Assembly: GCF_024362325.1 (NCBI RefSeq)
Contig: NZ_CP101497.1
Span: 1,736,001-1,800,000, forward strand
Reading direction: 5' to 3'
DNA: 64,000 nt
DNA from: Microcella humidisoli
GTDB lineage: Bacteria; Actinomycetota; Actinomycetes; Actinomycetales; Microbacteriaceae
The notes under the pieces were generated by a model. It saw nothing but the letters and a program-made list of their open reading frames with translations, was not told the DNA's origin and searched no databases. Below, piece after piece: positions 1 through 64,000 of the stretch; the first letter of the stretch is position 1; the number at the start of each line of letters is the position of its first letter. The position numbers and the translations under genes are program-made.

Positions 1-1089
1 GTCACCTACGTCATCGTGAGCCTGCTCTCGTCGATCCTCTTCCTCGCCTCGATCGGCATGGTCTACGGCGCCCTCGGAACCGTGAACCTCGCCCAGGTGG
101 CCGAGCGGGTGCAAGACCTCCCGGTCGACGTGCAGATCCTGCTGCACGTCATGCTGCTCGTCGCCTTCGGCATCAAGGCGGCCGTCTTCCCGCTCTCGTT
201 CTGGCTGCCCGACAGCTACCCCTCGGCACCCGCCCCGGTCACGGCGGCCTTCGCCGGCCTGCTCACCAAGATCGGCGTCTACGCGATCATCCGCGTCGAG
301 ACCGTCATCTTCCCGACCCCCGAGCTCAACCCGGCGCTCATGGTGCTCGCGCTGCTGACCATGGTGGTCGGCGCGCTCGGCGCCGTCGCGCAAGCCGACA
401 TCAAGCGAATCCTGTCGTTCACGCTCGTGAGCCACATCGGCTACATGATCCTCGGCGTCGCCCTCGGCACGGTGGCGGGCACGGCCGCGGCGATCTACTA
501 CATCGTGCATCACATCGTCGTGCAGACCACCCTCTTCCTCGCCGCGGGGCTCGTCGAACGCGAGGCCGGCAGCACGTCGATCACGCGTATCGGCGGACTG
601 CTCGCGAGCGCCCCCCTCGTCGCCGTGCTGTTCTTCGTCCCCGCGCTGAGCCTCGGGGGCATCCCGCCGTTCTCGGGCTTCATCGGCAAGCTGGGCCTCT
701 TCCAGGCCACGGCGGTGCAGGGGGATGCGCTTGCCTACGTGCTCATCGGCGCCGGAGCGCTCGTCTCGCTGCTGACTCTCTACGCCCTCGTGCGCGTCTG
801 GAACCTCGCGTTCTGGCGGCCCGCGGGCGATGTGGAGGGCGACGAGACTCGACTGCTGCGCGCGGTCGAAGAGGCCCCCGATGACGAGGGAGCGCGCTCG
901 GAGACCCGCGCGACCCCGCGTCTCATGACGCTCAGCACAGCGGGCATGGTCATCGTGGGCCTCGCCCTGACGGTCTTCGCGGGGCCGCTCTATGGCGTCG
1001 CCGACCGGGCCGCCCAGAACCTCGACGGCTCGGCCGACTACATCGAGCTCGTGCTGCCCGGCGCGACGACGGGGGAGGAGCTGCCGTGA
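1..1089 (+). CDS. mrpD: Na+/H+ antiporter subunit D (MrpD/MnhD), 3' part
   Basis: Open from the first base of the window, so the start lies upstream; about 362 residues are visible. It is a proton-pumping subunit of the multi-subunit Mrp cation/proton antiporter in the cell membrane, related to NADH dehydrogenase subunits ND2/ND4/ND5. The visible part holds many membrane helices and the family signature region (residues around FGIKAAVFPLSFWLPDSY, a Lys and following Pro-rich loop), then DIKRILSFTLVSHIGYM. The C-terminal tail after the last but one helix is acidic and charged. It overlaps the next gene by 4 nt (ATGA-type junction) and is followed by mrpE, F and G, which makes the assignment to subunit D firm. 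Confidence 0.93.
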   Translation, partial: VTYVIVSLLSSILFLASIGMVYGALGTVNLAQVAERVQDLPVDVQILLHVMLLVAFGIKAAVFPLSFWLPDSYPSAPAPVTAAFAGLLTKIGVYAIIRVETVIFPTPELNPALMVLALLTMVVGALGAVAQADIKRILSFTLVSHIGYMILGVALGTVAGTAAAIYYIVHHIVVQTTLFLAAGLVEREAGSTSITRIGGLLASAPLVAVLFFVPALSLGGIPPFSGFIGKLGLFQATAVQGDALAYVLIGAGALVSLLTLYALVRVWNLAFWRPAGDVEGDETRLLRAVEEAPDDEGARSETRATPRLMTLSTAGMVIVGLALTVFAGPLYGVADRAAQNLDGSADYIELVLPGATTGEELP

Positions 1090-1640
1090 GCGAACCCTCG
1101 ACCACCGCCGCGCGCGCCCGTGTCACGGTGCGGCAGCAGCTGCCGCTGCTCGCCGCGCTCGTGGCGCTGTGGATGATGCTGTGGGGCTCGATGACGCCCC
1201 TCACGATCCTGTCGGGCATCGTCGTCGCGCTGATCGTCACGCGCGCCTTCTACCTGCCGGCCGTCGAGCTCTCGGGCCGCTTCAACCCCTTCTGGTTCGC
1301 CGTCTTCGTCGCACGCGTGCTCGCCGAGATGGTCGTCGCCTCGTTCCAGGTCGCGCTGCTCGCGATCGGGCCGCGCGCGCGTCACCGCAGCGCGCTCGTG
1401 AAGGTCGATCTCACGACGCGGTCCGACTTCATCCTCACGGGCACGGCGCTCGCCGTCTCGCTCGTGCCGGGCTCGGTCGTCGTCGAGGTCGATCGCGCGA
1501 GCACGGTGCTCTACGTGCACTCGCTCTCGGTGCGCACCGATGCCGACGTCGAGAAGGCCCGCGCGCACGTGCTCGGCCTCGAGCGCGACCTGCTGCGTGC
1601 GTGGGGTTCGCGCGCCGAGTGGGAGGCGGTGCGGCCATGA
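1086..1640 (+). CDS. mrpE: Na+/H+ antiporter subunit E (MrpE)
   Basis: 184 residues. Two membrane helices near the N-terminus (about residues 18-58) and a cytoplasmic domain, as in MrpE/MnhE. Family-like segments include LVPGSVVVEVDRASTVLYVHSL in the second half (a conserved T/S-L-x-P-G-x-V pattern). The GTG start overlaps the stop of mrpD, and mrpF begins before its own stop, so translation is probably coupled. Role: non-pumping subunit needed for assembly of the Mrp complex, which exports Na+ or K+ in exchange for protons. Confidence 0.92.
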   Translation: MSEPSTTAARARVTVRQQLPLLAALVALWMMLWGSMTPLTILSGIVVALIVTRAFYLPAVELSGRFNPFWFAVFVARVLAEMVVASFQVALLAIGPRARHRSALVKVDLTTRSDFILTGTALAVSLVPGSVVVEVDRASTVLYVHSLSVRTDADVEKARAHVLGLERDLLRAWGSRAEWEAVRP

Positions 1641-1957
1641 CCATCGCCTACCTCGTCGCGGGGGCGATCGCCGCCGTCGCGGTGCTCATCGTGCTGGTGC
1701 GCCTCATCACCGGGCCCACGCTCATCGACCGGCTCATCGCGAGCGACGTCATGCTCACGACCCTCATCCTCGTCATCGGGGCCGAGATGGTCATCTCGGG
1801 GCACACGCGGTCGATCCCGCTCATGGTCGTGCTCGCCGCCACGGCCATCCTCGGCAGCGTCGCGGTCGCACGCTTCATCACGCGCACGACCACCGAGTCG
1901 GGAACCGGATCGCCCGACGGCGCCGTGCAGGGGGAGGACGACGATGCTCGACGCTGA
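1637..1957 (+). CDS. mrpF: Na+/H+ antiporter subunit F (MrpF)
   Basis: 106 residues starting at the ATG at 1637, which overlaps the mrpE stop by 4 nt. A longer open frame exists upstream in the same phase but it is a shadow of mrpE. Three membrane helices are visible, with the family motif around GPTLIDRLIASDVM (residues 24-37). The tail is charged. It lies between mrpE and mrpG in the usual Mrp order. Confidence 0.92.
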   Translation: MTIAYLVAGAIAAVAVLIVLVRLITGPTLIDRLIASDVMLTTLILVIGAEMVISGHTRSIPLMVVLAATAILGSVAVARFITRTTTESGTGSPDGAVQGEDDDARR

Positions 1958-2426
1958 ACCCTGGAACGGCATCCTCGACATCATCGCCGCCGGCCTCCTG
2001 ATCGTCGCGGCCCTGCTGACCCTCGCTGCGGCCATCGGCCTCGTGCGCTTCCCCGACCCGCTCTCGCGGCTGCACGCCGCGACGAAGCCGCAGATCCTCG
2101 GGCTCATCCTCGTCGTCGTCGCGCTCGCGCTCAGCGAGCGCAGCGGCACGGTGCTGCTGCTGCTCGTGCCCGTCGTCGTGTTCCAGCTGCTGACCGCGCC
2201 GATCTCGGCGCACATGGTGGGGCGCGCGGGCTACCGCAACGGCGACTTCGACCCCGACTCGCTGCTCGTCGACGAGCTCGCCCCCGACGTCGACGCCGCA
2301 CGCGGTGCCGAGCTGCCCGGAGGATCGTGGACCGACGAGCGCGCCCCGGGCCCCCGGCCGGCGGCGGGCGGCGAGCGCGCCCCGGGTGACGACCAGCCGT
2401 CGAAGGGTGCGGGCGCCGGGTCGTAG
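1944..2426 (+). CDS. mrpG: Na+/H+ antiporter subunit G (MrpG)
   Basis: 160 residues; overlaps mrpF by 14 nt. Three helices, with the conserved MrpG segment GLVRFPDPLSRLHAATKPQ (about residues 32-50). The C-terminal 55 residues form a Pro/Gly/Ala-rich charged extension beyond the usual ~110 residues of the family. Last gene of the antiporter operon; its stop codon lies inside the putative -10 of ilvD. Confidence 0.92.
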   Translation: MLDAEPWNGILDIIAAGLLIVAALLTLAAAIGLVRFPDPLSRLHAATKPQILGLILVVVALALSERSGTVLLLLVPVVVFQLLTAPISAHMVGRAGYRNGDFDPDSLLVDELAPDVDAARGAELPGGSWTDERAPGPRPAAGGERAPGDDQPSKGAGAGS

Positions 2427-2429
2427 ACT
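2424..2429 (+). promoter_or_regulatory. -10 element of a probable leaderless ilvD promoter
   Basis: TAGACT lies exactly 6 nt before the ilvD ATG at 2436 and overlaps the mrpG stop. A -10 that close leaves no room for a ribosome binding site, so transcription would begin at or next to the start codon. Confidence 0.5.
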
Positions 2430-2435
2430 CGAGCC

Positions 2436-4130
2436 ATGTCGAAGGCCGACCACAAGCCCCGTTCCCGCGTCGTTACCGACGGAATCGAAGCCACCACCTC
2501 GCGCGGCATGCTGCGTGCGGTCGGCATGGGCGATGACGACTGGGATAAGGCCCAGATCGGCATTGCGAGCTCGTGGAACGAGATCACCCCGTGCAACCTC
2601 TCGCTCGCGCGTCTGGCGCAGGCGGCCAAGGAGGGCGTGCACGCCGGGGGCGGGTATCCGTTGCAGTTCGGCACCGTGAGCGTGAGCGACGGCATCTCGA
2701 TGGGCCACGAGGGCATGCACTTCTCGCTCGTGAGCCGCGAGGTCATCGCCGACTCGGTCGAGACCGTCATGCAGGCCGAGCGCCTCGACGGCTCGGTGCT
2801 CCTCGCGGGCTGCGACAAGTCGATCCCCGGCATGCTGATGGCCGCCGTGCGCCTCGACCTCGCGAGCGTGTTCCTCTACGCGGGCTCGATCGCGCCGGGC
2901 TGGGTCAAGCTCAGTGACGGCACCGAGAAGGAGATCACGATCATCGACAGCTTCGAGGCTGTCGGCGCCGTCAAGGCGGGCAAGATGTCGGCCGAAGACG
3001 CCCACCGCATCGAGTGCGCCTTCGCGCCCGGGGAGGGTGCCTGCGGCGGCATGTACACCGCCAACACGATGGCCTCCGTGGCCGAGGCGCTCGGCCTGAG
3101 CCTCCCGGGCTCGGCGAGCCCCGCATCCTATGATCGCCGCCGCGACATGTACGCCCACCGCAGCGGCGAGGCCGTCGTGAACCTGCTGAACAAGGGCATC
3201 ACGGCGCGCCAGATCGTCACGCGCGAGGCGCTCGAGAACGCCGTCACGGTCGCCATGGCGCTCGGCGGCTCGACCAACGTCGTGCTGCACCTGCTCGCGA
3301 TCGCGAACGAGGCCGAGGTGCCGTTCACGCTCGACGACTTCAACCGCATCGGCAACCGCGTGCCGCACATCGGCGACCTCAAGCCTTTCGGCAACTACGT
3401 CATGAACGACGTCGACCGGCAGGGCGGGCTGCCCGTGCTGCTCAAGGCCCTGCTCGACGCGGGCCTCCTGCACGGCGACGTCATGACCGTTACGGGCAAG
3501 ACGATGGCCGAGAACCTCGCCGAGCTGAACCCCGACCCGCTCGATGGCGAGGTGCTGCGCACGCTCGACAACCCCATCCACGCGACGGGCGGCATCACGA
3601 TCCTGCACGGCTCGATGGCGCCCGAGGGCGCGGTCGTCAAGACCGCCGGATTCGACGCCGCCGTGTTCGAAGGCCCGGCCCGCGTCTTCGAGCGCGAGCG
3701 CGCGGCGATGGATGCGCTGACCGCGGGCGAGATCTCGGCCGGCGACGTCGTCGTCATCCGCTACGAGGGCCCCAAGGGCGGCCCCGGCATGCGCGAGATG
3801 CTCGCCGTGACCGCCGCCATCAAGGGGGCGGGGCTCGGAAAAGATGTACTACTCTTGACGGACGGTCGATTCTCAGGCGGCACAACCGGACTGTGCATCG
3901 GCCACGTAGCTCCCGAAGCGGTAGACGCTGGTCCTATCGCTTTCGTGCGCGATGGTGATCTGATCCGGGTTGATATCGCTGCTCGCTCCCTCGACCTACT
4001 GGTCGACGCAGACGAGCTTGAGGCGCGCCGCACCGACTGGGCGCCCCTGCCTCCGCGTTACACCCGTGGCGTCCTCGCCAAGTACTCGAAGCTCGTGCGC
4101 TCCGCTGCGCAGGGCGCCGTGACGGGGTAG
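2436..4130 (+). CDS. ilvD: Dihydroxy-acid dehydratase
   Basis: 564 residues, the normal length. Dehydrates 2,3-dihydroxyisovalerate and 2,3-dihydroxy-3-methylvalerate in valine/isoleucine synthesis. Fe-S cluster cysteines are visible in context at CNLSLARL (near residue 54), [12 protein letters not shown] (near residue 127) and [12 protein letters not shown] (near residue 200). The substrate/C-terminal region has [13 protein letters not shown] (about residues 470-482). The gene starts 9 nt after mrpG but has its own putative promoter. From about 3838 to 4025 codon choice changes abruptly (GTA, CTA, CTT, GCT, GAT) compared with the rest of the gene; see findings. Confidence 0.97.
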
Positions 4131-4183
4131 CAGCGCGGACATTCCCGCTCTCGCATCACCGACTCCCAAGGAAGTTCCTCACG

Positions 4184-6010
4184 ATGACCACGGAATCGAC
4201 CCCCGTGCCGAGTCCTGCCGCCGCCGGCACCGCGAAGAAGGGTGATCCGCCGATCCTCACCGGGTCGGGTGCGATCCTCGCCTCGCTCGAGAAGCTCGGC
4301 ATCACCGACGTCTTCGGACTGCCGGGCGGCGCGATCATGCCCTTCTACGACGAGCTCATGTCGTCGACCGCCATCCGCCACATCCTCGTGCGCCACGAGC
4401 AGGGTGCTGGCCACGCGGCCGAGGGCTACGCGGCGGCGAGCGGCCGACTCGGCGTCTGCATCGCCACCTCCGGCCCTGGCGCGACCAACCTCGTCACCGC
4501 GATCGCGGATGCCCACATGGACTCGGTGCCGCTGCTCGCGATCACCGGCCAGGTGTTCTCGACCTCGATGGGGACCGACGCGTTCCAAGAGGTCGACATC
4601 ACGGGCATCACGATGCCCATCACGAAGCACTCCTTCCTCGTCACCAAGCCGGAGGACGTGCCCGGCGTGATCGCCGCCGCGGTGCACATCGCCACGACCG
4701 GTCGGCCGGGCCCCGTGCTCGTCGACGTCACGAAAGACGCGCAGCAGAAGTCGGCGCCGTTCATCTGGCCGCCGAAGGTCGAGCTGCCCGGCTACCGCCC
4801 GGTCACCAAGGCGCACGGCAAGCAGATCCAGGCCGCCGCGCAGCTGATCGTCGAGTCGCGCAAGCCCGTGCTGTACGTCGGCGGCGGTGTCGTGCGCTCC
4901 GGTGCCCACCGCGAACTGCTGGCCTTCGCCGAGAAGACCGGCGCCCCCGTCGTGACGACGCTCATGGCCCGCGGCGCGTTCCCCGACTCGCACCGCCAGA
5001 ACCTCGGCATGCCCGGCATGCACGGCACCGTCCCCTCGGTGCTCGCCCTGCAGGAGAGCGACCTGCTCGTCGCCATCGGCTCGCGGTTCGATGACCGCGT
5101 GACGGGCAAGGTGAGCGAGTTCGCGCCGGGTGCGAAGGTCATCCACATCGACATCGACCCGGCCGAGATCGGCAAGATCCGGCACGCCGATGTTCCGATC
5201 GTGGGGGATGCCCGCGAGGTGCTGCTCGACCTCCTTCCCGCCTTCGAGGCCGCTGCTGCGCAGTCGACCCCCGACATCGTCGACTGGTGGAAGCGACTGG
5301 AGACCCTGCGGTCGCAGTACCCGCTCGGCTACGTCGACGACCCCGACGACGGGCTGCTCGCTCCGCAGGCGGTCATCGAGGCCATCGGCAAGCTCTCGGG
5401 GCCCGAAGCCGTCTACGCCGCGGGCGTCGGCCAGCACCAGATGTGGGCCGCGCAGTTCATCAAGTACGAGCGCCCCGGCGCGTGGCTCAACTCGGGCGGC
5501 GCCGGCACCATGGGCTACGCCGTCCCGGCGGCCATGGGCGCCAAGGTCGCGCAGCCCGATCGGCTCGTGTGGGCGATCGACGGCGACGGCTGCTTCCAGA
5601 TGACCAACCAAGAGCTGGCCACCTGCACGATCAACAACATCCCCATCAAGGTCGCGATCATCAACAACTCGTCGCTCGGCATGGTGCGGCAGTGGCAGAC
5701 GCTGTTCTACGACGGCCGTCACTCGTTCACCGACCTCGAGACCGGGTCGAAGAGCGCCGGTGAGCAGACGCGCATGGTGCCCGACTTCGTCAAGATGGCC
5801 GACGCCTATGGCGCGCTCGGCATCCGCGTGACGAAGCCGGAAGAGGTCGAGCCGGCCATCCGACTGGCGATGGAGACGAACGACCGCCCCGTCGTCATCG
5901 ACTTCATCGTGAGCCGCGACGCCATGGTGTGGCCGATGGTGCCGCAGGGCGTCGGCAACTCGTCGGTGCAGTACGCCCGCGATCACGCCCCCGACTGGTA
6001 CGAGGAGTAA
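4184..6010 (+). CDS. ilvB: Acetolactate synthase, large (catalytic) subunit
   Basis: 608 residues, normal for the family. Uses thiamine diphosphate to condense pyruvate with pyruvate or 2-ketobutyrate, first committed step of branched-chain amino acid synthesis. The catalytic Glu is in [14 protein letters not shown] (about residues 69-82); the ThDP/Mg motif starts [11 protein letters not shown] (about 467-477) and ends IINNSSLGM. An AAGG-type ribosome site (aaggaag) precedes the ATG. It is followed by the small subunit after 6 nt and then ilvC, one operon. Confidence 0.98.
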
Positions 6011-6016
6011 GCCGCC

Positions 6017-7601
<1,585 letters not shown>

Positions 7602-7634
7602 TCGCTGAGCTCCTCGGCCATCCGCCGAGGAATC

Positions 7635-7676
7635 CACGAGGCCGCGACCCCCGCAACCCGGGGTCGCGGCCTCGTG
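7635..7676 (+). terminator. Strong terminator hairpin after ilvC
   Basis: Perfect 17-bp stem (7635-7651 with 7660-7676) and 8-nt loop, 33 nt after the ilvC stop. A smaller 7-bp hairpin (7612-7618 with 7624-7630) precedes it. No clear T-run follows, as usual in high-GC actinomycetes. Confidence 0.75.
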
Positions 7677-7749
7677 CCGTGTGCGGCACCCCGGTCGTTC
7701 ACGCGACACACCCGTAGAGGGGGGTGTCCGTTCACCTGCGAGCGACACC

Positions 7750-10700
7750 GTGGCCATCGTGACCGCGACGATCGAGCGCACTCCGCTCCGCCTCTGGTTC
7801 CGTCCGCTGCTCGCGGCGACCATCGCGCTCGCCGTGACCGGCGTCGTGCTCGCACCGATGCCGGCGTCGGCGCAGCCCGAAGGGGGCAGCAGCGGCTCGC
7901 ACGTGCGGCGCGATGACCACCCCGTCATCATCAGCGAGATCGCTCCGGGATGGGGCGACCGACCTGACGCGAGCTACGTCGAACTGCGCAACGTCTCGTC
8001 CGGTCCCGTCGACCTCACGGGCTGGAACCTTTACCGCTGCTCGGAGGAGGGCCTGCGCTCGAAGCGCGGCGCTCCCGACTCCGAGTTCTCGGGCGTCGTG
8101 CTCGCGCCCGGCCAGCACTACCTGATCGCCCGCGCGGGCGAGCGGCCCGCGGGCGCCACGCCCGACGACGTCATGAGCGCGCCCTTCGGCGCGGGCGGCT
8201 ACGGCTACGTGCTCGAAGACCCCGAGCAGCGCGTGGCCGACTCGGTCGCCGTCTACCCGACGACCCCGTGGATGATGCGCAGTGAGTGCGACCCGAGCGG
8301 CTCGCTCCCCGACATCGTCGATTCCGCTGCCGGAGAGAGCTACCAGCGACTCGGCGCCACCGCCACCGACGACGGCCGCTTCGTCATCGCCCCCGCCACT
8401 CCCGGTTCCGCGAACCGCGCGGGTCGACTGGATGCTCCGTCGACGAGTGGCGTCGTGATCGCCGAGGTCGCGCCCTTCGGGTCGGGCGGCAGCGGCGACG
8501 ACCTCGTCGAGCTGCGCAACGACGGCGCGGAGGCCGTCTCGCTCGACGGCTGGGCCCTCGTGCGGTGCACGGCCGCGGGCGAGCGCGCGATGGCCGCACC
8601 CCAGGCGCAGTTCGATGCCGGCGACGTGCTCGCCCCGGGCGAGCGGCTCGTGGTCGTCGGGCCCGCGTCGAGCATCCGCGATGCCGACGCTGTCATGGCC
8701 ACCTCGCTCGCCGACGCGGCCTACGGGTTGCAGGTGCGGGATGCTGCGGGTGCGGTGGTCGACGAGGTCGCCTCGGCGCATCAGCGCGACAGCGCGTGCC
8801 AGTCGGGCCCCGAGAAGCTGCCGGCGACGCTCGATGCGGTGCGCAACGAGAGCCACCAACGGCTGCCCGACGGCGGGGGCTGGATCGTCGCCCCCCGCAC
8901 TCCCGGCGCCGCAAATGCGCGAGCCGAGCAGTCGCTTCGCGCCGAGCGCGTGCTCGACACCGGCGTCGTCATCTCGGAACTCGCGACCGACCCGCTCGAC
9001 GTTCGGGCCATCACGCGCCCGCACAACTTCGTCGAGCTCACGAACCGATCCGACCGTGCCGTCGAGGTGGGCGGCTGGCGCGTGTGGGCCTGCGATCGCG
9101 ACGGAATGCGTCGCGCCGAGCCGCTCGCCGAGCTCGCCTCCGGCACCGAGCTGGCACCGGGCGCGTCGATCGTGATCGCCGCCGAGGGCACGCCGACGGA
9201 TGCGGAACTGCGGTACGCGCGCCCCCTCGACTTCCTCGGCGCAGGCGTGCTCGTCGAGACCGACGAGGGCGGCGTCGCCGACCGGGTCGGCGCCTACCAC
9301 GTGAACGAGATGGACGAGAGTGTCGAGCCGCCCTCGCCGTGCACGAACGCCGTGTCGCTCGTGACCTTCCAGCCTGACCGGCTGCGAGGCGAGACGTACC
9401 ACCGCGTGGGGCGGTCGGGAGTGGATCTCGTCGACTTCGTGACGGCCGCGGCGAGCCCGGGCGTGCCCGAGTCGGCCGTGGCGCGCGCGGCGGCGCTCGA
9501 TGAACCGCGACGGCGCCCCGCCGGAGAGGCCGCGCGGGTCACCGATGCTCCGCTCGATGCCGCGACGGTGGCCGGGGTCGACACCCCCGGCGGCGAACCG
9601 CTGAGCGCCAGCGGCCCCGCGCTCGCCCGCGTCGTCGCAGGCACCACGGGGCCGGACCCTGCTGTCGCGTGGGAGCTCGCGAGCGAACGCGAGGTCGCCA
9701 TCGACGCGGCGAGCCCCCTCCCGGCCACGACGGCCGGGGGCCACGAGTACCCCGCCCTGCGCCTCGAGCTCGCGGCCCCCCTCCAGGGCGCCGTCGCGTG
9801 GACCGGCACCGTGAGCCCCCGCCACCGCGTTGCGCTCTCGGCCTGGAACCCGTCGGCGCGGCAGTGGTCCCTCGTCGGCGAGGCCGTCGCCGACCCGCAG
9901 GGGGTCGTGACCGTGACCGGCACAGCCGAGACCACCGAGGCGGTGCTCGTGCAGGTGCTGCCGGCGCCGCGCGCCACGGCCGATCTCGAGCCCGACGCCG
10001 AGTTCGAGCGCCTCGACGACATCGATGCGTCGATCGTGCACCTCACCGATACCCAGTACTTGAGCGAGGGGTATCCCGAGGAGTACGAGCGCATGACGCG
10101 GTGGATCGTCGAGCTCGGGCAGCGGCACGGTCTCGCGGCTGTCGTGCACACGGGCGACCTCGTGCAGAGCTGGGTCGACCCCGACCAGTCGGATGCTCGG
10201 GCGCGGATCGAGTTCGCGCGAGCATCCACGGCGCAAGCAGTGCTCGAGGAGGCGGGGCTCGTCACGACCGTGCTGCCCGGCAACCACGACACCAAGCGCG
10301 GCATCGACGCGGCGCTGTACAACGAGTGCTTCGGGCCCGAGCGCTACGCCGATGCCCCCGGCTTCGTCGCACCGATCGCGCCGGACGACGCGACCTCGAG
10401 CTACACGATCGTGCAGGCCGGCCCGGCGCCCGTGCTCGTGCTGTCGATCGGATACGGCTACGGCGAACGCGAGCTCGCGTGGGCCGAGCACATCGTGCAG
10501 CAGCATCCCGACCACAACGTCGTCATCGCGACGCACGAGCATCTGACGCCGCTCACGCGATGGGATCCTGCGCGGCGCGCGACGGACAACCGCTGGCTCA
10601 GCCGCGCCGACGAGCTGTGGGAGCGCGTGGTCGCACCGAACCGCAACGTCGTCGCGGTGCTCGCCGGGCACTACCACGGTCTCGGGGCGATCGTCACGCC

Positions 10701-11127
10701 CGACGCCGGAGGCATCGAGGGGCACACCGTCGTCGAACTGCTCGCCGACTATCAGGAGTTCCGCACCGACTCGGGCGAACGCGCCACGGGCTTCCTGCGC
10801 CTGCTGCAGTGGGATCTCGCCGCCGGTCAGCTGCTCGTCGACACGTACTCGCCCCGGCTCGACGCGACCGTCTCGACCGCCTACGACTACCTGCAGTTCG
10901 TGCTCGAGAACGGTGCCGAAAGCCGCCCGTCGAACGGTCGGCCGTGGAACATCGTCGCCCTCGGCGCTGAAGGCCGGTACGGCGTCGCCGACGACGAGTT
11001 CGCCGTGCCCGTGACGCTGCAGTACGAGAAGGCACTCGGGATGACCGGTCTCACCCTCACCGCCCCCGAGGCCGAGCCGCTCGAGTCGCAGTCCCGCGGG
11101 CCGCTGCTCGGGGTGCCGCGCGTCTGA
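7750..11127 (+). CDS. Secreted lamin-tail-domain / metallophosphoesterase protein
   Basis: About 1125 residues from the GTG at 7750 (7759 is an equally possible start; no good ribosome site). N-terminal signal peptide: basic stretch, hydrophobic core LLAATIALAVTGVVLAP, then ASA cleavage-like site near residue 41. Three lamin-tail-like (LTD) modules begin near residues 56, 233 and 403, each with I-[SA]-E...VELRN/VELTN...GW patterns. A calcineurin-type metallophosphoesterase follows, about 757-990: DTQ, HTGD, GNHD, THEH and GHYHG metal/catalytic motifs. Probably an extracellular or wall-associated phosphoesterase or nuclease-like enzyme; substrate unknown. No sortase signal or C-terminal anchor is seen. 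Single gene with a terminator before it. Confidence 0.85.
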   Translation: MAIVTATIERTPLRLWFRPLLAATIALAVTGVVLAPMPASAQPEGGSSGSHVRRDDHPVIISEIAPGWGDRPDASYVELRNVSSGPVDLTGWNLYRCSEEGLRSKRGAPDSEFSGVVLAPGQHYLIARAGERPAGATPDDVMSAPFGAGGYGYVLEDPEQRVADSVAVYPTTPWMMRSECDPSGSLPDIVDSAAGESYQRLGATATDDGRFVIAPATPGSANRAGRLDAPSTSGVVIAEVAPFGSGGSGDDLVELRNDGAEAVSLDGWALVRCTAAGERAMAAPQAQFDAGDVLAPGERLVVVGPASSIRDADAVMATSLADAAYGLQVRDAAGAVVDEVASAHQRDSACQSGPEKLPATLDAVRNESHQRLPDGGGWIVAPRTPGAANARAEQSLRAERVLDTGVVISELATDPLDVRAITRPHNFVELTNRSDRAVEVGGWRVWACDRDGMRRAEPLAELASGTELAPGASIVIAAEGTPTDAELRYARPLDFLGAGVLVETDEGGVADRVGAYHVNEMDESVEPPSPCTNAVSLVTFQPDRLRGETYHRVGRSGVDLVDFVTAAASPGVPESAVARAAALDEPRRRPAGEAARVTDAPLDAATVAGVDTPGGEPLSASGPALARVVAGTTGPDPAVAWELASEREVAIDAASPLPATTAGGHEYPALRLELAAPLQGAVAWTGTVSPRHRVALSAWNPSARQWSLVGEAVADPQGVVTVTGTAETTEAVLVQVLPAPRATADLEPDAEFERLDDIDASIVHLTDTQYLSEGYPEEYERMTRWIVELGQRHGLAAVVHTGDLVQSWVDPDQSDARARIEFARASTAQAVLEEAGLVTTVLPGNHDTKRGIDAALYNECFGPERYADAPGFVAPIAPDDATSSYTIVQAGPAPVLVLSIGYGYGERELAWAEHIVQQHPDHNVVIATHEHLTPLTRWDPARRATDNRWLSRADELWERVVAPNRNVVAVLAGHYHGLGAIVTPDAGGIEGHTVVELLADYQEFRTDSGERATGFLRLLQWDLAAGQLLVDTYSPRLDATVSTAYDYLQFVLENGAESRPSNGRPWNIVALGAEGRYGVADDEFAVPVTLQYEKALGMTGLTLTAPEAEPLESQSRGPLLGVPRV

Positions 11128-11176
11128 GCCCTCCGCGCCGAGCGCCCGCCAAGGCGGCGCTCGCTAGGCTCGGAGC

Positions 11177-11659
11177 ATGCCCCGTCCTTCCGCGCCCGAC
11201 GACGACGCCGCGCTGCGGTGGGATGAGTTCGACGATGCCAGCCACGTCGAATCCGACGCCGCGATCGCCGCGCTCGCGGCTGCCGAGGCGGGCGACGACG
11301 ACGAGGCGGGTGCCGCATCCGCGACCGACGGGGCGCCGGATGCCGCCACCGAGCCCGCCGCCCCCGAGCGCCCCGCCGCAGGTCTGCGCCTGCTCACGGC
11401 CCTCTTCGCCGTGGTCTACCTGGCCTGGTCGGTGGGCTGGATCATCGGCATCGGCCTCGTGCCATTGAGCGGCCCGACCGTGCTGCTCGAGGTGCTCTAC
11501 CAGTTCAGCGAGTTCCTCGCCATCATCGCGAGCGCCCTGTGGTTCGCGGCGGTCGTGGCGCTGACGCGGGACGGTCGCGCGGTGCACCGCATCGGCTGGC
11601 TCGCGCTCGGCACGCTCGTGCTCGTGCCGTGGCCCGTCGTGCTGGGGGTGCTCGCGTGA
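11177..11659 (+). CDS. Small membrane protein, unknown function
   Basis: 160 residues. The first ~65 residues are acidic and low-complexity (D/A/E-rich); the rest holds three predicted membrane helices (LLTALFAVVYLAWSVGWIIG, the LYQFSEFLAIIASALWFAAV segment and LALGTLVLVPWPVVLGVLA). A TAGGCT -10 lies exactly 6 nt before the ATG, suggesting a leaderless transcript. Its stop overlaps the GTG of the next membrane protein. I do not recognise a family. Confidence 0.8.
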   Translation: MPRPSAPDDDAALRWDEFDDASHVESDAAIAALAAAEAGDDDEAGAASATDGAPDAATEPAAPERPAAGLRLLTALFAVVYLAWSVGWIIGIGLVPLSGPTVLLEVLYQFSEFLAIIASALWFAAVVALTRDGRAVHRIGWLALGTLVLVPWPVVLGVLA

Positions 11660-11967
11660 CGCGCGCGCACGTCGGCGTCGCCGCGCTGATGTCGATCATC
11701 GCCGGGTGGTTCGTGTTCGACGGGGTCAGCTCGCTCATCGGCCTGCCCGCGCTCTACGCCCAGCTGGGCGCCGATCCGTCCGCGGTGCCGTGGGTGCCGC
11801 TGTGGGTGGGCGTCGTGCTGCCGATCGTCTTCTACGCTGTCGCGGTCGTCGTCGCCCGGCGTCAGACGGTCACGCGATTCACGCTCGTGCTCATCGTCGC
11901 CCTCGCGGCGACGGCGACCGTGCGGCTGTCGCTCATCGCGCTCGCGACGGGCTCGATCCTGCTCTGA
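11656..11967 (+). CDS. Small membrane protein, unknown function
   Basis: 103 residues from the GTG at 11656, which overlaps the previous stop by 4 nt (GTGA); a longer upstream frame is a shadow. Three hydrophobic segments (VGVAALMSIIAGWFVFDGV, LWVGVVLPIVFYAVAVVVA, LVLIVALAATATVRLSLIA). Likely cotranslated with the upstream gene. No recognised domain. Confidence 0.75.
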   Translation: MTRAHVGVAALMSIIAGWFVFDGVSSLIGLPALYAQLGADPSAVPWVPLWVGVVLPIVFYAVAVVVARRQTVTRFTLVLIVALAATATVRLSLIALATGSILL

Positions 11968-11973
11968 GGCCGC

Positions 11974-12390
11974 TCAGCCCAACCCCACCCACAGCACGAG
12001 GGCGATGAGCAGCACCTGCATCGCCAGTCGTGGCCAGAACGGCACGGCGATCGCGCCGAAGCGATCCCGGTGCCGGGCCGCGTAGGCGTTCGCGGGAAAG
12101 ACGCACACGAGGAACACCGCGAGCGCGATGCCCGCGGCGGCGCGCGTCGGCTCCCACAGCAGTCCGAGCCCGCCCGCGATCTCGGCGACGCCCGTCACCC
12201 AGACCCAGGCCACCGGTGAGAAGGGCCGACCGTGGAACACCGCGGGCACCATCGCCGCCATGCCCCGCACGATGGGCGGCACGAAGTGGGTGACGCCGAT
12301 GCCGAGGAAGACGATGGCCGTGATCACACGGGCGAGGTCGATGGGCGCGAGCCCCGCATCCGTCGCCGCCATCAGCACCATGGCCGCCAT
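11974..12390 (-). CDS. DoxX-like membrane protein
   Basis: 138 residues from the ATG at 12390 (12381 is an alternative). Four membrane helices and DoxX-family-like features: a helix pair with GVTHF (residues ~32-36), then EIAGGLGLLW. DoxX-like proteins are small integral membrane proteins of poorly known role. The gene is convergent with the small membrane gene ending at 11967 (6 nt apart) and divergent from serA. Confidence 0.75.
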   Translation of the reverse strand: MAAMVLMAATDAGLAPIDLARVITAIVFLGIGVTHFVPPIVRGMAAMVPAVFHGRPFSPVAWVWVTGVAEIAGGLGLLWEPTRAAAGIALAVFLVCVFPANAYAARHRDRFGAIAVPFWPRLAMQVLLIALVLWVGLG

Positions 12391-12502
12391 TCTGCCCGCA
12401 CGCCCTGCGATACCCTGTGAGCACCGGTCGCCCCCACTGGCGTAGGCCACCGCATACCACCGCACCTCTTGTCGGTACCTCTCTGCGTAAGGACCTCACC
12501 CC

Positions 12503-14095
12503 GTGCCCAAGCCGGTCGTGCTCATCGCCGAAGAACTCAGCCCCGCCACCGTCGACGCCCTCGGGCCCGACTTCGACATCCGCCAGGTCGACGGCACCGA
12601 TCGTGCGGCACTGCTCGCCGCGCTCGCCGACGCCTCGGCGGTGCTCATCCGGTCGGCCACGCAGATGGATGCGGAGGCCATCGCCGCGGGAACCGCGCTC
12701 AAGGTCATCGCGCGCGCGGGCGTGGGTCTCGACAACGTCGACGTTCCCGCCGCGACGACTGCGGGTGTCATGGTCGTCAACGCTCCGACGAGCAACGTCA
12801 TCAGCGCCGCCGAACTCGCGATCGCGCACCTGCTCTCGCTCGCGCGCCACGTGCCCGACGCGAACGCCTCGATGAAGGCGGGCGAGTGGAAGCGCTCGAA
12901 GTTCACGGGCGTCGAGCTCTACGAGAAGACGGTGGGCGTCGTCGGCCTCGGCCGCATCGGCGTCCTCGTCGCCCAGCGCCTCGCCGCGTTCGGCGTCGAG
13001 CTCATCGCCTACGACCCCTACGTGCCGCCCGCGCGCGCGCAGCAGCTCGGCGTGACGCTCGTGACGCTCGACGAGCTCATGCAGCGCAGCGACTTCATCA
13101 CGATCCACATTCCCAAGACGCCCGAGACGACGAACCTCATCGGCGCGGCGCAGTTCGCGATGGCGAAGCCGACCCTGCGCATCGTCAACGCGAGCCGCGG
13201 CGGCATCATCGACGAGGATGCCCTCCGGGAGGCGCTCGCCACCGGCCAGATCGCCGGCGCCGGCCTCGACGTGTTCGTGCACGAGCCGCCCGTCGGCTCG
13301 CCCCTGCTCGACCTGCCCACCATCCAGCTCACGCCGCACCTCGGCGCCTCGACGGATGAGGCCCAGGAGAAAGCGGGCGTCTCGGTCGCCAAGTCGGTGC
13401 GCCTCGCGCTCGACGGCGAGCTCGTGCCCGACGCCGTCAACGTGGCGGGCGGCGTCATCGACCCGACCGTGCGGCCGGGCATCCCGCTCATGGAGAAGCT
13501 CGGCCAGGTGTTCGCGGCTCTCGCCGACGCCTCGTTCGCGAGCATCGACGTCGAGGTGCGCGGCGAGATCGTCGCGCATGACGTCAACGTGCTCAAGCTC
13601 GCCGCGCTCAAGGGCATCTTCAGCCGCATCTCGAGCGAGCAGGTCAGCTACGTCAACGCACCGTTGCTCGCCGAGCAGCGCGGCGTGGCCGTGCGCCTGC
13701 TCACCGAGGCAACGAGCGAGGAGTACCGCAACCTGCTGACCATCCGCGGCTCGCTGAGCGACGGCACGCAGCTCTCGGTGAGCGGCACGCTCGTCGGCGC
13801 CAAGCAGGTCGAGAAGATCGTCGAGATCAACGGGTACGACGTCGAGGTGCCGATGGCGCAGCACTTCATCGTCATGATCTACACCGACCGGCCCGGCATC
13901 GTGGCGATCTACGGCAAGGAGTTCGGCGAGGCCTCGATCAACATCGCCGGCATGCAGATCGCTCGGCGCACGGCCGGCGGCCAGGCGCTGAGCGTGCTCA
14001 CGGTCGACTCGCGCGTGCCCGATGAACTGCTTGAGCGCGTGCGCACGGCGATCGACGCGACCGTCATGCGGGAGATCACGATCGTCGAGCAGTAG
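12503..14095 (+). CDS. serA: D-3-phosphoglycerate dehydrogenase
   Basis: 530 residues, the long actinobacterial/mammalian form. First step of serine synthesis from 3-phosphoglycerate. NAD-binding GLGRIG (near residue 151); catalytic Arg in NASRGGIID (near 231-239), Glu in the following helix and His in TPHLGAST (near 279-286). C-terminal part holds the intervening ASB domain (about 315-450) and an ACT domain (about 455-530) for serine regulation. GTG start with an AAGGA ribosome site. The stop codon lies inside the first copy of a 15-bp tandem repeat. Confidence 0.97.
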   Translation: MPKPVVLIAEELSPATVDALGPDFDIRQVDGTDRAALLAALADASAVLIRSATQMDAEAIAAGTALKVIARAGVGLDNVDVPAATTAGVMVVNAPTSNVISAAELAIAHLLSLARHVPDANASMKAGEWKRSKFTGVELYEKTVGVVGLGRIGVLVAQRLAAFGVELIAYDPYVPPARAQQLGVTLVTLDELMQRSDFITIHIPKTPETTNLIGAAQFAMAKPTLRIVNASRGGIIDEDALREALATGQIAGAGLDVFVHEPPVGSPLLDLPTIQLTPHLGASTDEAQEKAGVSVAKSVRLALDGELVPDAVNVAGGVIDPTVRPGIPLMEKLGQVFAALADASFASIDVEVRGEIVAHDVNVLKLAALKGIFSRISSEQVSYVNAPLLAEQRGVAVRLLTEATSEEYRNLLTIRGSLSDGTQLSVSGTLVGAKQVEKIVEINGYDVEVPMAQHFIVMIYTDRPGIVAIYGKEFGEASINIAGMQIARRTAGGQALSVLTVDSRVPDELLERVRTAIDATVMREITIVEQ

Positions 14096-14137
14096 CCCGT
14101 CGAGCAGGAGCCCGTCGCGCAGGAGTCCGTCGAGCGG
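14083..14137 (+). repeat. 15-bp tandem repeat overlapping the serA 3' end
   Basis: Copies at 14083-14097, 14098-14112, 14113-14127 and a partial at 14128-14137, unit CGTCGAGCAGGAGCC with few changes. Copy 1 contains the serA stop TAG where the later copies read GAG. Confidence 0.85.
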
Positions 14138-14153
14138 TCGGCACCCGCACGCA

Positions 14154-14184
14154 GAAGAGCGCCCGTCGTCGACGGGCGCTCTTC
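14154..14184. terminator. Bidirectional terminator hairpin between serA and the DUF6458 gene
   Basis: Perfect 14-bp stem, GAAGAGCGCCCGTC and its complement, with a 3-nt loop (GTC). A-rich on the left and TT on the right arm fit a bidirectional terminator between convergent genes. Followed by a 10-bp direct repeat (ggtcgtgacc, twice, from 14187). Confidence 0.8.
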
Positions 14185-14209
14185 GTGGTCGTGACCGGTC
14201 GTGACCGGT

Positions 14210-14476
14210 CTAGACGCGGTCGTCGACCGGGTCGGAGGCGATCGACTCGCGGCGCGTGACGGCCTCGCCGCTCGCGGGGTCGACATGCGTGTGCTGCGTC
14301 GTGACCGACGAGCGCTTGCGCGCCATCAGCACGGCGCCCATGAGGATCATCACGACACCGGCGGCCATGAGGATATACCCCACGGTCGACAGCGCGATCC
14401 AGTCGAGCGTGACGTTCACCGCGAAGGCCAGGATGGCGCCGACGGCGAAGAGGAAGATTCCGAATCCAATGCTCAT
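14210..14476 (-). CDS. DUF6458-type small membrane protein
   Basis: 88 residues from the ATG at 14476, chosen because a strong AAAGGAG ribosome site sits just upstream; the longer frame to 14545 lacks one. Two hydrophobic segments (residues 2-22 and 31-51), then a charged tail. Matches the small actinobacterial DUF6458 type by pattern; function unknown. Confidence 0.8.
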   Translation of the reverse strand: MSIGFGIFLFAVGAILAFAVNVTLDWIALSTVGYILMAAGVVMILMGAVLMARKRSSVTTQHTHVDPASGEAVTRRESIASDPVDDRV

Positions 14477-14627
14477 TGTGGGAGCTCCTTTCGATTCGGT
14501 GAGGACTCTATGGGTCGGCCGTGCAGGCGCGCACCCCCTTGACAAGCGGCTCTGACATCCCCACTAGCCTGGAAGCACTGTCGTCCGCCGAGCTTTCCGG
14601 CGGCATGTGCACACCGGGGAGAGAACT

Positions 14628-15674
14628 GTGAAGCGAACGCTCGACCTCGCCGTCATCGGCGGCGACGGCATCGGTCCCGAAGTCACCGCCGAGGCGCTCA
14701 AGGCCCTGCGCGCGGCCGTCGGCGACGACGTCGCCCTGACCGAGACGGCGTACGCGCTCGGTGCCGAGCACTACCTCGCGACGGGCGAGATTCTCTCCGA
14801 CGACACCCTCGCCGCCCTCGCGCGCCATGACGCGATCCTGTTCGGCGCGGTCGGTGGCGACCCGCGCGACCCCCGCCTCGCGGGCGGCATCATCGAGCGC
14901 GGGCTGCTGCTCAAGCTGCGCTTCGCCTTCGACCACTACGTCAACCTGCGGCCGACGCTGCTCGCCCCCGGCATCGCGTCGCCGCTGCGCGACCCGGGCG
15001 CGGTCGACTTCGTCGTCGTGCGCGAAGGAACCGAAGGCCCCTACGTCGGCAACGGCGGCCGATTCCGCCAGGGCACCCCGCACGAGGTCGCGACCGAGGT
15101 GTCGATCAACACGGCGTACGGCGTCGAGCGCGTCGTGCGCTTCGCCTTCGCTCAGGCCGCCGCGCGCCGCCAGAAGCTCACGCTCGTGCACAAGACCAAC
15201 GTGCTCGTGCACGCTGGCGCGCTGTGGCAGAGCACCGTCGACCGCGTGGCGCCCGAGTTCGCCTCCGTCGCCGTCGACTACCTGCACGTCGACGCCGCGA
15301 CGATCTTCCTCGCGACCGACCCGTCGCGCTTCGACGTGATCGTCACCGACAACCTGTTCGGCGACATTCTCACCGACCTCGCGGCGGCGATCGGCGGCGG
15401 CATCGGGCTCGCGGCCTCGGGCAACCTCAACCCCGACGGCGCGTTCCCGAGCATGGTCGAGCCCGTGCACGGCTCCGCCCCCGACATCGCGGGCCAGCAG
15501 AAGGCCGATCCGACCGCCGCGATCCTGTCGGTCGCGATCCTGCTCGAGCAGCAGGGGCTTCCGGATGCCGCGGCGCGCGTGCGCACCGCGGTGCTCGCCG
15601 ACCTCGCCGAGCGGGGCCAGTCACCCCGCCGCACGAGCGAGGTCGGAGACGCCATCGTCGCCCGGCTGCGGTGA
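14628..15674 (+). CDS. leuB: 3-isopropylmalate dehydrogenase
   Basis: 348 residues from the GTG at 14628 (GGGGAGAG ribosome site at 14616-14623). Oxidative decarboxylation of 3-isopropylmalate in leucine synthesis. Isocitrate/isopropylmalate dehydrogenase fold: [11 protein letters not shown] at the N-terminus, [10 protein letters not shown] substrate loop (about residues 130-139), metal-binding aspartates in the [13 protein letters not shown] segment and the [13 protein letters not shown] loop. The last codons lie in the first copy of a 34-bp tandem repeat. Confidence 0.96.
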
Positions 15675-15770
15675 CCCCTCGGGCGTCCCCGCCGCCCGGC
15701 CGCGTTGACCTCTCGGGCGTCCCTGCCGCCCGGCTGCGTTACTCCTCGGGCGTCCCTGCCGCCCGGCCGC
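15660..15770 (+). repeat. 33/34-bp tandem repeat from the leuB 3' end into the intergenic region
   Basis: The block gcccggc recurs at 15660, 15694, 15728 and 15761 (periods 34, 34, 33) with a ctcgggcgtccc block between each pair. Copy 1 includes the leuB stop codon (15672-15674). It occupies most of the leuB-ilvE gap. Confidence 0.9.
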
Positions 15771-15844
15771 GCGAGCCCCCGCAGAGTACGCTGTATCCAC
15801 GCTCTTCCGGGGCCTTCGGGCGCCGGCGACCCTCGAGGATCCCC

Positions 15845-16957
15845 ATGACGAACCTGCTGCCGATGGCCACCCGCGAGCTCACGTGGGCCGTGACCCCCAA
15901 CGAGACCGCGCGACCCGTCGACGAGCGCGCGGCGATCCTCGCCGACCCGGGTTTCGGCAAGCATTTCACCGACCACATGGTCGACATCTGCTGGAGCGAG
16001 ATGGGCGGCTGGCACCGCCCGCGCGTGCAGCCCTACGGCCCCATCGCGCTCGACCCGGCCGCCTCGGTGCTGCACTACGGGCAGGAGATCTTCGAAGGAC
16101 TCAAGGCCTACCGCCACGCCGACGGATCGATCTGGTCGTTCCGCCCCGACGCGAACGCGCGTCGCCTGCAGCGCTCGGCGAAGCGCCTCGCCCTGCCCGA
16201 GCTGCCCGAGCAGTACTTCATCGAGGCGCTGCGGCAGCTCATCGCGATCGACGGCGACTGGGTGCCGAGCGCACCCGAGACGAGCCTGTACCTGCGGCCC
16301 TTCATGTTCGCCAAGGAGGCCTTCCTCGGCGTGCGCCCCGCCCACAAGGTGGCGTTCTACGTCATCGCCTCGCCCGCCGGCGCCTACTTCCACGGCGGCG
16401 TGAAGCCCGTGTCGATCTGGCTCTCGACCCAGTATTCGCGCGCCGGCAAGGGCGGCACGGGCGCCGCGAAGACGGGCGGCAACTACGCGGCCTCGCTCGT
16501 CGCACAGGCGGAGGCGGCGGAGCACGGCTGCGCCCAGGTGCTGTTCCTCGACTCGGTCGAGGGGAAGTGGCTCGAGGAGCTCGGCGGCATGAACATCGTG
16601 CTCGTCTACAAAGACGGCACGCTCGTGACGCCGCAGAGCGACTCGATCCTCGAGGGCATCACGCGCGACTCGATCCTGCAGCTCGCCGAAGACCGCGGCC
16701 ACACCGTCGAGCGGCGCCGTGTCAGCATCGACGAGTGGCGCGAGGGCGCGGCATCCGGTGACATCGTCGAGGCGTTCGCGTGCGGCACCGCCGCGGTCGT
16801 CACGCCAATCGCGCTCATCAAGGCCGCCGACTTCGAGATCGGCAGCGCCGACGCCGAGGCGGGCGAGCTGACGATGTCGCTGCGTGCCGAGCTCACCGAC
16901 ATCCAGTACGGCCGCCGCCCCGACCCGCACGGGTGGATGCTGCGGCTCGACGCCTGA
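15845..16957 (+). CDS. ilvE: Branched-chain amino acid aminotransferase
   Basis: 370 residues from the ATG at 15845 with a GAGGAT-type ribosome site; a longer in-phase frame overlaps leuB and is not real. Class IV PLP aminotransferase. Substrate loop [13 protein letters not shown] (about residues 79-91); the PLP Lys is in [12 protein letters not shown] (about 211-222). Last step of Val/Leu/Ile synthesis, or first step of their breakdown. Possible -10 near 15786. Confidence 0.96.
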
Positions 16958-16976
16958 TCACGACGGTCGATCACCC

Positions 16977-17432
16977 GTGCTCGCCATCGATCCCGACTTC
17001 GCTCGCATGAGCGCGCTCGAGCGCGCGGGCGTCGCCGCGCTGTGCCTCGGCGGCGGCGTCGTGCTCGGGCTCATCGGCACTTTCGCGCACCAGTCGCTGC
17101 CGCCCATCGGGGTGGGGATCGCGCTCATCACGGTCGCCCTCTACATCGTCGGCCTGCGGGCCTGGGGCGGCGTGCGCACCCCTGCGGCGGCGGGTGCCCT
17201 GGGTGTCGGCGGCGTCAGCGCTCTACTCGCGACGGCGACGGGCGGTTCGGTGCTCGTGCCCGCCAACACGGTCGGCTATGCCTGGCTGGTCGGCATCACG
17301 GCGATCGCGTTCCTCGCGCTCGCCTGGCCGCACATCCAGCGGGCTCCCCAGTCGCGTGCCGATACGATGGAGGGGTCCGCGACTGCCACCTCGACAGCGC
17401 ATCCCGAAGTGAAGGAACGACCACTGCCGTGA
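16977..17432 (+). CDS. Small membrane protein, unknown function
   Basis: 151 residues from the GTG at 16977, or 141 from the ATG at 17007; neither start has a strong ribosome site. Four hydrophobic segments. It starts 19 nt after ilvE and its stop overlaps the GTG of fdxA by 4 nt, so it is probably cotranscribed with fdxA and dapC. No recognised family. Confidence 0.7.
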   Translation: MLAIDPDFARMSALERAGVAALCLGGGVVLGLIGTFAHQSLPPIGVGIALITVALYIVGLRAWGGVRTPAAAGALGVGGVSALLATATGGSVLVPANTVGYAWLVGITAIAFLALAWPHIQRAPQSRADTMEGSATATSTAHPEVKERPLP

Positions 17433-17746
17433 CCTACGTGATCGCCCTGCCCTGCGTCGACGTCAAAGACCGCGCCTGCATCGACGAGTGCCCCGTCGAC
17501 TGCATCTACGAGGGCGACCGGATGCTCTACATCCACCCCGACGAGTGCGTCGACTGCGGTGCGTGCGAGCCCGTGTGCCCCGTCGAGGCGATCTACTACG
17601 AAGACGACGTGCCCGAGCAGTGGGCGGACTACTACACCGCGAACGTCGAGTTCTTCAGCGAGATCGGTTCGCCCGGCGGAGCCGCCAAGGTCGGCGTGCT
17701 GCCCGGCGACCACCCGATCGTCGCCGCGGTTCCGCCGCAGGCGTAG
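17429..17746 (+). CDS. fdxA: Seven-iron ferredoxin (3Fe-4S/4Fe-4S)
   Basis: 105 residues from the GTG at 17429. Actinobacterial FdxA/FdxC type: first cluster set C9, C17, DECPVDCIYEG, then CVDCGACEPVCPVEAIYYE for the second cluster. Small soluble electron carrier. Next to dapC, a neighbourhood also seen in mycobacteria (fdxC-dapC). Confidence 0.95.
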   Translation: MTYVIALPCVDVKDRACIDECPVDCIYEGDRMLYIHPDECVDCGACEPVCPVEAIYYEDDVPEQWADYYTANVEFFSEIGSPGGAAKVGVLPGDHPIVAAVPPQA

Positions 17747-17756
17747 CCGCACCATC

Positions 17757-18929
17757 GTGGGTATCGCTTTACCCGACTTCCCCTGGGACTCGCTCGCACC
17801 GTACGCCGCCCGAGCGCGTGAGCACGCCGACGGCATCGTCGACCTCTCGGTCGGCTCGCCCGTCGACGCCACGCCCGCGGTCGTGCGCGACGCCCTCGTG
17901 GCCGCGACCGATGCGCACGCCTACCCGCAGACGATGGGCACGCCCGCCCTGCGCGACGCGATCGTCGACTGGTACGCCCGCCGCCGTGGCGTGACGGGGC
18001 TGGTTCCGGATGCCGTGCTCCCGACGATCGGCAGCAAAGAGCTCGTCGGCCTCCTGCCGCTGCTGCTCGGCCTCGGTCCGGGCGACACCGTCGTCTATCC
18101 GCGCACGGCCTACCCGACCTACGCCGTCGGATCCGTGCTCGCCCGCGCGTCCGGCCTCGCGACCGACGACCCCGCCGAGTGGCCCGCATCCACCCGCCTG
18201 GTCTGGCTCAACAGTCCGGGCAACCCGACGGGAGCCGTGCTCGGCGTGCCCGCGCTGCGCGCCGCGGTCGCGCGCGCCCGCGAGCTCGGGGCCGTGCTCG
18301 TCAACGACGAGTGCTATGCCGAGCTGGGCTGGCGGCCCGAGGCCTGGGGTGCGACAGCCGGGGCAGGGTCGGGCGCGGAAGGGTCGGGCGCGGAGGAGTG
18401 GGCCGCTGCCGAGCGCGTGCCGAGCATCCTCGACCCCCGCGTCACCGACGGCGACCGCACGGGCCTGCTGAGCGTGTACTCGCTCAGCAAGCAGTCGAAT
18501 CTCGCGGGCTACCGCGCCGCGTTCCTCGCGGGCGACGAGGCGATCGTGCGGCAGGTGCTCGAGGTGCGCAAGCACGCCGGGCTCATCCCGCCCGCGCCCG
18601 TGCAGGCGGCCATGGTCGCGGCCCTCGGCGACGAGGCGCACGTCGCCGAGCAGCGTGAGCGCTACCGCGGGCGGCGGGCCGTGCTCGCCCCCGCCCTCGA
18701 GGGTGCGGGTTTCCGCGTCGACCACTCGGAAGCGGGCCTCTACCTGTGGTGCACGCGCGGCGAGCCGGCGCTCGCGACGATCGCGCTGCTCGCCGAGCAC
18801 GGCATCCTCGCCGCACCCGGCACGTTCTACGAGGGCGAGGCCTCGCAGCACGTGCGGCTCGCGCTCACGGCGACCGACGAGCGCAACGCCGCCGCCGCCG
18901 CGCGTTTGGCGCATCTCTCCAAGGCCTGA
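17757..18929 (+). CDS. dapC: Succinyldiaminopimelate aminotransferase (DapC)
   Basis: 390 residues from the GTG at 17757, 10 nt after fdxA. Class I/II PLP aminotransferase; PLP Lys in SVYSLSKQSNLAGYRAAF (about residues 240-257), WLNSPGNPTG motif, and NDECYAELGW. Makes the amino form of succinyl-L-2-amino-6-oxopimelate in lysine/peptidoglycan synthesis, matching dapD and dapE nearby. Contains a 15-bp in-frame duplication (18366-18394) giving a GSGAE repeat in a surface loop. Confidence 0.92.
   Translation: MGIALPDFPWDSLAPYAARAREHADGIVDLSVGSPVDATPAVVRDALVAATDAHAYPQTMGTPALRDAIVDWYARRRGVTGLVPDAVLPTIGSKELVGLLPLLLGLGPGDTVVYPRTAYPTYAVGSVLARASGLATDDPAEWPASTRLVWLNSPGNPTGAVLGVPALRAAVARARELGAVLVNDECYAELGWRPEAWGATAGAGSGAEGSGAEEWAAAERVPSILDPRVTDGDRTGLLSVYSLSKQSNLAGYRAAFLAGDEAIVRQVLEVRKHAGLIPPAPVQAAMVAALGDEAHVAEQRERYRGRRAVLAPALEGAGFRVDHSEAGLYLWCTRGEPALATIALLAEHGILAAPGTFYEGEASQHVRLALTATDERNAAAAARLAHLSKA
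18366..18394 (+). repeat. 15-bp in-frame tandem duplication inside dapC
   Basis: gggtcgggcgcgga occurs at 18366 and again at 18381. It encodes a repeated Gly-Ser-Gly-Ala-Glu between the catalytic NDECYAELGW segment and the PLP lysine region. Confidence 0.8.
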
Positions 18930-19080
18930 GCCCCCCTGTTGGGCGGTGCGTGACTGGTGCGCCTTTGCGCATAGGCTGTAAGCGGGTCACTCCCGAGCCG
19001 CCACCACCACCATGGCTCGTTCTCGGGACCCCGCCCCCACAGACCGATCACACCCCGATCACATCCCGCGAGGAGGCGCA

Positions 19081-20412
<1,332 letters not shown>

Positions 20413-20441
20413 CCGACCCGGCCCCGGGGCCGTCGCCGACG

Positions 20442-20466
20442 CGGGATGCTCGCGCCGAGCATCCCG
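20442..20466. terminator. Terminator hairpin between convergent gltA and dapD
   Basis: Perfect 11-bp stem CGGGATGCTCG / CGAGCATCCCG with a CGC loop, 30 nt after gltA and 13 nt from the dapD stop. Confidence 0.7.
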
Positions 20467-20478
20467 AACCGGCTCGGC

Positions 20479-21492
20479 CTACGCGTGCAGGGCCTCGTTG
20501 AGCTGCACGCCCGCGCCCGTGCGGGGCAGCACCTCGACGGCGCCCGTGAGCGAGCTGCGGCGGAACAGCAGCCCCGGCGCGCCCGAGAGCTCAGCGGCCT
20601 TGACGGTGCGCGGCTGCCCGTCGGCGCCGACGGTGCCGTCGACGACGACGACCTTTTGGCCGGCCGTCACGTAGAGGCCCGCCTCGACGACCGAGTCGTC
20701 GCCGATCGAGATGCCGATGCCGCTGTTGGCGCCGAGCAGCGCGCGTTCGCCGATCGCGATGCGATGCGTGCCGCCGCCCGAGAGCGTGCCCATGATCGAG
20801 GCGCCGCCGCCGATGTCGCTGCCGTCGCCGACCACGACGCCCTGGCTGATGCGGCCCTCGACCATCGACGCGCCGAGCGTGCCGGCGTTGAAGTTGATGA
20901 AGCCCTCGTGCATGACGGTCGTGCCGGGCGAGACGTAGGCGCCGAGGCGCACGCGCGAGGCGTCGGCGATGCGCACGCGCGGCGGCGTGACGTAGTCGAG
21001 CAGGCGCGGGAACTTGTCGATGCCGAGCGCCGAGATGCCCGCCTGCTGCAGCGCGGGGCGGCGCGCGTCGAAGTCGTCGGGGTGCATGGGTCCGGCGGTC
21101 GTCCACATGACGATCGGCAGGTGGCCGAACACGCCGTCAAGGTTCAGCGTGTTGGGCGCGACGAGGCGGTGGCTCAGCAGGTGTAGGCGCAGGTAGGCAT
21201 CGGGGGTGGATGCCGGCGGCGCATCGAGGTCGATCGAGATCGTGCGGGCCTCGCGGCGCACGCCCCGCCGCGCGTCCTCGCCCTGCAGGTGCTCGATCTC
21301 GGCGGGCACGATGTACGGGTCGCGCCCGTGCGGCAGCGTGCCCAGGGCGGGGTGCGGATACCAGGTGTCGAGCTCGGCGCCGTCGGCGATGCGCAACGTG
21401 ACGAGGCCATAGCCCCAGGCGTGGCGCGTGGCGCGCTCGGAATCGGTGGCGACGGGGGTCTCGCGGGCGGACGGGGCGGCGGGGCTCGACAT
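20479..21492 (-). CDS. dapD: Tetrahydrodipicolinate N-succinyltransferase
   Basis: 337 residues. Left-handed beta-helix enzyme of the longer actinobacterial DapD type: an N-terminal alpha/beta region, then hexapeptide repeats (about residues 175-280; RLGAYVSPGTTVMHEGFINF, GDGSDIGGGASIMGTLSGG). Transfers succinyl from CoA to tetrahydrodipicolinate. Divergent from dapE over a 36-bp gap; a TAGCCT -10 lies 6 nt before the ATG on the minus strand. Confidence 0.95.
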   Translation of the reverse strand: MSSPAAPSARETPVATDSERATRHAWGYGLVTLRIADGAELDTWYPHPALGTLPHGRDPYIVPAEIEHLQGEDARRGVRREARTISIDLDAPPASTPDAYLRLHLLSHRLVAPNTLNLDGVFGHLPIVMWTTAGPMHPDDFDARRPALQQAGISALGIDKFPRLLDYVTPPRVRIADASRVRLGAYVSPGTTVMHEGFINFNAGTLGASMVEGRISQGVVVGDGSDIGGGASIMGTLSGGGTHRIAIGERALLGANSGIGISIGDDSVVEAGLYVTAGQKVVVVDGTVGADGQPRTVKAAELSGAPGLLFRRSSLTGAVEVLPRTGAGVQLNEALHA

Positions 21493-21528
21493 GCCTCCAG
21501 GCTACCGGCGCCGCATTACCCTGGAGTC

Positions 21529-22653
21529 GTGACCGAGCAGACCGTAGCGCCGACCGCAGCGCCCGCCGAGCTGCCGGTTCACGAGGGCGTCGTGGCGCTG
21601 ACGGCGGCGATGGTCGACATCGCGAGCGTCTCAGGCGATGAGCGGATGCTCGCCGACGCGATCGAGCGCGCGCTGAGCATCCACGCCCCGCACCTCGAGG
21701 TGCTGCGCGACGGCGACGCGATCGTCGCCCGCACGCGCCTCGGCCGGGCGCAGCGGGTCGTGATCGCGGGCCACATCGATACGGTGCCAGTCAACGACAA
21801 CCTGCCCAGCCGCCTCGAGGGCGACGCCCTCACCGGCACGCTGCACGGCCGCGGCACGGTCGACATGAAAGGCGGCTGCGCGGTCATGCTCGCGCTCGCG
21901 GTCGCACTCGAGGCGCCCGCCTACGACGTGACGTGGGTCTGGTACGACCACGAGGAGGTCGAGGCGAGCCTCAACGGCCTCGGCCGGCTCGCGCGCACGC
22001 GGCCCGAGCTGCTCGCGGCCGACTTCGCGATTCTCGGCGAGCCGTCGAACGCCGTCGTCGAAGGCGGCTGCAACGGCACGATGCGCGTCGAGCTGCGGGC
22101 GACCGGGCGTCGCGCGCATTCGGCCCGCGCCTGGATGGGCGAGAACGCCATCCACGCCCTCGCAACCGCCCTCGCGGCGCTCGCCGCCTACGAGCCGCGC
22201 GCGATCGAGGTCGACGGACTCGTCTACCGCGAGGGCCTCAACGCGGTGGCCGTCAGCGGGGGAGTCGCGGGCAACGTCATCCCCGACGACGCCGTGCTGA
22301 CCGTCAACTACCGTTTCGCCCCCGACAAGAGCGTCGCCGAGGCCGAGCAGTACCTGCGCGAGCTGTTCAGCGCCGCGGCCCCCGAACTGCGCCTGACCGT
22401 TACCGACGCGGCCGGCGGGGCGCGCCCGGGGCTGGATGCGCCGCTCGCGCAGCACTTCATGGCCGCGGTCGGCGGCACCCCGGCGCCCAAGTACGGCTGG
22501 ACCGACGTCGCCCGGTTCGCCGAGCTCGGCATCCCCGCCGTCAACTACGGCCCCGGCGACCCCTCGCTCGCGCACACCGACGATGAGCGCGTGCCGGTCG
22601 AGCAGATCATCGCCTGCGAGCGCGGGCTGCGGGCGTGGTTGAGCGGGGCGTGA
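21529..22653 (+). CDS. dapE: Succinyl-diaminopimelate desuccinylase
   Basis: 374 residues from the GTG at 21529, which lies 6 nt after a TACCCT -10 (leaderless type). M20 metallopeptidase: zinc ligand His in VVIAGHIDTVPVND (about residues 82-95), the GRGTVDMKGG motif, catalytic Glu in WYDHEEVEAS, then a dimerisation domain. Releases LL-DAP for lysine and cell wall. Overlaps the next gene by 4 nt. Confidence 0.95.
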   Translation: MTEQTVAPTAAPAELPVHEGVVALTAAMVDIASVSGDERMLADAIERALSIHAPHLEVLRDGDAIVARTRLGRAQRVVIAGHIDTVPVNDNLPSRLEGDALTGTLHGRGTVDMKGGCAVMLALAVALEAPAYDVTWVWYDHEEVEASLNGLGRLARTRPELLAADFAILGEPSNAVVEGGCNGTMRVELRATGRRAHSARAWMGENAIHALATALAALAAYEPRAIEVDGLVYREGLNAVAVSGGVAGNVIPDDAVLTVNYRFAPDKSVAEAEQYLRELFSAAAPELRLTVTDAAGGARPGLDAPLAQHFMAAVGGTPAPKYGWTDVARFAELGIPAVNYGPGDPSLAHTDDERVPVEQIIACERGLRAWLSGA

Positions 22654-24023
22654 GCGCGCAGCGGCCGACGGCGTTCGCCGACCTGCGCGCCCGCGCGGGG
22701 GCACCCGCGAGCCGGGGTGGTGCCGCGCTCGATCGCCTGCGCCGCCTGCCCTGGTGGGTCGGCGTGCTGGGCATCTGGGGTGCCTCGCGGGTCATCACCA
22801 CGAGCATCCTGCTGTCGTTCGCGTCGCGGCAGGGCGAGAACGCGTGGACGGGCGCGACCCCCGGCTACCTCGACTTCTCCCGGCTGTGGGATGCCCACTG
22901 GTACTACATCATCGCCGCGGTCGGGTACCCCGATGAGATTCCGCGCGACGAGAAGGGACTCGCGGGGGAGAGCGCGTGGGCCTTCATGCCCGTGTACCCG
23001 GGGCTCGTGCGCATCGGCATGGCCCTGACCGGCGACTTCTCGGCGCAGGGATTCGCGGCGGTCGCGGTGACGATCTCGGTGCTCGCGAGCCTTGCGGCCG
23101 CGCTGCTGTTCTTCGTGCTCGCCCGGCGCTGGCTCACCGCGGGCACCGCGATGCTCGCCACCGCGCTCTTCTGCGTCGCCCCGCTCTCGCCCATCATGCA
23201 GGTCGGCTACGCGGAGTCGCTGCACCTCGCGCTGCTGTTCGGTGCGCTCATCCTCGTGCTCGATCGGCGCTGGGTGCTGCTGCCCGTCGTCGTCACCGTC
23301 ATGGCGCTCACGCGGCCGAGCGGGCTCGCCTTCGCCCTGCTGCTCGTGCTGGTGTGGGGCTGGCGGTGGATGCGCCGCCGCGACGAGCCCTTCGAGACCC
23401 GCGAGCGGGTGCGGCTCGGTGCGGCGGCCGTCGTCGCCGGCTTCGCCGGCCTCGCCTGGCCGGGCATCGTCGCGCTCTCGACGGGCGAGCTGCGCGGGTA
23501 CCTCGAGACCGAGCTCGCCTGGCGCCGGCCGTACATCGGCGACGTCGACCTGCTGCCGTTCACGCCGTGGTGGCAGGGGGCGCAGTGGTGGGCGGGCCAG
23601 CAGTGGTGGCCGGGCCCCGCGCTGCCGGGGCTGCCGTGGTCGGCGGGGGAGGTGCTCGGGCCGGTCATCCTGATCGCGGTGCTGGCCCTCGCGGCAGCGG
23701 CGTTCGCCCTGCCCGCGATGCGCCGCATGCCGATCGAGCTGCGGTTCTGGATCGTCGCCTATGCGCTCTACCTGCTCGCGGTGTTCTTCCCGCAGTCGAG
23801 CACGTTCCGGCTGCTCGTGCCGCTCGCTCCCGTGCTCGGAGCGCTCGCGCTCGGCATCGTGAGCGTCGGCACCGGCCGCATCGCCGGGGGATGGTCGCCC
23901 GCAGCGGCGCGCGGGCTGCGGGTCGGCCTCGCCGTGCTCGCGATCGTGCTCGGGGTGCTCGGCCAGATCGCGTGGGTGCATATCGGCTGGTGGGTCGACG
24001 GCTACGACTGGACCCCGCCCTGA
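22650..24023 (+). CDS. Polytopic membrane protein, probable GT-C mannosyltransferase (PIG-V-like)
   Basis: 457 residues from the GTG at 22650, chosen for the GTGA overlap with dapE; the frame could start 15 nt earlier. About ten membrane helices. The loop after helix 1 has WDAHWYYIIAAVGYPDE, which resembles the WD-x-x-W-Y region of PIG-V/GT-C transferases that use polyprenyl-phosphate sugars. Likely adds a sugar to a lipid or protein on the outer face; substrate not deducible. Confidence 0.75.
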   Translation: MSAQRPTAFADLRARAGAPASRGGAALDRLRRLPWWVGVLGIWGASRVITTSILLSFASRQGENAWTGATPGYLDFSRLWDAHWYYIIAAVGYPDEIPRDEKGLAGESAWAFMPVYPGLVRIGMALTGDFSAQGFAAVAVTISVLASLAAALLFFVLARRWLTAGTAMLATALFCVAPLSPIMQVGYAESLHLALLFGALILVLDRRWVLLPVVVTVMALTRPSGLAFALLLVLVWGWRWMRRRDEPFETRERVRLGAAAVVAGFAGLAWPGIVALSTGELRGYLETELAWRRPYIGDVDLLPFTPWWQGAQWWAGQQWWPGPALPGLPWSAGEVLGPVILIAVLALAAAAFALPAMRRMPIELRFWIVAYALYLLAVFFPQSSTFRLLVPLAPVLGALALGIVSVGTGRIAGGWSPAAARGLRVGLAVLAIVLGVLGQIAWVHIGWWVDGYDWTPP

Positions 24024-24133
24024 TCGGCGGGTGAACAGCCGCTGAACCCGGTGCTGTGCGGGCCCGCTCGATTTAGCCGTTGGGCGACTGTGAGGGATAA
24101 TAAAAGGCACTGTTCAGCGAAAGGGGAGACCAC

Positions 24134-24301
24134 ATGGCAGCCATGAAGCCCAGGACCGGCGACGGCCCGATGGAGGCTGTCAAGGAGGGTCGCCTCATCA
24201 TCGTGCGCGTGCCGCTCGAGGGTGGCGGACGCCTCGTGGTGTCGGTCAACGACGACGAGGCCAAAGAGCTGCACGACGCGCTCGCGGCCGCGATCGGCTA
24301 G
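24134..24301 (+). CDS. DUF3117 small protein
   Basis: 55 residues, ATG at 24134 with AAGGGGAG before it. Sequence begins MAAMKPRTGDGPMEAVKEGR, followed by a VRVPLEGGGRLVVS strand and a short helix, matching the strictly conserved actinobacterial DUF3117 family (Rv1211 type). Function unknown. A GATAAT -10-like element sits at 24096-24101. Confidence 0.93.
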   Translation: MAAMKPRTGDGPMEAVKEGRLIIVRVPLEGGGRLVVSVNDDEAKELHDALAAAIG

Positions 24302-24356
24302 CGCACCCCGACGTCGCTCGCCGCGCCCTCGGCGCGGTCGCACCACTGCGCCGCAC

Positions 24357-24986
24357 TCAGCGCGCGGTGATCAGTTGCAGCAGTCCATCGCCGACGGGCG
24401 AGATCGCCACGTGCACAGCCGGCGATTCGCGCAGCTCGGCGATCAGCCCGCGCAGGTCGGCCGTCACGCCGTCGCGTTTGGCGGGGTCGGCCACGGTGTC
24501 GCGCCACAGCGCGTGCGGAACCAGCACGGCACCGCCCGCGCGCACGAGGCGCAGTGCGTGCTCGACGTACTCGAGCAGCGATGCCGCGTCGGCGTCGATC
24601 AGCACGACGTCGTAGTCGTGCTCGTTCATGCGCGGGAGCACGTCGGCTGCGCGTCCCGTGATGAGGCGCACGCGTGCGGGTGCGTGCCCGGCCTCCGTGA
24701 AGTGCCGGCGGGCGGCTTCGTGGTGGTCGGCTTCGACGTCGATCGAGGTGAGCTGCGCATCCGGAGCCCCCTGCAGCAGCCAGAGGCCCGAGACGCCGAT
24801 GCCGGTGCCGATCTCGATGATCGATTCGGCCGCGAGGGCGGCGGCGATGACGGCGAGCTGGGCTCCCGTGGCGGGGCTCACGGCCTCGACGCCGAGCTCG
24901 AGCGACTGCGCGCGCGCGCCGCGGACGACGTCGGGTTCGACCGTCTGGTCTTCGACGTACTTCCACGACAGGTCTTTGCTGGCCAC
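24357..24986 (-). CDS. O-methyltransferase, SAM-dependent
   Basis: 209 residues from a GTG with AAGGAG upstream. Class I methyltransferase of the caffeoyl-CoA/catechol type: SAM loop IEIGTGIGVSGLWLL (about residues 74-88), the acidic SIDVEAD strand, and DVVLIDADAASLLEYVEHAL. Its position between DUF3117 and tatB matches conserved actinobacterial order (Rv1220c-like). Substrate unknown. Confidence 0.9.
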   Translation of the reverse strand: MASKDLSWKYVEDQTVEPDVVRGARAQSLELGVEAVSPATGAQLAVIAAALAAESIIEIGTGIGVSGLWLLQGAPDAQLTSIDVEADHHEAARRHFTEAGHAPARVRLITGRAADVLPRMNEHDYDVVLIDADAASLLEYVEHALRLVRAGGAVLVPHALWRDTVADPAKRDGVTADLRGLIAELRESPAVHVAISPVGDGLLQLITAR

Positions 24987-25048
24987 GGTGCTCCTTCTCC
25001 GCCCCAGCCTAGGGCGAAGACCTCAGCCGACCGGGCTATTCTCGAGGG

Positions 25049-25438
25049 GTGTCCTGGGGTCTGACGTTCGAGAAGCTGCTGCTCATCGGGCTGATCGCGG
25101 TCATCCTCATCGGCCCCGACCGCCTGCCGGGCTACGCCGCGCAGTTCGGGCGGCTCATCCGCTCTCTGCGCGACATGGCCAACGGTGCCAAAGAGCGCAT
25201 GCGCGACGAGATGGGTCCCGACTACGACGACGTCGACTGGAAGAAGCTCGACCCGCGCCAGTACGACCCGCGCCGCATCATCCGCGAGGCGCTCACGGAC
25301 GAGCCCGCGCCGGCGACCCGCCCGGGTCAGGCCGCGGGGGCCGGTGCTGCGGCGCCGGTGCGCGAGTCGGCGTACGCGCAGCGGCAGCGGTTGATCCGCG
25401 AGGGCAGGCCCGCGCCGTTCGACTCCGAGGCGACCTAG
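25049..25438 (+). CDS. tatB: Sec-independent translocase subunit TatB
   Basis: 129 residues; GTG 6 nt after a TATTCT -10. One N-terminal membrane helix (EKLLLIGLIAVILIGPDRLP, residues 8-27), then an amphipathic helix (RLIRSLRDMANGAKERM) and a disordered Pro/Ala tail, as in TatB. The DYDDVDWKKLDPRQYDPRR segment is typical of actinobacterial TatB. Recognises twin-arginine substrates with TatC, which is not in the window. Confidence 0.93.
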   Translation: MSWGLTFEKLLLIGLIAVILIGPDRLPGYAAQFGRLIRSLRDMANGAKERMRDEMGPDYDDVDWKKLDPRQYDPRRIIREALTDEPAPATRPGQAAGAGAAAPVRESAYAQRQRLIREGRPAPFDSEAT

Positions 25439-25488
25439 GTCTCGTCTGGCGGGATGCCCGGCCAAGGCTCGCGCGGAGCTCGCCCGGA

Positions 25489-25590
25489 GCTCGTGCCCCG
25501 CTGTTCGGGGTGTGAGTCACCCGCTCAGCGTTCTCGCGGGGCTCGTGCCCCGCTGCTCGTGGGGGGAGTCGCCCGCTCAGCGCTCGCCGA
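25489..25590 (+). repeat. 52-bp direct repeat covering the 3' end of the LysR gene
   Basis: Copies start at gctcgtgccccgctg (25489 and 25541) and share cccgctcag (25520 and 25572), spacing 52 bp with several mismatches. Copy 2 contains the stop codon of the minus-strand LysR gene; copy 1 lies beyond it in the gap to tatB. Confidence 0.8.
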
Positions 25591-26503
25591 CCGTGCGGTA
25601 GCCCTCGACGACCCGCGTCGCCTCGGCCTGGAGCAGCTCGAGCACGCGGCGCACGCTCGGTCGCTCGGCCCGGTCGGCACGCATGAGCGCCGAGATCTGC
25701 CGCTCGGCGGGCAACCCCGTGATGGGGCGGGTGACGATGCCGTTGCCGTGGCTGCGGGTCGTGAACCGCGGCAGGATGGCGATGCCGATGCCCGCGGCGA
25801 CGAGTCGCTCGACGATGAGGTTGTCCATGACGCGCTGCACGATGCGGGGCTCGCGCCCGACGGCCGCCCCCAGGCGCTCGAGCACGCGGTCGTAGGGGTA
25901 GCCCGTCGGAGCGCCGATCCACGGTTCGTCGACGAGGTCGGTGAGCCGCACGACGCTCTTCTCGACGAGCGGGTGGCCGGCGGGCAGCGCGACGTCGAAC
26001 GGTTCGGTCATGAGCGGCACGACGCGCAGCCCGTTCTCGCGCCAATGGGCGGGGATGCCCTGCGAATCGGCGATGACGATGTCGTAGTCGGGCGTCAGCT
26101 GCGCGAAGTCGGGCAACGGCATGTCGTGGTCGGTGATGACGACCTCGAGGCCCGGCTCGCTGGCGATCGCGCGCAGCACACCCGGCAGCAGCATCTGCCC
26201 GGCCGTCGGGAACGCGCTGACCGAGACCGAGCCCTGGGGGCTCTGCGTGAACTCGAGCCAGAGCGCTTCAGCCGATTCGATCGCCACGGCGATGCGGCGG
26301 GCGGTGTCGGCGAGCGCGAGGCCCGCTCCGGTGAGCACGATCCCGCGCCCGTGGCGTTCGGTGAGGGGAACGCCGACCTCGGCCTCGAGCACCTTGAGCT
26401 GTTGCGAGACGGCGGATGCGGTGCGGTGGGTTGCCGTGGCGACGGCGGTGATGCTGCCTCGGTCGGCGAGCTCGCGCAGCAGCTGGAGGCGGCGGATGTC
26501 CAT
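25577..26503 (-). CDS. LysR-family transcriptional regulator
   Basis: 308 residues. N-terminal winged helix (MDIRRLQLLRELADRGSITA, then ATHRTASAVSQQLKVLEAEVGVPL, residues 1-46) and a periplasmic-binding-like effector domain (about 90-295). A TAGTAT -10 lies 6 nt before the ATG, inside an inverted repeat (AATACT-N13-AGTATT, 26509-26533) that is a likely autoregulatory site. The only divergent gene is a 36-residue membrane ORF. Effector and target unknown. Confidence 0.92.
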   Translation of the reverse strand: MDIRRLQLLRELADRGSITAVATATHRTASAVSQQLKVLEAEVGVPLTERHGRGIVLTGAGLALADTARRIAVAIESAEALWLEFTQSPQGSVSVSAFPTAGQMLLPGVLRAIASEPGLEVVITDHDMPLPDFAQLTPDYDIVIADSQGIPAHWRENGLRVVPLMTEPFDVALPAGHPLVEKSVVRLTDLVDEPWIGAPTGYPYDRVLERLGAAVGREPRIVQRVMDNLIVERLVAAGIGIAILPRFTTRSHGNGIVTRPITGLPAERQISALMRADRAERPSVRRVLELLQAEATRVVEGYRTVGER

Positions 26504-26508
26504 ACTCC

Positions 26509-26533
26509 AATACTAAAGACAAACTGAAGTATT
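26509..26533. promoter_or_regulatory. Inverted repeat upstream of the LysR gene
   Basis: AATACT (26509-26514) and AGTATT (26528-26533) separated by 13 nt, overlapping the LysR -10. The region is clearly AT-richer than its surroundings. A LysR-type operator is plausible. Confidence 0.5.
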
Positions 26534-26612
26534 AGTTCAGAAAGTATCGATTGTGCTAAACACTGACGCGCGGTGGAATAGACCTGTTCAGGAAACCAAG
26601 GAGACCCCCGAC

Positions 26613-26723
26613 ATGACCGCCGTGCTCATCACCATCGCCCTTCTCGCTGTCGCCGCTGTTGCCGCGACGATCGTGACCGCTGCTCGCGACGGCTACCGTC
26701 GCGTTCCTGCGATCCAGCGCTGA
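26613..26723 (+). CDS. 36-residue single-pass membrane protein
   Basis: ATG at 26613 with a good AAGGAG site (26598-26603) and TGA at 26721-26723. The product is one hydrophobic helix (residues 3-22, VLITIALLAVAAVAATIV) followed by a basic tail ARDGYRRVPAIQR, an N-out/C-in topology by charge. It is divergent from the LysR gene with a 109-bp gap that holds a possible promoter (TTGTGC-N18-GGAATA from 26551). Not a recognised family; short but the coding bias, ribosome site and context support it. Confidence 0.6.
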   Translation: MTAVLITIALLAVAAVAATIVTAARDGYRRVPAIQR

Positions 26724-26846
26724 GCCCGGCGCCCTCGGGCGCTCCCGCGACGGCCGTCGGACCTCGTGCTCGCCTTTCCAGGGGCGGGCGCGGGATCCGG
26801 CGGCCGTCGTCGTTGGCGCGACGCGAATCGCGGCCGCCCCTTCTGG

Positions 26847-28076
26847 TCAGCGCGGGCTGAGGCCGAGCTTGCGGCCCGCGAGTCCTCGACCGCGCGCGGC
26901 CAGCTCGCCCGCCAGCCGCGTGATCGCGTCGCCCGCCGCGTCGCCCGGACGCAGCACGATCGGCTCACCGGCGTCGCCGCCCTCGCGCAGGGCGATGCTC
27001 AGCGGGATCTGCGCGAGCAGCGGCACCTCGAGGCGCGCCGCCGTCTCCGCACCGCCGCCCGAGCCGAAGAGCTCGAGCACGCTGCCATCGGGCTGCGCGA
27101 GCCCCGCCATGTTCTCGACGACGCCGATGACGGTCTGCCCCGTCTGGCGGGCGACGAGTCCTGAGCGCTCGGCGACATCGGCCGCGGCCTGCTGCGGCGT
27201 CGTCACGACGAGCACCTCGGCGTGCGGCAGCAGCTGCCCGGCCGAGATCGCCACGTCGCCCGTGCCGGGAGGCATGTCGAGCAGCAGCACGTCGAGGTCG
27301 CCGAAGTGCACGTCGGTGAGGAACTGCTGCACGGTGCGGTGCAGCATGGGCCCCCGCCACGAGACCGCGGTGCGGGCATCCACGAACATGCCGATCGAGA
27401 TCACGGCCACGCCGTGCGCGCGCGGCGGCATGATGAGCCCGCCGACCTGGGTCGGCTTGGCGTCGGCGATGCCGAGCAGGCCCGGGATCGAGAAGCCGAA
27501 CACGTCGGCATCGATGAGCCCCACGCGCAGCCCTCGCCCGGCCAGGGCGACCGCGAGGTTCGCCGTGAGCGTCGACTTGCCGACGCCGCCCTTGCCGCTC
27601 GTGACGGCGATGATGCGCGTGAGCGAGTCGGCCGTGAACGGGTGACCGGTCGGCCGGTCGCCGCGCAGGCGCGCGATGAGGGCATCGCGCGTCGCGGCAT
27701 CCATGACCCCGACGTCGACCGCCACCTCGCCGACCCCGTCGACCCCGGATGCGGCCGCCCGCACATCGCGCTCGATCGCGCTCGCCGCGGGGCAGCCGAC
27801 GATCGTCAGCCGCAGATCGATGTCGACGCGGTCGCCCTGCGCGCGCACGCGCGGCACCATGTCGAGCTCCGTGATGGGGCGCCGGATCTCGGGGTCGATG
27901 ACCCGCGCGAGCGCCTGCCGCACGGCGAGCGCGAGCGGGTGCTGCTCGTCGCTGGCGGGGGGCGTCGCGTCGGTGTGTGCCGTCGCGTCGGCGTGTGCCC
28001 TCGCGTCGGCGCGTGCGCCGCGCACCGGGTGCTGCTCGTCGCTGGGCGGCGGCGGCGGGGGAGTGCTGGGCGTCAT
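26847..28076 (-). CDS. mrp: Mrp/NBP35-family P-loop ATPase (ApbC)
   Basis: 409 residues. Iron-sulfur cluster carrier family. N-terminal DUF59/FeS-assembly domain (about residues 48-125) and ParA-like ATPase with deviant Walker A TSGKGGVGKST (about 154-164), and DMPPGTGD switch. The C-terminal CxxC of many Mrp proteins is absent (the region reads ENMAGLAQPDGS). The first ~45 residues are a repeat-derived extension: SDEQHP occurs twice, flanking Ala/His/Asp/Thr repeats. Overlaps the DUF1003 gene by 4 nt. Confidence 0.92.
   Translation of the reverse strand: MTPSTPPPPPPSDEQHPVRGARADARAHADATAHTDATPPASDEQHPLALAVRQALARVIDPEIRRPITELDMVPRVRAQGDRVDIDLRLTIVGCPAASAIERDVRAAASGVDGVGEVAVDVGVMDAATRDALIARLRGDRPTGHPFTADSLTRIIAVTSGKGGVGKSTLTANLAVALAGRGLRVGLIDADVFGFSIPGLLGIADAKPTQVGGLIMPPRAHGVAVISIGMFVDARTAVSWRGPMLHRTVQQFLTDVHFGDLDVLLLDMPPGTGDVAISAGQLLPHAEVLVVTTPQQAAADVAERSGLVARQTGQTVIGVVENMAGLAQPDGSVLELFGSGGGAETAARLEVPLLAQIPLSIALREGGDAGEPIVLRPGDAAGDAITRLAGELAARGRGLAGRKLGLSPR
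27936..28045 (-). repeat. Nested duplications at the mrp 5' end
   Basis: A 20-bp direct repeat (27936-27955 and 28026-28045, identical) flanks three 18-bp repeats (tcgcgtcgg at 27965, 27983, 28001). All are in frame and encode the extra N-terminal residues of Mrp. Confidence 0.85.
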
Positions 28077-28657
28077 CGGTCGCGGGCGTTGCGGGCCAGG
28101 TCGTCTTCGGCGGCGGCCTCGGCCTGGGCGTCGTTCTCGTCGTCGCGACGCTCGAGCTCGTCGAGCAGGGCGCGCAGCTCAGAGCGCAGGAACTCTTTCG
28201 TCGCGACGTCCTTCATCGCCAGGCGCAGCGCGACGACCTCGCGCGCGAGGTACTCGGTGTCGGCGAGGTTGCGCTCGGCGCGCTGGCGGTCCTGCTCGAT
28301 CTGCACGCGGTCGCGGTCGTCCTGCCGGTTCTGCGCGAGCAGGATCATCGGCGCGGCGTACGAAGCCTGCAGCGAGAGGATGAGCGTGAGCAGCGTGAAG
28401 TTGAGGGCGCGCGGGTCGAACTGCGCGTCGACCGGCGCGACGGAGTTGTAGACGAGCCAGACGACGACGAACACCGACATGCCGACGAGGAACCACGGCG
28501 TTCCCATGCCGCGCGCGAACGCCTCCGAGAACCGCCCCATGCGGTCGTTGCCGCTCGAGAACCGCGGCACGAACGGCGTGCGCATGCCCTTGGGTGAGTC
28601 GAGGCGCACCTCGGGGCGGCGCGAGCCCCGACGGCGATCGCCCTCACGCCGTGCCAT
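28073..28657 (-). CDS. DUF1003 membrane protein
   Basis: 194 residues from the ATG at 28657 (GAAGGG site upstream; the frame could extend 7 codons). Two membrane helices (about residues 55-80 and 92-115, with LILSLQASYAAPMILLAQNRQ), then a long charged coiled coil. DUF1003 family, function unknown; its place between mrp and the MgtE-like gene is conserved in actinobacteria. Overlaps the MgtE-like gene end by 14 nt. Confidence 0.88.
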   Translation of the reverse strand: MARREGDRRRGSRRPEVRLDSPKGMRTPFVPRFSSGNDRMGRFSEAFARGMGTPWFLVGMSVFVVVWLVYNSVAPVDAQFDPRALNFTLLTLILSLQASYAAPMILLAQNRQDDRDRVQIEQDRQRAERNLADTEYLAREVVALRLAMKDVATKEFLRSELRALLDELERRDDENDAQAEAAAEDDLARNARDR

Positions 28658-29966
28658 GACCGGCCCTTCGTGCGGCAACGGTGCCGCGACGGCGTGAGGC
28701 CGCGGCGGGGCTTCCCGCGGGGGGCGTCCCCTCGTGATCGGCGCTGCGCCAGTCGTCGGGCAGGAGGTAGTCGAGCACGTCGTCGATCGTCACGACGCCC
28801 ACCAGCCGGTGGTGCTCGTCGACGACGGGCAACGACACGAGGTCGTAGCTCGCGAGGCGCCGTGAGACTTCGGCGGCTGACGTCTCGGGGCTGACCGGCT
28901 CGACGCTGCGGTCGAGGATCGTGCCGAGCCGTTCGTGCGGCGGGTAGCGGAGCATCCTCTGGAAGTGGACCATGCCGAGGAAGCGGCCGGTGGGCGGCTC
29001 GTACGGGGGCAGGGTGACGCAGATCGCAGCCCCGATCGCGGGGGCGAGCTCGTGACGACGGATGAGGGCGAGCCCTTCGGCGACCGTCGCATCGGCCGAG
29101 ACGATGATGGGCTCGGTCGTCATGAGTCCGCCCGCGGTGTCGGCGTCGTAGCTCAGCAGGAAGCGGACGTCGTCGGCCTCTTCCGGCTCCATGAGGTCGA
29201 GCAGGGCCTCACCCCGCAGCACCGGCAGTTGGGCGATGAGGTCGGCGGCGTCGTCGGGCTCCATCTGGTCGAGCACATCGGCGGCGCGCTCGTCGTCGAG
29301 CTGCGAGATGATCTGCACCTGCTCGGTCTCGGGCATCTCTTCGAGGGCGTCGGCGAGTCGTTCGTCGGAGAGCTCTTCGGCGACTTCGATGCGGCGCGAC
29401 TCGGGCAGTTCGAGCAACGAGGTGGCGAGGTCGGCAGGCAGCAGCTCGTTGTAGGCGGCGACGAGCTGCTCGGCGCTCTGCGGCTGGCCCGCTGCGGCGT
29501 CCTCGGCGACGTCGCTCCACCGAACGAAGAGGGTGCTGCCTTTCGAGAACGGGGTGGGCACGGCGCGCGGCTTGCGCACGAAGAGCTGGTCGACGGCCCA
29601 CTCACCCGGGCCGGACTCGAGAATCGCGACGTCTTCGATCGTCGCCGAGGTGCCGCCCTCGCGGAGCGTCACCGAGCGGCCGACGAGCTCGGCGAGCACG
29701 CGCACCTCGCCGCCGCGCTGCGCGAAGCGACGCAGGTTGATGAGCCCGGTGGTGATGACCTGCCCGCCGCTCATGCTCGTGACGCGGCCGATCGACAGGA
29801 AGACGCGGCGCCGCCCAGGAACCTCGACGACGAGGCCTACGACCCGCGGCGGATCGTTACGCCGGTAGACGACGAGCACATCGCGCACGCGACCCACGCG
29901 GTCGCCCGCGGGGTCGAAGACGGCGCACCCCGACAGGCGCGCGACGAAGACTCGGGCGGTGCTCAC
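28644..29966 (-). CDS. MgtE-like protein without a membrane domain (PRC-barrel, MgtE_N, two CBS)
   Basis: 440 residues. N-terminal PRC-barrel-like beta domain (about 1-110), MgtE N superhelical domain (about 160-275; repeats such as DERLADALEEMPETEQVQI and DERAADVLDQMEPDDAADLIAQL) and a CBS pair (about 285-405). The transmembrane channel domain of true MgtE magnesium transporters is missing, so it is a soluble, probably Mg2+- or nucleotide-sensing protein. GTG start 6 nt after a TATGGT -10. Confidence 0.88.
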   Translation of the reverse strand: MSTARVFVARLSGCAVFDPAGDRVGRVRDVLVVYRRNDPPRVVGLVVEVPGRRRVFLSIGRVTSMSGGQVITTGLINLRRFAQRGGEVRVLAELVGRSVTLREGGTSATIEDVAILESGPGEWAVDQLFVRKPRAVPTPFSKGSTLFVRWSDVAEDAAAGQPQSAEQLVAAYNELLPADLATSLLELPESRRIEVAEELSDERLADALEEMPETEQVQIISQLDDERAADVLDQMEPDDAADLIAQLPVLRGEALLDLMEPEEADDVRFLLSYDADTAGGLMTTEPIIVSADATVAEGLALIRRHELAPAIGAAICVTLPPYEPPTGRFLGMVHFQRMLRYPPHERLGTILDRSVEPVSPETSAAEVSRRLASYDLVSLPVVDEHHRLVGVVTIDDVLDYLLPDDWRSADHEGTPPAGSPAAASRRRGTVAARRAGHGTA

Positions 29967-30002
29967 GGCTCAACCATATCCCCGGGCTGTCAGAATGACG
30001 GG

Positions 30003-30635
30003 GTGAGCAATTCGAGCCCCTTCGCGCGCCGCTCCTCAGCATCGCTGACTGTGCCGCGTGGCGACGTGCTGGGCGAGTACGAGACGTATCCCGAGGCCCA
30101 GAAGGTCGTCGATCGGCTCGCCAAGGCCGAGTTTCCGGTCAAGGGCATCGCGATCGTGGGCAGCGATCTGAAGACGGTGGAGCGCATCACCGGCCGCTTG
30201 AGCTACGGGCGGGCAGCGCTCTCGGGGGCCGCGAGCGGGGCCTGGCTGGGCCTGTTCTTCGGGATGCTGCTCTTCCTGTTCTCGCCGGAACCTCAACTGT
30301 CGTTCATCCTCGCCGCGGCCTTCATCGGCTCGGGGTTCGGCATGATCTTCGGCATCACGACCTACGCGATCAACCGTCGTCGTCGCGACTTCGGATCGAC
30401 CCACCAGGTGCTCGCGAGCAGCTACCAGATCATCATCGATCCGAGTCAGACGGCTCGCGCGCGGCAGGCTCTTGCCGGAGGGTCGACCTGGCCGCCGCCG
30501 CTTCCCGAGACCGCTCCTTCGGACGCGCCCACGTCCGCCGCGCGGCCGCTCGACGCGCCTCCGGCCGGAGGTACTGAAGCCGACGCTGACTCTGCTGCTG
30601 GTCCCGCGGCTGACGAGTCTGCAACGAAGCGCTAG
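30003..30635 (+). CDS. YflT/GSP17M-like stress domain membrane protein
   Basis: 210 residues from the GTG at 30003; a CAGAAT element ends 6 nt upstream. Domain resembling the general stress protein 17M (YflT) family: GDVLGEYETYPEAQKVVDRL, then EFPVKGIAIVGSDLKTV. Two Gly/Ala-rich helices follow (about residues 78-120). The tail is Pro/Ala-rich. The mRNA end overlaps the convergent HNH gene by 4 nt. Function unknown. Confidence 0.82.
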   Translation: MSNSSPFARRSSASLTVPRGDVLGEYETYPEAQKVVDRLAKAEFPVKGIAIVGSDLKTVERITGRLSYGRAALSGAASGAWLGLFFGMLLFLFSPEPQLSFILAAAFIGSGFGMIFGITTYAINRRRRDFGSTHQVLASSYQIIIDPSQTARARQALAGGSTWPPPLPETAPSDAPTSAARPLDAPPAGGTEADADSAAGPAADESATKR

Positions 30636-32055
30636 CTCGCTATCGCGCGCTGCCACTCCCGGCTACGGCTGGGCATTCGGCGAGGGCGCTGCTGCGCGTC
30701 GACGCTCGCCGGAGGCACGAGCTCGTAGTCAGGTGACCGCTCGGCGCGCTGGATGCTCCACCCCTGGTCGTGCAGCAGGAGGTGGTGATGTCGGCAGAGC
30801 AGGACGCCCGCCTCGACGTTCGTCTCACCGTCATCGCGCATCCACTGGTCGATGTGGTGCGCTTCGCACCAGCTGGGTGGTCGTTCGCACCCGGGCCATC
30901 GGCACCCTCCGTCGCGGGCCGCGAGGGCGAGGCGCTGGCGTGCGGTGAAGAGCCGTTGCGACCGACCCACATCGAGCGGCTGACCCGTCGAGCCGACGAG
31001 GATGGGCGTCTGGGTGCCCGCGCACAGCAGCCGCCGCACCGTCGGCAGCGCGATGACGGTTCCGTCGGGCTGGCCGGCGGAGGCCTCGAACGACGCGGAA
31101 CCGGTGTCGAGCCGCAGGTCGCGCGCGGTCACGAGAACCCGCACGCCCGGAGCACCGGTGCCGAGCATCATGCTCGAGTCGGCATCGGCTCCGGCGAGGA
31201 GGAGGTGGAGCAGGGCATCCGACGCGTACTGCTCGGGCGTGCGGTCGTCATCGGCGATGCGCGCGGCCTTCTCGATGTCGTCGGGGTCGGTGAACTGCAC
31301 CGTGCGCCGCTTCGGCGAGACAGCGCGATCGACGAGCTCGCGAACCAGGATGGCCGACTCGGGATCGAGCATCCATGTCGCACGGGACATGCCGTCGGGC
31401 AGGGTCGTGATACGGAAGGAGCGAGCATCGCGCTGCGCTCGCTCGCGATCGACGATCGCCTCGCTGTCGAGGCCCTCGCGCAGCTGCCGCGCGAGTCGGT
31501 GCAGTCGATCGACGTCGAGCGATGCGGCCGCCTCGACGAGGCGCTCGCACGCAGCGCGGAGTGATGCAGAGGAGACGACGGGGTTCGGGTCCCCGAGCCC
31601 CGACCGGATGGCGTCGAGCGCCGCGGCGCCCACGACGCCGCTGCGCGCCGCGGCGATCGCCGGCCGGAGGTGCTCGGGCGCGGGCGGCAGGTCGTCGGGA
31701 TCGGCGAGCCGGCCGGGCTCACCGCTCGCGGCGGCGAGGAGCCGCCCGGCGTTGACCGCGGTGGCGGCGTCGCGTGGGACTCGCCCGTCGTCACCCGGAC
31801 GAGATCTTCGGCCGTGCGATGCCCGAGCCGCTGGGCGAGGCCGTCGTGCGCGAGCTCGGGGCGCGAGCGTCGGGCGAGTTCGCCGGCGATGAGCGCGGTG
31901 CGAGCGTCGAGCAGCCGACGCGCGCTGGCGCCGAGATCGGTCAGCGAGAGCAGGTCGGCATCGCCCAGTTCGCGCAGCGCCTCGGCGTTGAGCGGCTCAC
32001 GCTCGAGCGCGGCCACGACCGTGGCGAGGTGCTCGAGGGGCGGGGGTGATGCCAT
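30632..32055 (-). pseudogene. DUF222-HNH endonuclease (13E12-type), frameshifted
   Basis: One gene read in two frames. The N-terminal ~95 residues (from the ATG at 32055) run in one phase to VRVTTGESHAT; near 31767 the phase must change to continue as ATAVNAGRLLAAASG...GAAALDAIRSGLG and on to the stop at 30632. The join reads as a normal DUF222 protein if one base is restored in the run at 31766-31768. The C-terminal HNH domain is intact: CRWPGCERPPSWCEAHHI, then CRHHHLLLH. A perfect LexA box lies 15 nt upstream. Disabled gene, programmed frameshift or sequence error are all possible. Confidence 0.85.
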
Positions 32056-32069
32056 GCGTCCATGGTTTC

Positions 32070-32087
32070 ATCGAACATATGTTCGAT
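32070..32087. promoter_or_regulatory. Perfect SOS (LexA) box
   Basis: ATCGAACATATGTTCGAT is an exact 18-bp palindrome whose core TCGAACATATGTTCGA fits the actinobacterial/mycobacterial LexA box TCGAAC-N4-GTTCGA. It ends 15 nt before the start of the HNH endonuclease gene. Confidence 0.85.
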
Positions 32088-32167
32088 CAAGAGGGTGCGG
32101 GCAATCTTGGGAGAAGTCGTGCCTAGGCGGCCCTGTGGAGGAGCCGCCGAGCCCCGCGCGACGACGG

Positions 32168-33655
32168 CTAGCGCCCCCGCATCCATTCTTCGACCGCATC
32201 GGCGGTGCGCGGAATGCCGGCCGACAGGTTCTCGGCCCCGTCGGCGGTCACGAGGATGTTGTCTTCGATGCGCACACCGATGCCGCGGTACTCCGCGGGC
32301 ACGGTGAGGTCGTCGGGCTGGAAGTACAGCCCCGGCTCGATCGTGAAGACCATTCCAGCGGCGACGACACCGTCCATGTACATCTCGCGCCGCGCCTGCC
32401 CGCAGTCGTGCACGTCGAGGCCGAGGTGGTGCGAGGTTCCGTGCACCATGTAGCGGCGGTGGTAGCCGGCGTCGGGCGCGAGGCTCTCCTCCGCCGAGAC
32501 GGGCAGCAAGCCCCACTCCGCCGTCTTCTGCGCGATCACCTGCATCGCCGCCGCGTGAATCTCTCTGAACCGGATGCCCGGCCGCACGATCGCGAACGCC
32601 GCGTCGGCCGCCTCGCGCACGGCCTCGTACACCCGGCGCTGCACGTCGGTGAAGACACCCGACACCGGAAGGGTGCGGGTGATGTCGGCGGTGTAGTAGC
32701 TGTCGAGCTCGACGCCCGCGTCGATGAGGATGAGGTCGCCGGGCACGACGGGCCCGTCGTTGCGGGTCCAGTGCAGGATGCACGCGTGGGGCCCGCTCGC
32801 GGCGATCGTGTCGTAGCCGACCGTGTTGCCCTCGGCGCGCGCGCGGCGGTTGAAGGTGCCTTCGACGAGCCGCTCGCCGCGCGGGTGCGCGACGATCGCG
32901 GGCAGGTCGCCGATGACGTCGTCGAAGCCCTGCTGCGTGGCGGCGACGGCGCGGCGCATCTCGGCGATCTCCCACGTATCCTTCACGAGCCGCAGCTCGC
33001 TGAGGTCGCGCGCGAGCTGCTCGTCGCGCGCCGGGTCGACGTCCTCGTTCGGCCCCGCGAGCAGGCGGATGCCGTCGAGCCGATCGGTCAGGGCGCGGTC
33101 GGCCTCGCGCACGATGAGGGTCTCGACCGTGCCGTCGGCCTCGAGCGCCGCGAACACGGCGTCGACCGCGTCGAGCCCGGCCGTCGCGAGCCCCAGATCG
33201 GCGGCAACCGAGCCGAGCGAGGGGCGCGGCCCCGTCCAGAACTCGCCGATCTCGGGGTTGGCGTAGAACTCGTCCGAGTCGCGGCCGGCCCCCTCGCGGA
33301 AGTACAGCGTCGCGACATGCGCGTCGGCGGCCGGCTCGAGCACGAGCACGCTGCCGGGCACCGTGTCGGCGCCCCAGCCCGTCAGGTGCGCGAAGGCCGA
33401 GTGCGCACGGTACGGGTAGTCGGTGTCGTTCGTGCGCTGCTTGGCGGGGCCGGCGGGCAGCACGAGGCGCACGCCGGGGTAGAGCGCCGACAGGCGGCCG
33501 CGGCGCTCGGCGGCACGCGCGGCAACGGGGCGCTCCGAGGTCGCCGGGGCGGGTCGCTCGGCCCAGCCGCTCGAGATGTAGGTGCGGAACACGTCGCTCG
33601 CCGGGGTGGTCGAGCGGTTCTCGGTCGCGCGCGGAGCATCCTTGCCGTCGGTCAT
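32168..33655 (-). CDS. pepP: Xaa-Pro aminopeptidase (aminopeptidase P family)
   Basis: 495 residues. N-terminal AMP_N domain (about 45-210) and M24 pita-bread metallopeptidase (about 220-480). Metal ligands: Asp in LILIDAGVELDSYYTADITRT (two Asp), His in MVHGTSHHLGLDVHDCG, Glu in FTIEPGLYF and in GVRIEDN. Cleaves N-terminal residues before proline. A CAGAAT element ends 6 nt upstream of the ATG. Confidence 0.93.
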   Translation of the reverse strand: MTDGKDAPRATENRSTTPASDVFRTYISSGWAERPAPATSERPVAARAAERRGRLSALYPGVRLVLPAGPAKQRTNDTDYPYRAHSAFAHLTGWGADTVPGSVLVLEPAADAHVATLYFREGAGRDSDEFYANPEIGEFWTGPRPSLGSVAADLGLATAGLDAVDAVFAALEADGTVETLIVREADRALTDRLDGIRLLAGPNEDVDPARDEQLARDLSELRLVKDTWEIAEMRRAVAATQQGFDDVIGDLPAIVAHPRGERLVEGTFNRRARAEGNTVGYDTIAASGPHACILHWTRNDGPVVPGDLILIDAGVELDSYYTADITRTLPVSGVFTDVQRRVYEAVREAADAAFAIVRPGIRFREIHAAAMQVIAQKTAEWGLLPVSAEESLAPDAGYHRRYMVHGTSHHLGLDVHDCGQARREMYMDGVVAAGMVFTIEPGLYFQPDDLTVPAEYRGIGVRIEDNILVTADGAENLSAGIPRTADAVEEWMRGR

Positions 33656-33692
33656 GCCTTCATTCTGGCACCGGCCGGATGCTCGCCCGTCG

Positions 33693-34712
33693 TCAGTCGA
33701 GGATGAGCCGCGCCATCACGGGTCGGTGGTCGCTACCGCTGCCGTCTTCGGTCGTGATGACGCGCATGCCCGTCACGGTGATGTCGGGTGTCACGAACAC
33801 GTGGTCGATCGGGGCGCCGAGCAGCGGCGGCAGACGCGTGGGCCAGGTGCCGACCGCGCCGTTGCCCGTCAGGAGGCCGGCGTTGCGGCAGTCGCCGAAG
33901 CCGAGACCGGCGACGCCCGCCTCGGGGTCGACGACGCGGAAGTGGTCGGCGGTCGCGTTGAGGTCGCCGGCGAGGATGACCTCCTCGCCGCGGCACACCG
34001 ACTCGACCCAGCGCAGGTCGGCGCGCCAGTTGTCGAGTTCGCCGGGGAGGGGGGCCACGGGGTGCACGCCGATGATCGTCGGCCCGGTGCCGTCGATCGG
34101 CCGCAGCACGATGCTCGGCAGCACCGAGGTGTTGCCGAGCGAATCGTCGACGACGTGCTCGCCGAGGTCAACCGAGACGAGCACGCTCGTCGACCGGGCC
34201 TTGGCGACGTAGTCGAAGGCGATCGAGTACACCCACATCGGCCGGCCCTGAGTGCGCGTGAGTTCGGCGATCGCGACGGCCGTGTCTTGACTCGTCTCGG
34301 GCAGCACGACGATGTCGGCCTGCTCGGCGATGACGAGGTCGGCGATGCGCTCGGCGCCGGGCGCGTCGCCGAGGGTGTTCCAGGTGAGCACGGCGAGTTC
34401 GGCGGGGGCGCGCGTCGGAAACGATTCGTTGCCGAACCCGCGCGTCGACAGCACGGCCACGTTGATGCCCGCGAAGAGCACCGCGAGCAGGGCGAGCGCC
34501 GCGAGGAAGCGCCGCGCGGCCGCCCACAGCATCGCGAGCAGCGCGAGGGTGACGGCCGCCCCGATGGCGAGCGCCGAGCTGAGCGCGCGCACCGAGACGA
34601 GCTGCGCGATGAGCGGTGCGTCGGCGACGCCGAACAGCCCGGGCCAGGCGATCACGAGCATCGCCGCGGCGACTCCGACGATGATGACGGCGGCGAGGAT
34701 GCGTCGGATCAT
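33693..34712 (-). CDS. Endonuclease/exonuclease/phosphatase family membrane protein
   Basis: 339 residues. Three N-terminal membrane helices (about 1-95), then an EEP-fold catalytic domain facing outside: LTWNTLG, LPETS, GVHPVAP, AGDLNAT (catalytic Asp/Asn), IDHVF and GSDHRPV (catalytic His). Likely a phosphodiesterase or nuclease at the outer membrane face; substrate unknown. Divergent from the PHP gene. Confidence 0.9.
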   Translation of the reverse strand: MIRRILAAVIIVGVAAAMLVIAWPGLFGVADAPLIAQLVSVRALSSALAIGAAVTLALLAMLWAAARRFLAALALLAVLFAGINVAVLSTRGFGNESFPTRAPAELAVLTWNTLGDAPGAERIADLVIAEQADIVVLPETSQDTAVAIAELTRTQGRPMWVYSIAFDYVAKARSTSVLVSVDLGEHVVDDSLGNTSVLPSIVLRPIDGTGPTIIGVHPVAPLPGELDNWRADLRWVESVCRGEEVILAGDLNATADHFRVVDPEAGVAGLGFGDCRNAGLLTGNGAVGTWPTRLPPLLGAPIDHVFVTPDITVTGMRVITTEDGSGSDHRPVMARLILD

Positions 34713-34755
34713 GGTGCGTCGAGCCTACCGGCCGCCTCCGAAGCAGAATCTGAGC

Positions 34756-34799
34756 GCGGGATGCTCGCCGCCCGTGCGCCCGCCCGCCCAGCATCCCGC
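34756..34799. other. Inverted repeat between the EEP and PHP genes
   Basis: GCGGGATGCT (34756-34765) and AGCATCCCGC (34790-34799), a 10-bp perfect inverted repeat with a 24-nt C/G-rich loop, lying next to the PHP -10 (TAGCAT, 34803-34808). Could be an operator or structural element. Confidence 0.4.
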
Positions 34800-34814
34800 C
34801 CGTAGCATGGCGGT

Positions 34815-35666
34815 ATGACCCGCGGCCCGATCGATCTGCACACGCACAGCAGCGTGAGCGACGGCACCGAGACGCCGACGCAGCTGATCCGCGCGGCGAT
34901 CGAGGCGGGGCTCGACACCGTCGCGATCACCGACCACGATTCGACTGCGGGCTGGGACGAGGCGCTCACGGCGGCCGCGGGCAGCGGGCTGCAGGTGATC
35001 CGCGGCATCGAGCTGAGCACGCGCCACGAGTGGCGCAGCGTGCACGTGCTCGGCTACCTCTTCGACCCGAACGACACGGCGATCGTGCGCGAGACGGCGC
35101 GCACGCGCGACGACCGGCTCAACCGCGCCGAGCGCATGGTCGCCCGGCTGTCCGAGGACTACGACGTGACGTGGGACGACGTTCTTGCTCAGAGCGGCGG
35201 CGTCTCGATCGGCCGCCCGCACATTGCCGACGCGCTCGTGGCGCGGGGCATCGTGCCGAACCGCAGCGCGGCCTTCGAGTCGATCCTGCACTTCTCGGGG
35301 GGCTACTACCTGCCTCACGAGGCCCCCACGGTGCTCGATGGGGTCAGGATGATCGCCGAGGCCGGCGGTGCCCCCGTGCTCGCTCATCCCGCGACCCGCG
35401 GCCGCGAGGCCGTCGTCGATGGCGAGTCGCTCGCCCGCCTGGTCGAGGCCGGACTCGTGGGCCTCGAGGTCGGCCACCGCGAGAACACGCCCGACGGGCA
35501 GGCGCGCCTGCTCGAGCTCGCAGCGCAGTACGACCTGGTCGTGACCGGTTCGAGCGACTACCACGGCGAGGGCAAGCCCAATCGGCTCGCCGAGAACACG
35601 ACGACCCCCGAGGCGCTCGAGCGCCTCGTCGCCGCGACGCGGGGTGTTCCGCCCGTTCGCGCCTAG
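34815..35666 (+). CDS. PHP-domain phosphoesterase
   Basis: 283 residues. Metal-binding PHP motifs: DLHTHSSVSDG (residues 5-15), ITDHDST (about 38-44), a conserved Glu in RGIELST, PHIADALV, LAHPATRG and SSDYHGEGKP. Resembles 3',5'-nucleoside bisphosphate phosphatase/RNase AM (TrpH/YciV) type. TAGCAT -10 lies 6 nt before the ATG. Convergent with a 4-nt overlap to the next gene. Confidence 0.88.
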   Translation: MTRGPIDLHTHSSVSDGTETPTQLIRAAIEAGLDTVAITDHDSTAGWDEALTAAAGSGLQVIRGIELSTRHEWRSVHVLGYLFDPNDTAIVRETARTRDDRLNRAERMVARLSEDYDVTWDDVLAQSGGVSIGRPHIADALVARGIVPNRSAAFESILHFSGGYYLPHEAPTVLDGVRMIAEAGGAPVLAHPATRGREAVVDGESLARLVEAGLVGLEVGHRENTPDGQARLLELAAQYDLVVTGSSDYHGEGKPNRLAENTTTPEALERLVAATRGVPPVRA

Positions 35667-36799
35667 GGCGCGCTGCCCGGTGTGTGGCCGGCGCCGACCC
35701 AGAGCTCGGTGAGGGTGTCCGCGAGCTCCATGCGCGGAGCATCCCGCTGATTGCAGGTCACCGCGATCGCGAGCTCGCGGTCGGCGCTGACCCGGACGAC
35801 GCTCACCGAGCCGCCCCAGCGGCCCGCGTGGAAGAGCGTGCCATCGGCGGCGATGCGGATCCCCGCGCCGTAGCGCTCGCCCGGCCGGTCGTCATCGGGC
35901 GCGTCGGTGGCGCCCGCCGACGAGTCGACGGCGCCGGCGTCGGCGACGGCGAGCAGCCCGCCCGGCGCGAACTGTGCGGCCCACCGCACGAGCTCGCTCG
36001 GCGTCGTGACGATGCCGACCGGTCCGGCGACCGCCCAGGCCGCGGTGACCGGCACGCTGTCGACCCCGTGGCCCACGGCGATGTCGGCCGCCGCGAGTGC
36101 CGGCTCGACCGTCGCCTCGATGCCGAGGGGCTGCAGGACGCGGGTCGCGAGGGCCGTTGCGAACGGCTCGCCCGTGACGCTCTCGGCGGCGGCGGCGAGC
36201 AGCACGTAGTGGCTGTTCGCGTACGCGTAGCCCGTGCCGTCGAGCGGCGCGTCGACGCGCCGGATCGCGGCGAGCACCGTCTGCTGGTCGGCCGGGTCGC
36301 TGAAGCCGATTCCCACCGCCTCGAGCTCGATCCAGAAGTCGGGCAGCCGCGCCGTGTGGTGCAGCAGCTGCTCGAGCGTCACGGTGCGGCCCCAGGCGGG
36401 CAGCCCCGACACGTGGGTGCTCACGGGGTCGTCGAGGCGCAGCAGTCCGTCGCGCGCGAGCGACAGCACGAGGGCTGCGGTGAACTGCTTCGAGACCGAC
36501 GCCACCTCGAACCTCGTGCCGGTCGTCAGCGGCGTGCCCGCGGTCAGGTCGGCGAGCCCGCGCGCCCCGGCCCAGAGCACCGTTGCGTCGCGGCCGACTG
36601 CGGCGGAGCATCCGGGGGCATCATCGGCCAGCGTCGCGACGAGCACCGCGTCGCTCGCGGCCGAGCGCATCGCGTGGTGCTGGATGCTCTGCGCATCCGC
36701 GCCGCCGCCGGCGCGCTCCCCGCCCGCGGGCGAGGCCCCGCACCCCGCCAGCAGCGCGGCGAGCAGCACCGTGAGGGCGAGGGCGCGCGGCGTCGCCAT
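35663..36799 (-). CDS. Serine hydrolase lipoprotein, beta-lactamase family
   Basis: 378 residues from the ATG at 36799; the longer frame is not supported. Lipobox LLAGC near residue 20. Class C beta-lactamase/DD-peptidase fold: catalytic Ser-Lys in VASVSKQFT (SxxK), Tyr in YANSHYVLL (Y-x-N) and HAGRWGG (H-x-G) near the end. More likely an esterase or peptidase than a drug-resistance enzyme. Starts 5 nt after the MFS gene ends, same operon. Confidence 0.86.
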   Translation of the reverse strand: MATPRALALTVLLAALLAGCGASPAGGERAGGGADAQSIQHHAMRSAASDAVLVATLADDAPGCSAAVGRDATVLWAGARGLADLTAGTPLTTGTRFEVASVSKQFTAALVLSLARDGLLRLDDPVSTHVSGLPAWGRTVTLEQLLHHTARLPDFWIELEAVGIGFSDPADQQTVLAAIRRVDAPLDGTGYAYANSHYVLLAAAAESVTGEPFATALATRVLQPLGIEATVEPALAAADIAVGHGVDSVPVTAAWAVAGPVGIVTTPSELVRWAAQFAPGGLLAVADAGAVDSSAGATDAPDDDRPGERYGAGIRIAADGTLFHAGRWGGSVSVVRVSADRELAIAVTCNQRDAPRMELADTLTELWVGAGHTPGSAP

Positions 36800-36803
36800 G
36801 GGG

Positions 36804-38297
36804 CTAGTGGGCGCCGCCCGGACCGGTGGGGGCCGTGCCGCGCTCCCAGCGCACGAGCAGCACGAACGGGATGACCGCCGTCGCGAGCACGGCCGCGACC
36901 GTGAAGGCGGCGCGCGCGCCGTCGGCGGTGATCGAAGCGTCACCGGTCGGGGGCGAGATGAAGGCCGCGACCGAGAGGAACAGCGCGATGCCCGCGGCGC
37001 CGGCGACCTGCTGCACGGTGCCGACGATCGCCGAGCCGTAGGGGTTCAGCTGGGGACGCAGCGCCGCGAGACCGTTGGTCAGGAGAGGGGTGAACAGCAG
37101 CGCGAGGCCGAGGCTCACGCCGATGTTCGCCACGGCGACGAACCAGATCGGCGTGGTCGCCGAGAACATGGCCATGACCCACAGCGTCGCCGCCATGAGC
37201 ACGATGCCCGGCACGACGAGCGATCGCGGCCCGACGCGGTCGTACCGCCGCCCGATCACGGGGGCGAGCAGGCCCTGCAGCAGCGCGCCCGGCAGGATGA
37301 TGAGGCCCGAGACGAGCGGCGAGGCGCCGAGCACTTCCTGCACGTAGAGCGGGACGACGATGATGGCCCCGAACAGCGCCATCGACGCGACCGTGATGAT
37401 GCCGATCGAGAGCGCGAACTGTCGCTCGCCGAACGTGCGCAGGTCGAGCAGCGCGTCATCGGTGCGCTGCAGGCGCACCTGGCGGGCCCCGAACAGCCCG
37501 AGCGCCACCACACCCACACCGAGGGCGATGAGGCCCGTGACCACCGGGTCCGGCCCCGACCCCGGCTCGGTGCGACCAGCTTCGCCGAGCTGCGCGAGAC
37601 CGTACACGAGGCCGCCGAAACCGGGGATCGAGAGCAGCACGCTGAGAACATCCAGCCGCGATCCGCGGCGCTCGCCGACGTCGACCATGCGCACCGCGCC
37701 GATGATGAGCGCCGTCGTCGTGAGGGGCAGCATCGTGATGAACAGCCAGTGCCAGTCGGCGATGCTGAGAATGAAGCCCGACAGGCTCGGGCCGACGGCT
37801 GGTGCGACCGCGATGACCGTCGACACGGTGCCGATGACCTGCCCGCGACGCTCGGGCGCGACGAGCGCGAACACCGTGGTGAAGAGCATCGGCATCACGA
37901 TCGCCGTGCCGCTCGCCTGCACCACGCGAGCCACGATCAGCAGCTCGAACACCGGCGCGACCGCCCCGAGCAGCGTGCCGGCCGTGAACAACGACATCGC
38001 CGTCACGAAGAGCGCGCGGGTGCTGAAGCGCTGCAGCAGCCACCCGGTAATCGGGATGACGACGGCGAGCGTCAACATGAACGCGGTCGTCAGCCACTGG
38101 GCTGCGGTCGCCGTGATGCCGAAGACCTCGATGAAGCGGGGGATCGCGACGCCCATGAGCGTCTCGTTGAGGATGACGACGAACGCCGATCCGATGAGCA
38201 CGCCGAGCACGACGCGCCGCTGCGCGTCGGTGACGGGCTGTGCGGCGGGCAGGGTCGACGCGGGGGCTGCGGGAGGTTCGGAAGCGGTGGCAGGCAT
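36804..38297 (-). CDS. MFS multidrug exporter, DHA2 (EmrB/QacA) family
   Basis: 497 residues with 14 predicted helices. Motif C-like segment (GPSLSGFIL after helix 4-5) and the LNETLMGVAIPRF start of helix 1 (Asn-Glu) fit DHA2 drug:H+ antiporters. Substrate unknown. Followed 4 nt later by the serine hydrolase lipoprotein gene. Confidence 0.9.
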   Translation of the reverse strand: MPATASEPPAAPASTLPAAQPVTDAQRRVVLGVLIGSAFVVILNETLMGVAIPRFIEVFGITATAAQWLTTAFMLTLAVVIPITGWLLQRFSTRALFVTAMSLFTAGTLLGAVAPVFELLIVARVVQASGTAIVMPMLFTTVFALVAPERRGQVIGTVSTVIAVAPAVGPSLSGFILSIADWHWLFITMLPLTTTALIIGAVRMVDVGERRGSRLDVLSVLLSIPGFGGLVYGLAQLGEAGRTEPGSGPDPVVTGLIALGVGVVALGLFGARQVRLQRTDDALLDLRTFGERQFALSIGIITVASMALFGAIIVVPLYVQEVLGASPLVSGLIILPGALLQGLLAPVIGRRYDRVGPRSLVVPGIVLMAATLWVMAMFSATTPIWFVAVANIGVSLGLALLFTPLLTNGLAALRPQLNPYGSAIVGTVQQVAGAAGIALFLSVAAFISPPTGDASITADGARAAFTVAAVLATAVIPFVLLVRWERGTAPTGPGGAH

Positions 38298-38353
38298 AGG
38301 GAACCTAACTTACTCTCGCGCGGCGTCATTCCCGGTCGAGCTGCACCCCGCGG

Positions 38354-38959
38354 TCAGACGCGCTGGAAGAGGGCCGTGAGCGGCCCCCCGCCCTGCAGCA
38401 GCATCGTCTCGGCGTCGCAGTCGACGAGCAGGAAGGCGTCCTGCCCCTCGAAGCGCGGCGGTGCGACATCGAGCCCGTCGCCCACGCTCTCTGAGTCGAT
38501 TACTCGCCAGTCGACGACCTCGAGCAGGCCGCCGCTCGGACTCGTGGCGTCCCACCCCCACTCGGCCGACGCCGACTCGACGGTCGTCACGCTCACGGGC
38601 ACCGCGGAGTCGCCGGCCACGATGACCCCGCTGGTTCTCAGATTGGTCTCGACGCCGAGCCCGCCGTCTTGCGTGATGGTGAGTGTCTGCCCGCCGAGCA
38701 GGTCGAACTCGGTGATCGGAACGCCGAGACCGAGCAGGTAGTTCTCGGCCTGCAGCCGATAGTCGACGATGTCGAGCGCCCAGGTGCCGACGACGCAGTC
38801 GGTGTCGCCGAGGCCGTCGACAGGCTGCTGCGGTTCCGACTCCTCGGGCGCGGCGGGTTCTTGCGGCGCGCCGGAGCCGCCGCCGACGGTGCAGGCGGCG
38901 AGCAGGATCGTCGAGGCGACGAGCAGGAGGGCGGACGACGGTGCGGCGGAACGGGCCAT
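38354..38959 (-). CDS. Lipoprotein, unknown function
   Basis: 201 residues. Signal peptide ending in a lipobox LLAAC (Cys near residue 23), then a Pro/Glu/Gln-rich linker and a compact domain with two further Cys (in DTDCVVGTWALDI and LLVDCDAET) that could form a disulfide. The GTWALDIVDYRLQAENYL start resembles small lipocalin-like or uncharacterised actinobacterial lipoproteins; not assigned. Confidence 0.8.
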   Translation of the reverse strand: MARSAAPSSALLLVASTILLAACTVGGGSGAPQEPAAPEESEPQQPVDGLGDTDCVVGTWALDIVDYRLQAENYLLGLGVPITEFDLLGGQTLTITQDGGLGVETNLRTSGVIVAGDSAVPVSVTTVESASAEWGWDATSPSGGLLEVVDWRVIDSESVGDGLDVAPPRFEGQDAFLLVDCDAETMLLQGGGPLTALFQRV

Positions 38960-39047
38960 GGCGACCTCCGATCGCGGACTCGGTCGAGCGGCTGCGCGGC
39001 CGATCGCTCCAGTCTGCCCCTCCGGGGCGCACAGCGCGAGAGGGACG

Positions 39048-40616
<1,569 letters not shown>

Positions 40617-40704
40617 GGTGGTGTGTCGCCTGTCGTTATATAGATGAGGAAGTCAGTTTAGCCGCCGGGCGCTCGGCGGCGGGGCCATCGCCTAGGCTGA
40701 GCGC

Positions 40705-41421
40705 GTGGCTTCGTGGTTCCGACGGCAGCGCCCTCGTGTCGAGGCGCCGACGCTGACCCCGCGCGACACCGCGGCGGGCGCTCTGCGCGTCGACCTCGCC
40801 GAGCTCGCCCCCGCGCCCGATTCGTTCCTCGGTCAGTGCGCCGCGCTGCACCTGGTGTTCATCGAGCAGCTGACCGCGGCCATGGCGAACGCCCCGCGCG
40901 TCGCCGATAAGGATGCGCTCGCTCGCGTCGCCGGCGTCGTGTTCGAGCGCTACCGCGGGTTCACCGCCGAGCTCGAGCGACTGCAGCTCGACAAGACCGA
41001 TGTCATGACGCCGCACCTCGACAGCGTCGAGGAGTTCAAGCGCCGCACGCAGGGCGGTGAATGGCACGAGCAGGTCGCGAGCGCCCATGTCGCGATCGGG
41101 TTCCTCACCGACTTTTGGATCCGCCTCGCCGCCGGTCTGCCGGGCGAACTGCGCGGTCGTGTGACGGCGGCGCTCACGGGAGGCGACATCGACGGCCCGA
41201 TGCACCGCATCCTCGAACGGGCGATCGCCGCCAACCCCACGCTCGCCTCGCGCCTGGCGCTGTGGTGCCGCCGGCTCGTGGGCGACACGATGCTGCAGGC
41301 CCGGTCGGCGCTCGTGCTGCACGGCGATCGTTCGAAAGACGAGGCGCAGATCGAGCCCGTCTTCACTGAGCTCATCGCGGAGCACACCCGCCGCATGGAC
41401 CGCCTCGGACTCACGGCGTAG
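40705..41421 (+). CDS. Ferritin-like fold protein (MiaE-like)
   Basis: 238 residues; GTG 6 nt after a TAGGCT -10. Mostly helical. It corresponds by position (between the DEAD helicase and DUF3107/adnA) to the mycobacterial Rv3210c type annotated as ferritin-like/MiaE-like. Candidate metal residues (E55 region, HLDSVEEF, EWHEQVASAHVAIG) are visible, but a complete di-iron set is not certain. Confidence 0.75.
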   Translation: MASWFRRQRPRVEAPTLTPRDTAAGALRVDLAELAPAPDSFLGQCAALHLVFIEQLTAAMANAPRVADKDALARVAGVVFERYRGFTAELERLQLDKTDVMTPHLDSVEEFKRRTQGGEWHEQVASAHVAIGFLTDFWIRLAAGLPGELRGRVTAALTGGDIDGPMHRILERAIAANPTLASRLALWCRRLVGDTMLQARSALVLHGDRSKDEAQIEPVFTELIAEHTRRMDRLGLTA

Positions 41422-41429
41422 GCGCATCC

Positions 41430-41747
41430 ATGTCGACGACGCAGCCGACTGGCGCCTTCCGCACTCTGCCCCGCACCCGCCTGGGCTGGTGGGGCTTCGG
41501 GATGCTCGGCGCGAGCGCGGCCCTGCAGCTCGTGCAGAGCGGCCTCGTGTGGGCGAGTAGCGCGTGGGGGCTCGATGCGGCCGTGCGGGTTCCTGTGCTC
41601 GTGTTCGTGCTCGTCATGGTCGCCGGGGTGCTCGTCTCGGCGCTCGCCGTCGTGCTGCGCCGCGACTACTCGATCATGATGATCGCGCTCGCGGCCGTCG
41701 TGCTCATCAGCCTCGGCGGCGTCGCCGTGCGCGCGTTCGCGGGCTAG
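41430..41747 (+). CDS. Small membrane protein, unknown function
   Basis: 105 residues, ATG 8 nt after the ferritin-like gene. Three hydrophobic segments (about 22-40, 52-72, 80-100). Probably cotranscribed with the upstream gene. No recognised family. Confidence 0.75.
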   Translation: MSTTQPTGAFRTLPRTRLGWWGFGMLGASAALQLVQSGLVWASSAWGLDAAVRVPVLVFVLVMVAGVLVSALAVVLRRDYSIMMIALAAVVLISLGGVAVRAFAG

Positions 41748-41770
41748 CGCCCCGCATCCGGAACCGGGGC

Positions 41771-42079
41771 TCAGGCCTTGGCGGCCGCGCTCGGCTTCAT
41801 GAGGCGCTCGAGCAGCTCGGCGTCGGCCTGCTCACGGCGCTTGGGCAGCGTCAGGGCGAGGGCGAGGGCGACGAGCGGGCCGCCGACGAGGGCGATGACC
41901 CAGATCCAGCCGCCGTCGAAGGGCAGACCGATCCACACGCAGATCGCCCAGATCGCCGCGGTCGCGGCGGCACCGACGAGCGGCACGAGCAGCAGGCCGT
42001 GCGCCTGGCGGCCGGGCGCGAGGTAGCGCACGCCGAGCGAGAGCGCGGCGCCGATGACCGTGACGAAGAGCAGTTCCAT
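41771..42079 (-). CDS. Small membrane protein, unknown function
   Basis: 102 residues from the ATG at 42079; a much longer in-phase frame above it is a shadow of adnA. Three hydrophobic segments and a charged tail KRREQADAELLERLMKP. A TACGCT -10-like element lies 7 nt upstream. Convergent with the preceding gene. Confidence 0.75.
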   Translation of the reverse strand: MELLFVTVIGAALSLGVRYLAPGRQAHGLLLVPLVGAAATAAIWAICVWIGLPFDGGWIWVIALVGGPLVALALALTLPKRREQADAELLERLMKPSAAAKA

Positions 42080-42114
42080 GCCTGCGAGCGTACCGGCTGC
42101 GCGGGGCGGGGGTG

Positions 42115-42339
42115 CTAGCCGACGAAGCCGACGCGACGAGCCGAGTCGCTGCCGATCTCGACGTAGCCGATCGCGGCGGTCGGCACGAGGTACTGCTTGC
42201 CCTTGCTGTCGGTGAGGCTCACGACGGGGGCGCCCTTCTCCATGGCGGCCGTGATGGCGGCCGTGATGTCGGCGGCCGACTCCGAGGTCTCGAAGGCGAG
42301 CTCGCGGGGGCTGTTGAGAATACCGATGCGAATGTCCAC
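42115..42339 (-). CDS. DUF3107 protein
   Basis: 74 residues, starting MDIRIGILNSPRELAFETSE; matches the small actinobacterial DUF3107 family (Rv3208A type). Soluble, alpha/beta. Function unknown. Its place beside adnA is conserved. Confidence 0.92.
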   Translation of the reverse strand: MDIRIGILNSPRELAFETSESAADITAAITAAMEKGAPVVSLTDSKGKQYLVPTAAIGYVEIGSDSARRVGFVG

Positions 42340-42452
42340 GGTCGTCAGCGTACCCGGCGCTCCCGGGGCGTTCCGCCGTGTTCACTGAGGGCGCACCGGG
42401 CGGCGCGGCACCGCCCTGCCGCGCTGTCGGCGCGCGCCGGTAGCGTGGCCCC

Positions 42453-45400
42453 GTGACCACCTTCGACGCCGCGCCGCCCCCGGTCACGGTCGGGGCGGTG
42501 CTGCTCGATGCCGAGCAGCAGCGGGTGGTGGATGCGCGGCGCACGCCCGGCGCGATCGTGCTCGGCGCGCCGGGGTCGGGCAAGACCACGGCCGTGGTCG
42601 AGCTGGTGGCGGCCGCCGTGCTCGACGACGGCGTCGACCCCGCGCGCGTGCTCGTGCTGACGCCGTCGCGCCGCACCGCGACGGCGCTGCGCGACCGGCT
42701 CGCGTTGCGGCTCGCCGCTCCCGCCGACAGCTCACGTGACGATTCGCACGATGCGATCGCGCATCGTGCGCTGCCCGGCCCGCTCGCCCGCTCGATCGCG
42801 GCGTACGCCTTCTCGGTCGTCACGGCATCCCATCGTCTCGGCGGGCTCGCCGAGCCTCGCCTGCTGAGCGGGGCCGACCAGGATTCCGACCTCGCCGAGC
42901 TGCTCGACCGCAGCGAGCTCGAGGCGATCCTCGGCCCCGACGCGGCGCCCGGCCCGGCCTGGCCCGAGCACCTGGGGCCCGAGGTGCGTCGGCTGCCCGC
43001 CTTCCGCACCGAGCTGCGCGACGCCATCGCGCGGCTGAGCGAGCACGGCTGGAGCACCGATCGACTGCGCGCCGCGGCGCAGGAGCGCGCGCTGCCCGCG
43101 TGGGTCGCGATCGCCGATTTCGTCGACGAGTACCGCAGCATCCTCGGCGCGTCTCGGCCGGGGCAGCTCGATCCGGCCGAGCTCGTGCGGGCCGCCGTCG
43201 GGCTCGTGCGCGACCCGGTGCACGGCATGCCGCCCGCGCCGCAGCTCGTCGTGCTCGACGACGCCCACGACGCGACCCCGAGCGGCATCGACCTCGTGGC
43301 CGCACTTGCGGCGCAGGGGGCAACGGTGATCGCGCTCGGCGACCCCGACCTCGCCGCCAACACGTTCCGCGGCGCCGAGCCCGAGGCGCTCGCGCACCTG
43401 CCGGCGGCGCTCGGCTGGCGCGACAGCCGGCCGATCGTGCTGCCGCTCGTGCACCGGCACGGCTCGGCGCTGCGCGGGCTCGCGGCCGACGTCACGCAGC
43501 GCATCGGCGCGGCCGCCGCAGGCATGCAGCGCAAGGCCGTCGCGGTCGAGGTCCGCGCCGACGACGACGCCGACCCGCGCGCGATCCCCGCCAACTGGGG
43601 CGGCCCGCTTGTGGCCCTCGAGGCGCCCAATCCCACGCGGGAGCGCGCGCTCGTCGCCGACCTGCTGCGCGAGCGGCACCTGCTCGACGGCGTGCCCTAC
43701 GGCCGCATGGCCGTGATCGTGCGCAGCGGCACGATGGTTCCGGGCATCGTGCGCGCGCTCGGCCAGGCCGAGGTGCCCGTGCAGTCGACGGCTGCCGGAC
43801 GGCCGCTGCGTGAACATCCGGCGGCCCGTGCCCTCATTCGCCACGTCGATGTCGGGGTCGGGCGCGCGCCGCTCGACGCCGCAGCGGCCACCGAGCTGCT
43901 GCTCGGCCCGCTCGGCGGCCTCGACCGCGTCGGCCTGCGGCGCCTGCGTCGGGCGCTGCGCGCCGAAGAACTCGCGGGCGAGGGCGACCGCCCTGCCGAC
44001 GAGCTGCTGGTGGATGCCCTCACCGCGCCCGACCGCCTCGCCACGATCGACCACCGCATCGCCCGCCGCGCGGCGCGGCTGGCCCGCACGCTGCAGTCGA
44101 TCGGCGAGCGGCACGCGGCCGGAGCCACGGTCGACGAGTTGCTCTGGCTCGCGTGGAGCGAGTCGCACGTCGCCGAGACCTGGCGCCGCGAGGCGGCCGG
44201 GTTCGGGGTCGCGGCGGCCGAGGCGAACCGCGCGCTCGACGCCGTCGTCGCCCTGTTCACCGCCGCGGCGACGATCGTCGACACCGTGCCCGACGCGACG
44301 GTCGAGTCGTTCCTCGCGCGCGTGCTCGACAGCGATGTCGGCGACGACCTGCTCGCACCCCTCCGCGGCGACGACGCCGTGCTCGTCGCGACGCCCTCCG
44401 CCGTGACCGGGCTCGAGGCCGACGTCGTCGTGATCGCCGGCCTCACCGAGGGCGTGTGGCCCAACACGCGCATTCGCGGCACGCTGCTCGGCGCTCCGCT
44501 CATCAGCCGCATCGCGCGCGGTCTGCCCGTCGACGACCTCGACGAGCGCCGCATCGTGCTCGACGACGAGTTGCGCATGTTCGCCCTCGCCGCCACGCGC
44601 GCGCGGCGGCAGCTCGTCGTCACCGCGACGGCGGGTGACGACGAGCAGCCGAGCGCGCTCTTCGCGCTCGTGCGCGAGCACGCGCGGCGCGAGCGCGCCG
44701 AGGCGCTCGGGCACGACGCGTCGGCGACGAGGCCGGAAGCCGTCGCCGCCCTCGATGCGGCGATCGCGGCATCCGGAGCCCGCCCGGTGCGGGCGCGCTC
44801 GCTGCGCCGCCTCGTCGGGCGCCTGCGGCGCGAGCTCGTCGACGACGACCGCCTCGCGCGCGACCGCGACCGGGCCGAGGCCGCCCTTGCGCTCGCGCGG
44901 CTCGCGGCCGAGCGCGTGCCGGGGGCGAGCCCCGAGGCCTGGTGGGGGCTGCTCGCACCCTCGACCGAAGCGCCGCTGTTCGCCGAGGCCGAGACGGTGC
45001 CGCTCTCGCCCTCGAAGCTCGAGGCCATCGAGCGCTCGCCGCTCGACTGGTTCCTCGACACGGTCGCGCCCGGCGAGACGGGCCCCGCCATGGGCATCGG
45101 CACGATCGTGCACTGGGCCATGGAGACCGCGCGCGAGCCCGAAGTCGATGCCATCTGGGCCGCGATCGAGAGCCGGTGGAGCGAGCTCGTGTTCGAGTCG
45201 CCCTGGCTTGCCGAGCAGCAGCGCCGCCTGGCTCGGCGGTATGCGCTCGGCGTCGCGGCGTACCTGCGCGACGCTGAGGCAGAAGGTCGCGGACTCGTCG
45301 CCGCCGAGCAGCGCTTCGAGGCTGTCGTCGACCGTGCGCGCGTCTCGGGCATCGTCGACCGCCTCGAGGTGGATGCCGACGGCGGTGTGCGCATCATCGA

Positions 45401-45773
45401 CCTCAAGACGGGCCGCCCGCTCACGAAGCAGGCCGACATCGACGAGCATGCGCAGCTCGGCGCCTACCAGCTCGCCTACGCCGACGGCGCCTTCGACGAG
45501 GTGCTCGACGCCGTGCTCGAGGGGCTGCCGCACCGGGCGGGCGGGGCGCGGCTGCTCTACGTGCGCGAGGGCACGAAGGGCAGCGACTACCGCGAGGCCG
45601 TGCAGGCGCCGCTCGACGCCGAGCAGCTCGAGGGGTTCCGCGAGCGGCTGCGCCAGGCCGTCGCGGCCATCGCGGTCGCGCGGCTCACGGGCGTGCGCAC
45701 GATCGACCGGTTCGATTTCTCGGCTGCGGCCCACCGCATCCACCGCGTCGGGGCGGTGACGGGCGATGAGTGA
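42453..45773 (+). CDS. adnA: AdnA-like helicase-nuclease subunit
   Basis: 1106 residues; GTG 6 nt after a TAGCGT -10. UvrD-type motor (Walker A GAPGSGKTT, residues 38-46) and C-terminal RecB-type nuclease (GIVDRLEVD, then IIDLKTGRP near residue 983, and QLGAYQLAY). The Walker B region reads VVLDDAHDA (near 269) instead of DEYQD, as expected for the weaker AdnA motor. Forms AdnAB with the next gene for double-strand break end resection. No cysteine occurs anywhere in the protein, so there is no AddB-type Fe-S clamp. Overlaps adnB by 8 nt. Confidence 0.9.
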   Translation: MTTFDAAPPPVTVGAVLLDAEQQRVVDARRTPGAIVLGAPGSGKTTAVVELVAAAVLDDGVDPARVLVLTPSRRTATALRDRLALRLAAPADSSRDDSHDAIAHRALPGPLARSIAAYAFSVVTASHRLGGLAEPRLLSGADQDSDLAELLDRSELEAILGPDAAPGPAWPEHLGPEVRRLPAFRTELRDAIARLSEHGWSTDRLRAAAQERALPAWVAIADFVDEYRSILGASRPGQLDPAELVRAAVGLVRDPVHGMPPAPQLVVLDDAHDATPSGIDLVAALAAQGATVIALGDPDLAANTFRGAEPEALAHLPAALGWRDSRPIVLPLVHRHGSALRGLAADVTQRIGAAAAGMQRKAVAVEVRADDDADPRAIPANWGGPLVALEAPNPTRERALVADLLRERHLLDGVPYGRMAVIVRSGTMVPGIVRALGQAEVPVQSTAAGRPLREHPAARALIRHVDVGVGRAPLDAAAATELLLGPLGGLDRVGLRRLRRALRAEELAGEGDRPADELLVDALTAPDRLATIDHRIARRAARLARTLQSIGERHAAGATVDELLWLAWSESHVAETWRREAAGFGVAAAEANRALDAVVALFTAAATIVDTVPDATVESFLARVLDSDVGDDLLAPLRGDDAVLVATPSAVTGLEADVVVIAGLTEGVWPNTRIRGTLLGAPLISRIARGLPVDDLDERRIVLDDELRMFALAATRARRQLVVTATAGDDEQPSALFALVREHARRERAEALGHDASATRPEAVAALDAAIAASGARPVRARSLRRLVGRLRRELVDDDRLARDRDRAEAALALARLAAERVPGASPEAWWGLLAPSTEAPLFAEAETVPLSPSKLEAIERSPLDWFLDTVAPGETGPAMGIGTIVHWAMETAREPEVDAIWAAIESRWSELVFESPWLAEQQRRLARRYALGVAAYLRDAEAEGRGLVAAEQRFEAVVDRARVSGIVDRLEVDADGGVRIIDLKTGRPLTKQADIDEHAQLGAYQLAYADGAFDEVLDAVLEGLPHRAGGARLLYVREGTKGSDYREAVQAPLDAEQLEGFRERLRQAVAAIAVARLTGVRTIDRFDFSAAAHRIHRVGAVTGDE

Positions 45774-48700
45774 GCGGATGCGCCCGAGGTTCAGCGCGCT
45801 CGATATCGCGCGCGAGCTGCAGCAGCCCGAGCCGACCGACGAGCAGCAGGCTGTGATCGAGGCGCCGCTCGCGCCGGCGCTCGTCGTCGCCGGGGCCGGC
45901 TCGGGCAAGACGGAGACGATGGCGGCGCGCGTGCTGTGGCTCGTGGCCAACGGCCTCGTCGCCCCCGAGCACGTGCTCGGCCTGACGTTCACGCGCAAGG
46001 CGGCGGGCGAGCTCGCTGCGCGCATCCGGCGGCGGCTCGTGCAGCTCGAGGCCTCGGGGCTGCTCGACGCGTCGGGCGTCGTCATCGACGCCTTCACGCA
46101 ACCGACCGTGGCCACCTACAACTCGTTCGCCTCGAGCCTCTACCGCGACCACGCCGTGCTCATCGGGCGCGACCCCGACGGCGTCGTGCTGCGCGAGGCG
46201 AGCGCGTGGCAGCTCGCGCGCGAACTCGTGACGACCGCGCGCGATGAGCGGCTCGCCGACCTCGACCTCAGTGTCGACAAGCTCACGGCCGCGACGCTGC
46301 AGCTGGCGCACGCCGTCGCCGAGCACGACGCCGACATCGCCGACGTGCGCCGCGTCATCACCGAGTTCCTCGGCGTGGCGGAACTGCCGCTCGGCGACCG
46401 CTTCGAACGGCGCGCCGAGTTCGAGAAGCTCATGGCGCTCGGCGCGACGCTGCCCATCGTCGACCTCGTCGAGAAACTGCAGCAGGTGAAGCAGCGCGAC
46501 GGCTACGTCGAGTTCGCCGACCAGGTGAGTCTCGCGCTCTCGATCGTGCGGCGGCATGCGGGCGTGGGCGAGCAGTTGCGCGAGCGCTACCGTGTCGTGC
46601 TGCTCGACGAGTACCAGGACACGAACGTGGCGCAGACCTGGCTGCTCGGCGAGCTGTTCGGGGGCACTCCGGTCATGGCGGTCGGCGACCCGCACCAGTC
46701 GATCTACGGCTGGCGCGGCGCGAGCGCCTCGAACCTCGACGACTTCGCCGGGCGGTTCGTGAGCGGCGCGGGCGACACGGTCGGGCGCTACTCGCTCAGC
46801 ACCTCGTGGCGCAACGGCACCGCGATCCTGCAGGCCGCGAACGCCTTAGTCGAACCGCTCAGCGCCCGCGGGGGAGTCGCGGTCGAGACGCTCACGCCCT
46901 CGCGCGTCGCGAGCGCATGCCCGATCGAGGTCGCATTCGACGAGACCCTGCACGATGAAGCGCGCGCGGTCGCTGCCTGGCTCGCCGAGCGTGTCGCCGA
47001 GCCGCCACCGGGCAGCGCTCCTGACGCCGTCGACGCCGAGGGGCGCCCGCTGCGGGCGAGCGCCGCGCTGCTCATGCGCAACCGCACGACGCAGCCCGTC
47101 TTCCTCGCCGCCCTGCGCGAGGCGAAGGTGCCCGTGCACGTGCTCGGCATCGGCGGCCTGCTCGAGCAGCCCGAGATCGCCGACCTCGTGAGCGCGCTCG
47201 CGGTCATCGACGACCCTTCCGCGGGCACCGAGCTCGTGCGCCTTCTTGCGGGCCCGCGCTGGCGCATCGGCGTCGCCGACCTGCACGCGCTCAGCCGCAT
47301 CGCCTCGTGGCTGCGAGACCGCGACCTCGCGCAGCGCGCCTTCAGCGACGAGGTGAAGGCCCGGCTGCGCGCATCCGTCGCCCGCACCGACGGGGTGTCG
47401 CTCGTCGACGCCCTCGACTTCGTGGCGACAGCGTCCGATGGCCATTCGCAGCTGGCCGCCCTGAGCCCCGCCGGTCTCGAACGGCTACAGGATGCTGGCC
47501 GCCTGTTCGCGACCCTGCGCACCCGCACGGCCCTCGATCTGCCCGACCTCGTGGTGGCGGTCGAGCACGACCTCATGCTCGACATCGAGGTCGCGGCGAA
47601 CCCCGCGCGCTCGCTCGGCGAGGCGCCGCGCGAGGCGTTCCACGAGGCGCTCGACGGCTATCTGGCGCTCGCCGACCACGCGACCCTCGGCGGGTTCCTC
47701 GGCTGGCTGCGCGAGGCCGAGTGGCGCGACAACCTCTCGCCGCGCTCGGAGGATCCGGAGCCCGGCACGGTGCAGGTGCTCACCATCCACGGCTCGAAGG
47801 GGCTCGAGTGGGATCACGTCGTCGTGCCGCGACTCGTCGACGGTGAGCTGCCGAGCACGCCGCGCGACGGCACGGTCGGCTGGCTGCGCCTCGGCGTGCT
47901 GCCCTACGAGTTGCGCGGCGATGCCCCCGAGCTGCCGGTATTCGACTGGCGCTCAGCCGAGTCCCGCAAGGAGCTGCTGCAGCGCCGCGAGGCCTTCAGC
48001 GCGGCGGTGGGCGAGCACCTCGAGCGCGAAGAGCGCCGCCTCGCCTACGTCGCGGTGACGCGCGCGCGGCACCGATTGCTGCTGACGGGCTCGTTCTGGG
48101 CGTCGCAGAAGGCTGCCCGCGGTCCGAGCCCGTACCTGCGCGCGCTCGAGCAGCGCGGCATCATCGGCCCGCTGCCCGAGGCGCCGCAGCATGAGGAGAA
48201 CCCGACCGTCGACGACAGCGGCGACGAGCCGTGGTGGCCGCTCGACCCGTTCGGGGCGCGACGCGAGCGGGTGGTGGCGGCGGCCGAGCGGGTGCGCGCG
48301 GCCGATCCGGCGGTGCGCGGAGACGATCGCCGGGGCTGGCAGCGCGAGATCGACCTGCTGCTGGCCGAGCGCGCCGAGCGCCTCGCCGCGAGCGGCCGTG
48401 TAACGGTTCCGCTGCGGGTGCCCGCCTCGTCGTTCAAAGACTTCATCACCGCTCCGGCCGAGGTCGCCGAGCGACTGCGCCGCCCGATGCCGCAGCGGCC
48501 GTACCGCGCGACGAGGCTCGGCACGGTGTTTCACCGCTGGGTCGAGCAGCGCTACGGCCTGGGGGCGATGCCCGACGCCGTCGACGGCCTCGATGCCGAG
48601 TTCGACGTCGCGGCGGGTGGGCTCGCGGGAGCGGCATCCGGTGCCGTCGCGCGCGGGGGAGCGGTCGACGGCATCGATCCGGATGCGCTGCTCGCCCTGC

Positions 48701-49116
48701 AGGCGACCTTCGAGCGCTCGGCCTGGGCCACGCGCACCCCGATCGATGTGGAGCGCGAGCTGCACCTGCCCTTCGAGGGGCGCATCCTGATCTGCAAGAT
48801 CGACGCCGTCTACTCGACCGACCCCGACTTCGACCCCGTGCGCGACGGGTCGGGCGGCCCGGGCTCGACGCGTCGCCCCCGCAGCGTCGAGATCGTCGAC
48901 TGGAAGACCGGCAAGGCGCCGCGCGACGACGCCGACCGCGCGGCGAAAGAGCTGCAGCTCGCGCTCTACCGGCTCGCCTACGCGCGCTGGGCGGGGCTGC
49001 CCCTCGAGGCGGTGACGGCCGCCTTCTACTTCGTCGTCGACGACGCCGAGCTGCGCCCCGAGTCGTTGCTCGACGAGGACGAGCTGCGCGCGCTCTGGCG
49101 GGCCGCCGTCGGCTGA
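45766..49116 (+). CDS. adnB: AdnB-like helicase-nuclease subunit
   Basis: 1116 residues. UvrD-type motor with Walker A AGAGSGKTE (about 46-54), FTRKAAGELAARI, canonical Walker B LLLDEYQDTN (about 278-287), GDPHQSIYGWRGA, and VLTIHGSKGLEWDHV. C-terminal nuclease: ICKIDAVY then EIVDWKTGK (near 1044) and QLALYRLAYA. The stronger motor of the AdnAB pair. This is the last conserved gene before the catabolic island. Confidence 0.92.
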   Translation: MSERMRPRFSALDIARELQQPEPTDEQQAVIEAPLAPALVVAGAGSGKTETMAARVLWLVANGLVAPEHVLGLTFTRKAAGELAARIRRRLVQLEASGLLDASGVVIDAFTQPTVATYNSFASSLYRDHAVLIGRDPDGVVLREASAWQLARELVTTARDERLADLDLSVDKLTAATLQLAHAVAEHDADIADVRRVITEFLGVAELPLGDRFERRAEFEKLMALGATLPIVDLVEKLQQVKQRDGYVEFADQVSLALSIVRRHAGVGEQLRERYRVVLLDEYQDTNVAQTWLLGELFGGTPVMAVGDPHQSIYGWRGASASNLDDFAGRFVSGAGDTVGRYSLSTSWRNGTAILQAANALVEPLSARGGVAVETLTPSRVASACPIEVAFDETLHDEARAVAAWLAERVAEPPPGSAPDAVDAEGRPLRASAALLMRNRTTQPVFLAALREAKVPVHVLGIGGLLEQPEIADLVSALAVIDDPSAGTELVRLLAGPRWRIGVADLHALSRIASWLRDRDLAQRAFSDEVKARLRASVARTDGVSLVDALDFVATASDGHSQLAALSPAGLERLQDAGRLFATLRTRTALDLPDLVVAVEHDLMLDIEVAANPARSLGEAPREAFHEALDGYLALADHATLGGFLGWLREAEWRDNLSPRSEDPEPGTVQVLTIHGSKGLEWDHVVVPRLVDGELPSTPRDGTVGWLRLGVLPYELRGDAPELPVFDWRSAESRKELLQRREAFSAAVGEHLEREERRLAYVAVTRARHRLLLTGSFWASQKAARGPSPYLRALEQRGIIGPLPEAPQHEENPTVDDSGDEPWWPLDPFGARRERVVAAAERVRAADPAVRGDDRRGWQREIDLLLAERAERLAASGRVTVPLRVPASSFKDFITAPAEVAERLRRPMPQRPYRATRLGTVFHRWVEQRYGLGAMPDAVDGLDAEFDVAAGGLAGAASGAVARGGAVDGIDPDALLALQATFERSAWATRTPIDVERELHLPFEGRILICKIDAVYSTDPDFDPVRDGSGGPGSTRRPRSVEIVDWKTGKAPRDDADRAAKELQLALYRLAYARWAGLPLEAVTAAFYFVVDDAELRPESLLDEDELRALWRAAVG

Positions 49117-49430
49117 CCGCGCTCGCACCCTGCGCCGGTGCGGCCCGGCCGCGCAGCGTGCCTGCCCCGCTCTCGTCCTGCGAAGCCGCGGCCAGCCCCC
49201 GCCGCGCGCTCGCCCCGCCCGTGTCGCTCCGCGATAGCTGGCTCCCTGTTCACGCAATGTGCCTCCCGTGGCATGTGCCGCGAACGGCACACAGCCCGAG
49301 CGGTTCCTCCTGCCTCATCGCTCACTGATTCGGACACCTCGCACGGTGCGTTCCGTGCGATGTGTCGGAAGCAGTGCGACGCGCGCGACGGACCAGGGTC
49401 GAGGGGCGGCAGTGACGGACGACTGCCGAG
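49117..49430. other. 314-bp gap between convergent adnB and ferredoxin reductase genes
   Basis: No ORF I would trust. It holds two hairpins: TGTGCCG/CGGCACA with a CGAA loop (49274-49291), and a 16-bp imperfect stem (49331-49346 with 49353-49368, two mismatches, 6-nt loop). Probably a bidirectional terminator zone and one border of the catabolic island. No attachment-site or transposon-like ends seen. Confidence 0.6.
49331..49368. terminator. Probable terminator hairpin
   Basis: Sixteen-base arms with two mismatches around a TGCGTT loop, between convergent genes. No T-run. Confidence 0.5.
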
Positions 49431-50660
49431 CTACGCGGGCGGACCAGCCTGGGCCGGGAGCACGAAGCGCGTGCGGTACGCCTGCACGGCGCTGCGCATC
49501 CCGATGCCGCACACGCCGACGAGCTCCTCGCCGCGGAAGTACTCGACCACGCACTCGTCGTCGACCCGCCCTGCGACGAGCTCGCTGCGATCGGCGAGGT
49601 AGGTCATGCCGAAGGCGAGCAGGTGCGCGTCGTACTGGTCGCTCCAGAACGAGGGCAGCGGGGCGAAGCCCGCGGCCGCGAGGGGCTCGCAGTCGTCGCC
49701 CGCGAGCTGCGCGGCGATGAGCTGGCCGGCCCGCTTGCCGGTCTCGGTCGGCAGGTTCCAGTGCTCGACCCGACGCGGCACGTCGTCGAAAAGCGGGTTG
49801 GCATAGCGGGCCACGTCGCCCACCGCGAAGATCTCGGGGTGCACCGTGCCGTCGGCGCCGACCGCGCGCAGCCCGCCGTCGACGAGCACCCCGTTCGACA
49901 CGTCGAGGCCCGAGCCCTCGAGCCACTCGGTGTTGGGGTCGCTGCCGACCGCGACGATGAGCACGTCGCACTCGAGCATGACCCCGCTCGTGAGGATGAC
50001 GCGCTCGACCGAGGGGTCGCCGACGAGCCCGAACAGCGACTCGCCCGTGAAGAACCGCACCCCGTGCTCCTCGTGGCGACGGCGCATCTCCGCGCCGAGC
50101 AGCGGGCCGAGCGCCCGCTCGAGCGGCACGCGGCTCTGCGTCACGATCGACACGGTCGCACCGTTCTTGGCCGCCGTCGCCGCGATCTCACAGCCGACGA
50201 ACCCCGAGCCGAGAATGACGACGTTCGCGCCCGGCCGCAGCACGTCGCGTAGCGCGACGGCGTCGTCAAGCGTGCGCAGCACGTGGATGCCGCCGAGCCC
50301 GTGGTCGTCGATCGGCAGCCCCTTGGGGCGCAGCCCGGTCGCGATCACGAGCGCGCTGTAGGGATGCTCATCCCCGGCATCGTCGACGACCACCCGCCGC
50401 ACGGCATCGAGCGACACCGCCGCGCGCCCGAGCACCCACGAGACCCCCTCCTCGAGCGCTGAGCGGATGGGGAACGCGACCTCCGCGTGCCCGTGCCCCT
50501 CGGTCTGCAGCAGCTCCTTCGAGAGGGGCGGGCGGTTGTACGGCGCGTGCGCCTCGGCACCGAGGAACTCGATGGGCCCCGCGTAGCCGGCGCGCCGCGC
50601 GCCCTCGGCGGTGCGGAGGCCGGCCATGGAGGCTCCGACGATCATGAGCGGAGCATCCAT
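49431..50660 (-). CDS. NAD(P)H:ferredoxin reductase (FAD), P450 redox partner
   Basis: 409 residues. Putidaredoxin-reductase/rubredoxin-reductase type: FAD-binding MIVGASMAGLRTAEGARRAG (residues 6-25), NAD-binding VVILGSGFVGCEIAA (about 148-162) and the C-terminal GDVARYANPLF FAD motif. Transfers electrons from NAD(P)H to the ferredoxin encoded 4 nt upstream. Last gene of the five-gene minus operon; the only P450 in the window is encoded 4 kb away in the same island. Confidence 0.92.
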   Translation of the reverse strand: MDAPLMIVGASMAGLRTAEGARRAGYAGPIEFLGAEAHAPYNRPPLSKELLQTEGHGHAEVAFPIRSALEEGVSWVLGRAAVSLDAVRRVVVDDAGDEHPYSALVIATGLRPKGLPIDDHGLGGIHVLRTLDDAVALRDVLRPGANVVILGSGFVGCEIAATAAKNGATVSIVTQSRVPLERALGPLLGAEMRRRHEEHGVRFFTGESLFGLVGDPSVERVILTSGVMLECDVLIVAVGSDPNTEWLEGSGLDVSNGVLVDGGLRAVGADGTVHPEIFAVGDVARYANPLFDDVPRRVEHWNLPTETGKRAGQLIAAQLAGDDCEPLAAAGFAPLPSFWSDQYDAHLLAFGMTYLADRSELVAGRVDDECVVEYFRGEELVGVCGIGMRSAVQAYRTRFVLPAQAGPPA

Positions 50661-50664
50661 CGGA

Positions 50665-50859
50665 TCAGGCCCGGGTGATGAGGATCGCCTGCATGGGGCA
50701 GACGTCGGCCGCGGCCTCGAGGTCGGCGAGCATCTCGTCGGGGGCCTCGGCCACGTATTCGAGCTTGTCGTCGGCGTTGAGCTGGAACACCTCGGGGGCC
50801 TCGAACACGCACTGGCCGTAGTGCTGGCACTTGTCCATGTCGACGTCGATGCGAATCAT
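50665..50859 (-). CDS. [3Fe-4S] ferredoxin of P450 type
   Basis: 64 residues. Cluster cysteines C11 and C17 (CQHYGQC, with a non-Cys residue where 4Fe-4S proteins have the second ligand) and C54 (VCPMQAI). This is the single-cluster ferredoxin that serves bacterial class I P450s. Sits between the FAH-family gene and its reductase. Confidence 0.93.
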   Translation of the reverse strand: MIRIDVDMDKCQHYGQCVFEAPEVFQLNADDKLEYVAEAPDEMLADLEAAADVCPMQAILITRA

Positions 50860-50869
50860 GCGATGGTCC

Positions 50870-51742
50870 TTACTTCTCGAGGCGGGAGGGGTACAGATCG
50901 TTGGAGGGGGTGCGGATGCCGCGGAACTCCCAGTCGCCGCCGAGCGCGGTCGAGACGACCTCTTCGCTCGAGGTCGGCTGGGCGCCCACGTCGGTGCGGA
51001 TCGGCTCGGGCCCCTCGACGATGTGGTTCGTCAGGCGGCCGAGGCCATCGACCTCGACCTCCACGACATCGCCGGGCTGCACGGGCCGCGAGTTCGCGGG
51101 GGTTCCCGAGTAGATCATGTCGCCCGGCACGAGCGTGATGGTGCGCGCGAGGTCGGCCACGAGGTAGTGCATGTCCCACTCCATCGTGTCGGTCGAGTCC
51201 TCCTGCACGACGGCGCCGTTCACGAGGGTGCGGATCGTCTTGCCGCTGAAGTCCCAGTCGGTCACGAGGCCGGGCCCCACGGGCGCGAGCGTATCGCTGC
51301 CCTTGACGCGCAGCATCGAGCCCGCATCCGTGTCGCGGAAGTCGTGCAGCCCGTAGTCGTTGCCCACCGAGTAGCCGGCGATGTAGTCGCCCGCCTCGGC
51401 CGGCGAGACGTTGCGGCACGTGCGGCCGATGACGATGACGATCTCGCCCTCGTAGTTGAGCCACTGGCAGCCGGCCGGCCGCACGACAGCACCCTTGTGG
51501 CTGTTGAGCGCCGTGATCGGCTTGTGGAAGTAGGTCGGCGCGGGCGGCAGCTTCGTCATGAACTCATCGCTGCGGCTCGGGTAGTTCAAGTGCACGGCGA
51601 TGATCTTGGTCGGCTCGCTGGGCGGCAGGTGCACCGCCTCGTCGACGCCGACCGTGCGGCCGTCGGATGCTCTCAGCTCGTCGCCGTGCCGCACCACCTG
51701 CACGGGGAAACCGTCGAGCAGGATGCGCCGGTACTCGGTCAT
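50870..51742 (-). CDS. Fumarylacetoacetate hydrolase (FAH) family enzyme
   Basis: 290 residues from the ATG at 51742 (overlaps the upstream gene by 4 nt); a longer frame is not real. FAH fold: NYEGEIVIVIG (two acidic metal ligands), GYSVGNDYGLHDF (Asp ligand), MIYSGTPANS near the C-terminus. In meta-cleavage routes such as homoprotocatechuate (HpaG) this family isomerises/decarboxylates the oxidised ring-cleavage product, which fits its neighbours. Hydrolase activity on a diketone is the alternative. Confidence 0.88.
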   Translation of the reverse strand: MTEYRRILLDGFPVQVVRHGDELRASDGRTVGVDEAVHLPPSEPTKIIAVHLNYPSRSDEFMTKLPPAPTYFHKPITALNSHKGAVVRPAGCQWLNYEGEIVIVIGRTCRNVSPAEAGDYIAGYSVGNDYGLHDFRDTDAGSMLRVKGSDTLAPVGPGLVTDWDFSGKTIRTLVNGAVVQEDSTDTMEWDMHYLVADLARTITLVPGDMIYSGTPANSRPVQPGDVVEVEVDGLGRLTNHIVEGPEPIRTDVGAQPTSSEEVVSTALGGDWEFRGIRTPSNDLYPSRLEK

Positions 51743-52689
51743 GCGACGCTCCCACGGGTGGCGGCGACGTCGCCGGTCGGGTCTTCGCGCGAGAGGGTGA
51801 CGTCTTTCGGCAGCGGGAATCCGCCCTCGGGCTCGGGGAAGTAGATGTGCACCTGGCCCGTGCCGATCGAGTTCTCGTACTCCGAGTACATGACGCCTTT
51901 CGCGGTGTTGGCCTCTTCGCCCGTCGCGCCCGCCATCTGCAGCCAGTGGCTGAAGTTGGCCTCGGGCTTGAACTGCTTGAACTCGGGCATCGTCTCGAGA
52001 ATGCGCTTGTGGTCGCCCTGCTTCATCCACTCGATGCGCTCGAGGTCGGCCTGCAGGGCGCCCTCGCTGTAGATGTGCGAGGGGTCGCTCGCCTCGTGCT
52101 TGCGCAGGTCGCGCAGCTTGTAGAACGTGTGTGAGAGAGCGCCCGAGGCGAGCAGCAGCACCTTGCGGTCGCTGTCGCGAATGGCCTCGCCGAGCGCGCG
52201 ACCCGCGCGCAAGAAGTCGTCGGTCTGCGCGGTCTGGCAGACCGAGAGGCTCACCCAGCGCTTGTCGAGACCGCGGCCGAGGTAGTGCCACAGGTTGACC
52301 GTGGCGTAGAAGATCGGCAGATGCGGGTCGCTGATGGGCGTGACCCAGGTGCCGTTCTTCTCGTCGTAGTCGGCGACCGCGTTCGCGAGCTCGGGGTCGC
52401 CCTTGAAGGCGTAGGGGATCTGCGACATGCCGCGCGGCAGCTCTTCACTCGTGAAGAGCCCCGAGCGCTCTGCCTGAGCTGAGATGACGAACTCGACCGT
52501 GGTGGCCCAGTGCGAGTCGAGCACGACGACGGTGTCGTAGTCGAGCACTTCCATAACTTCGGAGCGGAAGCGCTTCAGGCCCGGAACAAGGCTGATCTCC
52601 TTGCCTCCGTTGAGGTCGTACCGCACGTCCTGCGGCAGCATGATGGTGGGCACGTGCGCGAGCATCGCGGCGCCGACGACCTTTCCCAT
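51739..52689 (-). CDS. LigB-type (class III) extradiol ring-cleavage dioxygenase
   Basis: 316 residues. LigB-family catalytic subunit, HpaD/MhpB-like: His in MLAHVPTIM (H12), DSHWAT (H60) and the ASGALSHTF segment supply iron ligands and the acid/base His. Expected to open a catechol-type ring next to a hydroxyl using O2 and Fe(II). Starts 3 nt after the aldehyde dehydrogenase gene. The true substrate is unknown; 3,4-dihydroxyphenylacetate-like catechols are the best guess from the gene set. Confidence 0.88.
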   Translation of the reverse strand: MGKVVGAAMLAHVPTIMLPQDVRYDLNGGKEISLVPGLKRFRSEVMEVLDYDTVVVLDSHWATTVEFVISAQAERSGLFTSEELPRGMSQIPYAFKGDPELANAVADYDEKNGTWVTPISDPHLPIFYATVNLWHYLGRGLDKRWVSLSVCQTAQTDDFLRAGRALGEAIRDSDRKVLLLASGALSHTFYKLRDLRKHEASDPSHIYSEGALQADLERIEWMKQGDHKRILETMPEFKQFKPEANFSHWLQMAGATGEEANTAKGVMYSEYENSIGTGQVHIYFPEPEGGFPLPKDVTLSREDPTGDVAATRGSVA

Positions 52690-52692
52690 GAG

Positions 52693-54156
52693 TTACTCCT
52701 TCCACCCAGAGGGTGCGTAGACGGTGTTCTTGACGTCGGCGTAGAAGTCGAACGACCACACGCCGCCTTCACGGCCGATGCCGCTCTTCTTGCTGCCGCC
52801 GAAGGGCGCGGCCAGATCGCGAACGAAGAAGCAGTTGACCCAGATGGTGCCGGCGACGAGGTTCTTCGTCAGGCGCTCGGCGCGGTCGCGGTCGCCGCAC
52901 ACGACGACGGCGGCGAGCCCATACTCGGTCGCATTGGCGAGCTGCACGGCCTCCTCATCGGTCGAGAACGTCTGCATCGCGAGCACGGGGCCGAACACCT
53001 CCGCAGTCAGGATCTCGCTGCCGGGGGTCGCCCCCGTGATGAGCGTGGGCCGGTAGTAGAGGCCGCCCAAGTCGTTGTTGGGGCCGCCACCGAAGGCGAC
53101 CTGCGCGCCCGCGGCCTGCGCGCGCTCGACGAAGCCGGCCACGCGGTCGAGGTGCACGCGGTGGATCTGCGGGCCGATCTGGGTGGCCTCGTCGCGCGGG
53201 TCGCCCTGAACGATCTGGGCCGCTTTCGCCGCGAAGCGCTCAGCGAACTCGTCGGCGATGCTCTCGTGCACGAGCAGCCGCGTGCCCGAGAGGCACACCT
53301 GCCCGGCGTTGTCGTACTGCTCGACGGCGATCTCGACCGCGAGGTCGAGGTCGGCGTCGTCGGTGATGATGAGCGGGCTCTTGCCGCCGAGCTCGAAGCT
53401 CACAGGCGTGAGGTTCTCGGCCGCGGCGCGCGCGATGGCCTTCGCCGTCGGCACCGAGCCGGTGAAGGCGATGCGGGCGATTCCGGGATGCGCGACGAGG
53501 GCCGCGCCCACCTCGGCGCCGTAGCCCTGCACGACGTTGAAGACTCCGGCGGGCATCCCCGCCTGCTCGCACAGGTCGGCGAAGACGCTCGCCGTGAGCG
53601 GCGTCCATTCCGCAGGCTTGAGCACGACGGTGTCGCCCGCGGCGAGGGCCGGGCCGATGCGCCACGTGGCGAGCATGAGCGGAGCGTTCCAGGGCGTGAT
53701 GATCGCGGCGACGCCCGACGGATCCCAGCTGACCACGTTGTCGTGCCCGCGGGTCTGCCAGACGGGGTGCGACAGCTCGTTGAGAGCCCAGTCGGCGAAG
53801 AACCGGATGTTCATGGCGACGCGCGGCATGACGCCCCGCCGGTGGCTGCGCAGCAGCGAGCCGTTGTCGAGGGTCTCGAGCTGCGAGAGCGCTTCGACGT
53901 TCGCCTCGATCAGGTCGGCGAGGCGGTGCAGGATCTCGCCGCGGCCGGTGGGCCCGAGGTCGCGCCAGCCCGGGAACGCGGTGCGCGCGGCCTGCACGGC
54001 GGCATCGGCCTCGGCGGCCCCGCCACGGGCGATATGCGCGAGCACGGTGCCGTCGATGGGCGAGATGCTCTCGAAGGTCTCGGCCGAGGCGACGCGCTGC
54101 CCGCCGATGGAGTGCCGCGTGTCGACGGTCAGTCCGGCCAGCTCAACCTGATGCAC
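52693..54156 (-). CDS. Aldehyde dehydrogenase (muconate-semialdehyde type)
   Basis: 487 residues. NAD-dependent ALDH: catalytic Cys288 in NAGQVCLSG, general-base Glu in FELGGKSP, ITPWNAPLMLATW and VVLKPAEWTP, FTGSVPTAKAI cofactor loop. Closest in pattern to HpaE-like 2-hydroxymuconic semialdehyde dehydrogenases, and it precedes the ring-cleavage dioxygenase in one operon. First gene of the minus operon; operator site A lies 27-42 nt upstream. Confidence 0.93.
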   Translation of the reverse strand: MHQVELAGLTVDTRHSIGGQRVASAETFESISPIDGTVLAHIARGGAAEADAAVQAARTAFPGWRDLGPTGRGEILHRLADLIEANVEALSQLETLDNGSLLRSHRRGVMPRVAMNIRFFADWALNELSHPVWQTRGHDNVVSWDPSGVAAIITPWNAPLMLATWRIGPALAAGDTVVLKPAEWTPLTASVFADLCEQAGMPAGVFNVVQGYGAEVGAALVAHPGIARIAFTGSVPTAKAIARAAAENLTPVSFELGGKSPLIITDDADLDLAVEIAVEQYDNAGQVCLSGTRLLVHESIADEFAERFAAKAAQIVQGDPRDEATQIGPQIHRVHLDRVAGFVERAQAAGAQVAFGGGPNNDLGGLYYRPTLITGATPGSEILTAEVFGPVLAMQTFSTDEEAVQLANATEYGLAAVVVCGDRDRAERLTKNLVAGTIWVNCFFVRDLAAPFGGSKKSGIGREGGVWSFDFYADVKNTVYAPSGWKE

Positions 54157-54182
54157 GCGGTTGCTCCCTTGCGATCGCTATT

Positions 54183-54198
54183 CGTTCGGATACGAACG
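54183..54198. promoter_or_regulatory. Island operator, site A (aldehyde dehydrogenase operon)
   Basis: CGTTCGGATACGAACG: 6-bp inverted arms around GATA. Lies upstream of the minus operon, near a TAGCGA -10-like element (minus strand). Confidence 0.75.
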
Positions 54199-54246
54199 TT
54201 TGGCAGGAGTCTAGCCGAGGAGGACCGTCGCGCAAGAGGGGATGCC

Positions 54247-54747
54247 TTACCGCTGCCCCTCCGTCACCTGGGTGATCGCGCGCAGCATGTCGGCGAGTTC
54301 GCTTCGCCGGGCGGGGTCGAGGCTCGAGGTGATCGTGCGCTCGTGGTCGTTGAAGGTCGGGAAGAGCGTGGACATGAGCTCGCGGCCCGCGGGCGTCATC
54401 GACACGTTGACGAGCCGGCCGTCTTTGTCGCTGCGCTCGCGCAGCAGATAGCCCTTCGACTCGAGGGTTCCGAGCACCCCCGTGAGGGTCGCCTTCGAGA
54501 ACCCGCCCTCCTCGGCGATCTGCCGGGTTTCGATGGGCTCCCAGATCCAGGTGACCCAGAGCACGACGAACGCTGTCCACGACAGGCCCGTCGCGGCGAG
54601 CACGCTGCGCTCGAGGTAGTTGCGGGTGGCGTTGGCGGCGCGGAAGAGGTTCGAGACCACGGCCATCGCCTCGAAGTCGAGGGGCAGGGTGCCGAGCTTG
54701 CCGGCGACGCGCTCTTCGGTCTCGGCCAGGGTGTGCGGACTCGGCAT
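54247..54747 (-). CDS. MarR-family transcriptional regulator
   Basis: 166 residues, GAGAGGG ribosome site. Winged helix: WTAFVVLWVTWIWEPIETRQ, recognition region EEGGFSKATLTGVLGTLESKGYL (about residues 80-102), wing RERSDKDGRLVNVSMT. Placed between the two outward-facing arms of the island and the best candidate to bind the five shared operators. HpaR-type MarR repressors control homoprotocatechuate genes elsewhere, which fits. Confidence 0.93.
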   Translation of the reverse strand: MPSPHTLAETEERVAGKLGTLPLDFEAMAVVSNLFRAANATRNYLERSVLAATGLSWTAFVVLWVTWIWEPIETRQIAEEGGFSKATLTGVLGTLESKGYLLRERSDKDGRLVNVSMTPAGRELMSTLFPTFNDHERTITSSLDPARRSELADMLRAITQVTEGQR

Positions 54748-54837
54748 GGTTCCCTCTCTTGCGCGCGGTTCGCGCGACCTCCATCCTCACTCATTCGCAT
54801 CGAAACCACCTTGAGGCTCGACTCGCGCGCCGAAGTT

Positions 54838-54853
54838 CGTTAGCATCCGAACA
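54838..54853. promoter_or_regulatory. Island operator, site B (P450)
   Basis: CGTTAGCATCCGAACA; overlaps the probable -10 (TAGCAT, 54841-54846) of the P450 gene, 28 nt before its ATG. Confidence 0.7.
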
Positions 54854-54881
54854 AATCGCTTCCCATGAGAGCAGGAGCACC

Positions 54882-56123
54882 ATGTCGACGACGACAGACC
54901 TCACCCTCGCTGACCTCGATCTCTTCGCGGGCGGCGCCCCGTGGGGCGTCTTCGACGAGCTGCGAGCCACGCCCGGCCTGCACTACTCGACCGAAGAGGC
55001 GCCCAACAGCGGCTTCTGGTCGGCGACGCGGTACCACGACATCGTGCGCATCCTGCGCGACACCGAGACGTTCACGTCGACCAAGTTCACCAACCTCGAA
55101 GAGGTCGACCCGGCCATGCAAGACCAGCGCCGGTCGCTGCTCGAGACCGACGGTCTGCGCCACCGCGCGCTGCGCCGCATGCTGCAGGGCGAGTTCACGC
55201 CCCAGGCCGTCGCCAAGTACGAGACCTTCCTGCGCGGCATCACCGCGAAGACGTTGGATGCTGCGCTCGCGAAGAAGGAGTTCGACTTCGTCGAGGAGGT
55301 CAGCGCCGACTTCCCGATCCGCGTGCTCGCGCGACTGCTGGGCGTGCCCGACAGTGACACGGGCCAGCTCATCGAGTGGGGCAACCGCATGGTCGGCAAC
55401 ACCGACCCGGAGCACGCCGATGTGCTCATCGGCTCGGCCGACAGCGACGAGTACAAGCACGTGCCGTTCCGCTCGCCCGCCGCGATCGAGGTCTACGAGT
55501 ACGGCAAGCACCTCGCGGCTGAGCGCCGAGGCAAGGGCGGCACCGACCTCATCACGCTGCTCGCCGACGGTGTGCCGAGTGACGGGCAGCCGCTCAGCGA
55601 GCACGAGTTCAACACCAACTTCCTGCTGCTCGTCGTCGCCGGCAATGAGACGACCCGGCACACGATCACGCACTCGATGAAGAACCTGCTCGACAACCCG
55701 TCGCAGCTCGAGATCCTGCGCAACGACCCCTCGCTCATCCCGTGGGCGGTCGAGGAGTTCCTGCGCTACGCCTCGCCGGTCTACCACTTCCGCCGTACGG
55801 CCACGAAGGATGTCGAGTTCTCCGACACGCAGATCAGCGAGGGCGAGAAGGTCGTCGTGTGGTTCGCCTCGGGCAACCGCGACTCGGCCATCTTCGACGA
55901 CCCGTACCGCTTCGACGTGACGCGCAACCCCAACGAGCACATGTCGTTCGGCCGCGGCGGCCCGCACATGTGCCTCGGCAACGCGCTCGCCCGCATCGAG
56001 CTGCGCATCATGTTCGAAGACCTGCTGACGCGCGACGTCACGCTCGAGCGCGCAGGCGACCTCGACTACCTGCGCAGCAACTTCGTGCACGGCATCAAGC
56101 GCATGCCGGTGCGCGTGGCCTAG
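54882..56123 (+). CDS. Cytochrome P450 (class I bacterial)
   Basis: 413 residues from the ATG at 54882 with GCAGGAG at 54871-54877; the longer frame includes the promoter. Heme ligand Cys364 in FGRGGPHMCLGN; I-helix VVAGNETTRHTI; K-helix EEFLRYASP (ExxR); the FASGNRDSAIFDDP segment. Soluble monooxygenase needing the ferredoxin and reductase of the neighbouring operon. Family number not assigned; the sequence resembles steroid/terpenoid/amine-oxidising soluble P450s. In mycobacteria, P450-ferredoxin operons next to glutamine synthetase-like genes act on cyclic amines, a useful analogy. Confidence 0.95.
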   Translation: MSTTTDLTLADLDLFAGGAPWGVFDELRATPGLHYSTEEAPNSGFWSATRYHDIVRILRDTETFTSTKFTNLEEVDPAMQDQRRSLLETDGLRHRALRRMLQGEFTPQAVAKYETFLRGITAKTLDAALAKKEFDFVEEVSADFPIRVLARLLGVPDSDTGQLIEWGNRMVGNTDPEHADVLIGSADSDEYKHVPFRSPAAIEVYEYGKHLAAERRGKGGTDLITLLADGVPSDGQPLSEHEFNTNFLLLVVAGNETTRHTITHSMKNLLDNPSQLEILRNDPSLIPWAVEEFLRYASPVYHFRRTATKDVEFSDTQISEGEKVVVWFASGNRDSAIFDDPYRFDVTRNPNEHMSFGRGGPHMCLGNALARIELRIMFEDLLTRDVTLERAGDLDYLRSNFVHGIKRMPVRVA

Positions 56124-56159
56124 CGGCGAGGGCCGCGGCTGCGGTTACGACGGCCGTCG

Positions 56160-56211
56160 ATCGGTCCCGTATTTCCGGCGGATGCGATCGCTGAGCCAAT
56201 TCGGGACCGAT
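56160..56211. terminator. Long inverted repeat between convergent P450 and amidotransferase genes
   Basis: ATCGGTCCCG (56160-56169) and CGGGACCGAT (56202-56211), 10 perfect pairs, with ATT/AAT pairing again just inside and a ~24-nt apex. Probable bidirectional terminator, possibly a protein site. Confidence 0.5.
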
Positions 56212-56242
56212 GGAGGCCCGCACCGACGTGATGGTCGGTCGG

Positions 56243-56959
56243 CTACGCGCGGGGGAGCAGCCCCGCGACGTCGGTGAGGAACGCGTCGACGAGCGCGAAG
56301 GTGCGCTCGCGCGCGGCGGCTTCAACCGCGCGCGTCTGCGCGAGCATGATCGCGGGGTCGTCGCCGTTCTCCTGAACCTTGGATGCTCCGCCCCAGTCGA
56401 GCCACCCCTGCAGCCCTGCGGCATCGAGCTCGGGGTGGAACTGCACGGCGAGCGACCGCCCCACGACGAAGGCCTGCGAGGCCGCGGGCGTGCGCGCGAT
56501 CTCGACGGCGCCGGGTGGCACGGTCCAGCGGTCGTAGTGGAACTGGAACCACGGCCCCTCGCCGACGAGGGTCGGGTCGTCGCTCCACACCGAGGTCCAG
56601 CCGATCTCCCCGCGGGGGGCGGGCGCCACCGAGCCGCCGAGGGCGCGGGCGAGCAACTGGCCGCCGAAGCAGATGCCCAGCACGGGCATCCCGGAATCGA
56701 CGGCGGCGCGCAGCCACGCGATCTCGGGGAGGAGCCAGCGGCCGATGCAGGCGTCGTCCCACGCGCCCCAGGGGGCGCCGAGCGGTACGAGCACGTCGTA
56801 GTCGGCGACGGCGGGGAATGCGGTCTCGATGTTGGGCGCTGCGAAGTCGCTCTCCGCGACGACGAGATGCGTGTCGATGGCGAATCCGTGGTGCGCGAAG
56901 CGCTCGCCGACCGGGCCCAGCGGGCTCACGTGATCGTGCTGGATGAACAGAACGCGCAT
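56243..56959 (-). CDS. Class I glutamine amidotransferase-like hydrolase
   Basis: 238 residues; GGGGAGG ribosome site. Triad Cys97 (LGICFGGQLLA), His175 and Glu177 (VQFHPEL). Free-standing, with no synthase partner, so it more likely hydrolyses a gamma-glutamyl amide than delivers ammonia. Divergent from the glutamine-synthetase-like gene with one operator between them. AtdA2 of aniline degradation is a comparable class I amidotransferase-like partner of a GS-like enzyme. Confidence 0.9.
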   Translation of the reverse strand: MRVLFIQHDHVSPLGPVGERFAHHGFAIDTHLVVAESDFAAPNIETAFPAVADYDVLVPLGAPWGAWDDACIGRWLLPEIAWLRAAVDSGMPVLGICFGGQLLARALGGSVAPAPRGEIGWTSVWSDDPTLVGEGPWFQFHYDRWTVPPGAVEIARTPAASQAFVVGRSLAVQFHPELDAAGLQGWLDWGGASKVQENGDDPAIMLAQTRAVEAAARERTFALVDAFLTDVAGLLPRA

Positions 56960-56985
56960 CAGACCTCCCCATCGAGTCGGTGGGT

Positions 56986-56995
56986 AGTCTACTAT
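56986..56995. promoter_or_regulatory. Overlapping divergent -10 elements
   Basis: TAGACT on the minus strand (56986-56991, towards the amidotransferase) overlaps TACTAT on the plus strand (56990-56995, towards the GS-like gene). Operator C begins 2 nt further right, so one bound repressor could block both. Confidence 0.5.
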
Positions 56996-56997
56996 CT

Positions 56998-57013
56998 CGT
57001 TTGAGTCCGAACG
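56998..57013. promoter_or_regulatory. Island operator, site C (amidotransferase/GS-like divergent promoter)
   Basis: CGTTTGAGTCCGAACG. A second inverted repeat CGAACG-N5-CGTTCG (57008-57024) overlaps its right half, which could allow a second dimer. Confidence 0.7.
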
Positions 57014-57054
57014 ATTTTCGTTCGAGCCGCCCGAGTGCCACGAAGGAGTCGCAC

Positions 57055-58404
57055 ATGAGCCACAGCCTGTCCGCCCTGCAGAGCGAGCTGCTCTCGGCCA
57101 AGATCGACGTGCTGCGCGTCATCTACGCCGACATCATCGGCACCGTGCGGTCGAAAGACCTGCTCGTGAGCGAGCTCGACAAGATCAGCCACGGCGGGCC
57201 GGCGTTCTGCCGGGGCGTGTGGGTGACGACGACGCAGGGCGGTGTGCTCGACGGTGCTGACGTGCTCAGCAACGGGCTCGAAGACTTCATCAGCCAGATC
57301 GTTCCGGGCAGCTGGCGCGCCCTGCCGTGGGAGCCCGGCGTGGCCTTCGTCGTCGCCGGCGCGAACAACCCCGACGGCACGCCGAGCCCGCTCTCGCCGC
57401 GCGTGCTGCTCGAGCGCATCGTCGGCGAGTACGCGAAGCTCGGCCTCACGCCGCTCGTCGGCCCCGAACTCGAGTTCTACATCGCCGACCGCAACCCCGA
57501 GGGCGGCTTCACGCGCGCCCTTACGCAGCCCGGCCGCGTGTACACGAGCGGTGCGACGGTCGACCCCAAGGGCACCTTCCTGCACCTGCTGCGCATGCTC
57601 GACCAGCTGCGCATCGGCGTATTCGCCGGCAACCACGAGTTCAGCCCCAGCCAGTACGAGATCAACATCTGGCACGGCGAGGCGCTCGACGCGTGCGACC
57701 GCGCGTTCATGCTCAAGGCGGGTGTGAAAGACGTCATCGCGCGCGTCGGCCAGGCGGCCACCTTCGCGGGCAAGCCGTGGAGCGACGAGGGCGGCAGCGG
57801 CTTCCACTTGCACATGTCGCTCGTCGACGCGCAGGGCGAGAACCTCATGCACGAGGGCGATGGCCTCAGCCCGCTCGCGCAGCACATGATCGCGGGCATC
57901 GTCGAGCACGCCGCGGCGCTCACCGCGTTCTGCAACCCCACGATCAACGCCTTCAAGCGCCTCGGCCCCGACACCCTCGCGCCCTACCGCGCCAACTGGG
58001 GCTACGACAACCGCAGCGCCATGCTGCGCGTGCCGCCGGAGCGCGGCGGCGGAACCCGCCTCGAGATGCGCTTGGGCGACGGCGCCGCCAACGCGTACCT
58101 CATGACCGCGGCCCTGCTCGCGGCTGGCCTCGACGGCATCCGCCGCGAGCTGGCCGCCCCGCCGGCCGCCGTCGGCTACAGCTACGAAGACGAGTCGCAG
58201 GCGATCCTGCCGATGACCCTGGGCGATGCTCTGGATGCTCTGCGCGCCGACAGCGCCCTCATCGAGATGCTCGGCGGCGAGCTGGTCGACGTCTTCGAAG
58301 TCATGAAGCGCGACGAGATCGAGCGCTACACCGCCGACGTGCCCGACCCGTCGACGCGCGACGTGACCGCGTGGGAGGTGCGGGAGTACTTCCTGGACCT
58401 GTAG
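57055..58404 (+). CDS. Glutamine synthetase-like gamma-glutamyl ligase
   Basis: 449 residues from the ATG at 57055 (GAAGGAG at 57042-57048). GS-I fold: metal Glu in GPELEF (138, 140), EFSPSQYEIN (E195, E202), His253 in GSGFHLHMS, NPTINAFKRL, YRANWGYDNRSAMLR and RLEMRLGDGAANAY. It lacks the adenylylation Tyr loop of housekeeping GlnA. Context (permease, two gamma-glutamyl hydrolases, P450) suggests it links glutamate to an amine, as PuuA, IpuC or AtdA1 do. Its stop codon sits in a perfect 12-bp hairpin and a strong terminator follows. Confidence 0.9.
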   Translation: MSHSLSALQSELLSAKIDVLRVIYADIIGTVRSKDLLVSELDKISHGGPAFCRGVWVTTTQGGVLDGADVLSNGLEDFISQIVPGSWRALPWEPGVAFVVAGANNPDGTPSPLSPRVLLERIVGEYAKLGLTPLVGPELEFYIADRNPEGGFTRALTQPGRVYTSGATVDPKGTFLHLLRMLDQLRIGVFAGNHEFSPSQYEINIWHGEALDACDRAFMLKAGVKDVIARVGQAATFAGKPWSDEGGSGFHLHMSLVDAQGENLMHEGDGLSPLAQHMIAGIVEHAAALTAFCNPTINAFKRLGPDTLAPYRANWGYDNRSAMLRVPPERGGGTRLEMRLGDGAANAYLMTAALLAAGLDGIRRELAAPPAAVGYSYEDESQAILPMTLGDALDALRADSALIEMLGGELVDVFEVMKRDEIERYTADVPDPSTRDVTAWEVREYFLDL

Positions 58405-58415
58405 GTCCAGGAAGT
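58388..58415 (+). other. Perfect 12-bp hairpin across the GS-like stop codon
   Basis: ACTTCCTGGACC (58388-58399), loop TGTA, GGTCCAGGAAGT (58404-58415). The TAG stop is at 58402-58404, at the loop. Confidence 0.8.
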
Positions 58416-58452
58416 CAGCAAACACAGATTCTTGGATCTCGCAGGAATCAGA

Positions 58453-58491
58453 CGAGAAGGGCCCGGGAGCAACGCTCCTGGGCCTTTCTCG
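58453..58491. terminator. Strong bidirectional terminator
   Basis: 18-base arms (58453-58470 and 58474-58491), paired throughout with two G-T type mismatches, AAC loop; A-rich on one side and TTTCTCGTT on the other. Lies between the convergent GS-like and acetoacetate-decarboxylase-like genes. Confidence 0.85.
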
Positions 58492-58505
58492 TTCCCACTC
58501 TTGAT

Positions 58506-59318
58506 CTAGACGGCGGGGTTGGACCGATCGGCGACGAGCGACCCCCCGTTGAACGTCACGCCGACCTCGCGGTAGTACGCCGCAATCTTCTCCTGCACGG
58601 GCAGGATCGACGCGAGTTCGTCCCAGGGGGAGTCGTGCAGCTCGAGCTCGAAGTCGCCCACCCAGGTTTCGCCGATCTCGGCGTCGGTCGTGCTCATGGT
58701 GATGAGCTGGTCGAGGCTGTTGCCGGCGCCGGGGGTGATGGAGGGCATCCATCGTGAATGCAGCATGGGGTGGCCGTTCACGAAGCCGTTCGACTCGCTG
58801 GGCTCACGCAGCGTCACGACGAGTGAGGCGAGGCGGTGGTCGTACGCCGCGAGCGAGGCGCCGAGCTTCGCGCCCGGTGCGAGGCGCGGTGAGGCCTTGC
58901 CGACATTGAAGACGCGCGTGACCGCCATCGAGCCGAGCTTCTTCGGGTAGCCCTGGAACCAGCCGCGGCCGATCGCGAAGTCTTTCGTCACCCAGATGGC
59001 GACGCAGCGCGTGTACGTCTTGCCGTCATGCTTCACGCGCACGACGGCGAAGGTCTCGAGGTACTGCGAGCGCATGGGGTCGAGCAGCTCGGCGCCGCCG
59101 GTCGAGCACGACTGCCAGTCGGCCCAGATGAGCGCCACCGCTCCGGGGTCGTCGTCGGCGAGCTCGAGGCCCTCGGGCAGCAGGGCGGCGACGTTCGCGG
59201 GGTCGGTGCGGTACTCGGCGGTGAGCAGCGTGCCCGAGTAGAACCAGGGCATGTCGGGAACGAGCGCGCTCGCGCCGCTCGGGGTCTTCGGGGCGAGGAA
59301 TCCATTGAGCGAGGCCAT
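58506..59318 (-). CDS. Acetoacetate decarboxylase-fold enzyme
   Basis: 270 residues. ADC superfamily pattern: LLPEGLELADD near residue 45, then YLETFAVVRVKHDGKTYTRCVAIWVTKDFAIGRGWFQGYPKKLG, whose Lys-Lys near residue 125 is where ADC has its Schiff-base lysine. Family members include decarboxylases and aldolase-dehydratases. Within this island it may handle a late 2-keto intermediate, or decarboxylate the substrate. Operator D1 lies 20 nt upstream of its ATG. Confidence 0.85.
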   Translation of the reverse strand: MASLNGFLAPKTPSGASALVPDMPWFYSGTLLTAEYRTDPANVAALLPEGLELADDDPGAVALIWADWQSCSTGGAELLDPMRSQYLETFAVVRVKHDGKTYTRCVAIWVTKDFAIGRGWFQGYPKKLGSMAVTRVFNVGKASPRLAPGAKLGASLAAYDHRLASLVVTLREPSESNGFVNGHPMLHSRWMPSITPGAGNSLDQLITMSTTDAEIGETWVGDFELELHDSPWDELASILPVQEKIAAYYREVGVTFNGGSLVADRSNPAV

Positions 59319-59337
59319 GAGGGTCAGGCTACCGAAT

Positions 59338-59353
59338 CATTCGTGAACTAACG
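59338..59353. promoter_or_regulatory. Island operator, site D1 (ADC-like gene)
   Basis: CATTCGTGAACTAACG; its reverse complement CGTTAGTTCACGAATG aligns with the other four sites. The weakest of the five. Confidence 0.6.
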
Positions 59354-59425
59354 ATAGGCAATTCCGGATGCCCGTTCCGCACCCGCGCGCAAGCACGCGC
59401 GACACGGGCAGACCCGTGATTCTGC

Positions 59426-59454
59426 TTGACGCGCGCCCACCCGTGCACCACTAT
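59426..59454 (+). promoter_or_regulatory. Sigma-70-type promoter of the permease operon
   Basis: TTGACG (59426-59431), 17-nt spacer, CACTAT (59449-59454). The expected start near 59461 places operator D2 immediately downstream. Confidence 0.7.
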
Positions 59455-59464
59455 GGCGCCAGGT

Positions 59465-59480
59465 CGTTTCGACACGAACG
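59465..59480. promoter_or_regulatory. Island operator, site D2 (permease)
   Basis: CGTTTCGACACGAACG, just after the predicted transcription start of the permease operon and 33 nt before the ATG. Confidence 0.75.
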
Positions 59481-59513
59481 ATCCACCCCAACTCAATGAG
59501 GAGTTCTGGATCC

Positions 59514-61016
59514 ATGACTGACACCCCCCAATCGACCCTGCGCAAGGGTCGTCTCGGCGTCATCGGCGTCGTCTTCTTCGTGGTGGCGGCCTCCGCCCCG
59601 CTCGTCGGCATCACCGGTGCCGTGCCCGTCGCCATGCTCGTCGGCAACGGAGCCGGTGCCCCCGGTGCCTACCTCGTGGTCGGCCTGACCCTGCTGCTGT
59701 TCAGCGTCGGCTACGCCGCCATGAGCCAGCGCGTCACCAACTCGGGCGCCTTCTTCGCCTACGTCGGCAAGGGCCTCGGCGTCAACGCCGGCGTCGCCTC
59801 GGCGTTCGTGTCGATCCTCACCTACGTCACCATCCAGCTCGCCATCTACGGCTTCTTCGGCGGGCTCGTCGAGGGCACCATGGCTGAGCTCGGCGTGAGC
59901 CTGCCCTGGTACATCTGGGCCTTCATCGCCTGGGCGCTCGTCACCGGCCTCTCGCTGCTGAGCGTCGACGTCGGGGCGAAGGTGCTCGGGGTGCTGCTCG
60001 TGCTCGAGATCACCTCGCTGCTCGTCGCCGCAGTCGCCATGCTCGCCAACGGCGGCCCGGAGGGCTGGAACCTCGCGGCCTCGTTCAGCCCGGAGAACAT
60101 CTTCGCGGGCGGCTTCGCGGGCGGTGCCGGCATCGCCCTGGCCTTCGCCCTCGCGAGCTTCATCGGCTTCGAGGCCACGGCCATCTATGGCGAGGAGTCG
60201 AAAGACCCCAAGCGCACCGTGCCGCTGGCCACCTACATCGCCATCTCGACCATCAGCATCCTGTTCGCGATCGTCTCGTTCGGCATGGTGACCGGAATGG
60301 GCGCGAGCGGCATCATCGACGAGGTCGTCACGCGCTCGATGGATGCCGACGGCAACGTGCTCGCGAACCCGGCCGGGGTGCTCTTCAGCCTCACCGAGCA
60401 GTACGTCGGCCCGTGGCTCGTCACGATCATGACGATCCTCGTCATCACGAGCCTCTTCGCCGGACTGCTGGCCTTCCAGAACGCCGCAGCGCGCTACTTC
60501 TTCGCCCTCGGGCGCGGCGGCGTGTTCCCGGCGCGGGCGGCCGTGACCAACAAGGCCGGTGCCCCCGTCGGCGGCGTGGTCATCACGTCGGCGCTCGCCG
60601 CCCTCGTCATGATCATCTTCGCGGTGGCCGGCCTCGACCCGATCGGCAACCTGTTCTTCTGGATGAGCTCGATCACGGCCATCTCGGTCATCGTCGTCGA
60701 GATCCTCGTCTCGATCGCGGTGATCGTGTACTTCCGCCGCGTCGGTGGCGGAAACCTCTGGAAGACCGTCATCGCCCCGGCGGTGTCGATCGTGCTGCTC
60801 GCGATCGGGCTCTACCTGGTGATGTCGCGCTTCAACCTGCTGGCCGGCACCGTGCCCGACGGCGTCGACCCCTCGCTGCCCGAGAGCGCGTGGCTGCTGA
60901 ACCCGCTCGGCTGGTTCCTCGTGCTGCTGCCGTTCATCTTCCTCGTGATCGGCTACGTGGCGGCGCTCATCAACAAGAAGGAGAACGAGCAGCTCGTGAA
61001 GGACTTCGCCAGCTAG
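59514..61016 (+). CDS. APC-family amino acid/amine permease
   Basis: 500 residues from the ATG at 59514 (GAGGAG at 59498-59503 sets the start). Twelve helices; family hallmarks RLGVIGVVFFVVAASAPLVG in helix 1 and FIGFEATAIYGEESKDP after helix 6. Sodium- or proton-coupled uptake of an amino acid or amine. First gene of a plus-strand operon with the sigma4-like and PuuD-like genes and under operator D2, so its substrate is probably the compound the island degrades. Confidence 0.93.
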   Translation: MTDTPQSTLRKGRLGVIGVVFFVVAASAPLVGITGAVPVAMLVGNGAGAPGAYLVVGLTLLLFSVGYAAMSQRVTNSGAFFAYVGKGLGVNAGVASAFVSILTYVTIQLAIYGFFGGLVEGTMAELGVSLPWYIWAFIAWALVTGLSLLSVDVGAKVLGVLLVLEITSLLVAAVAMLANGGPEGWNLAASFSPENIFAGGFAGGAGIALAFALASFIGFEATAIYGEESKDPKRTVPLATYIAISTISILFAIVSFGMVTGMGASGIIDEVVTRSMDADGNVLANPAGVLFSLTEQYVGPWLVTIMTILVITSLFAGLLAFQNAAARYFFALGRGGVFPARAAVTNKAGAPVGGVVITSALAALVMIIFAVAGLDPIGNLFFWMSSITAISVIVVEILVSIAVIVYFRRVGGGNLWKTVIAPAVSIVLLAIGLYLVMSRFNLLAGTVPDGVDPSLPESAWLLNPLGWFLVLLPFIFLVIGYVAALINKKENEQLVKDFAS

Positions 61017-61026
61017 TTCGTCGACG

Positions 61027-61060
61027 CTCGGGAGCGGTCGCCGATCCGGCCGCTCCCGAG
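61027..61060 (+). terminator. Hairpin after the permease gene
   Basis: Perfect 11-bp stem CTCGGGAGCGG/CCGCTCCCGAG with a 12-nt loop, 10 nt after the permease stop and 33 nt before the next start. May attenuate downstream expression or protect the permease mRNA. Confidence 0.6.
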
Positions 61061-61092
61061 CATCACCCCGCACCAACGGAATGGAGACACCC

Positions 61093-61374
61093 ATGCGCGA
61101 CGACGACTTCGACCTCGATGTGGTCGATCCTGAGGATGCCCGCCTCGAGCGCGTCGTCGCCAGCCTCACCCCCGCCGAGCTCGAGGCCGGGATCGCCCGC
61201 CTGCCGCACGACCTGCAGGCCGCCGCGACCGGAGTGCTCGTGCAGCGTCGCACCTACAGCGATGTGAGCCAAGAGCTCGGCATCCGTCAGCCGGAGCTCG
61301 TGCGCGCCCTGCGCCGCGCGCGCGGCATCATCGCCCGCCGCCTCGCGGGCCCGCCGGAGGGCGACACCGCGTGA
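61093..61374 (+). CDS. Small sigma-70 region 4-like helix-turn-helix protein
   Basis: 93 residues from the ATG at 61093 (GGAG 7 nt upstream; an ATG at 61081 is possible). After an acidic N-terminus, residues ~25-85 read like sigma region 4: LTPAELEAGIARLP, YSDVSQELGIRQPELVRALRRARGIIARRL. There is no region 2, so it is not a full sigma factor. Its stop overlaps the GTG of the PuuD-like gene. May act as a co-regulator or be a structural relic. Confidence 0.65.
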   Translation: MRDDDFDLDVVDPEDARLERVVASLTPAELEAGIARLPHDLQAAATGVLVQRRTYSDVSQELGIRQPELVRALRRARGIIARRLAGPPEGDTA

Positions 61375-62075
61375 CCGCGCTCATCGGCCTGACCACCTAC
61401 ATGGAGCAGACGGTCATGGGCCTGTGGGACCGCCCGGCGGCCGTGCTGCCGCGCGTCTACACCGACTGCGTGATCGCCGCCGGGGGAGCGGTCGTCGGGC
61501 TGCCCCCGCAGCCCCCGCACCCCGACGCCGTCGAGCGCGTGCTCGAGGGCATCGACGGCCTCATCCTCACGGGCGGGAAAGACGTCGATGCGGCGCTGTA
61601 CGGCGAGCGTGCGCATCCCGAGAACGACGCCCCGCGCCCCGACCGCGACGCCTGGGAGATCGCGCTCGTGCACGCCGCGATCGCGCGCGACCTGCCCGTG
61701 CTCGGCATCTGCCGCGGCCTGCAGGTGCTCAACGTGGCCCTCGGCGGCACGCTCGTGCAGCACCTGCCCGACGTGATCGGCTCGACCCGCTACAGCTACG
61801 GCAACGCGACCTTCGCCGACAACCCGGTGCTCACCGAGCCGGGCACGCGCATCGGCGGGATGCTCGGCGCGAGCCTCACCGTCAAGAGCTACCACCACCA
61901 GGCCATCAACCACCTCGCCCCGGGGCTCACCGTGAGCGCCCGCGGTGATGACGGCATCATCCAGGCGGTCGACATCGACGCGCTGTCGTTCGGCGTCGCG
62001 GTGCAGTGGCACCCCGAGGAGTCGCCCGACGACCTGCGGCTCTTCACCGCGCTCGTCGAGGCCGCGCAGCGCTAG
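61371..62075 (+). CDS. PuuD-like gamma-glutamyl hydrolase (peptidase C26)
   Basis: 234 residues. Class I amidotransferase fold: Cys114 (LGICRGLQVLN), His214 and Glu216 (VQWHPEE); GLILTGGKDVDAALYGE is typical of gamma-glutamyl-GABA hydrolases. Would release glutamate from a gamma-glutamylated intermediate. GTG start overlaps the previous stop; the end overlaps the convergent phosphotransferase gene by 4 nt. Right border of the island. Confidence 0.92.
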   Translation: MTALIGLTTYMEQTVMGLWDRPAAVLPRVYTDCVIAAGGAVVGLPPQPPHPDAVERVLEGIDGLILTGGKDVDAALYGERAHPENDAPRPDRDAWEIALVHAAIARDLPVLGICRGLQVLNVALGGTLVQHLPDVIGSTRYSYGNATFADNPVLTEPGTRIGGMLGASLTVKSYHHQAINHLAPGLTVSARGDDGIIQAVDIDALSFGVAVQWHPEESPDDLRLFTALVEAAQR

Positions 62076-63079
62076 TACGCCGAACCGGGGGAGCGCGGTG
62101 TGCCGCGCTCGAGCAGTTCGTCGACCTCGTCGAGCCCGAGCGAGGCGGTGGGCTCGGCGGCCAGGGGGTTGGTGAGGTCGCCGCTCACGCGATCGAGCAG
62201 GGCGTGCAGCATGCCCACGGCGTCGTCGACGATCTCGGTCGAGCGCCGCTCGGTGCCGTGCAGCAGCCAGCGGGCGAGCTCCAGCTCGGCCGCGAACACC
62301 GCGCGCCGGCCGACCTCGCGATCGTGCACGCCGCGCGCTTGGTGGTAGGCGTCGAAGGCGGTCTCGGGAACATCCGGGTTGCTCGAGCCGAGCATCCAGA
62401 ACAGATCGCGCGCGGGGTCGCCCACCTGCAGGCGCGCCCAGCCGAGCAGGCCCGTGACCGAGTCGCCGACCACGAGGAACGAGGCGGCGCTGAGCGAGCC
62501 GTTGATGACGGTGGGCGTGAACTGCCAGAGGGCCGAGTCTTCGGCCGCGAGTTCCCAGCGCCGCAGCAGGGCGGCGGGCACGAGGCCCGTCGCGGCCGCC
62601 CGGTCGAGCGTCGTCACGGCCTCGCGCATGACGTCGATCGCGCGCAACTGCGGCAGGCCGACGTCGGCGACGACGCTCGTCGGCAGAGCGTGGATCGCGG
62701 CGATCGCCCGCCCGATCGACGCCGCGGTGCCGGGCGTGATCGCGTCGAGCCGCACCGGAGCGCCGTCGACGAACTCGGAGACGATCGCGCGCGTGCCGTC
62801 GATGGGCGCTTGGCCGAGCATGCGCGGCACGCCGAACGGCAGCCGGGCGCGCACGCCGTCGCTGAGCGCGCGCACGGCGACGAGATCGGCCGACTGCTCG
62901 CTCTCGGCGGCGGCCGTGCGGGGCACGCGGATGACGAGGGTGCGGCCGTCGCGGGTGCTCAGCAGTGCCGAGTCGACCTCGCCCCCCGTGCCGCCGAGCG
63001 GGGCCGCGTGCGTCACGTCGAGACCGGCGACGGCCGAGGTGGCGAGCGCGGCTAGAGTGAGAGGCGATCGGCGGGACAT
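62072..63079 (-). CDS. Aminoglycoside phosphotransferase-fold protein, probable pseudokinase
   Basis: 335 residues from the ATG at 63079; the longer frame is unsupported. APH/kinase-like layout, but key residues are missing: the catalytic H-G-D-x4-N loop reads NGSLSAAS (193-200) and the metal-binding I-D-W reads LLGW (211-214), although GDPARDL (220-226) remains. Likely cannot phosphorylate. Next to nudC, as in related actinobacteria, so it belongs to the ancestral neighbourhood rather than the island. Confidence 0.82.
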   Translation of the reverse strand: MSRRSPLTLAALATSAVAGLDVTHAAPLGGTGGEVDSALLSTRDGRTLVIRVPRTAAAESEQSADLVAVRALSDGVRARLPFGVPRMLGQAPIDGTRAIVSEFVDGAPVRLDAITPGTAASIGRAIAAIHALPTSVVADVGLPQLRAIDVMREAVTTLDRAAATGLVPAALLRRWELAAEDSALWQFTPTVINGSLSAASFLVVGDSVTGLLGWARLQVGDPARDLFWMLGSSNPDVPETAFDAYHQARGVHDREVGRRAVFAAELELARWLLHGTERRSTEIVDDAVGMLHALLDRVSGDLTNPLAAEPTASLGLDEVDELLERGTPRSPGSAY

Positions 63080-63177
63080 ACCGACAGGGTAGGTTGCCCG
63101 GGCCCGCCGGGGCCCCGCGCCACGCGCCGGGGCGCCGATGTGACCACCGCTGCCGTGCGTGACGCTGAGAGGTTTCG

Positions 63178-64000
63178 ATGCCCCGTTCGCTGACGCAGCA
63201 CCTGCCGCTCTCCCGGTACCGCATCGACCGCGATCACGCCGCGCGCGACCGCCCCCAGCTGTTCGACGAGCTCGCGGCCGATCCCGACGCACGCATCGTG
63301 GCGCTGTGGCGCGGCGAGGTGCTGCTGACGACGGCGCGGGATGCGGCCACCGCTCCCGCGCTCGCGCTGCTGCCGTGGGCATCCGCCCCCGCCGAGGCGC
63401 TGCGCATCTACCTCGGCCGCACGCTCGAGGCCGAGGGCGGGGTGCCGGCCGGAGCAGCGATCACGGCGGTCGTGCTGGACGACGAGTCGGGCCCCGCGCT
63501 CGAAGCCGATGTGACGCGCTGGGCCTCGCCGCGCACGCTCGGCCACCGGCTGGGCGACCGCGACGCGGGCCTTGCCATCGAGGCCCTCGGCCTGGCCAAC
63601 TGGCACGACACGCACCGCTTCTCGCCGCGCACGGGCAACCCGACGGTCGCCGCGAAGGCCGGCTGGGTGCGCGTCGATGTCGAGACGGGGGCCGAGCTCT
63701 TCCCCCGCACCGACGCGGCCGTCATCGTCGGCATCACCGATGCCGACGACCGCCTCGTGCTCGGCAGCAACGCGCTGTGGGAGTCGAACCGCTTCTCGCT
63801 GCTCGCGGGCTTCGTCGAGCCGGGGGAGTCGCTCGAGGCCGCCGTCGTGCGCGAGGTCTTCGAGGAGTCGGGCCTGCGCGTCATCGACGCCGAGTACGTC
63901 GGCTCGCAGCCTTGGCCGTTCCCCGCCTCCCTCATGCTGGGGTTCCGCGCGCGCCTCGATCCCGCGCACGCGAACGACCTGCGGCCCGACGGCGCCGAGA
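63178..64000 (+). CDS. nudC: NAD+ diphosphatase NudC, 5' part
   Basis: Starts at the ATG at 63178 and runs out of the window; 274 residues visible, nearly full length. Nudix box GFVEPGESLEAAVVREVFEESGL near residues 216-238 fits G-x5-E-x7-REUxEExGU, and the NudC-specific SQPWPFP follows. Removes NMN from NAD(H) and NAD-capped RNA. The zinc-ribbon cysteines are absent (THRFSPRTGNP in their place). Divergent from the phosphotransferase gene. Confidence 0.93.
   Translation, partial: MPRSLTQHLPLSRYRIDRDHAARDRPQLFDELAADPDARIVALWRGEVLLTTARDAATAPALALLPWASAPAEALRIYLGRTLEAEGGVPAGAAITAVVLDDESGPALEADVTRWASPRTLGHRLGDRDAGLAIEALGLANWHDTHRFSPRTGNPTVAAKAGWVRVDVETGAELFPRTDAAVIVGITDADDRLVLGSNALWESNRFSLLAGFVEPGESLEAAVVREVFEESGLRVIDAEYVGSQPWPFPASLMLGFRARLDPAHANDLRPDGAE

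Follow-up and report, generated by a model that had tools for sequence, protein, structure and literature searches.

The window analyzed here is a 64-kb stretch of DNA. All enzymes named in a preliminary description of this DNA were found at 49431–62075 as intact frames in the positions assigned to them, together with a MarR-family regulator absent from that gene list (Table 1). Enzyme families were assigned computationally by profile and structure comparisons.

Table 1. Genes and operator sites of the cluster, with proposed functions and supporting scores.
Feature	Position	Strand	Evidence
Ferredoxin reductase (FdR), FAD-dependent	49431..50660	-	Pyr_redox_2 181 bits, Reductase_C 30 bits
Ferredoxin (Fd), 64 aa, motif CxxYxxC...CP	50665..50859	-	Fer4_15 48 bits
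FAA-hydrolase family enzyme (FAH), proposed decarboxylase/isomerase	50870..51742	-	FAA_hydrolase 177 bits
LigB-type extradiol dioxygenase, proposed gamma-glutamyl-dopamine cleavage	51739..52689	-	LigB 76 bits
Aldehyde dehydrogenase (ALDH), proposed semialdehyde oxidation	52693..54156	-	Aldedh 527 bits
Operator palindrome before ALDH-LigB-FAH-Fd-FdR	54181..54200	.	Exact match at 54182; 25.8 bits
MarR-family regulator, proposed regulon repressor	54247..54747	-	MarR 44 bits
Operator palindrome, MarR/P450 intergenic region	54836..54855	.	Exact match at 54837; 27.4 bits
Cytochrome P450, proposed ring hydroxylase	54882..56123	+	p450 88 bits
Class-I glutamine-amidotransferase-like hydrolase (GAT)	56243..56959	-	GATase 45 bits
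Operator palindrome, GAT/GS divergent promoter	56996..57015	.	Exact match at 56997; 26.4 bits
GS-like protein, proposed gamma-glutamyl-amine ligase	57055..58404	+	Gln-synt_C 294 bits
ADC/MppR-fold enzyme, proposed hydratase-aldolase	58506..59318	-	ADC 200 bits, gathering score 29.8
Operator-like site before ADC	59336..59355	.	PWM 28.4 bits; not an exact pattern match
Operator palindrome before APC	59463..59482	.	Exact match at 59464; 24.2 bits
APC-family permease, proposed amine or tyrosine importer	59496..61016	+	AA_permease 81 bits
PuuD-like Peptidase_C26, proposed gamma-glutamyl hydrolase	61371..62075	+	Peptidase_C26 206 bits

Because gene orientations alternate, the cluster is no single operon, an arrangement that would also suit two unrelated modules, one for polyamine use and one for aromatic-acid use, adjacent by chance. 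Against this stands a common operator motif, an 18–20 bp palindrome found at five cluster promoters and at little else in the genome. The pattern TCGTTN6CGAAC had four matches in the window where 0.12 were expected, every one of them in a gap between genes of the cluster; genome-wide, four of its seven matches lay in the cluster, and the backward control gave none. A position weight matrix (PWM) returned five cluster sites above 20 bits, with the next best at 12.7; in a first-order random control sequence of 2.65 Mb, it found no site of at least 16 bits and one of at least 14. Among relatives, the GAT/GS site was retained with at most one mismatch in 51 of 57 and that of the ADC/APC region in 45 of 48, while only 36 of 62 kept the MarR/P450 site to this degree, which counts against the explanation preferred below. 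Of 18 distant loci outside PWM training, 16 carried sites of 14–30 bits, each at a cluster-gene promoter; the scan found no operator site in the distant loci L161 and L165. The PuuD-like gene of the window, preceded by a hairpin-like repeat, had no operator of its own by PWM. Since the same operator lies at promoters of the ligase, P450 and extradiol arms, these probably constitute one regulon, with MarR as the likely binder of the palindrome. Co-induction of the three arms, whose absence the preliminary description named as a refutation, is addressed indirectly by these shared operators.

As envisaged in the preliminary description, we searched for the same gene set in other genomes. The LigB scan kept 80 loci, 46 of them well flanked (at least 9 kb upstream and at least 2.9 kb downstream). 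The complete ten-gene core (FdR, Fd, FAH, LigB, ALDH, MarR, P450, GAT, GS and ADC) was conserved in 43 of these 46: FdR, FAH, ALDH, MarR and P450 each occurred in all 46, and Fd, GAT and ADC each in 45. The APC permease was present in 42 and C26 hydrolases in 30. Conservation at the 18 distant loci comprised P450 and GS in 13 each and GAT in five; these figures and that for C26 hydrolases weigh against the explanation preferred below. Because the core persists in 43 of 46 loci and shares an operator motif, the gene set is one system and not a chance co-location, as originally proposed for its gamma-glutamyl-ligase, P450 and extradiol arms. The two-module alternative, contradicted by this synteny and by an operator that recurs at promoters of either would-be module, in the window as well as across genera, is thus extremely improbable.

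The catalytic motifs inspected were conserved among aligned orthologues. Glutamine synthetases bind ammonium through acidic residues, an Asp and a flap Glu. At the flap Glu position, the GS-like protein and its orthologues had Leu in 65 and Met in one of 66 rows, with the same pairing in three of three alignments; the Asp column contained Cys in 57 and Ser in nine rows by the 4lnf alignment, its placement being uncertain in the other two. Replacement of the flap Glu in all 66 rows makes ordinary glutamine synthetase activity, the alternative originally weighed against a ligase role, unlikely. The protein scored 263 bits against the type III GS model (cut-off 470) and 232 against GGputSyn (cut-off 650), and we propose a gamma-glutamyl-amine ligase. 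Cys and His motifs of GAT, whose nearest solved structure is 7d54 (215 bits), were kept in 53 of 53 rows. The PuuD-like protein of the window reached 100 bits with the PuuD model (cut-off 266) and 96 bits with PuuD in PDB 6vtv. Either hydrolase, or both, may act in the pathway.

For ring hydroxylation and cleavage, the heme Cys of the P450 was invariant across all 76 rows; no Rieske domain occurred among the window proteins scanned. LigB (Pfam gathering score 26) matched the HpaD_Fe model best (135 bits, cut-off 316), and its nearest solved structure was the 3,4-dihydroxyphenylacetate 2,3-dioxygenase 8iq8 (81 bits). Its histidines, presumably serving metal binding and catalysis, were conserved in LAHVP (93 of 94 rows, one gap) and in DSHW and LSH (94 of 94 each). 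HpaE was the best model for the ALDH (512 bits, cut-off 638) and the HpaG C-terminal model second best for FAH (190 bits, cut-off 276), while MarR scored 45 bits with HpaR (cut-off 121). The CHM isomerase HpaF (PF02962) gave no match in six genomes, nor did 14 controls.

A clue to the substrate came from outside the cluster. In the same genome, an operator site scoring 16.5 bits lies 45 bp upstream of an unlinked PF00282 decarboxylase gene. The orthologous genes likewise carry one, at 16.4 bits in G022, 19.2 bits in G018 and 16.2 bits in G151, so that all four genomes read show it. The two best NCBIfam models for this enzyme are tyrosine decarboxylases, and it scored 126 bits against the tyrosine decarboxylase MfnA, far below the cut-off of 299. 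An operator before a tyrosine-decarboxylase-like gene suggests that the substrate is an amine of amino-acid origin, with tyramine the first candidate. The aromatic or alkyl-aromatic amine of the preliminary description, left open there, is thereby narrowed to an amino-acid-derived amine. Near the cluster, 20 of 80 loci also had PF00282 genes and L040 a fragment of one, and six of the 18 distant loci had such genes as well; no decarboxylase matched in the neighborhoods of L150 and L151. For the genes scanned from L069, L066, L152, L153 and L157, the top model was L-2,4-diaminobutyrate decarboxylase (170–210 bits, cut-off 900), ahead of tyrosine decarboxylase, a point against tyramine. None of 28 cluster-near decarboxylase genes, including the L040 fragment and L119, had a site of at least 14 bits within 400 bases upstream, and a second own-genome decarboxylase, which tracks the cluster within the genus, had none above 9 bits.

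These cluster-near genes leave room for the same masked regulon acting on another amine. This might be phenethylamine, hydroxylated twice, or dopamine itself; 3-methoxytyramine, if the P450 acted as an O-demethylase, and some less expected amine derived from an amino acid are further candidates. The three P450-like matches near L080 could serve two hydroxylations, and the nearest solved P450 relatives, CYP125/CYP124-like enzymes, give no substrate clue. Yet the operator-bearing decarboxylase scores best with tyrosine decarboxylases, LigB needs a catechol, excluding diamines as ring substrate, and one P450 with one hydroxylation fits tyramine. We regard another amine as rather unlikely.

Our preferred interpretation, with a probability of roughly 60%, is a MarR-controlled regulon degrading tyramine, and tyrosine via tyramine, in gamma-glutamyl-masked form. 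Tyramine would be made by the unlinked decarboxylase or imported by the APC permease and coupled to glutamate by the GS-like ligase. The P450 with ferredoxin and reductase would hydroxylate the ring of gamma-glutamyl-tyramine to give gamma-glutamyl-dopamine, and LigB would cleave this catechol proximally. After oxidation of the semialdehyde by ALDH and decarboxylation and isomerization by the FAH-family enzyme, the ADC/MppR-fold enzyme would hydrate the 2-oxo-enoate and catalyze retro-aldol cleavage to pyruvate and gamma-glutamyl-4-aminobutanal. A PuuC-like ALDH could then form gamma-glutamyl-GABA, GAT and/or the PuuD-like hydrolase release GABA and glutamate, and GABA transaminase and SSADH lead to succinate. 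For ligation before hydroxylation, as for the regiochemistry, we infer the most plausible course.

The preliminary description assigned the ADC-fold enzyme no role. The protein scored 174 bits with the MppR equivalog (cut-off 380) and 160 bits with MppR in PDB 4jm3, and its GYPKK lysines were conserved in 65 of 65 rows. No convincing HpaI aldolase was found in the own genome, where the one PF03328 match (24.5 bits, or 27.6 with neighbors, cut-off 25) lies in a 988-aa frame that is probably another enzyme. HpaI-family matches were strong in seven of 11 genomes searched, including G084, and weak only in G000, G022, G037 and G151. The single FAH gene of G084 is the cluster's own, so this genome has no separate FAH-type hydratase. 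The weakness of the HpaI match in the own genome, taken together with the presence of only one FAH gene in G084, suggests the ADC-fold enzyme as a candidate hydratase-aldolase yielding pyruvate; in genomes that, like G084, have a strong HpaI match, an HpaI-type aldolase could also serve. ADC-like proteins have been suggested as aldolases in phenol meta-cleavage in a section of PMC7820114.

The preliminary description placed unmasking before ring-opening, with the free catechol entering a homoprotocatechuate-like meta-pathway. Best or second-best matches of LigB, ALDH and FAH to HpaD, HpaE and HpaG favor this order, but all three scores lie below cut-offs, as do those of the Hpa- and Puu-type curated models generally, and the own genome lacks a convincing HpaI aldolase. 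Early unmasking would also leave the PuuC-, PuuD- and GABA-transaminase-like genes of related clusters without a role. In L150, a PuuC-like ALDH (552 bits) precedes a PuuD-like gene; a GABA-transaminase-like gene was present in 10 of 35 distant genomes, in nine of them beside LigB. A GABA transaminase above cut-off lies near the Alpinimonas cluster, while the linked GABA-transaminase-like genes scanned fell below the model's cut-off and linked SSADH-like genes scored best as lactaldehyde dehydrogenase. In the own genome, GABA transaminase adjoins SSADH, and no operator site above 9 bits was found at its GABA-transaminase, SSADH and aminobutyraldehyde-dehydrogenase loci. Linkage of these gene types elsewhere instead suggests a mask retained until gamma-glutamyl-GABA. 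Moreover, the semialdehyde formed from L-DOPA by 2,3-cleavage undergoes cyclization onto the amine, according to a passage of PMC12311729, and a free amine could likewise cyclize with the ring-cleavage product; a mask kept through ring cleavage would prevent this. Unmasking before cleavage is therefore improbable.

In other systems, gamma-glutamyl enzymes are also used to detoxify amines, and gamma-glutamylation with oxidation might here remove toxic phenolic amines and not feed central metabolism. Families for every step to succinate are nevertheless present, counting unlinked own-genome genes, and the cluster is kept in small genomes such as G084 (1.6 Mb) and G151 (1.5 Mb), making detoxification instead of growth quite improbable.

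Open-access literature yielded no such pathway. With odds slightly short of even, the regulon represents an undescribed tyrosine/tyramine pathway of aquatic and soil actinobacteria that carries the mask through P450 and meta-cleavage reactions, uses ADC in place of hydratase and aldolase and joins the second half of Puu at gamma-glutamyl-4-aminobutanal, ending in GABA, pyruvate and succinate. Such a route would offer tyrosine carbon a further path next to those through homogentisate and homoprotocatechuate, account for retention of the ten-gene core by freshwater and marine actinobacteria with small genomes, provide a chemical rationale for gamma-glutamylation in blocking cyclization of an amino-semialdehyde and give a group of ADC-fold enzymes a physiological role. 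It would also supply a regulator with a predicted operator, testable in cultured organisms, among them Microcella alkalica, Salinibacterium amurskyense and Aurantimicrobium minutum.

Several known systems resemble parts of the cluster. The Hpa homoprotocatechuate pathway provides the top models for LigB and ALDH, the second for FAH, the nearest LigB structure and a MarR regulator, but hydroxylates with the flavin enzyme HpaBC instead of a P450 system; the cluster scores below its curated cut-offs, adds GS-like, GAT and ADC genes and has no convincing own-genome HpaI. With the Puu putrescine pathway, the cluster shares a GS-like ligase, a PuuD-like hydrolase and, in related clusters, a PuuC-like ALDH; gamma-glutamyl-aminobutanal, a Puu intermediate, would be common to both. 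The GGputSyn and PuuD models remain below cut-off, and the aldehyde would arise by aromatic ring fission, whereas Puu forms it by putrescine oxidation. The AtdA1/AtdA2 aniline pathway likewise gamma-glutamylates an aromatic amine prior to oxygenation, includes a GATase partner and proceeds to meta-cleavage, but its oxygenase is a Rieske dioxygenase and the amine sits on the ring, not on a side chain as in our proposed substrate. Among the mycobacterial and Gulosibacter cyclic-amine genes (PipA, MorA), those for P450, ferredoxin and reductase have a glutamine synthetase gene adjacent to them by number; the part of PMC9477822 describing them mentions no extradiol dioxygenase, FAH or ADC. Among solved structures, MppR, 4zbo and 5upb lie closest to the ADC protein and share its conserved lysine pair, although the MppR equivalog falls below cut-off and the cluster enzyme would act in an amine-linked meta-cleavage route.

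The genome carrying the window, which spans its bases 1736001-1800000, is a single contig of 2.65 Mb. ORF and family searches recovered every enzyme that the preliminary description had named for the cluster and revealed one further gene beside them, encoding a MarR-family regulator (table). A LigB scan of genome contigs returned 401 stretches, 381 of them relatives, those closest by name coming from Microcella species and Microcella-like metagenome-assembled genomes; the host is accordingly treated as Microcella-like. Window proteins were mapped on the best 80 of the 381 loci, in which the order ADC-GS-GAT-P450-MarR-ALDH-LigB-FAH-Fd-FdR recurred (GAT, a class-I glutamine-amidotransferase-like hydrolase; GS, the proposed gamma-glutamyl-amine ligase). 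Among the 46 of these 80 that were well flanked (at least 9 kb before and at least 2.9 kb after LigB), 43 held all ten core genes; the others were L019 (Fd unmatched), L035 (without GAT) and L080 (without ADC). The loci are not all independent, since the 80 fall into 25 groups at 90% LigB identity, and certain contigs are present twice, once per genome collection. Named hosts include Microcella, Yonghaparkia, Aurantimicrobium, Alpinimonas, Salinibacterium and Blastococcus. The Blastococcus locus, L080, has three P450-like matches around the cluster and no ADC match, and is possibly a variant with additional hydroxylations.

Coordinates of the features discussed (L-numbers, loci in the window's own and related genomes)
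Feature	Location	Strand	Remark
Enzyme cluster	window 49431-62075
MarR-family regulator	window 54247-54747
Exact TCGTTN6CGAAC	window 54182, 54837, 56997, 59464
PWM sites >20 bits	window 54181, 54836, 56996, 59336, 59463
Hairpin-like inverted repeat	window 61017-61080		seen by eye; APC on one side, HTH/PuuD pair on the other
HTH-like ORF	window 61081-61374	+	97 aa, in APC-PuuD gap; 0 Pfam, 0 NCBIfam matches
APH-family (PF01636) phosphotransferase-like ORF	window 62072-63382	-	adjoins PuuD
Operator-pattern match, L233	genome 1923729-1923744		exact; 14 bits; outside cluster
Operator site, L160	L160:9871-9890		28 bits; before LigB relative (47%)
L117 decarboxylase (PF00282)	L117:9660-11012
L118 decarboxylase	L118:5633-7024; genome 1950632-1952023		16.5-bit site 45 bp before start
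L119 genes beyond the cluster	L119:10796-14545		small genome G084

Across the phylum, 36 of 396 sampled genomes, the window's own included, encode LigB at E 1e-60 or better, and longer flanks were taken from 18 of the other 35 (distant loci L150-L167). L150 and L151, whose genomes measure 9-10 Mb and belong to the same class, carry P450, GS, Fd, FdR, ADC, ALDH, LigB, FAH, APC, a second ALDH and the PuuD-like gene, with GAT and MarR additionally in L150. Over all 18, some truncated at contig ends, P450 was found in 13, GS in 13, ADC in 12, ALDH in 15, FAH in 11, MarR in 9 and GAT in 5. A LigB relative by itself is no proof of the pathway, because L160 lacks P450 and ADC, and L161 lacks P450 and GS.

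The cluster's intergenic regions share an 18-bp palindrome, TCGTT-N8-AACGA. The exact pattern TCGTTN6CGAAC occurs four times in the window, always between cluster genes (mean 0.12, maximum 1 in 100 shuffles of the window), and seven times genome-wide including these four; a backward-pattern control gave 0. Allowing at most one mismatch, the pattern was present in 51/57 GAT/GS, 45/48 ADC/APC and 36/62 MarR/P450 intergenic regions, against 0.8, 0.5 and 0.7, respectively, in shuffled sequences. A position weight matrix (PWM) built from 93 distinct sites, which include orthologues of the window sites and are therefore not independent of them, scored five window sites above 20 bits, the next at 12.7. 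In the distant loci, which lie outside the PWM set, sites of 14-30 bits were found in 16 of 18, each at a cluster-gene promoter; the same scan gave no site in L161 and L165. A first-order random 2.65 Mb sequence contained nine sites of at least 12 bits, one of at least 14 and none of at least 16. On synteny together with the common operator, chance neighbours were rejected as an account of the cluster, and we infer that the MarR protein binds the palindromes. The regulator may predate the full gene set, because the L160 site scores 28 bits with P450 unmatched nearby. A sigma-70 scan found nothing. An additional exact match, L233, was noted outside the cluster.

Residue comparisons centred on what we take to be the flap Glu and ammonium-site Asp of glutamine synthetases. 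At the flap position the GS-like protein has Leu or Met in 66/66 rows, the pairing being identical in three alignments; at the Asp position the 4lnf alignment places Cys (C57, S9), a gap making the placement uncertain in the other two. From these residues, an ordinary glutamine synthetase was judged an unlikely identity. Cys and His motifs are conserved in the GAT and C26 hydrolases, as are the Cys of P450 and of ALDH and the histidines of LigB, apart from a gap at the first His in one row.

If the gamma-glutamyl mask were retained, proximal cleavage of gamma-glutamyl-bearing dopamine would be followed by oxidation of the resulting aldehyde and loss of that new carboxyl. Hydration and retro-aldol fission would then yield pyruvate and gamma-glutamyl-4-aminobutanal, a four-carbon aminoaldehyde still N-glutamylated and a substrate of PuuC; a PuuC-type step and PuuD-type hydrolysis would lead to GABA. 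These reaction types are established, and we infer their use on this cluster. Retention of the mask gives a place to the hydrolases, a PuuC-like ALDH and a GABA transaminase, for which early unmasking has none. Products of L-DOPA 2,3-dioxygenase undergo ring closure onto the amine, according to one report (PMC12311729), and by analogy a free amine, if unmasked, could be captured by cyclisation. Searches of a collection of open-licence papers turned up no such pathway.

A plain Hpa pathway was rejected on model scores and the weak HpaI match: the window's genome has no convincing HpaI-family aldolase, its single PF03328 match scoring 24.5 bits in a 988-aa frame, and an HpaI-type aldolase therefore appears to be missing there. 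Among 11 genomes searched, HpaI-family matches were strong in seven, including G084, and no better than weak in four (G000, G022, G037 and G151). G084 (one contig, 99% complete) has one FAH-family gene, that of the cluster, so a separate FAH-type hydratase is missing there; the other ten genomes have 2 to 6. Searches with PF02962 and PF07836 (HpaF, DmpG) matched no control and are uninformative. The ADC protein is closest to MppR, and its lysine pair is invariant in 65/65 rows. Structure 5upb is presumably Swit_4259. An aldolase role for ADC-like proteins in phenol meta-cleavage has been proposed (PMC7820114).

Genes fitting the end of the route occur beside the cluster in relatives. In L150, the PuuD-like gene is preceded by an ALDH with PuuC as best model (552 bits, cut-off 850), and L152 has a PuuC-like ALDH (517 bits, 415 aa scanned). 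A GABA-transaminase-like gene was found in 10 of the 35 distant genomes, many of the 35 being covered by flanks of only 1.5 kb, and it neighbours LigB in nine; two that were scanned scored 376 and 363 bits for TIGR00700, under 506.65, a broader subfamily being best. ADC, LigB, transaminase and SSADH-like genes follow in that order on one strand in L155, and decarboxylase, transaminase and SSADH-like genes adjoin ~5 kb from LigB in L152. The linked SSADH-like genes match lactaldehyde dehydrogenase best (439-446 bits; SSADH 318-352 bits). In Alpinimonas L033, a GABA transaminase over cut-off (695 vs 639) lies between FdR and a decarboxylase. The window's genome encodes a GABA transaminase over cut-off (702 vs 639) adjoining an SSADH (546 vs 646). 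It also encodes an aminobutyraldehyde dehydrogenase over cut-off (653 vs 615) and a second GABA transaminase, which scores 540 against a TIGR00700 cut-off of 507. These GABA-transaminase, SSADH and aminobutyraldehyde-dehydrogenase loci are unlinked to the cluster, and no site in any of them exceeds 9 bits. The window PuuD may lie outside the APC transcript, because a hairpin-like repeat, a possible terminator, intervenes and PuuD lacks a site of its own. Many relatives have a short ORF after FdR that resembles the HTH-like one (~39-55% identity). Structure 7d54 we take to be a Pseudomonas gamma-glutamyl hydrolase; open-licence papers yielded nothing on it.

Two PF00282 decarboxylase genes occur in the window's genome, neither linked to the cluster. 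The L117 gene was dropped as the dedicated decarboxylase for want of an operator. It had been favoured for its co-occurrence with P450. In 26 genus genomes, it and P450 were both present in 21, P450 only in 2 (each 71-82% complete), neither in 3 and the decarboxylase only in 0 (Fisher p 0.004); outside the genus, 6/8 P450-bearing vs 23/115 other genomes had this type (p 0.002). These classes were assigned manually from bit scores, with G063 included on a partial P450 match. Because L117 lacks an operator, attention turned to the L118 decarboxylase, which has one (table). Its orthologues in G022 (93%), G018 (87%) and G151 (79%) carry sites of 16.4, 19.2 and 16.2 bits, lying 45, 82 and 5 bp upstream of the aligned starts; L227, L229 and L230 (PF00282) are not orthologous, and their sites score 9 bits at most. 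The top NCBIfam models for L118 were tyrosine decarboxylase MfnA (126 bits, cut-off 299), the Enterococcus-type tyrosine decarboxylase (120 bits, cut-off 905) and diaminobutyrate decarboxylase (114 bits); the best solved structures were 5hsi (putative decarboxylase) and 6ebn (non-canonical aromatic amino acid decarboxylase). We take 5hsi and 7cwx to be the Lactobacillus and Enterococcus tyrosine decarboxylases. With its operator, L118 is the strongest, if indirect, pointer to tyramine as the substrate of the proposed MarR-controlled route, to which we give a probability of roughly 0.6.

Elsewhere, PF00282 genes do lie near the cluster. One is close by in twelve loci of the Salinibacterium, Aurantimicrobium and Alpinimonas types, directly after P450 on the same strand in the Salinibacterium type; a different one lies past FdR in eight other loci (co-directional with FdR in five), and six of the 18 distant loci have one (L152, L153, L157, L164, L165 and L166). 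None of the 28 linked matches, including an L040 fragment and L119, has a site of at least 14 bits within 400 bases upstream. For L069, L066, L152, L153 and L157, the best model was L-2,4-diaminobutyrate decarboxylase, far under cut-off, with tyrosine decarboxylase lower; the solved structures closest to L069 were 4obu and 7xin (DOPA decarboxylase). In L119, FdR is followed by Zn-alcohol-dehydrogenase-like, agmatine-deiminase-like and PF00282 decarboxylase genes, the first two names being read from sequence alone.
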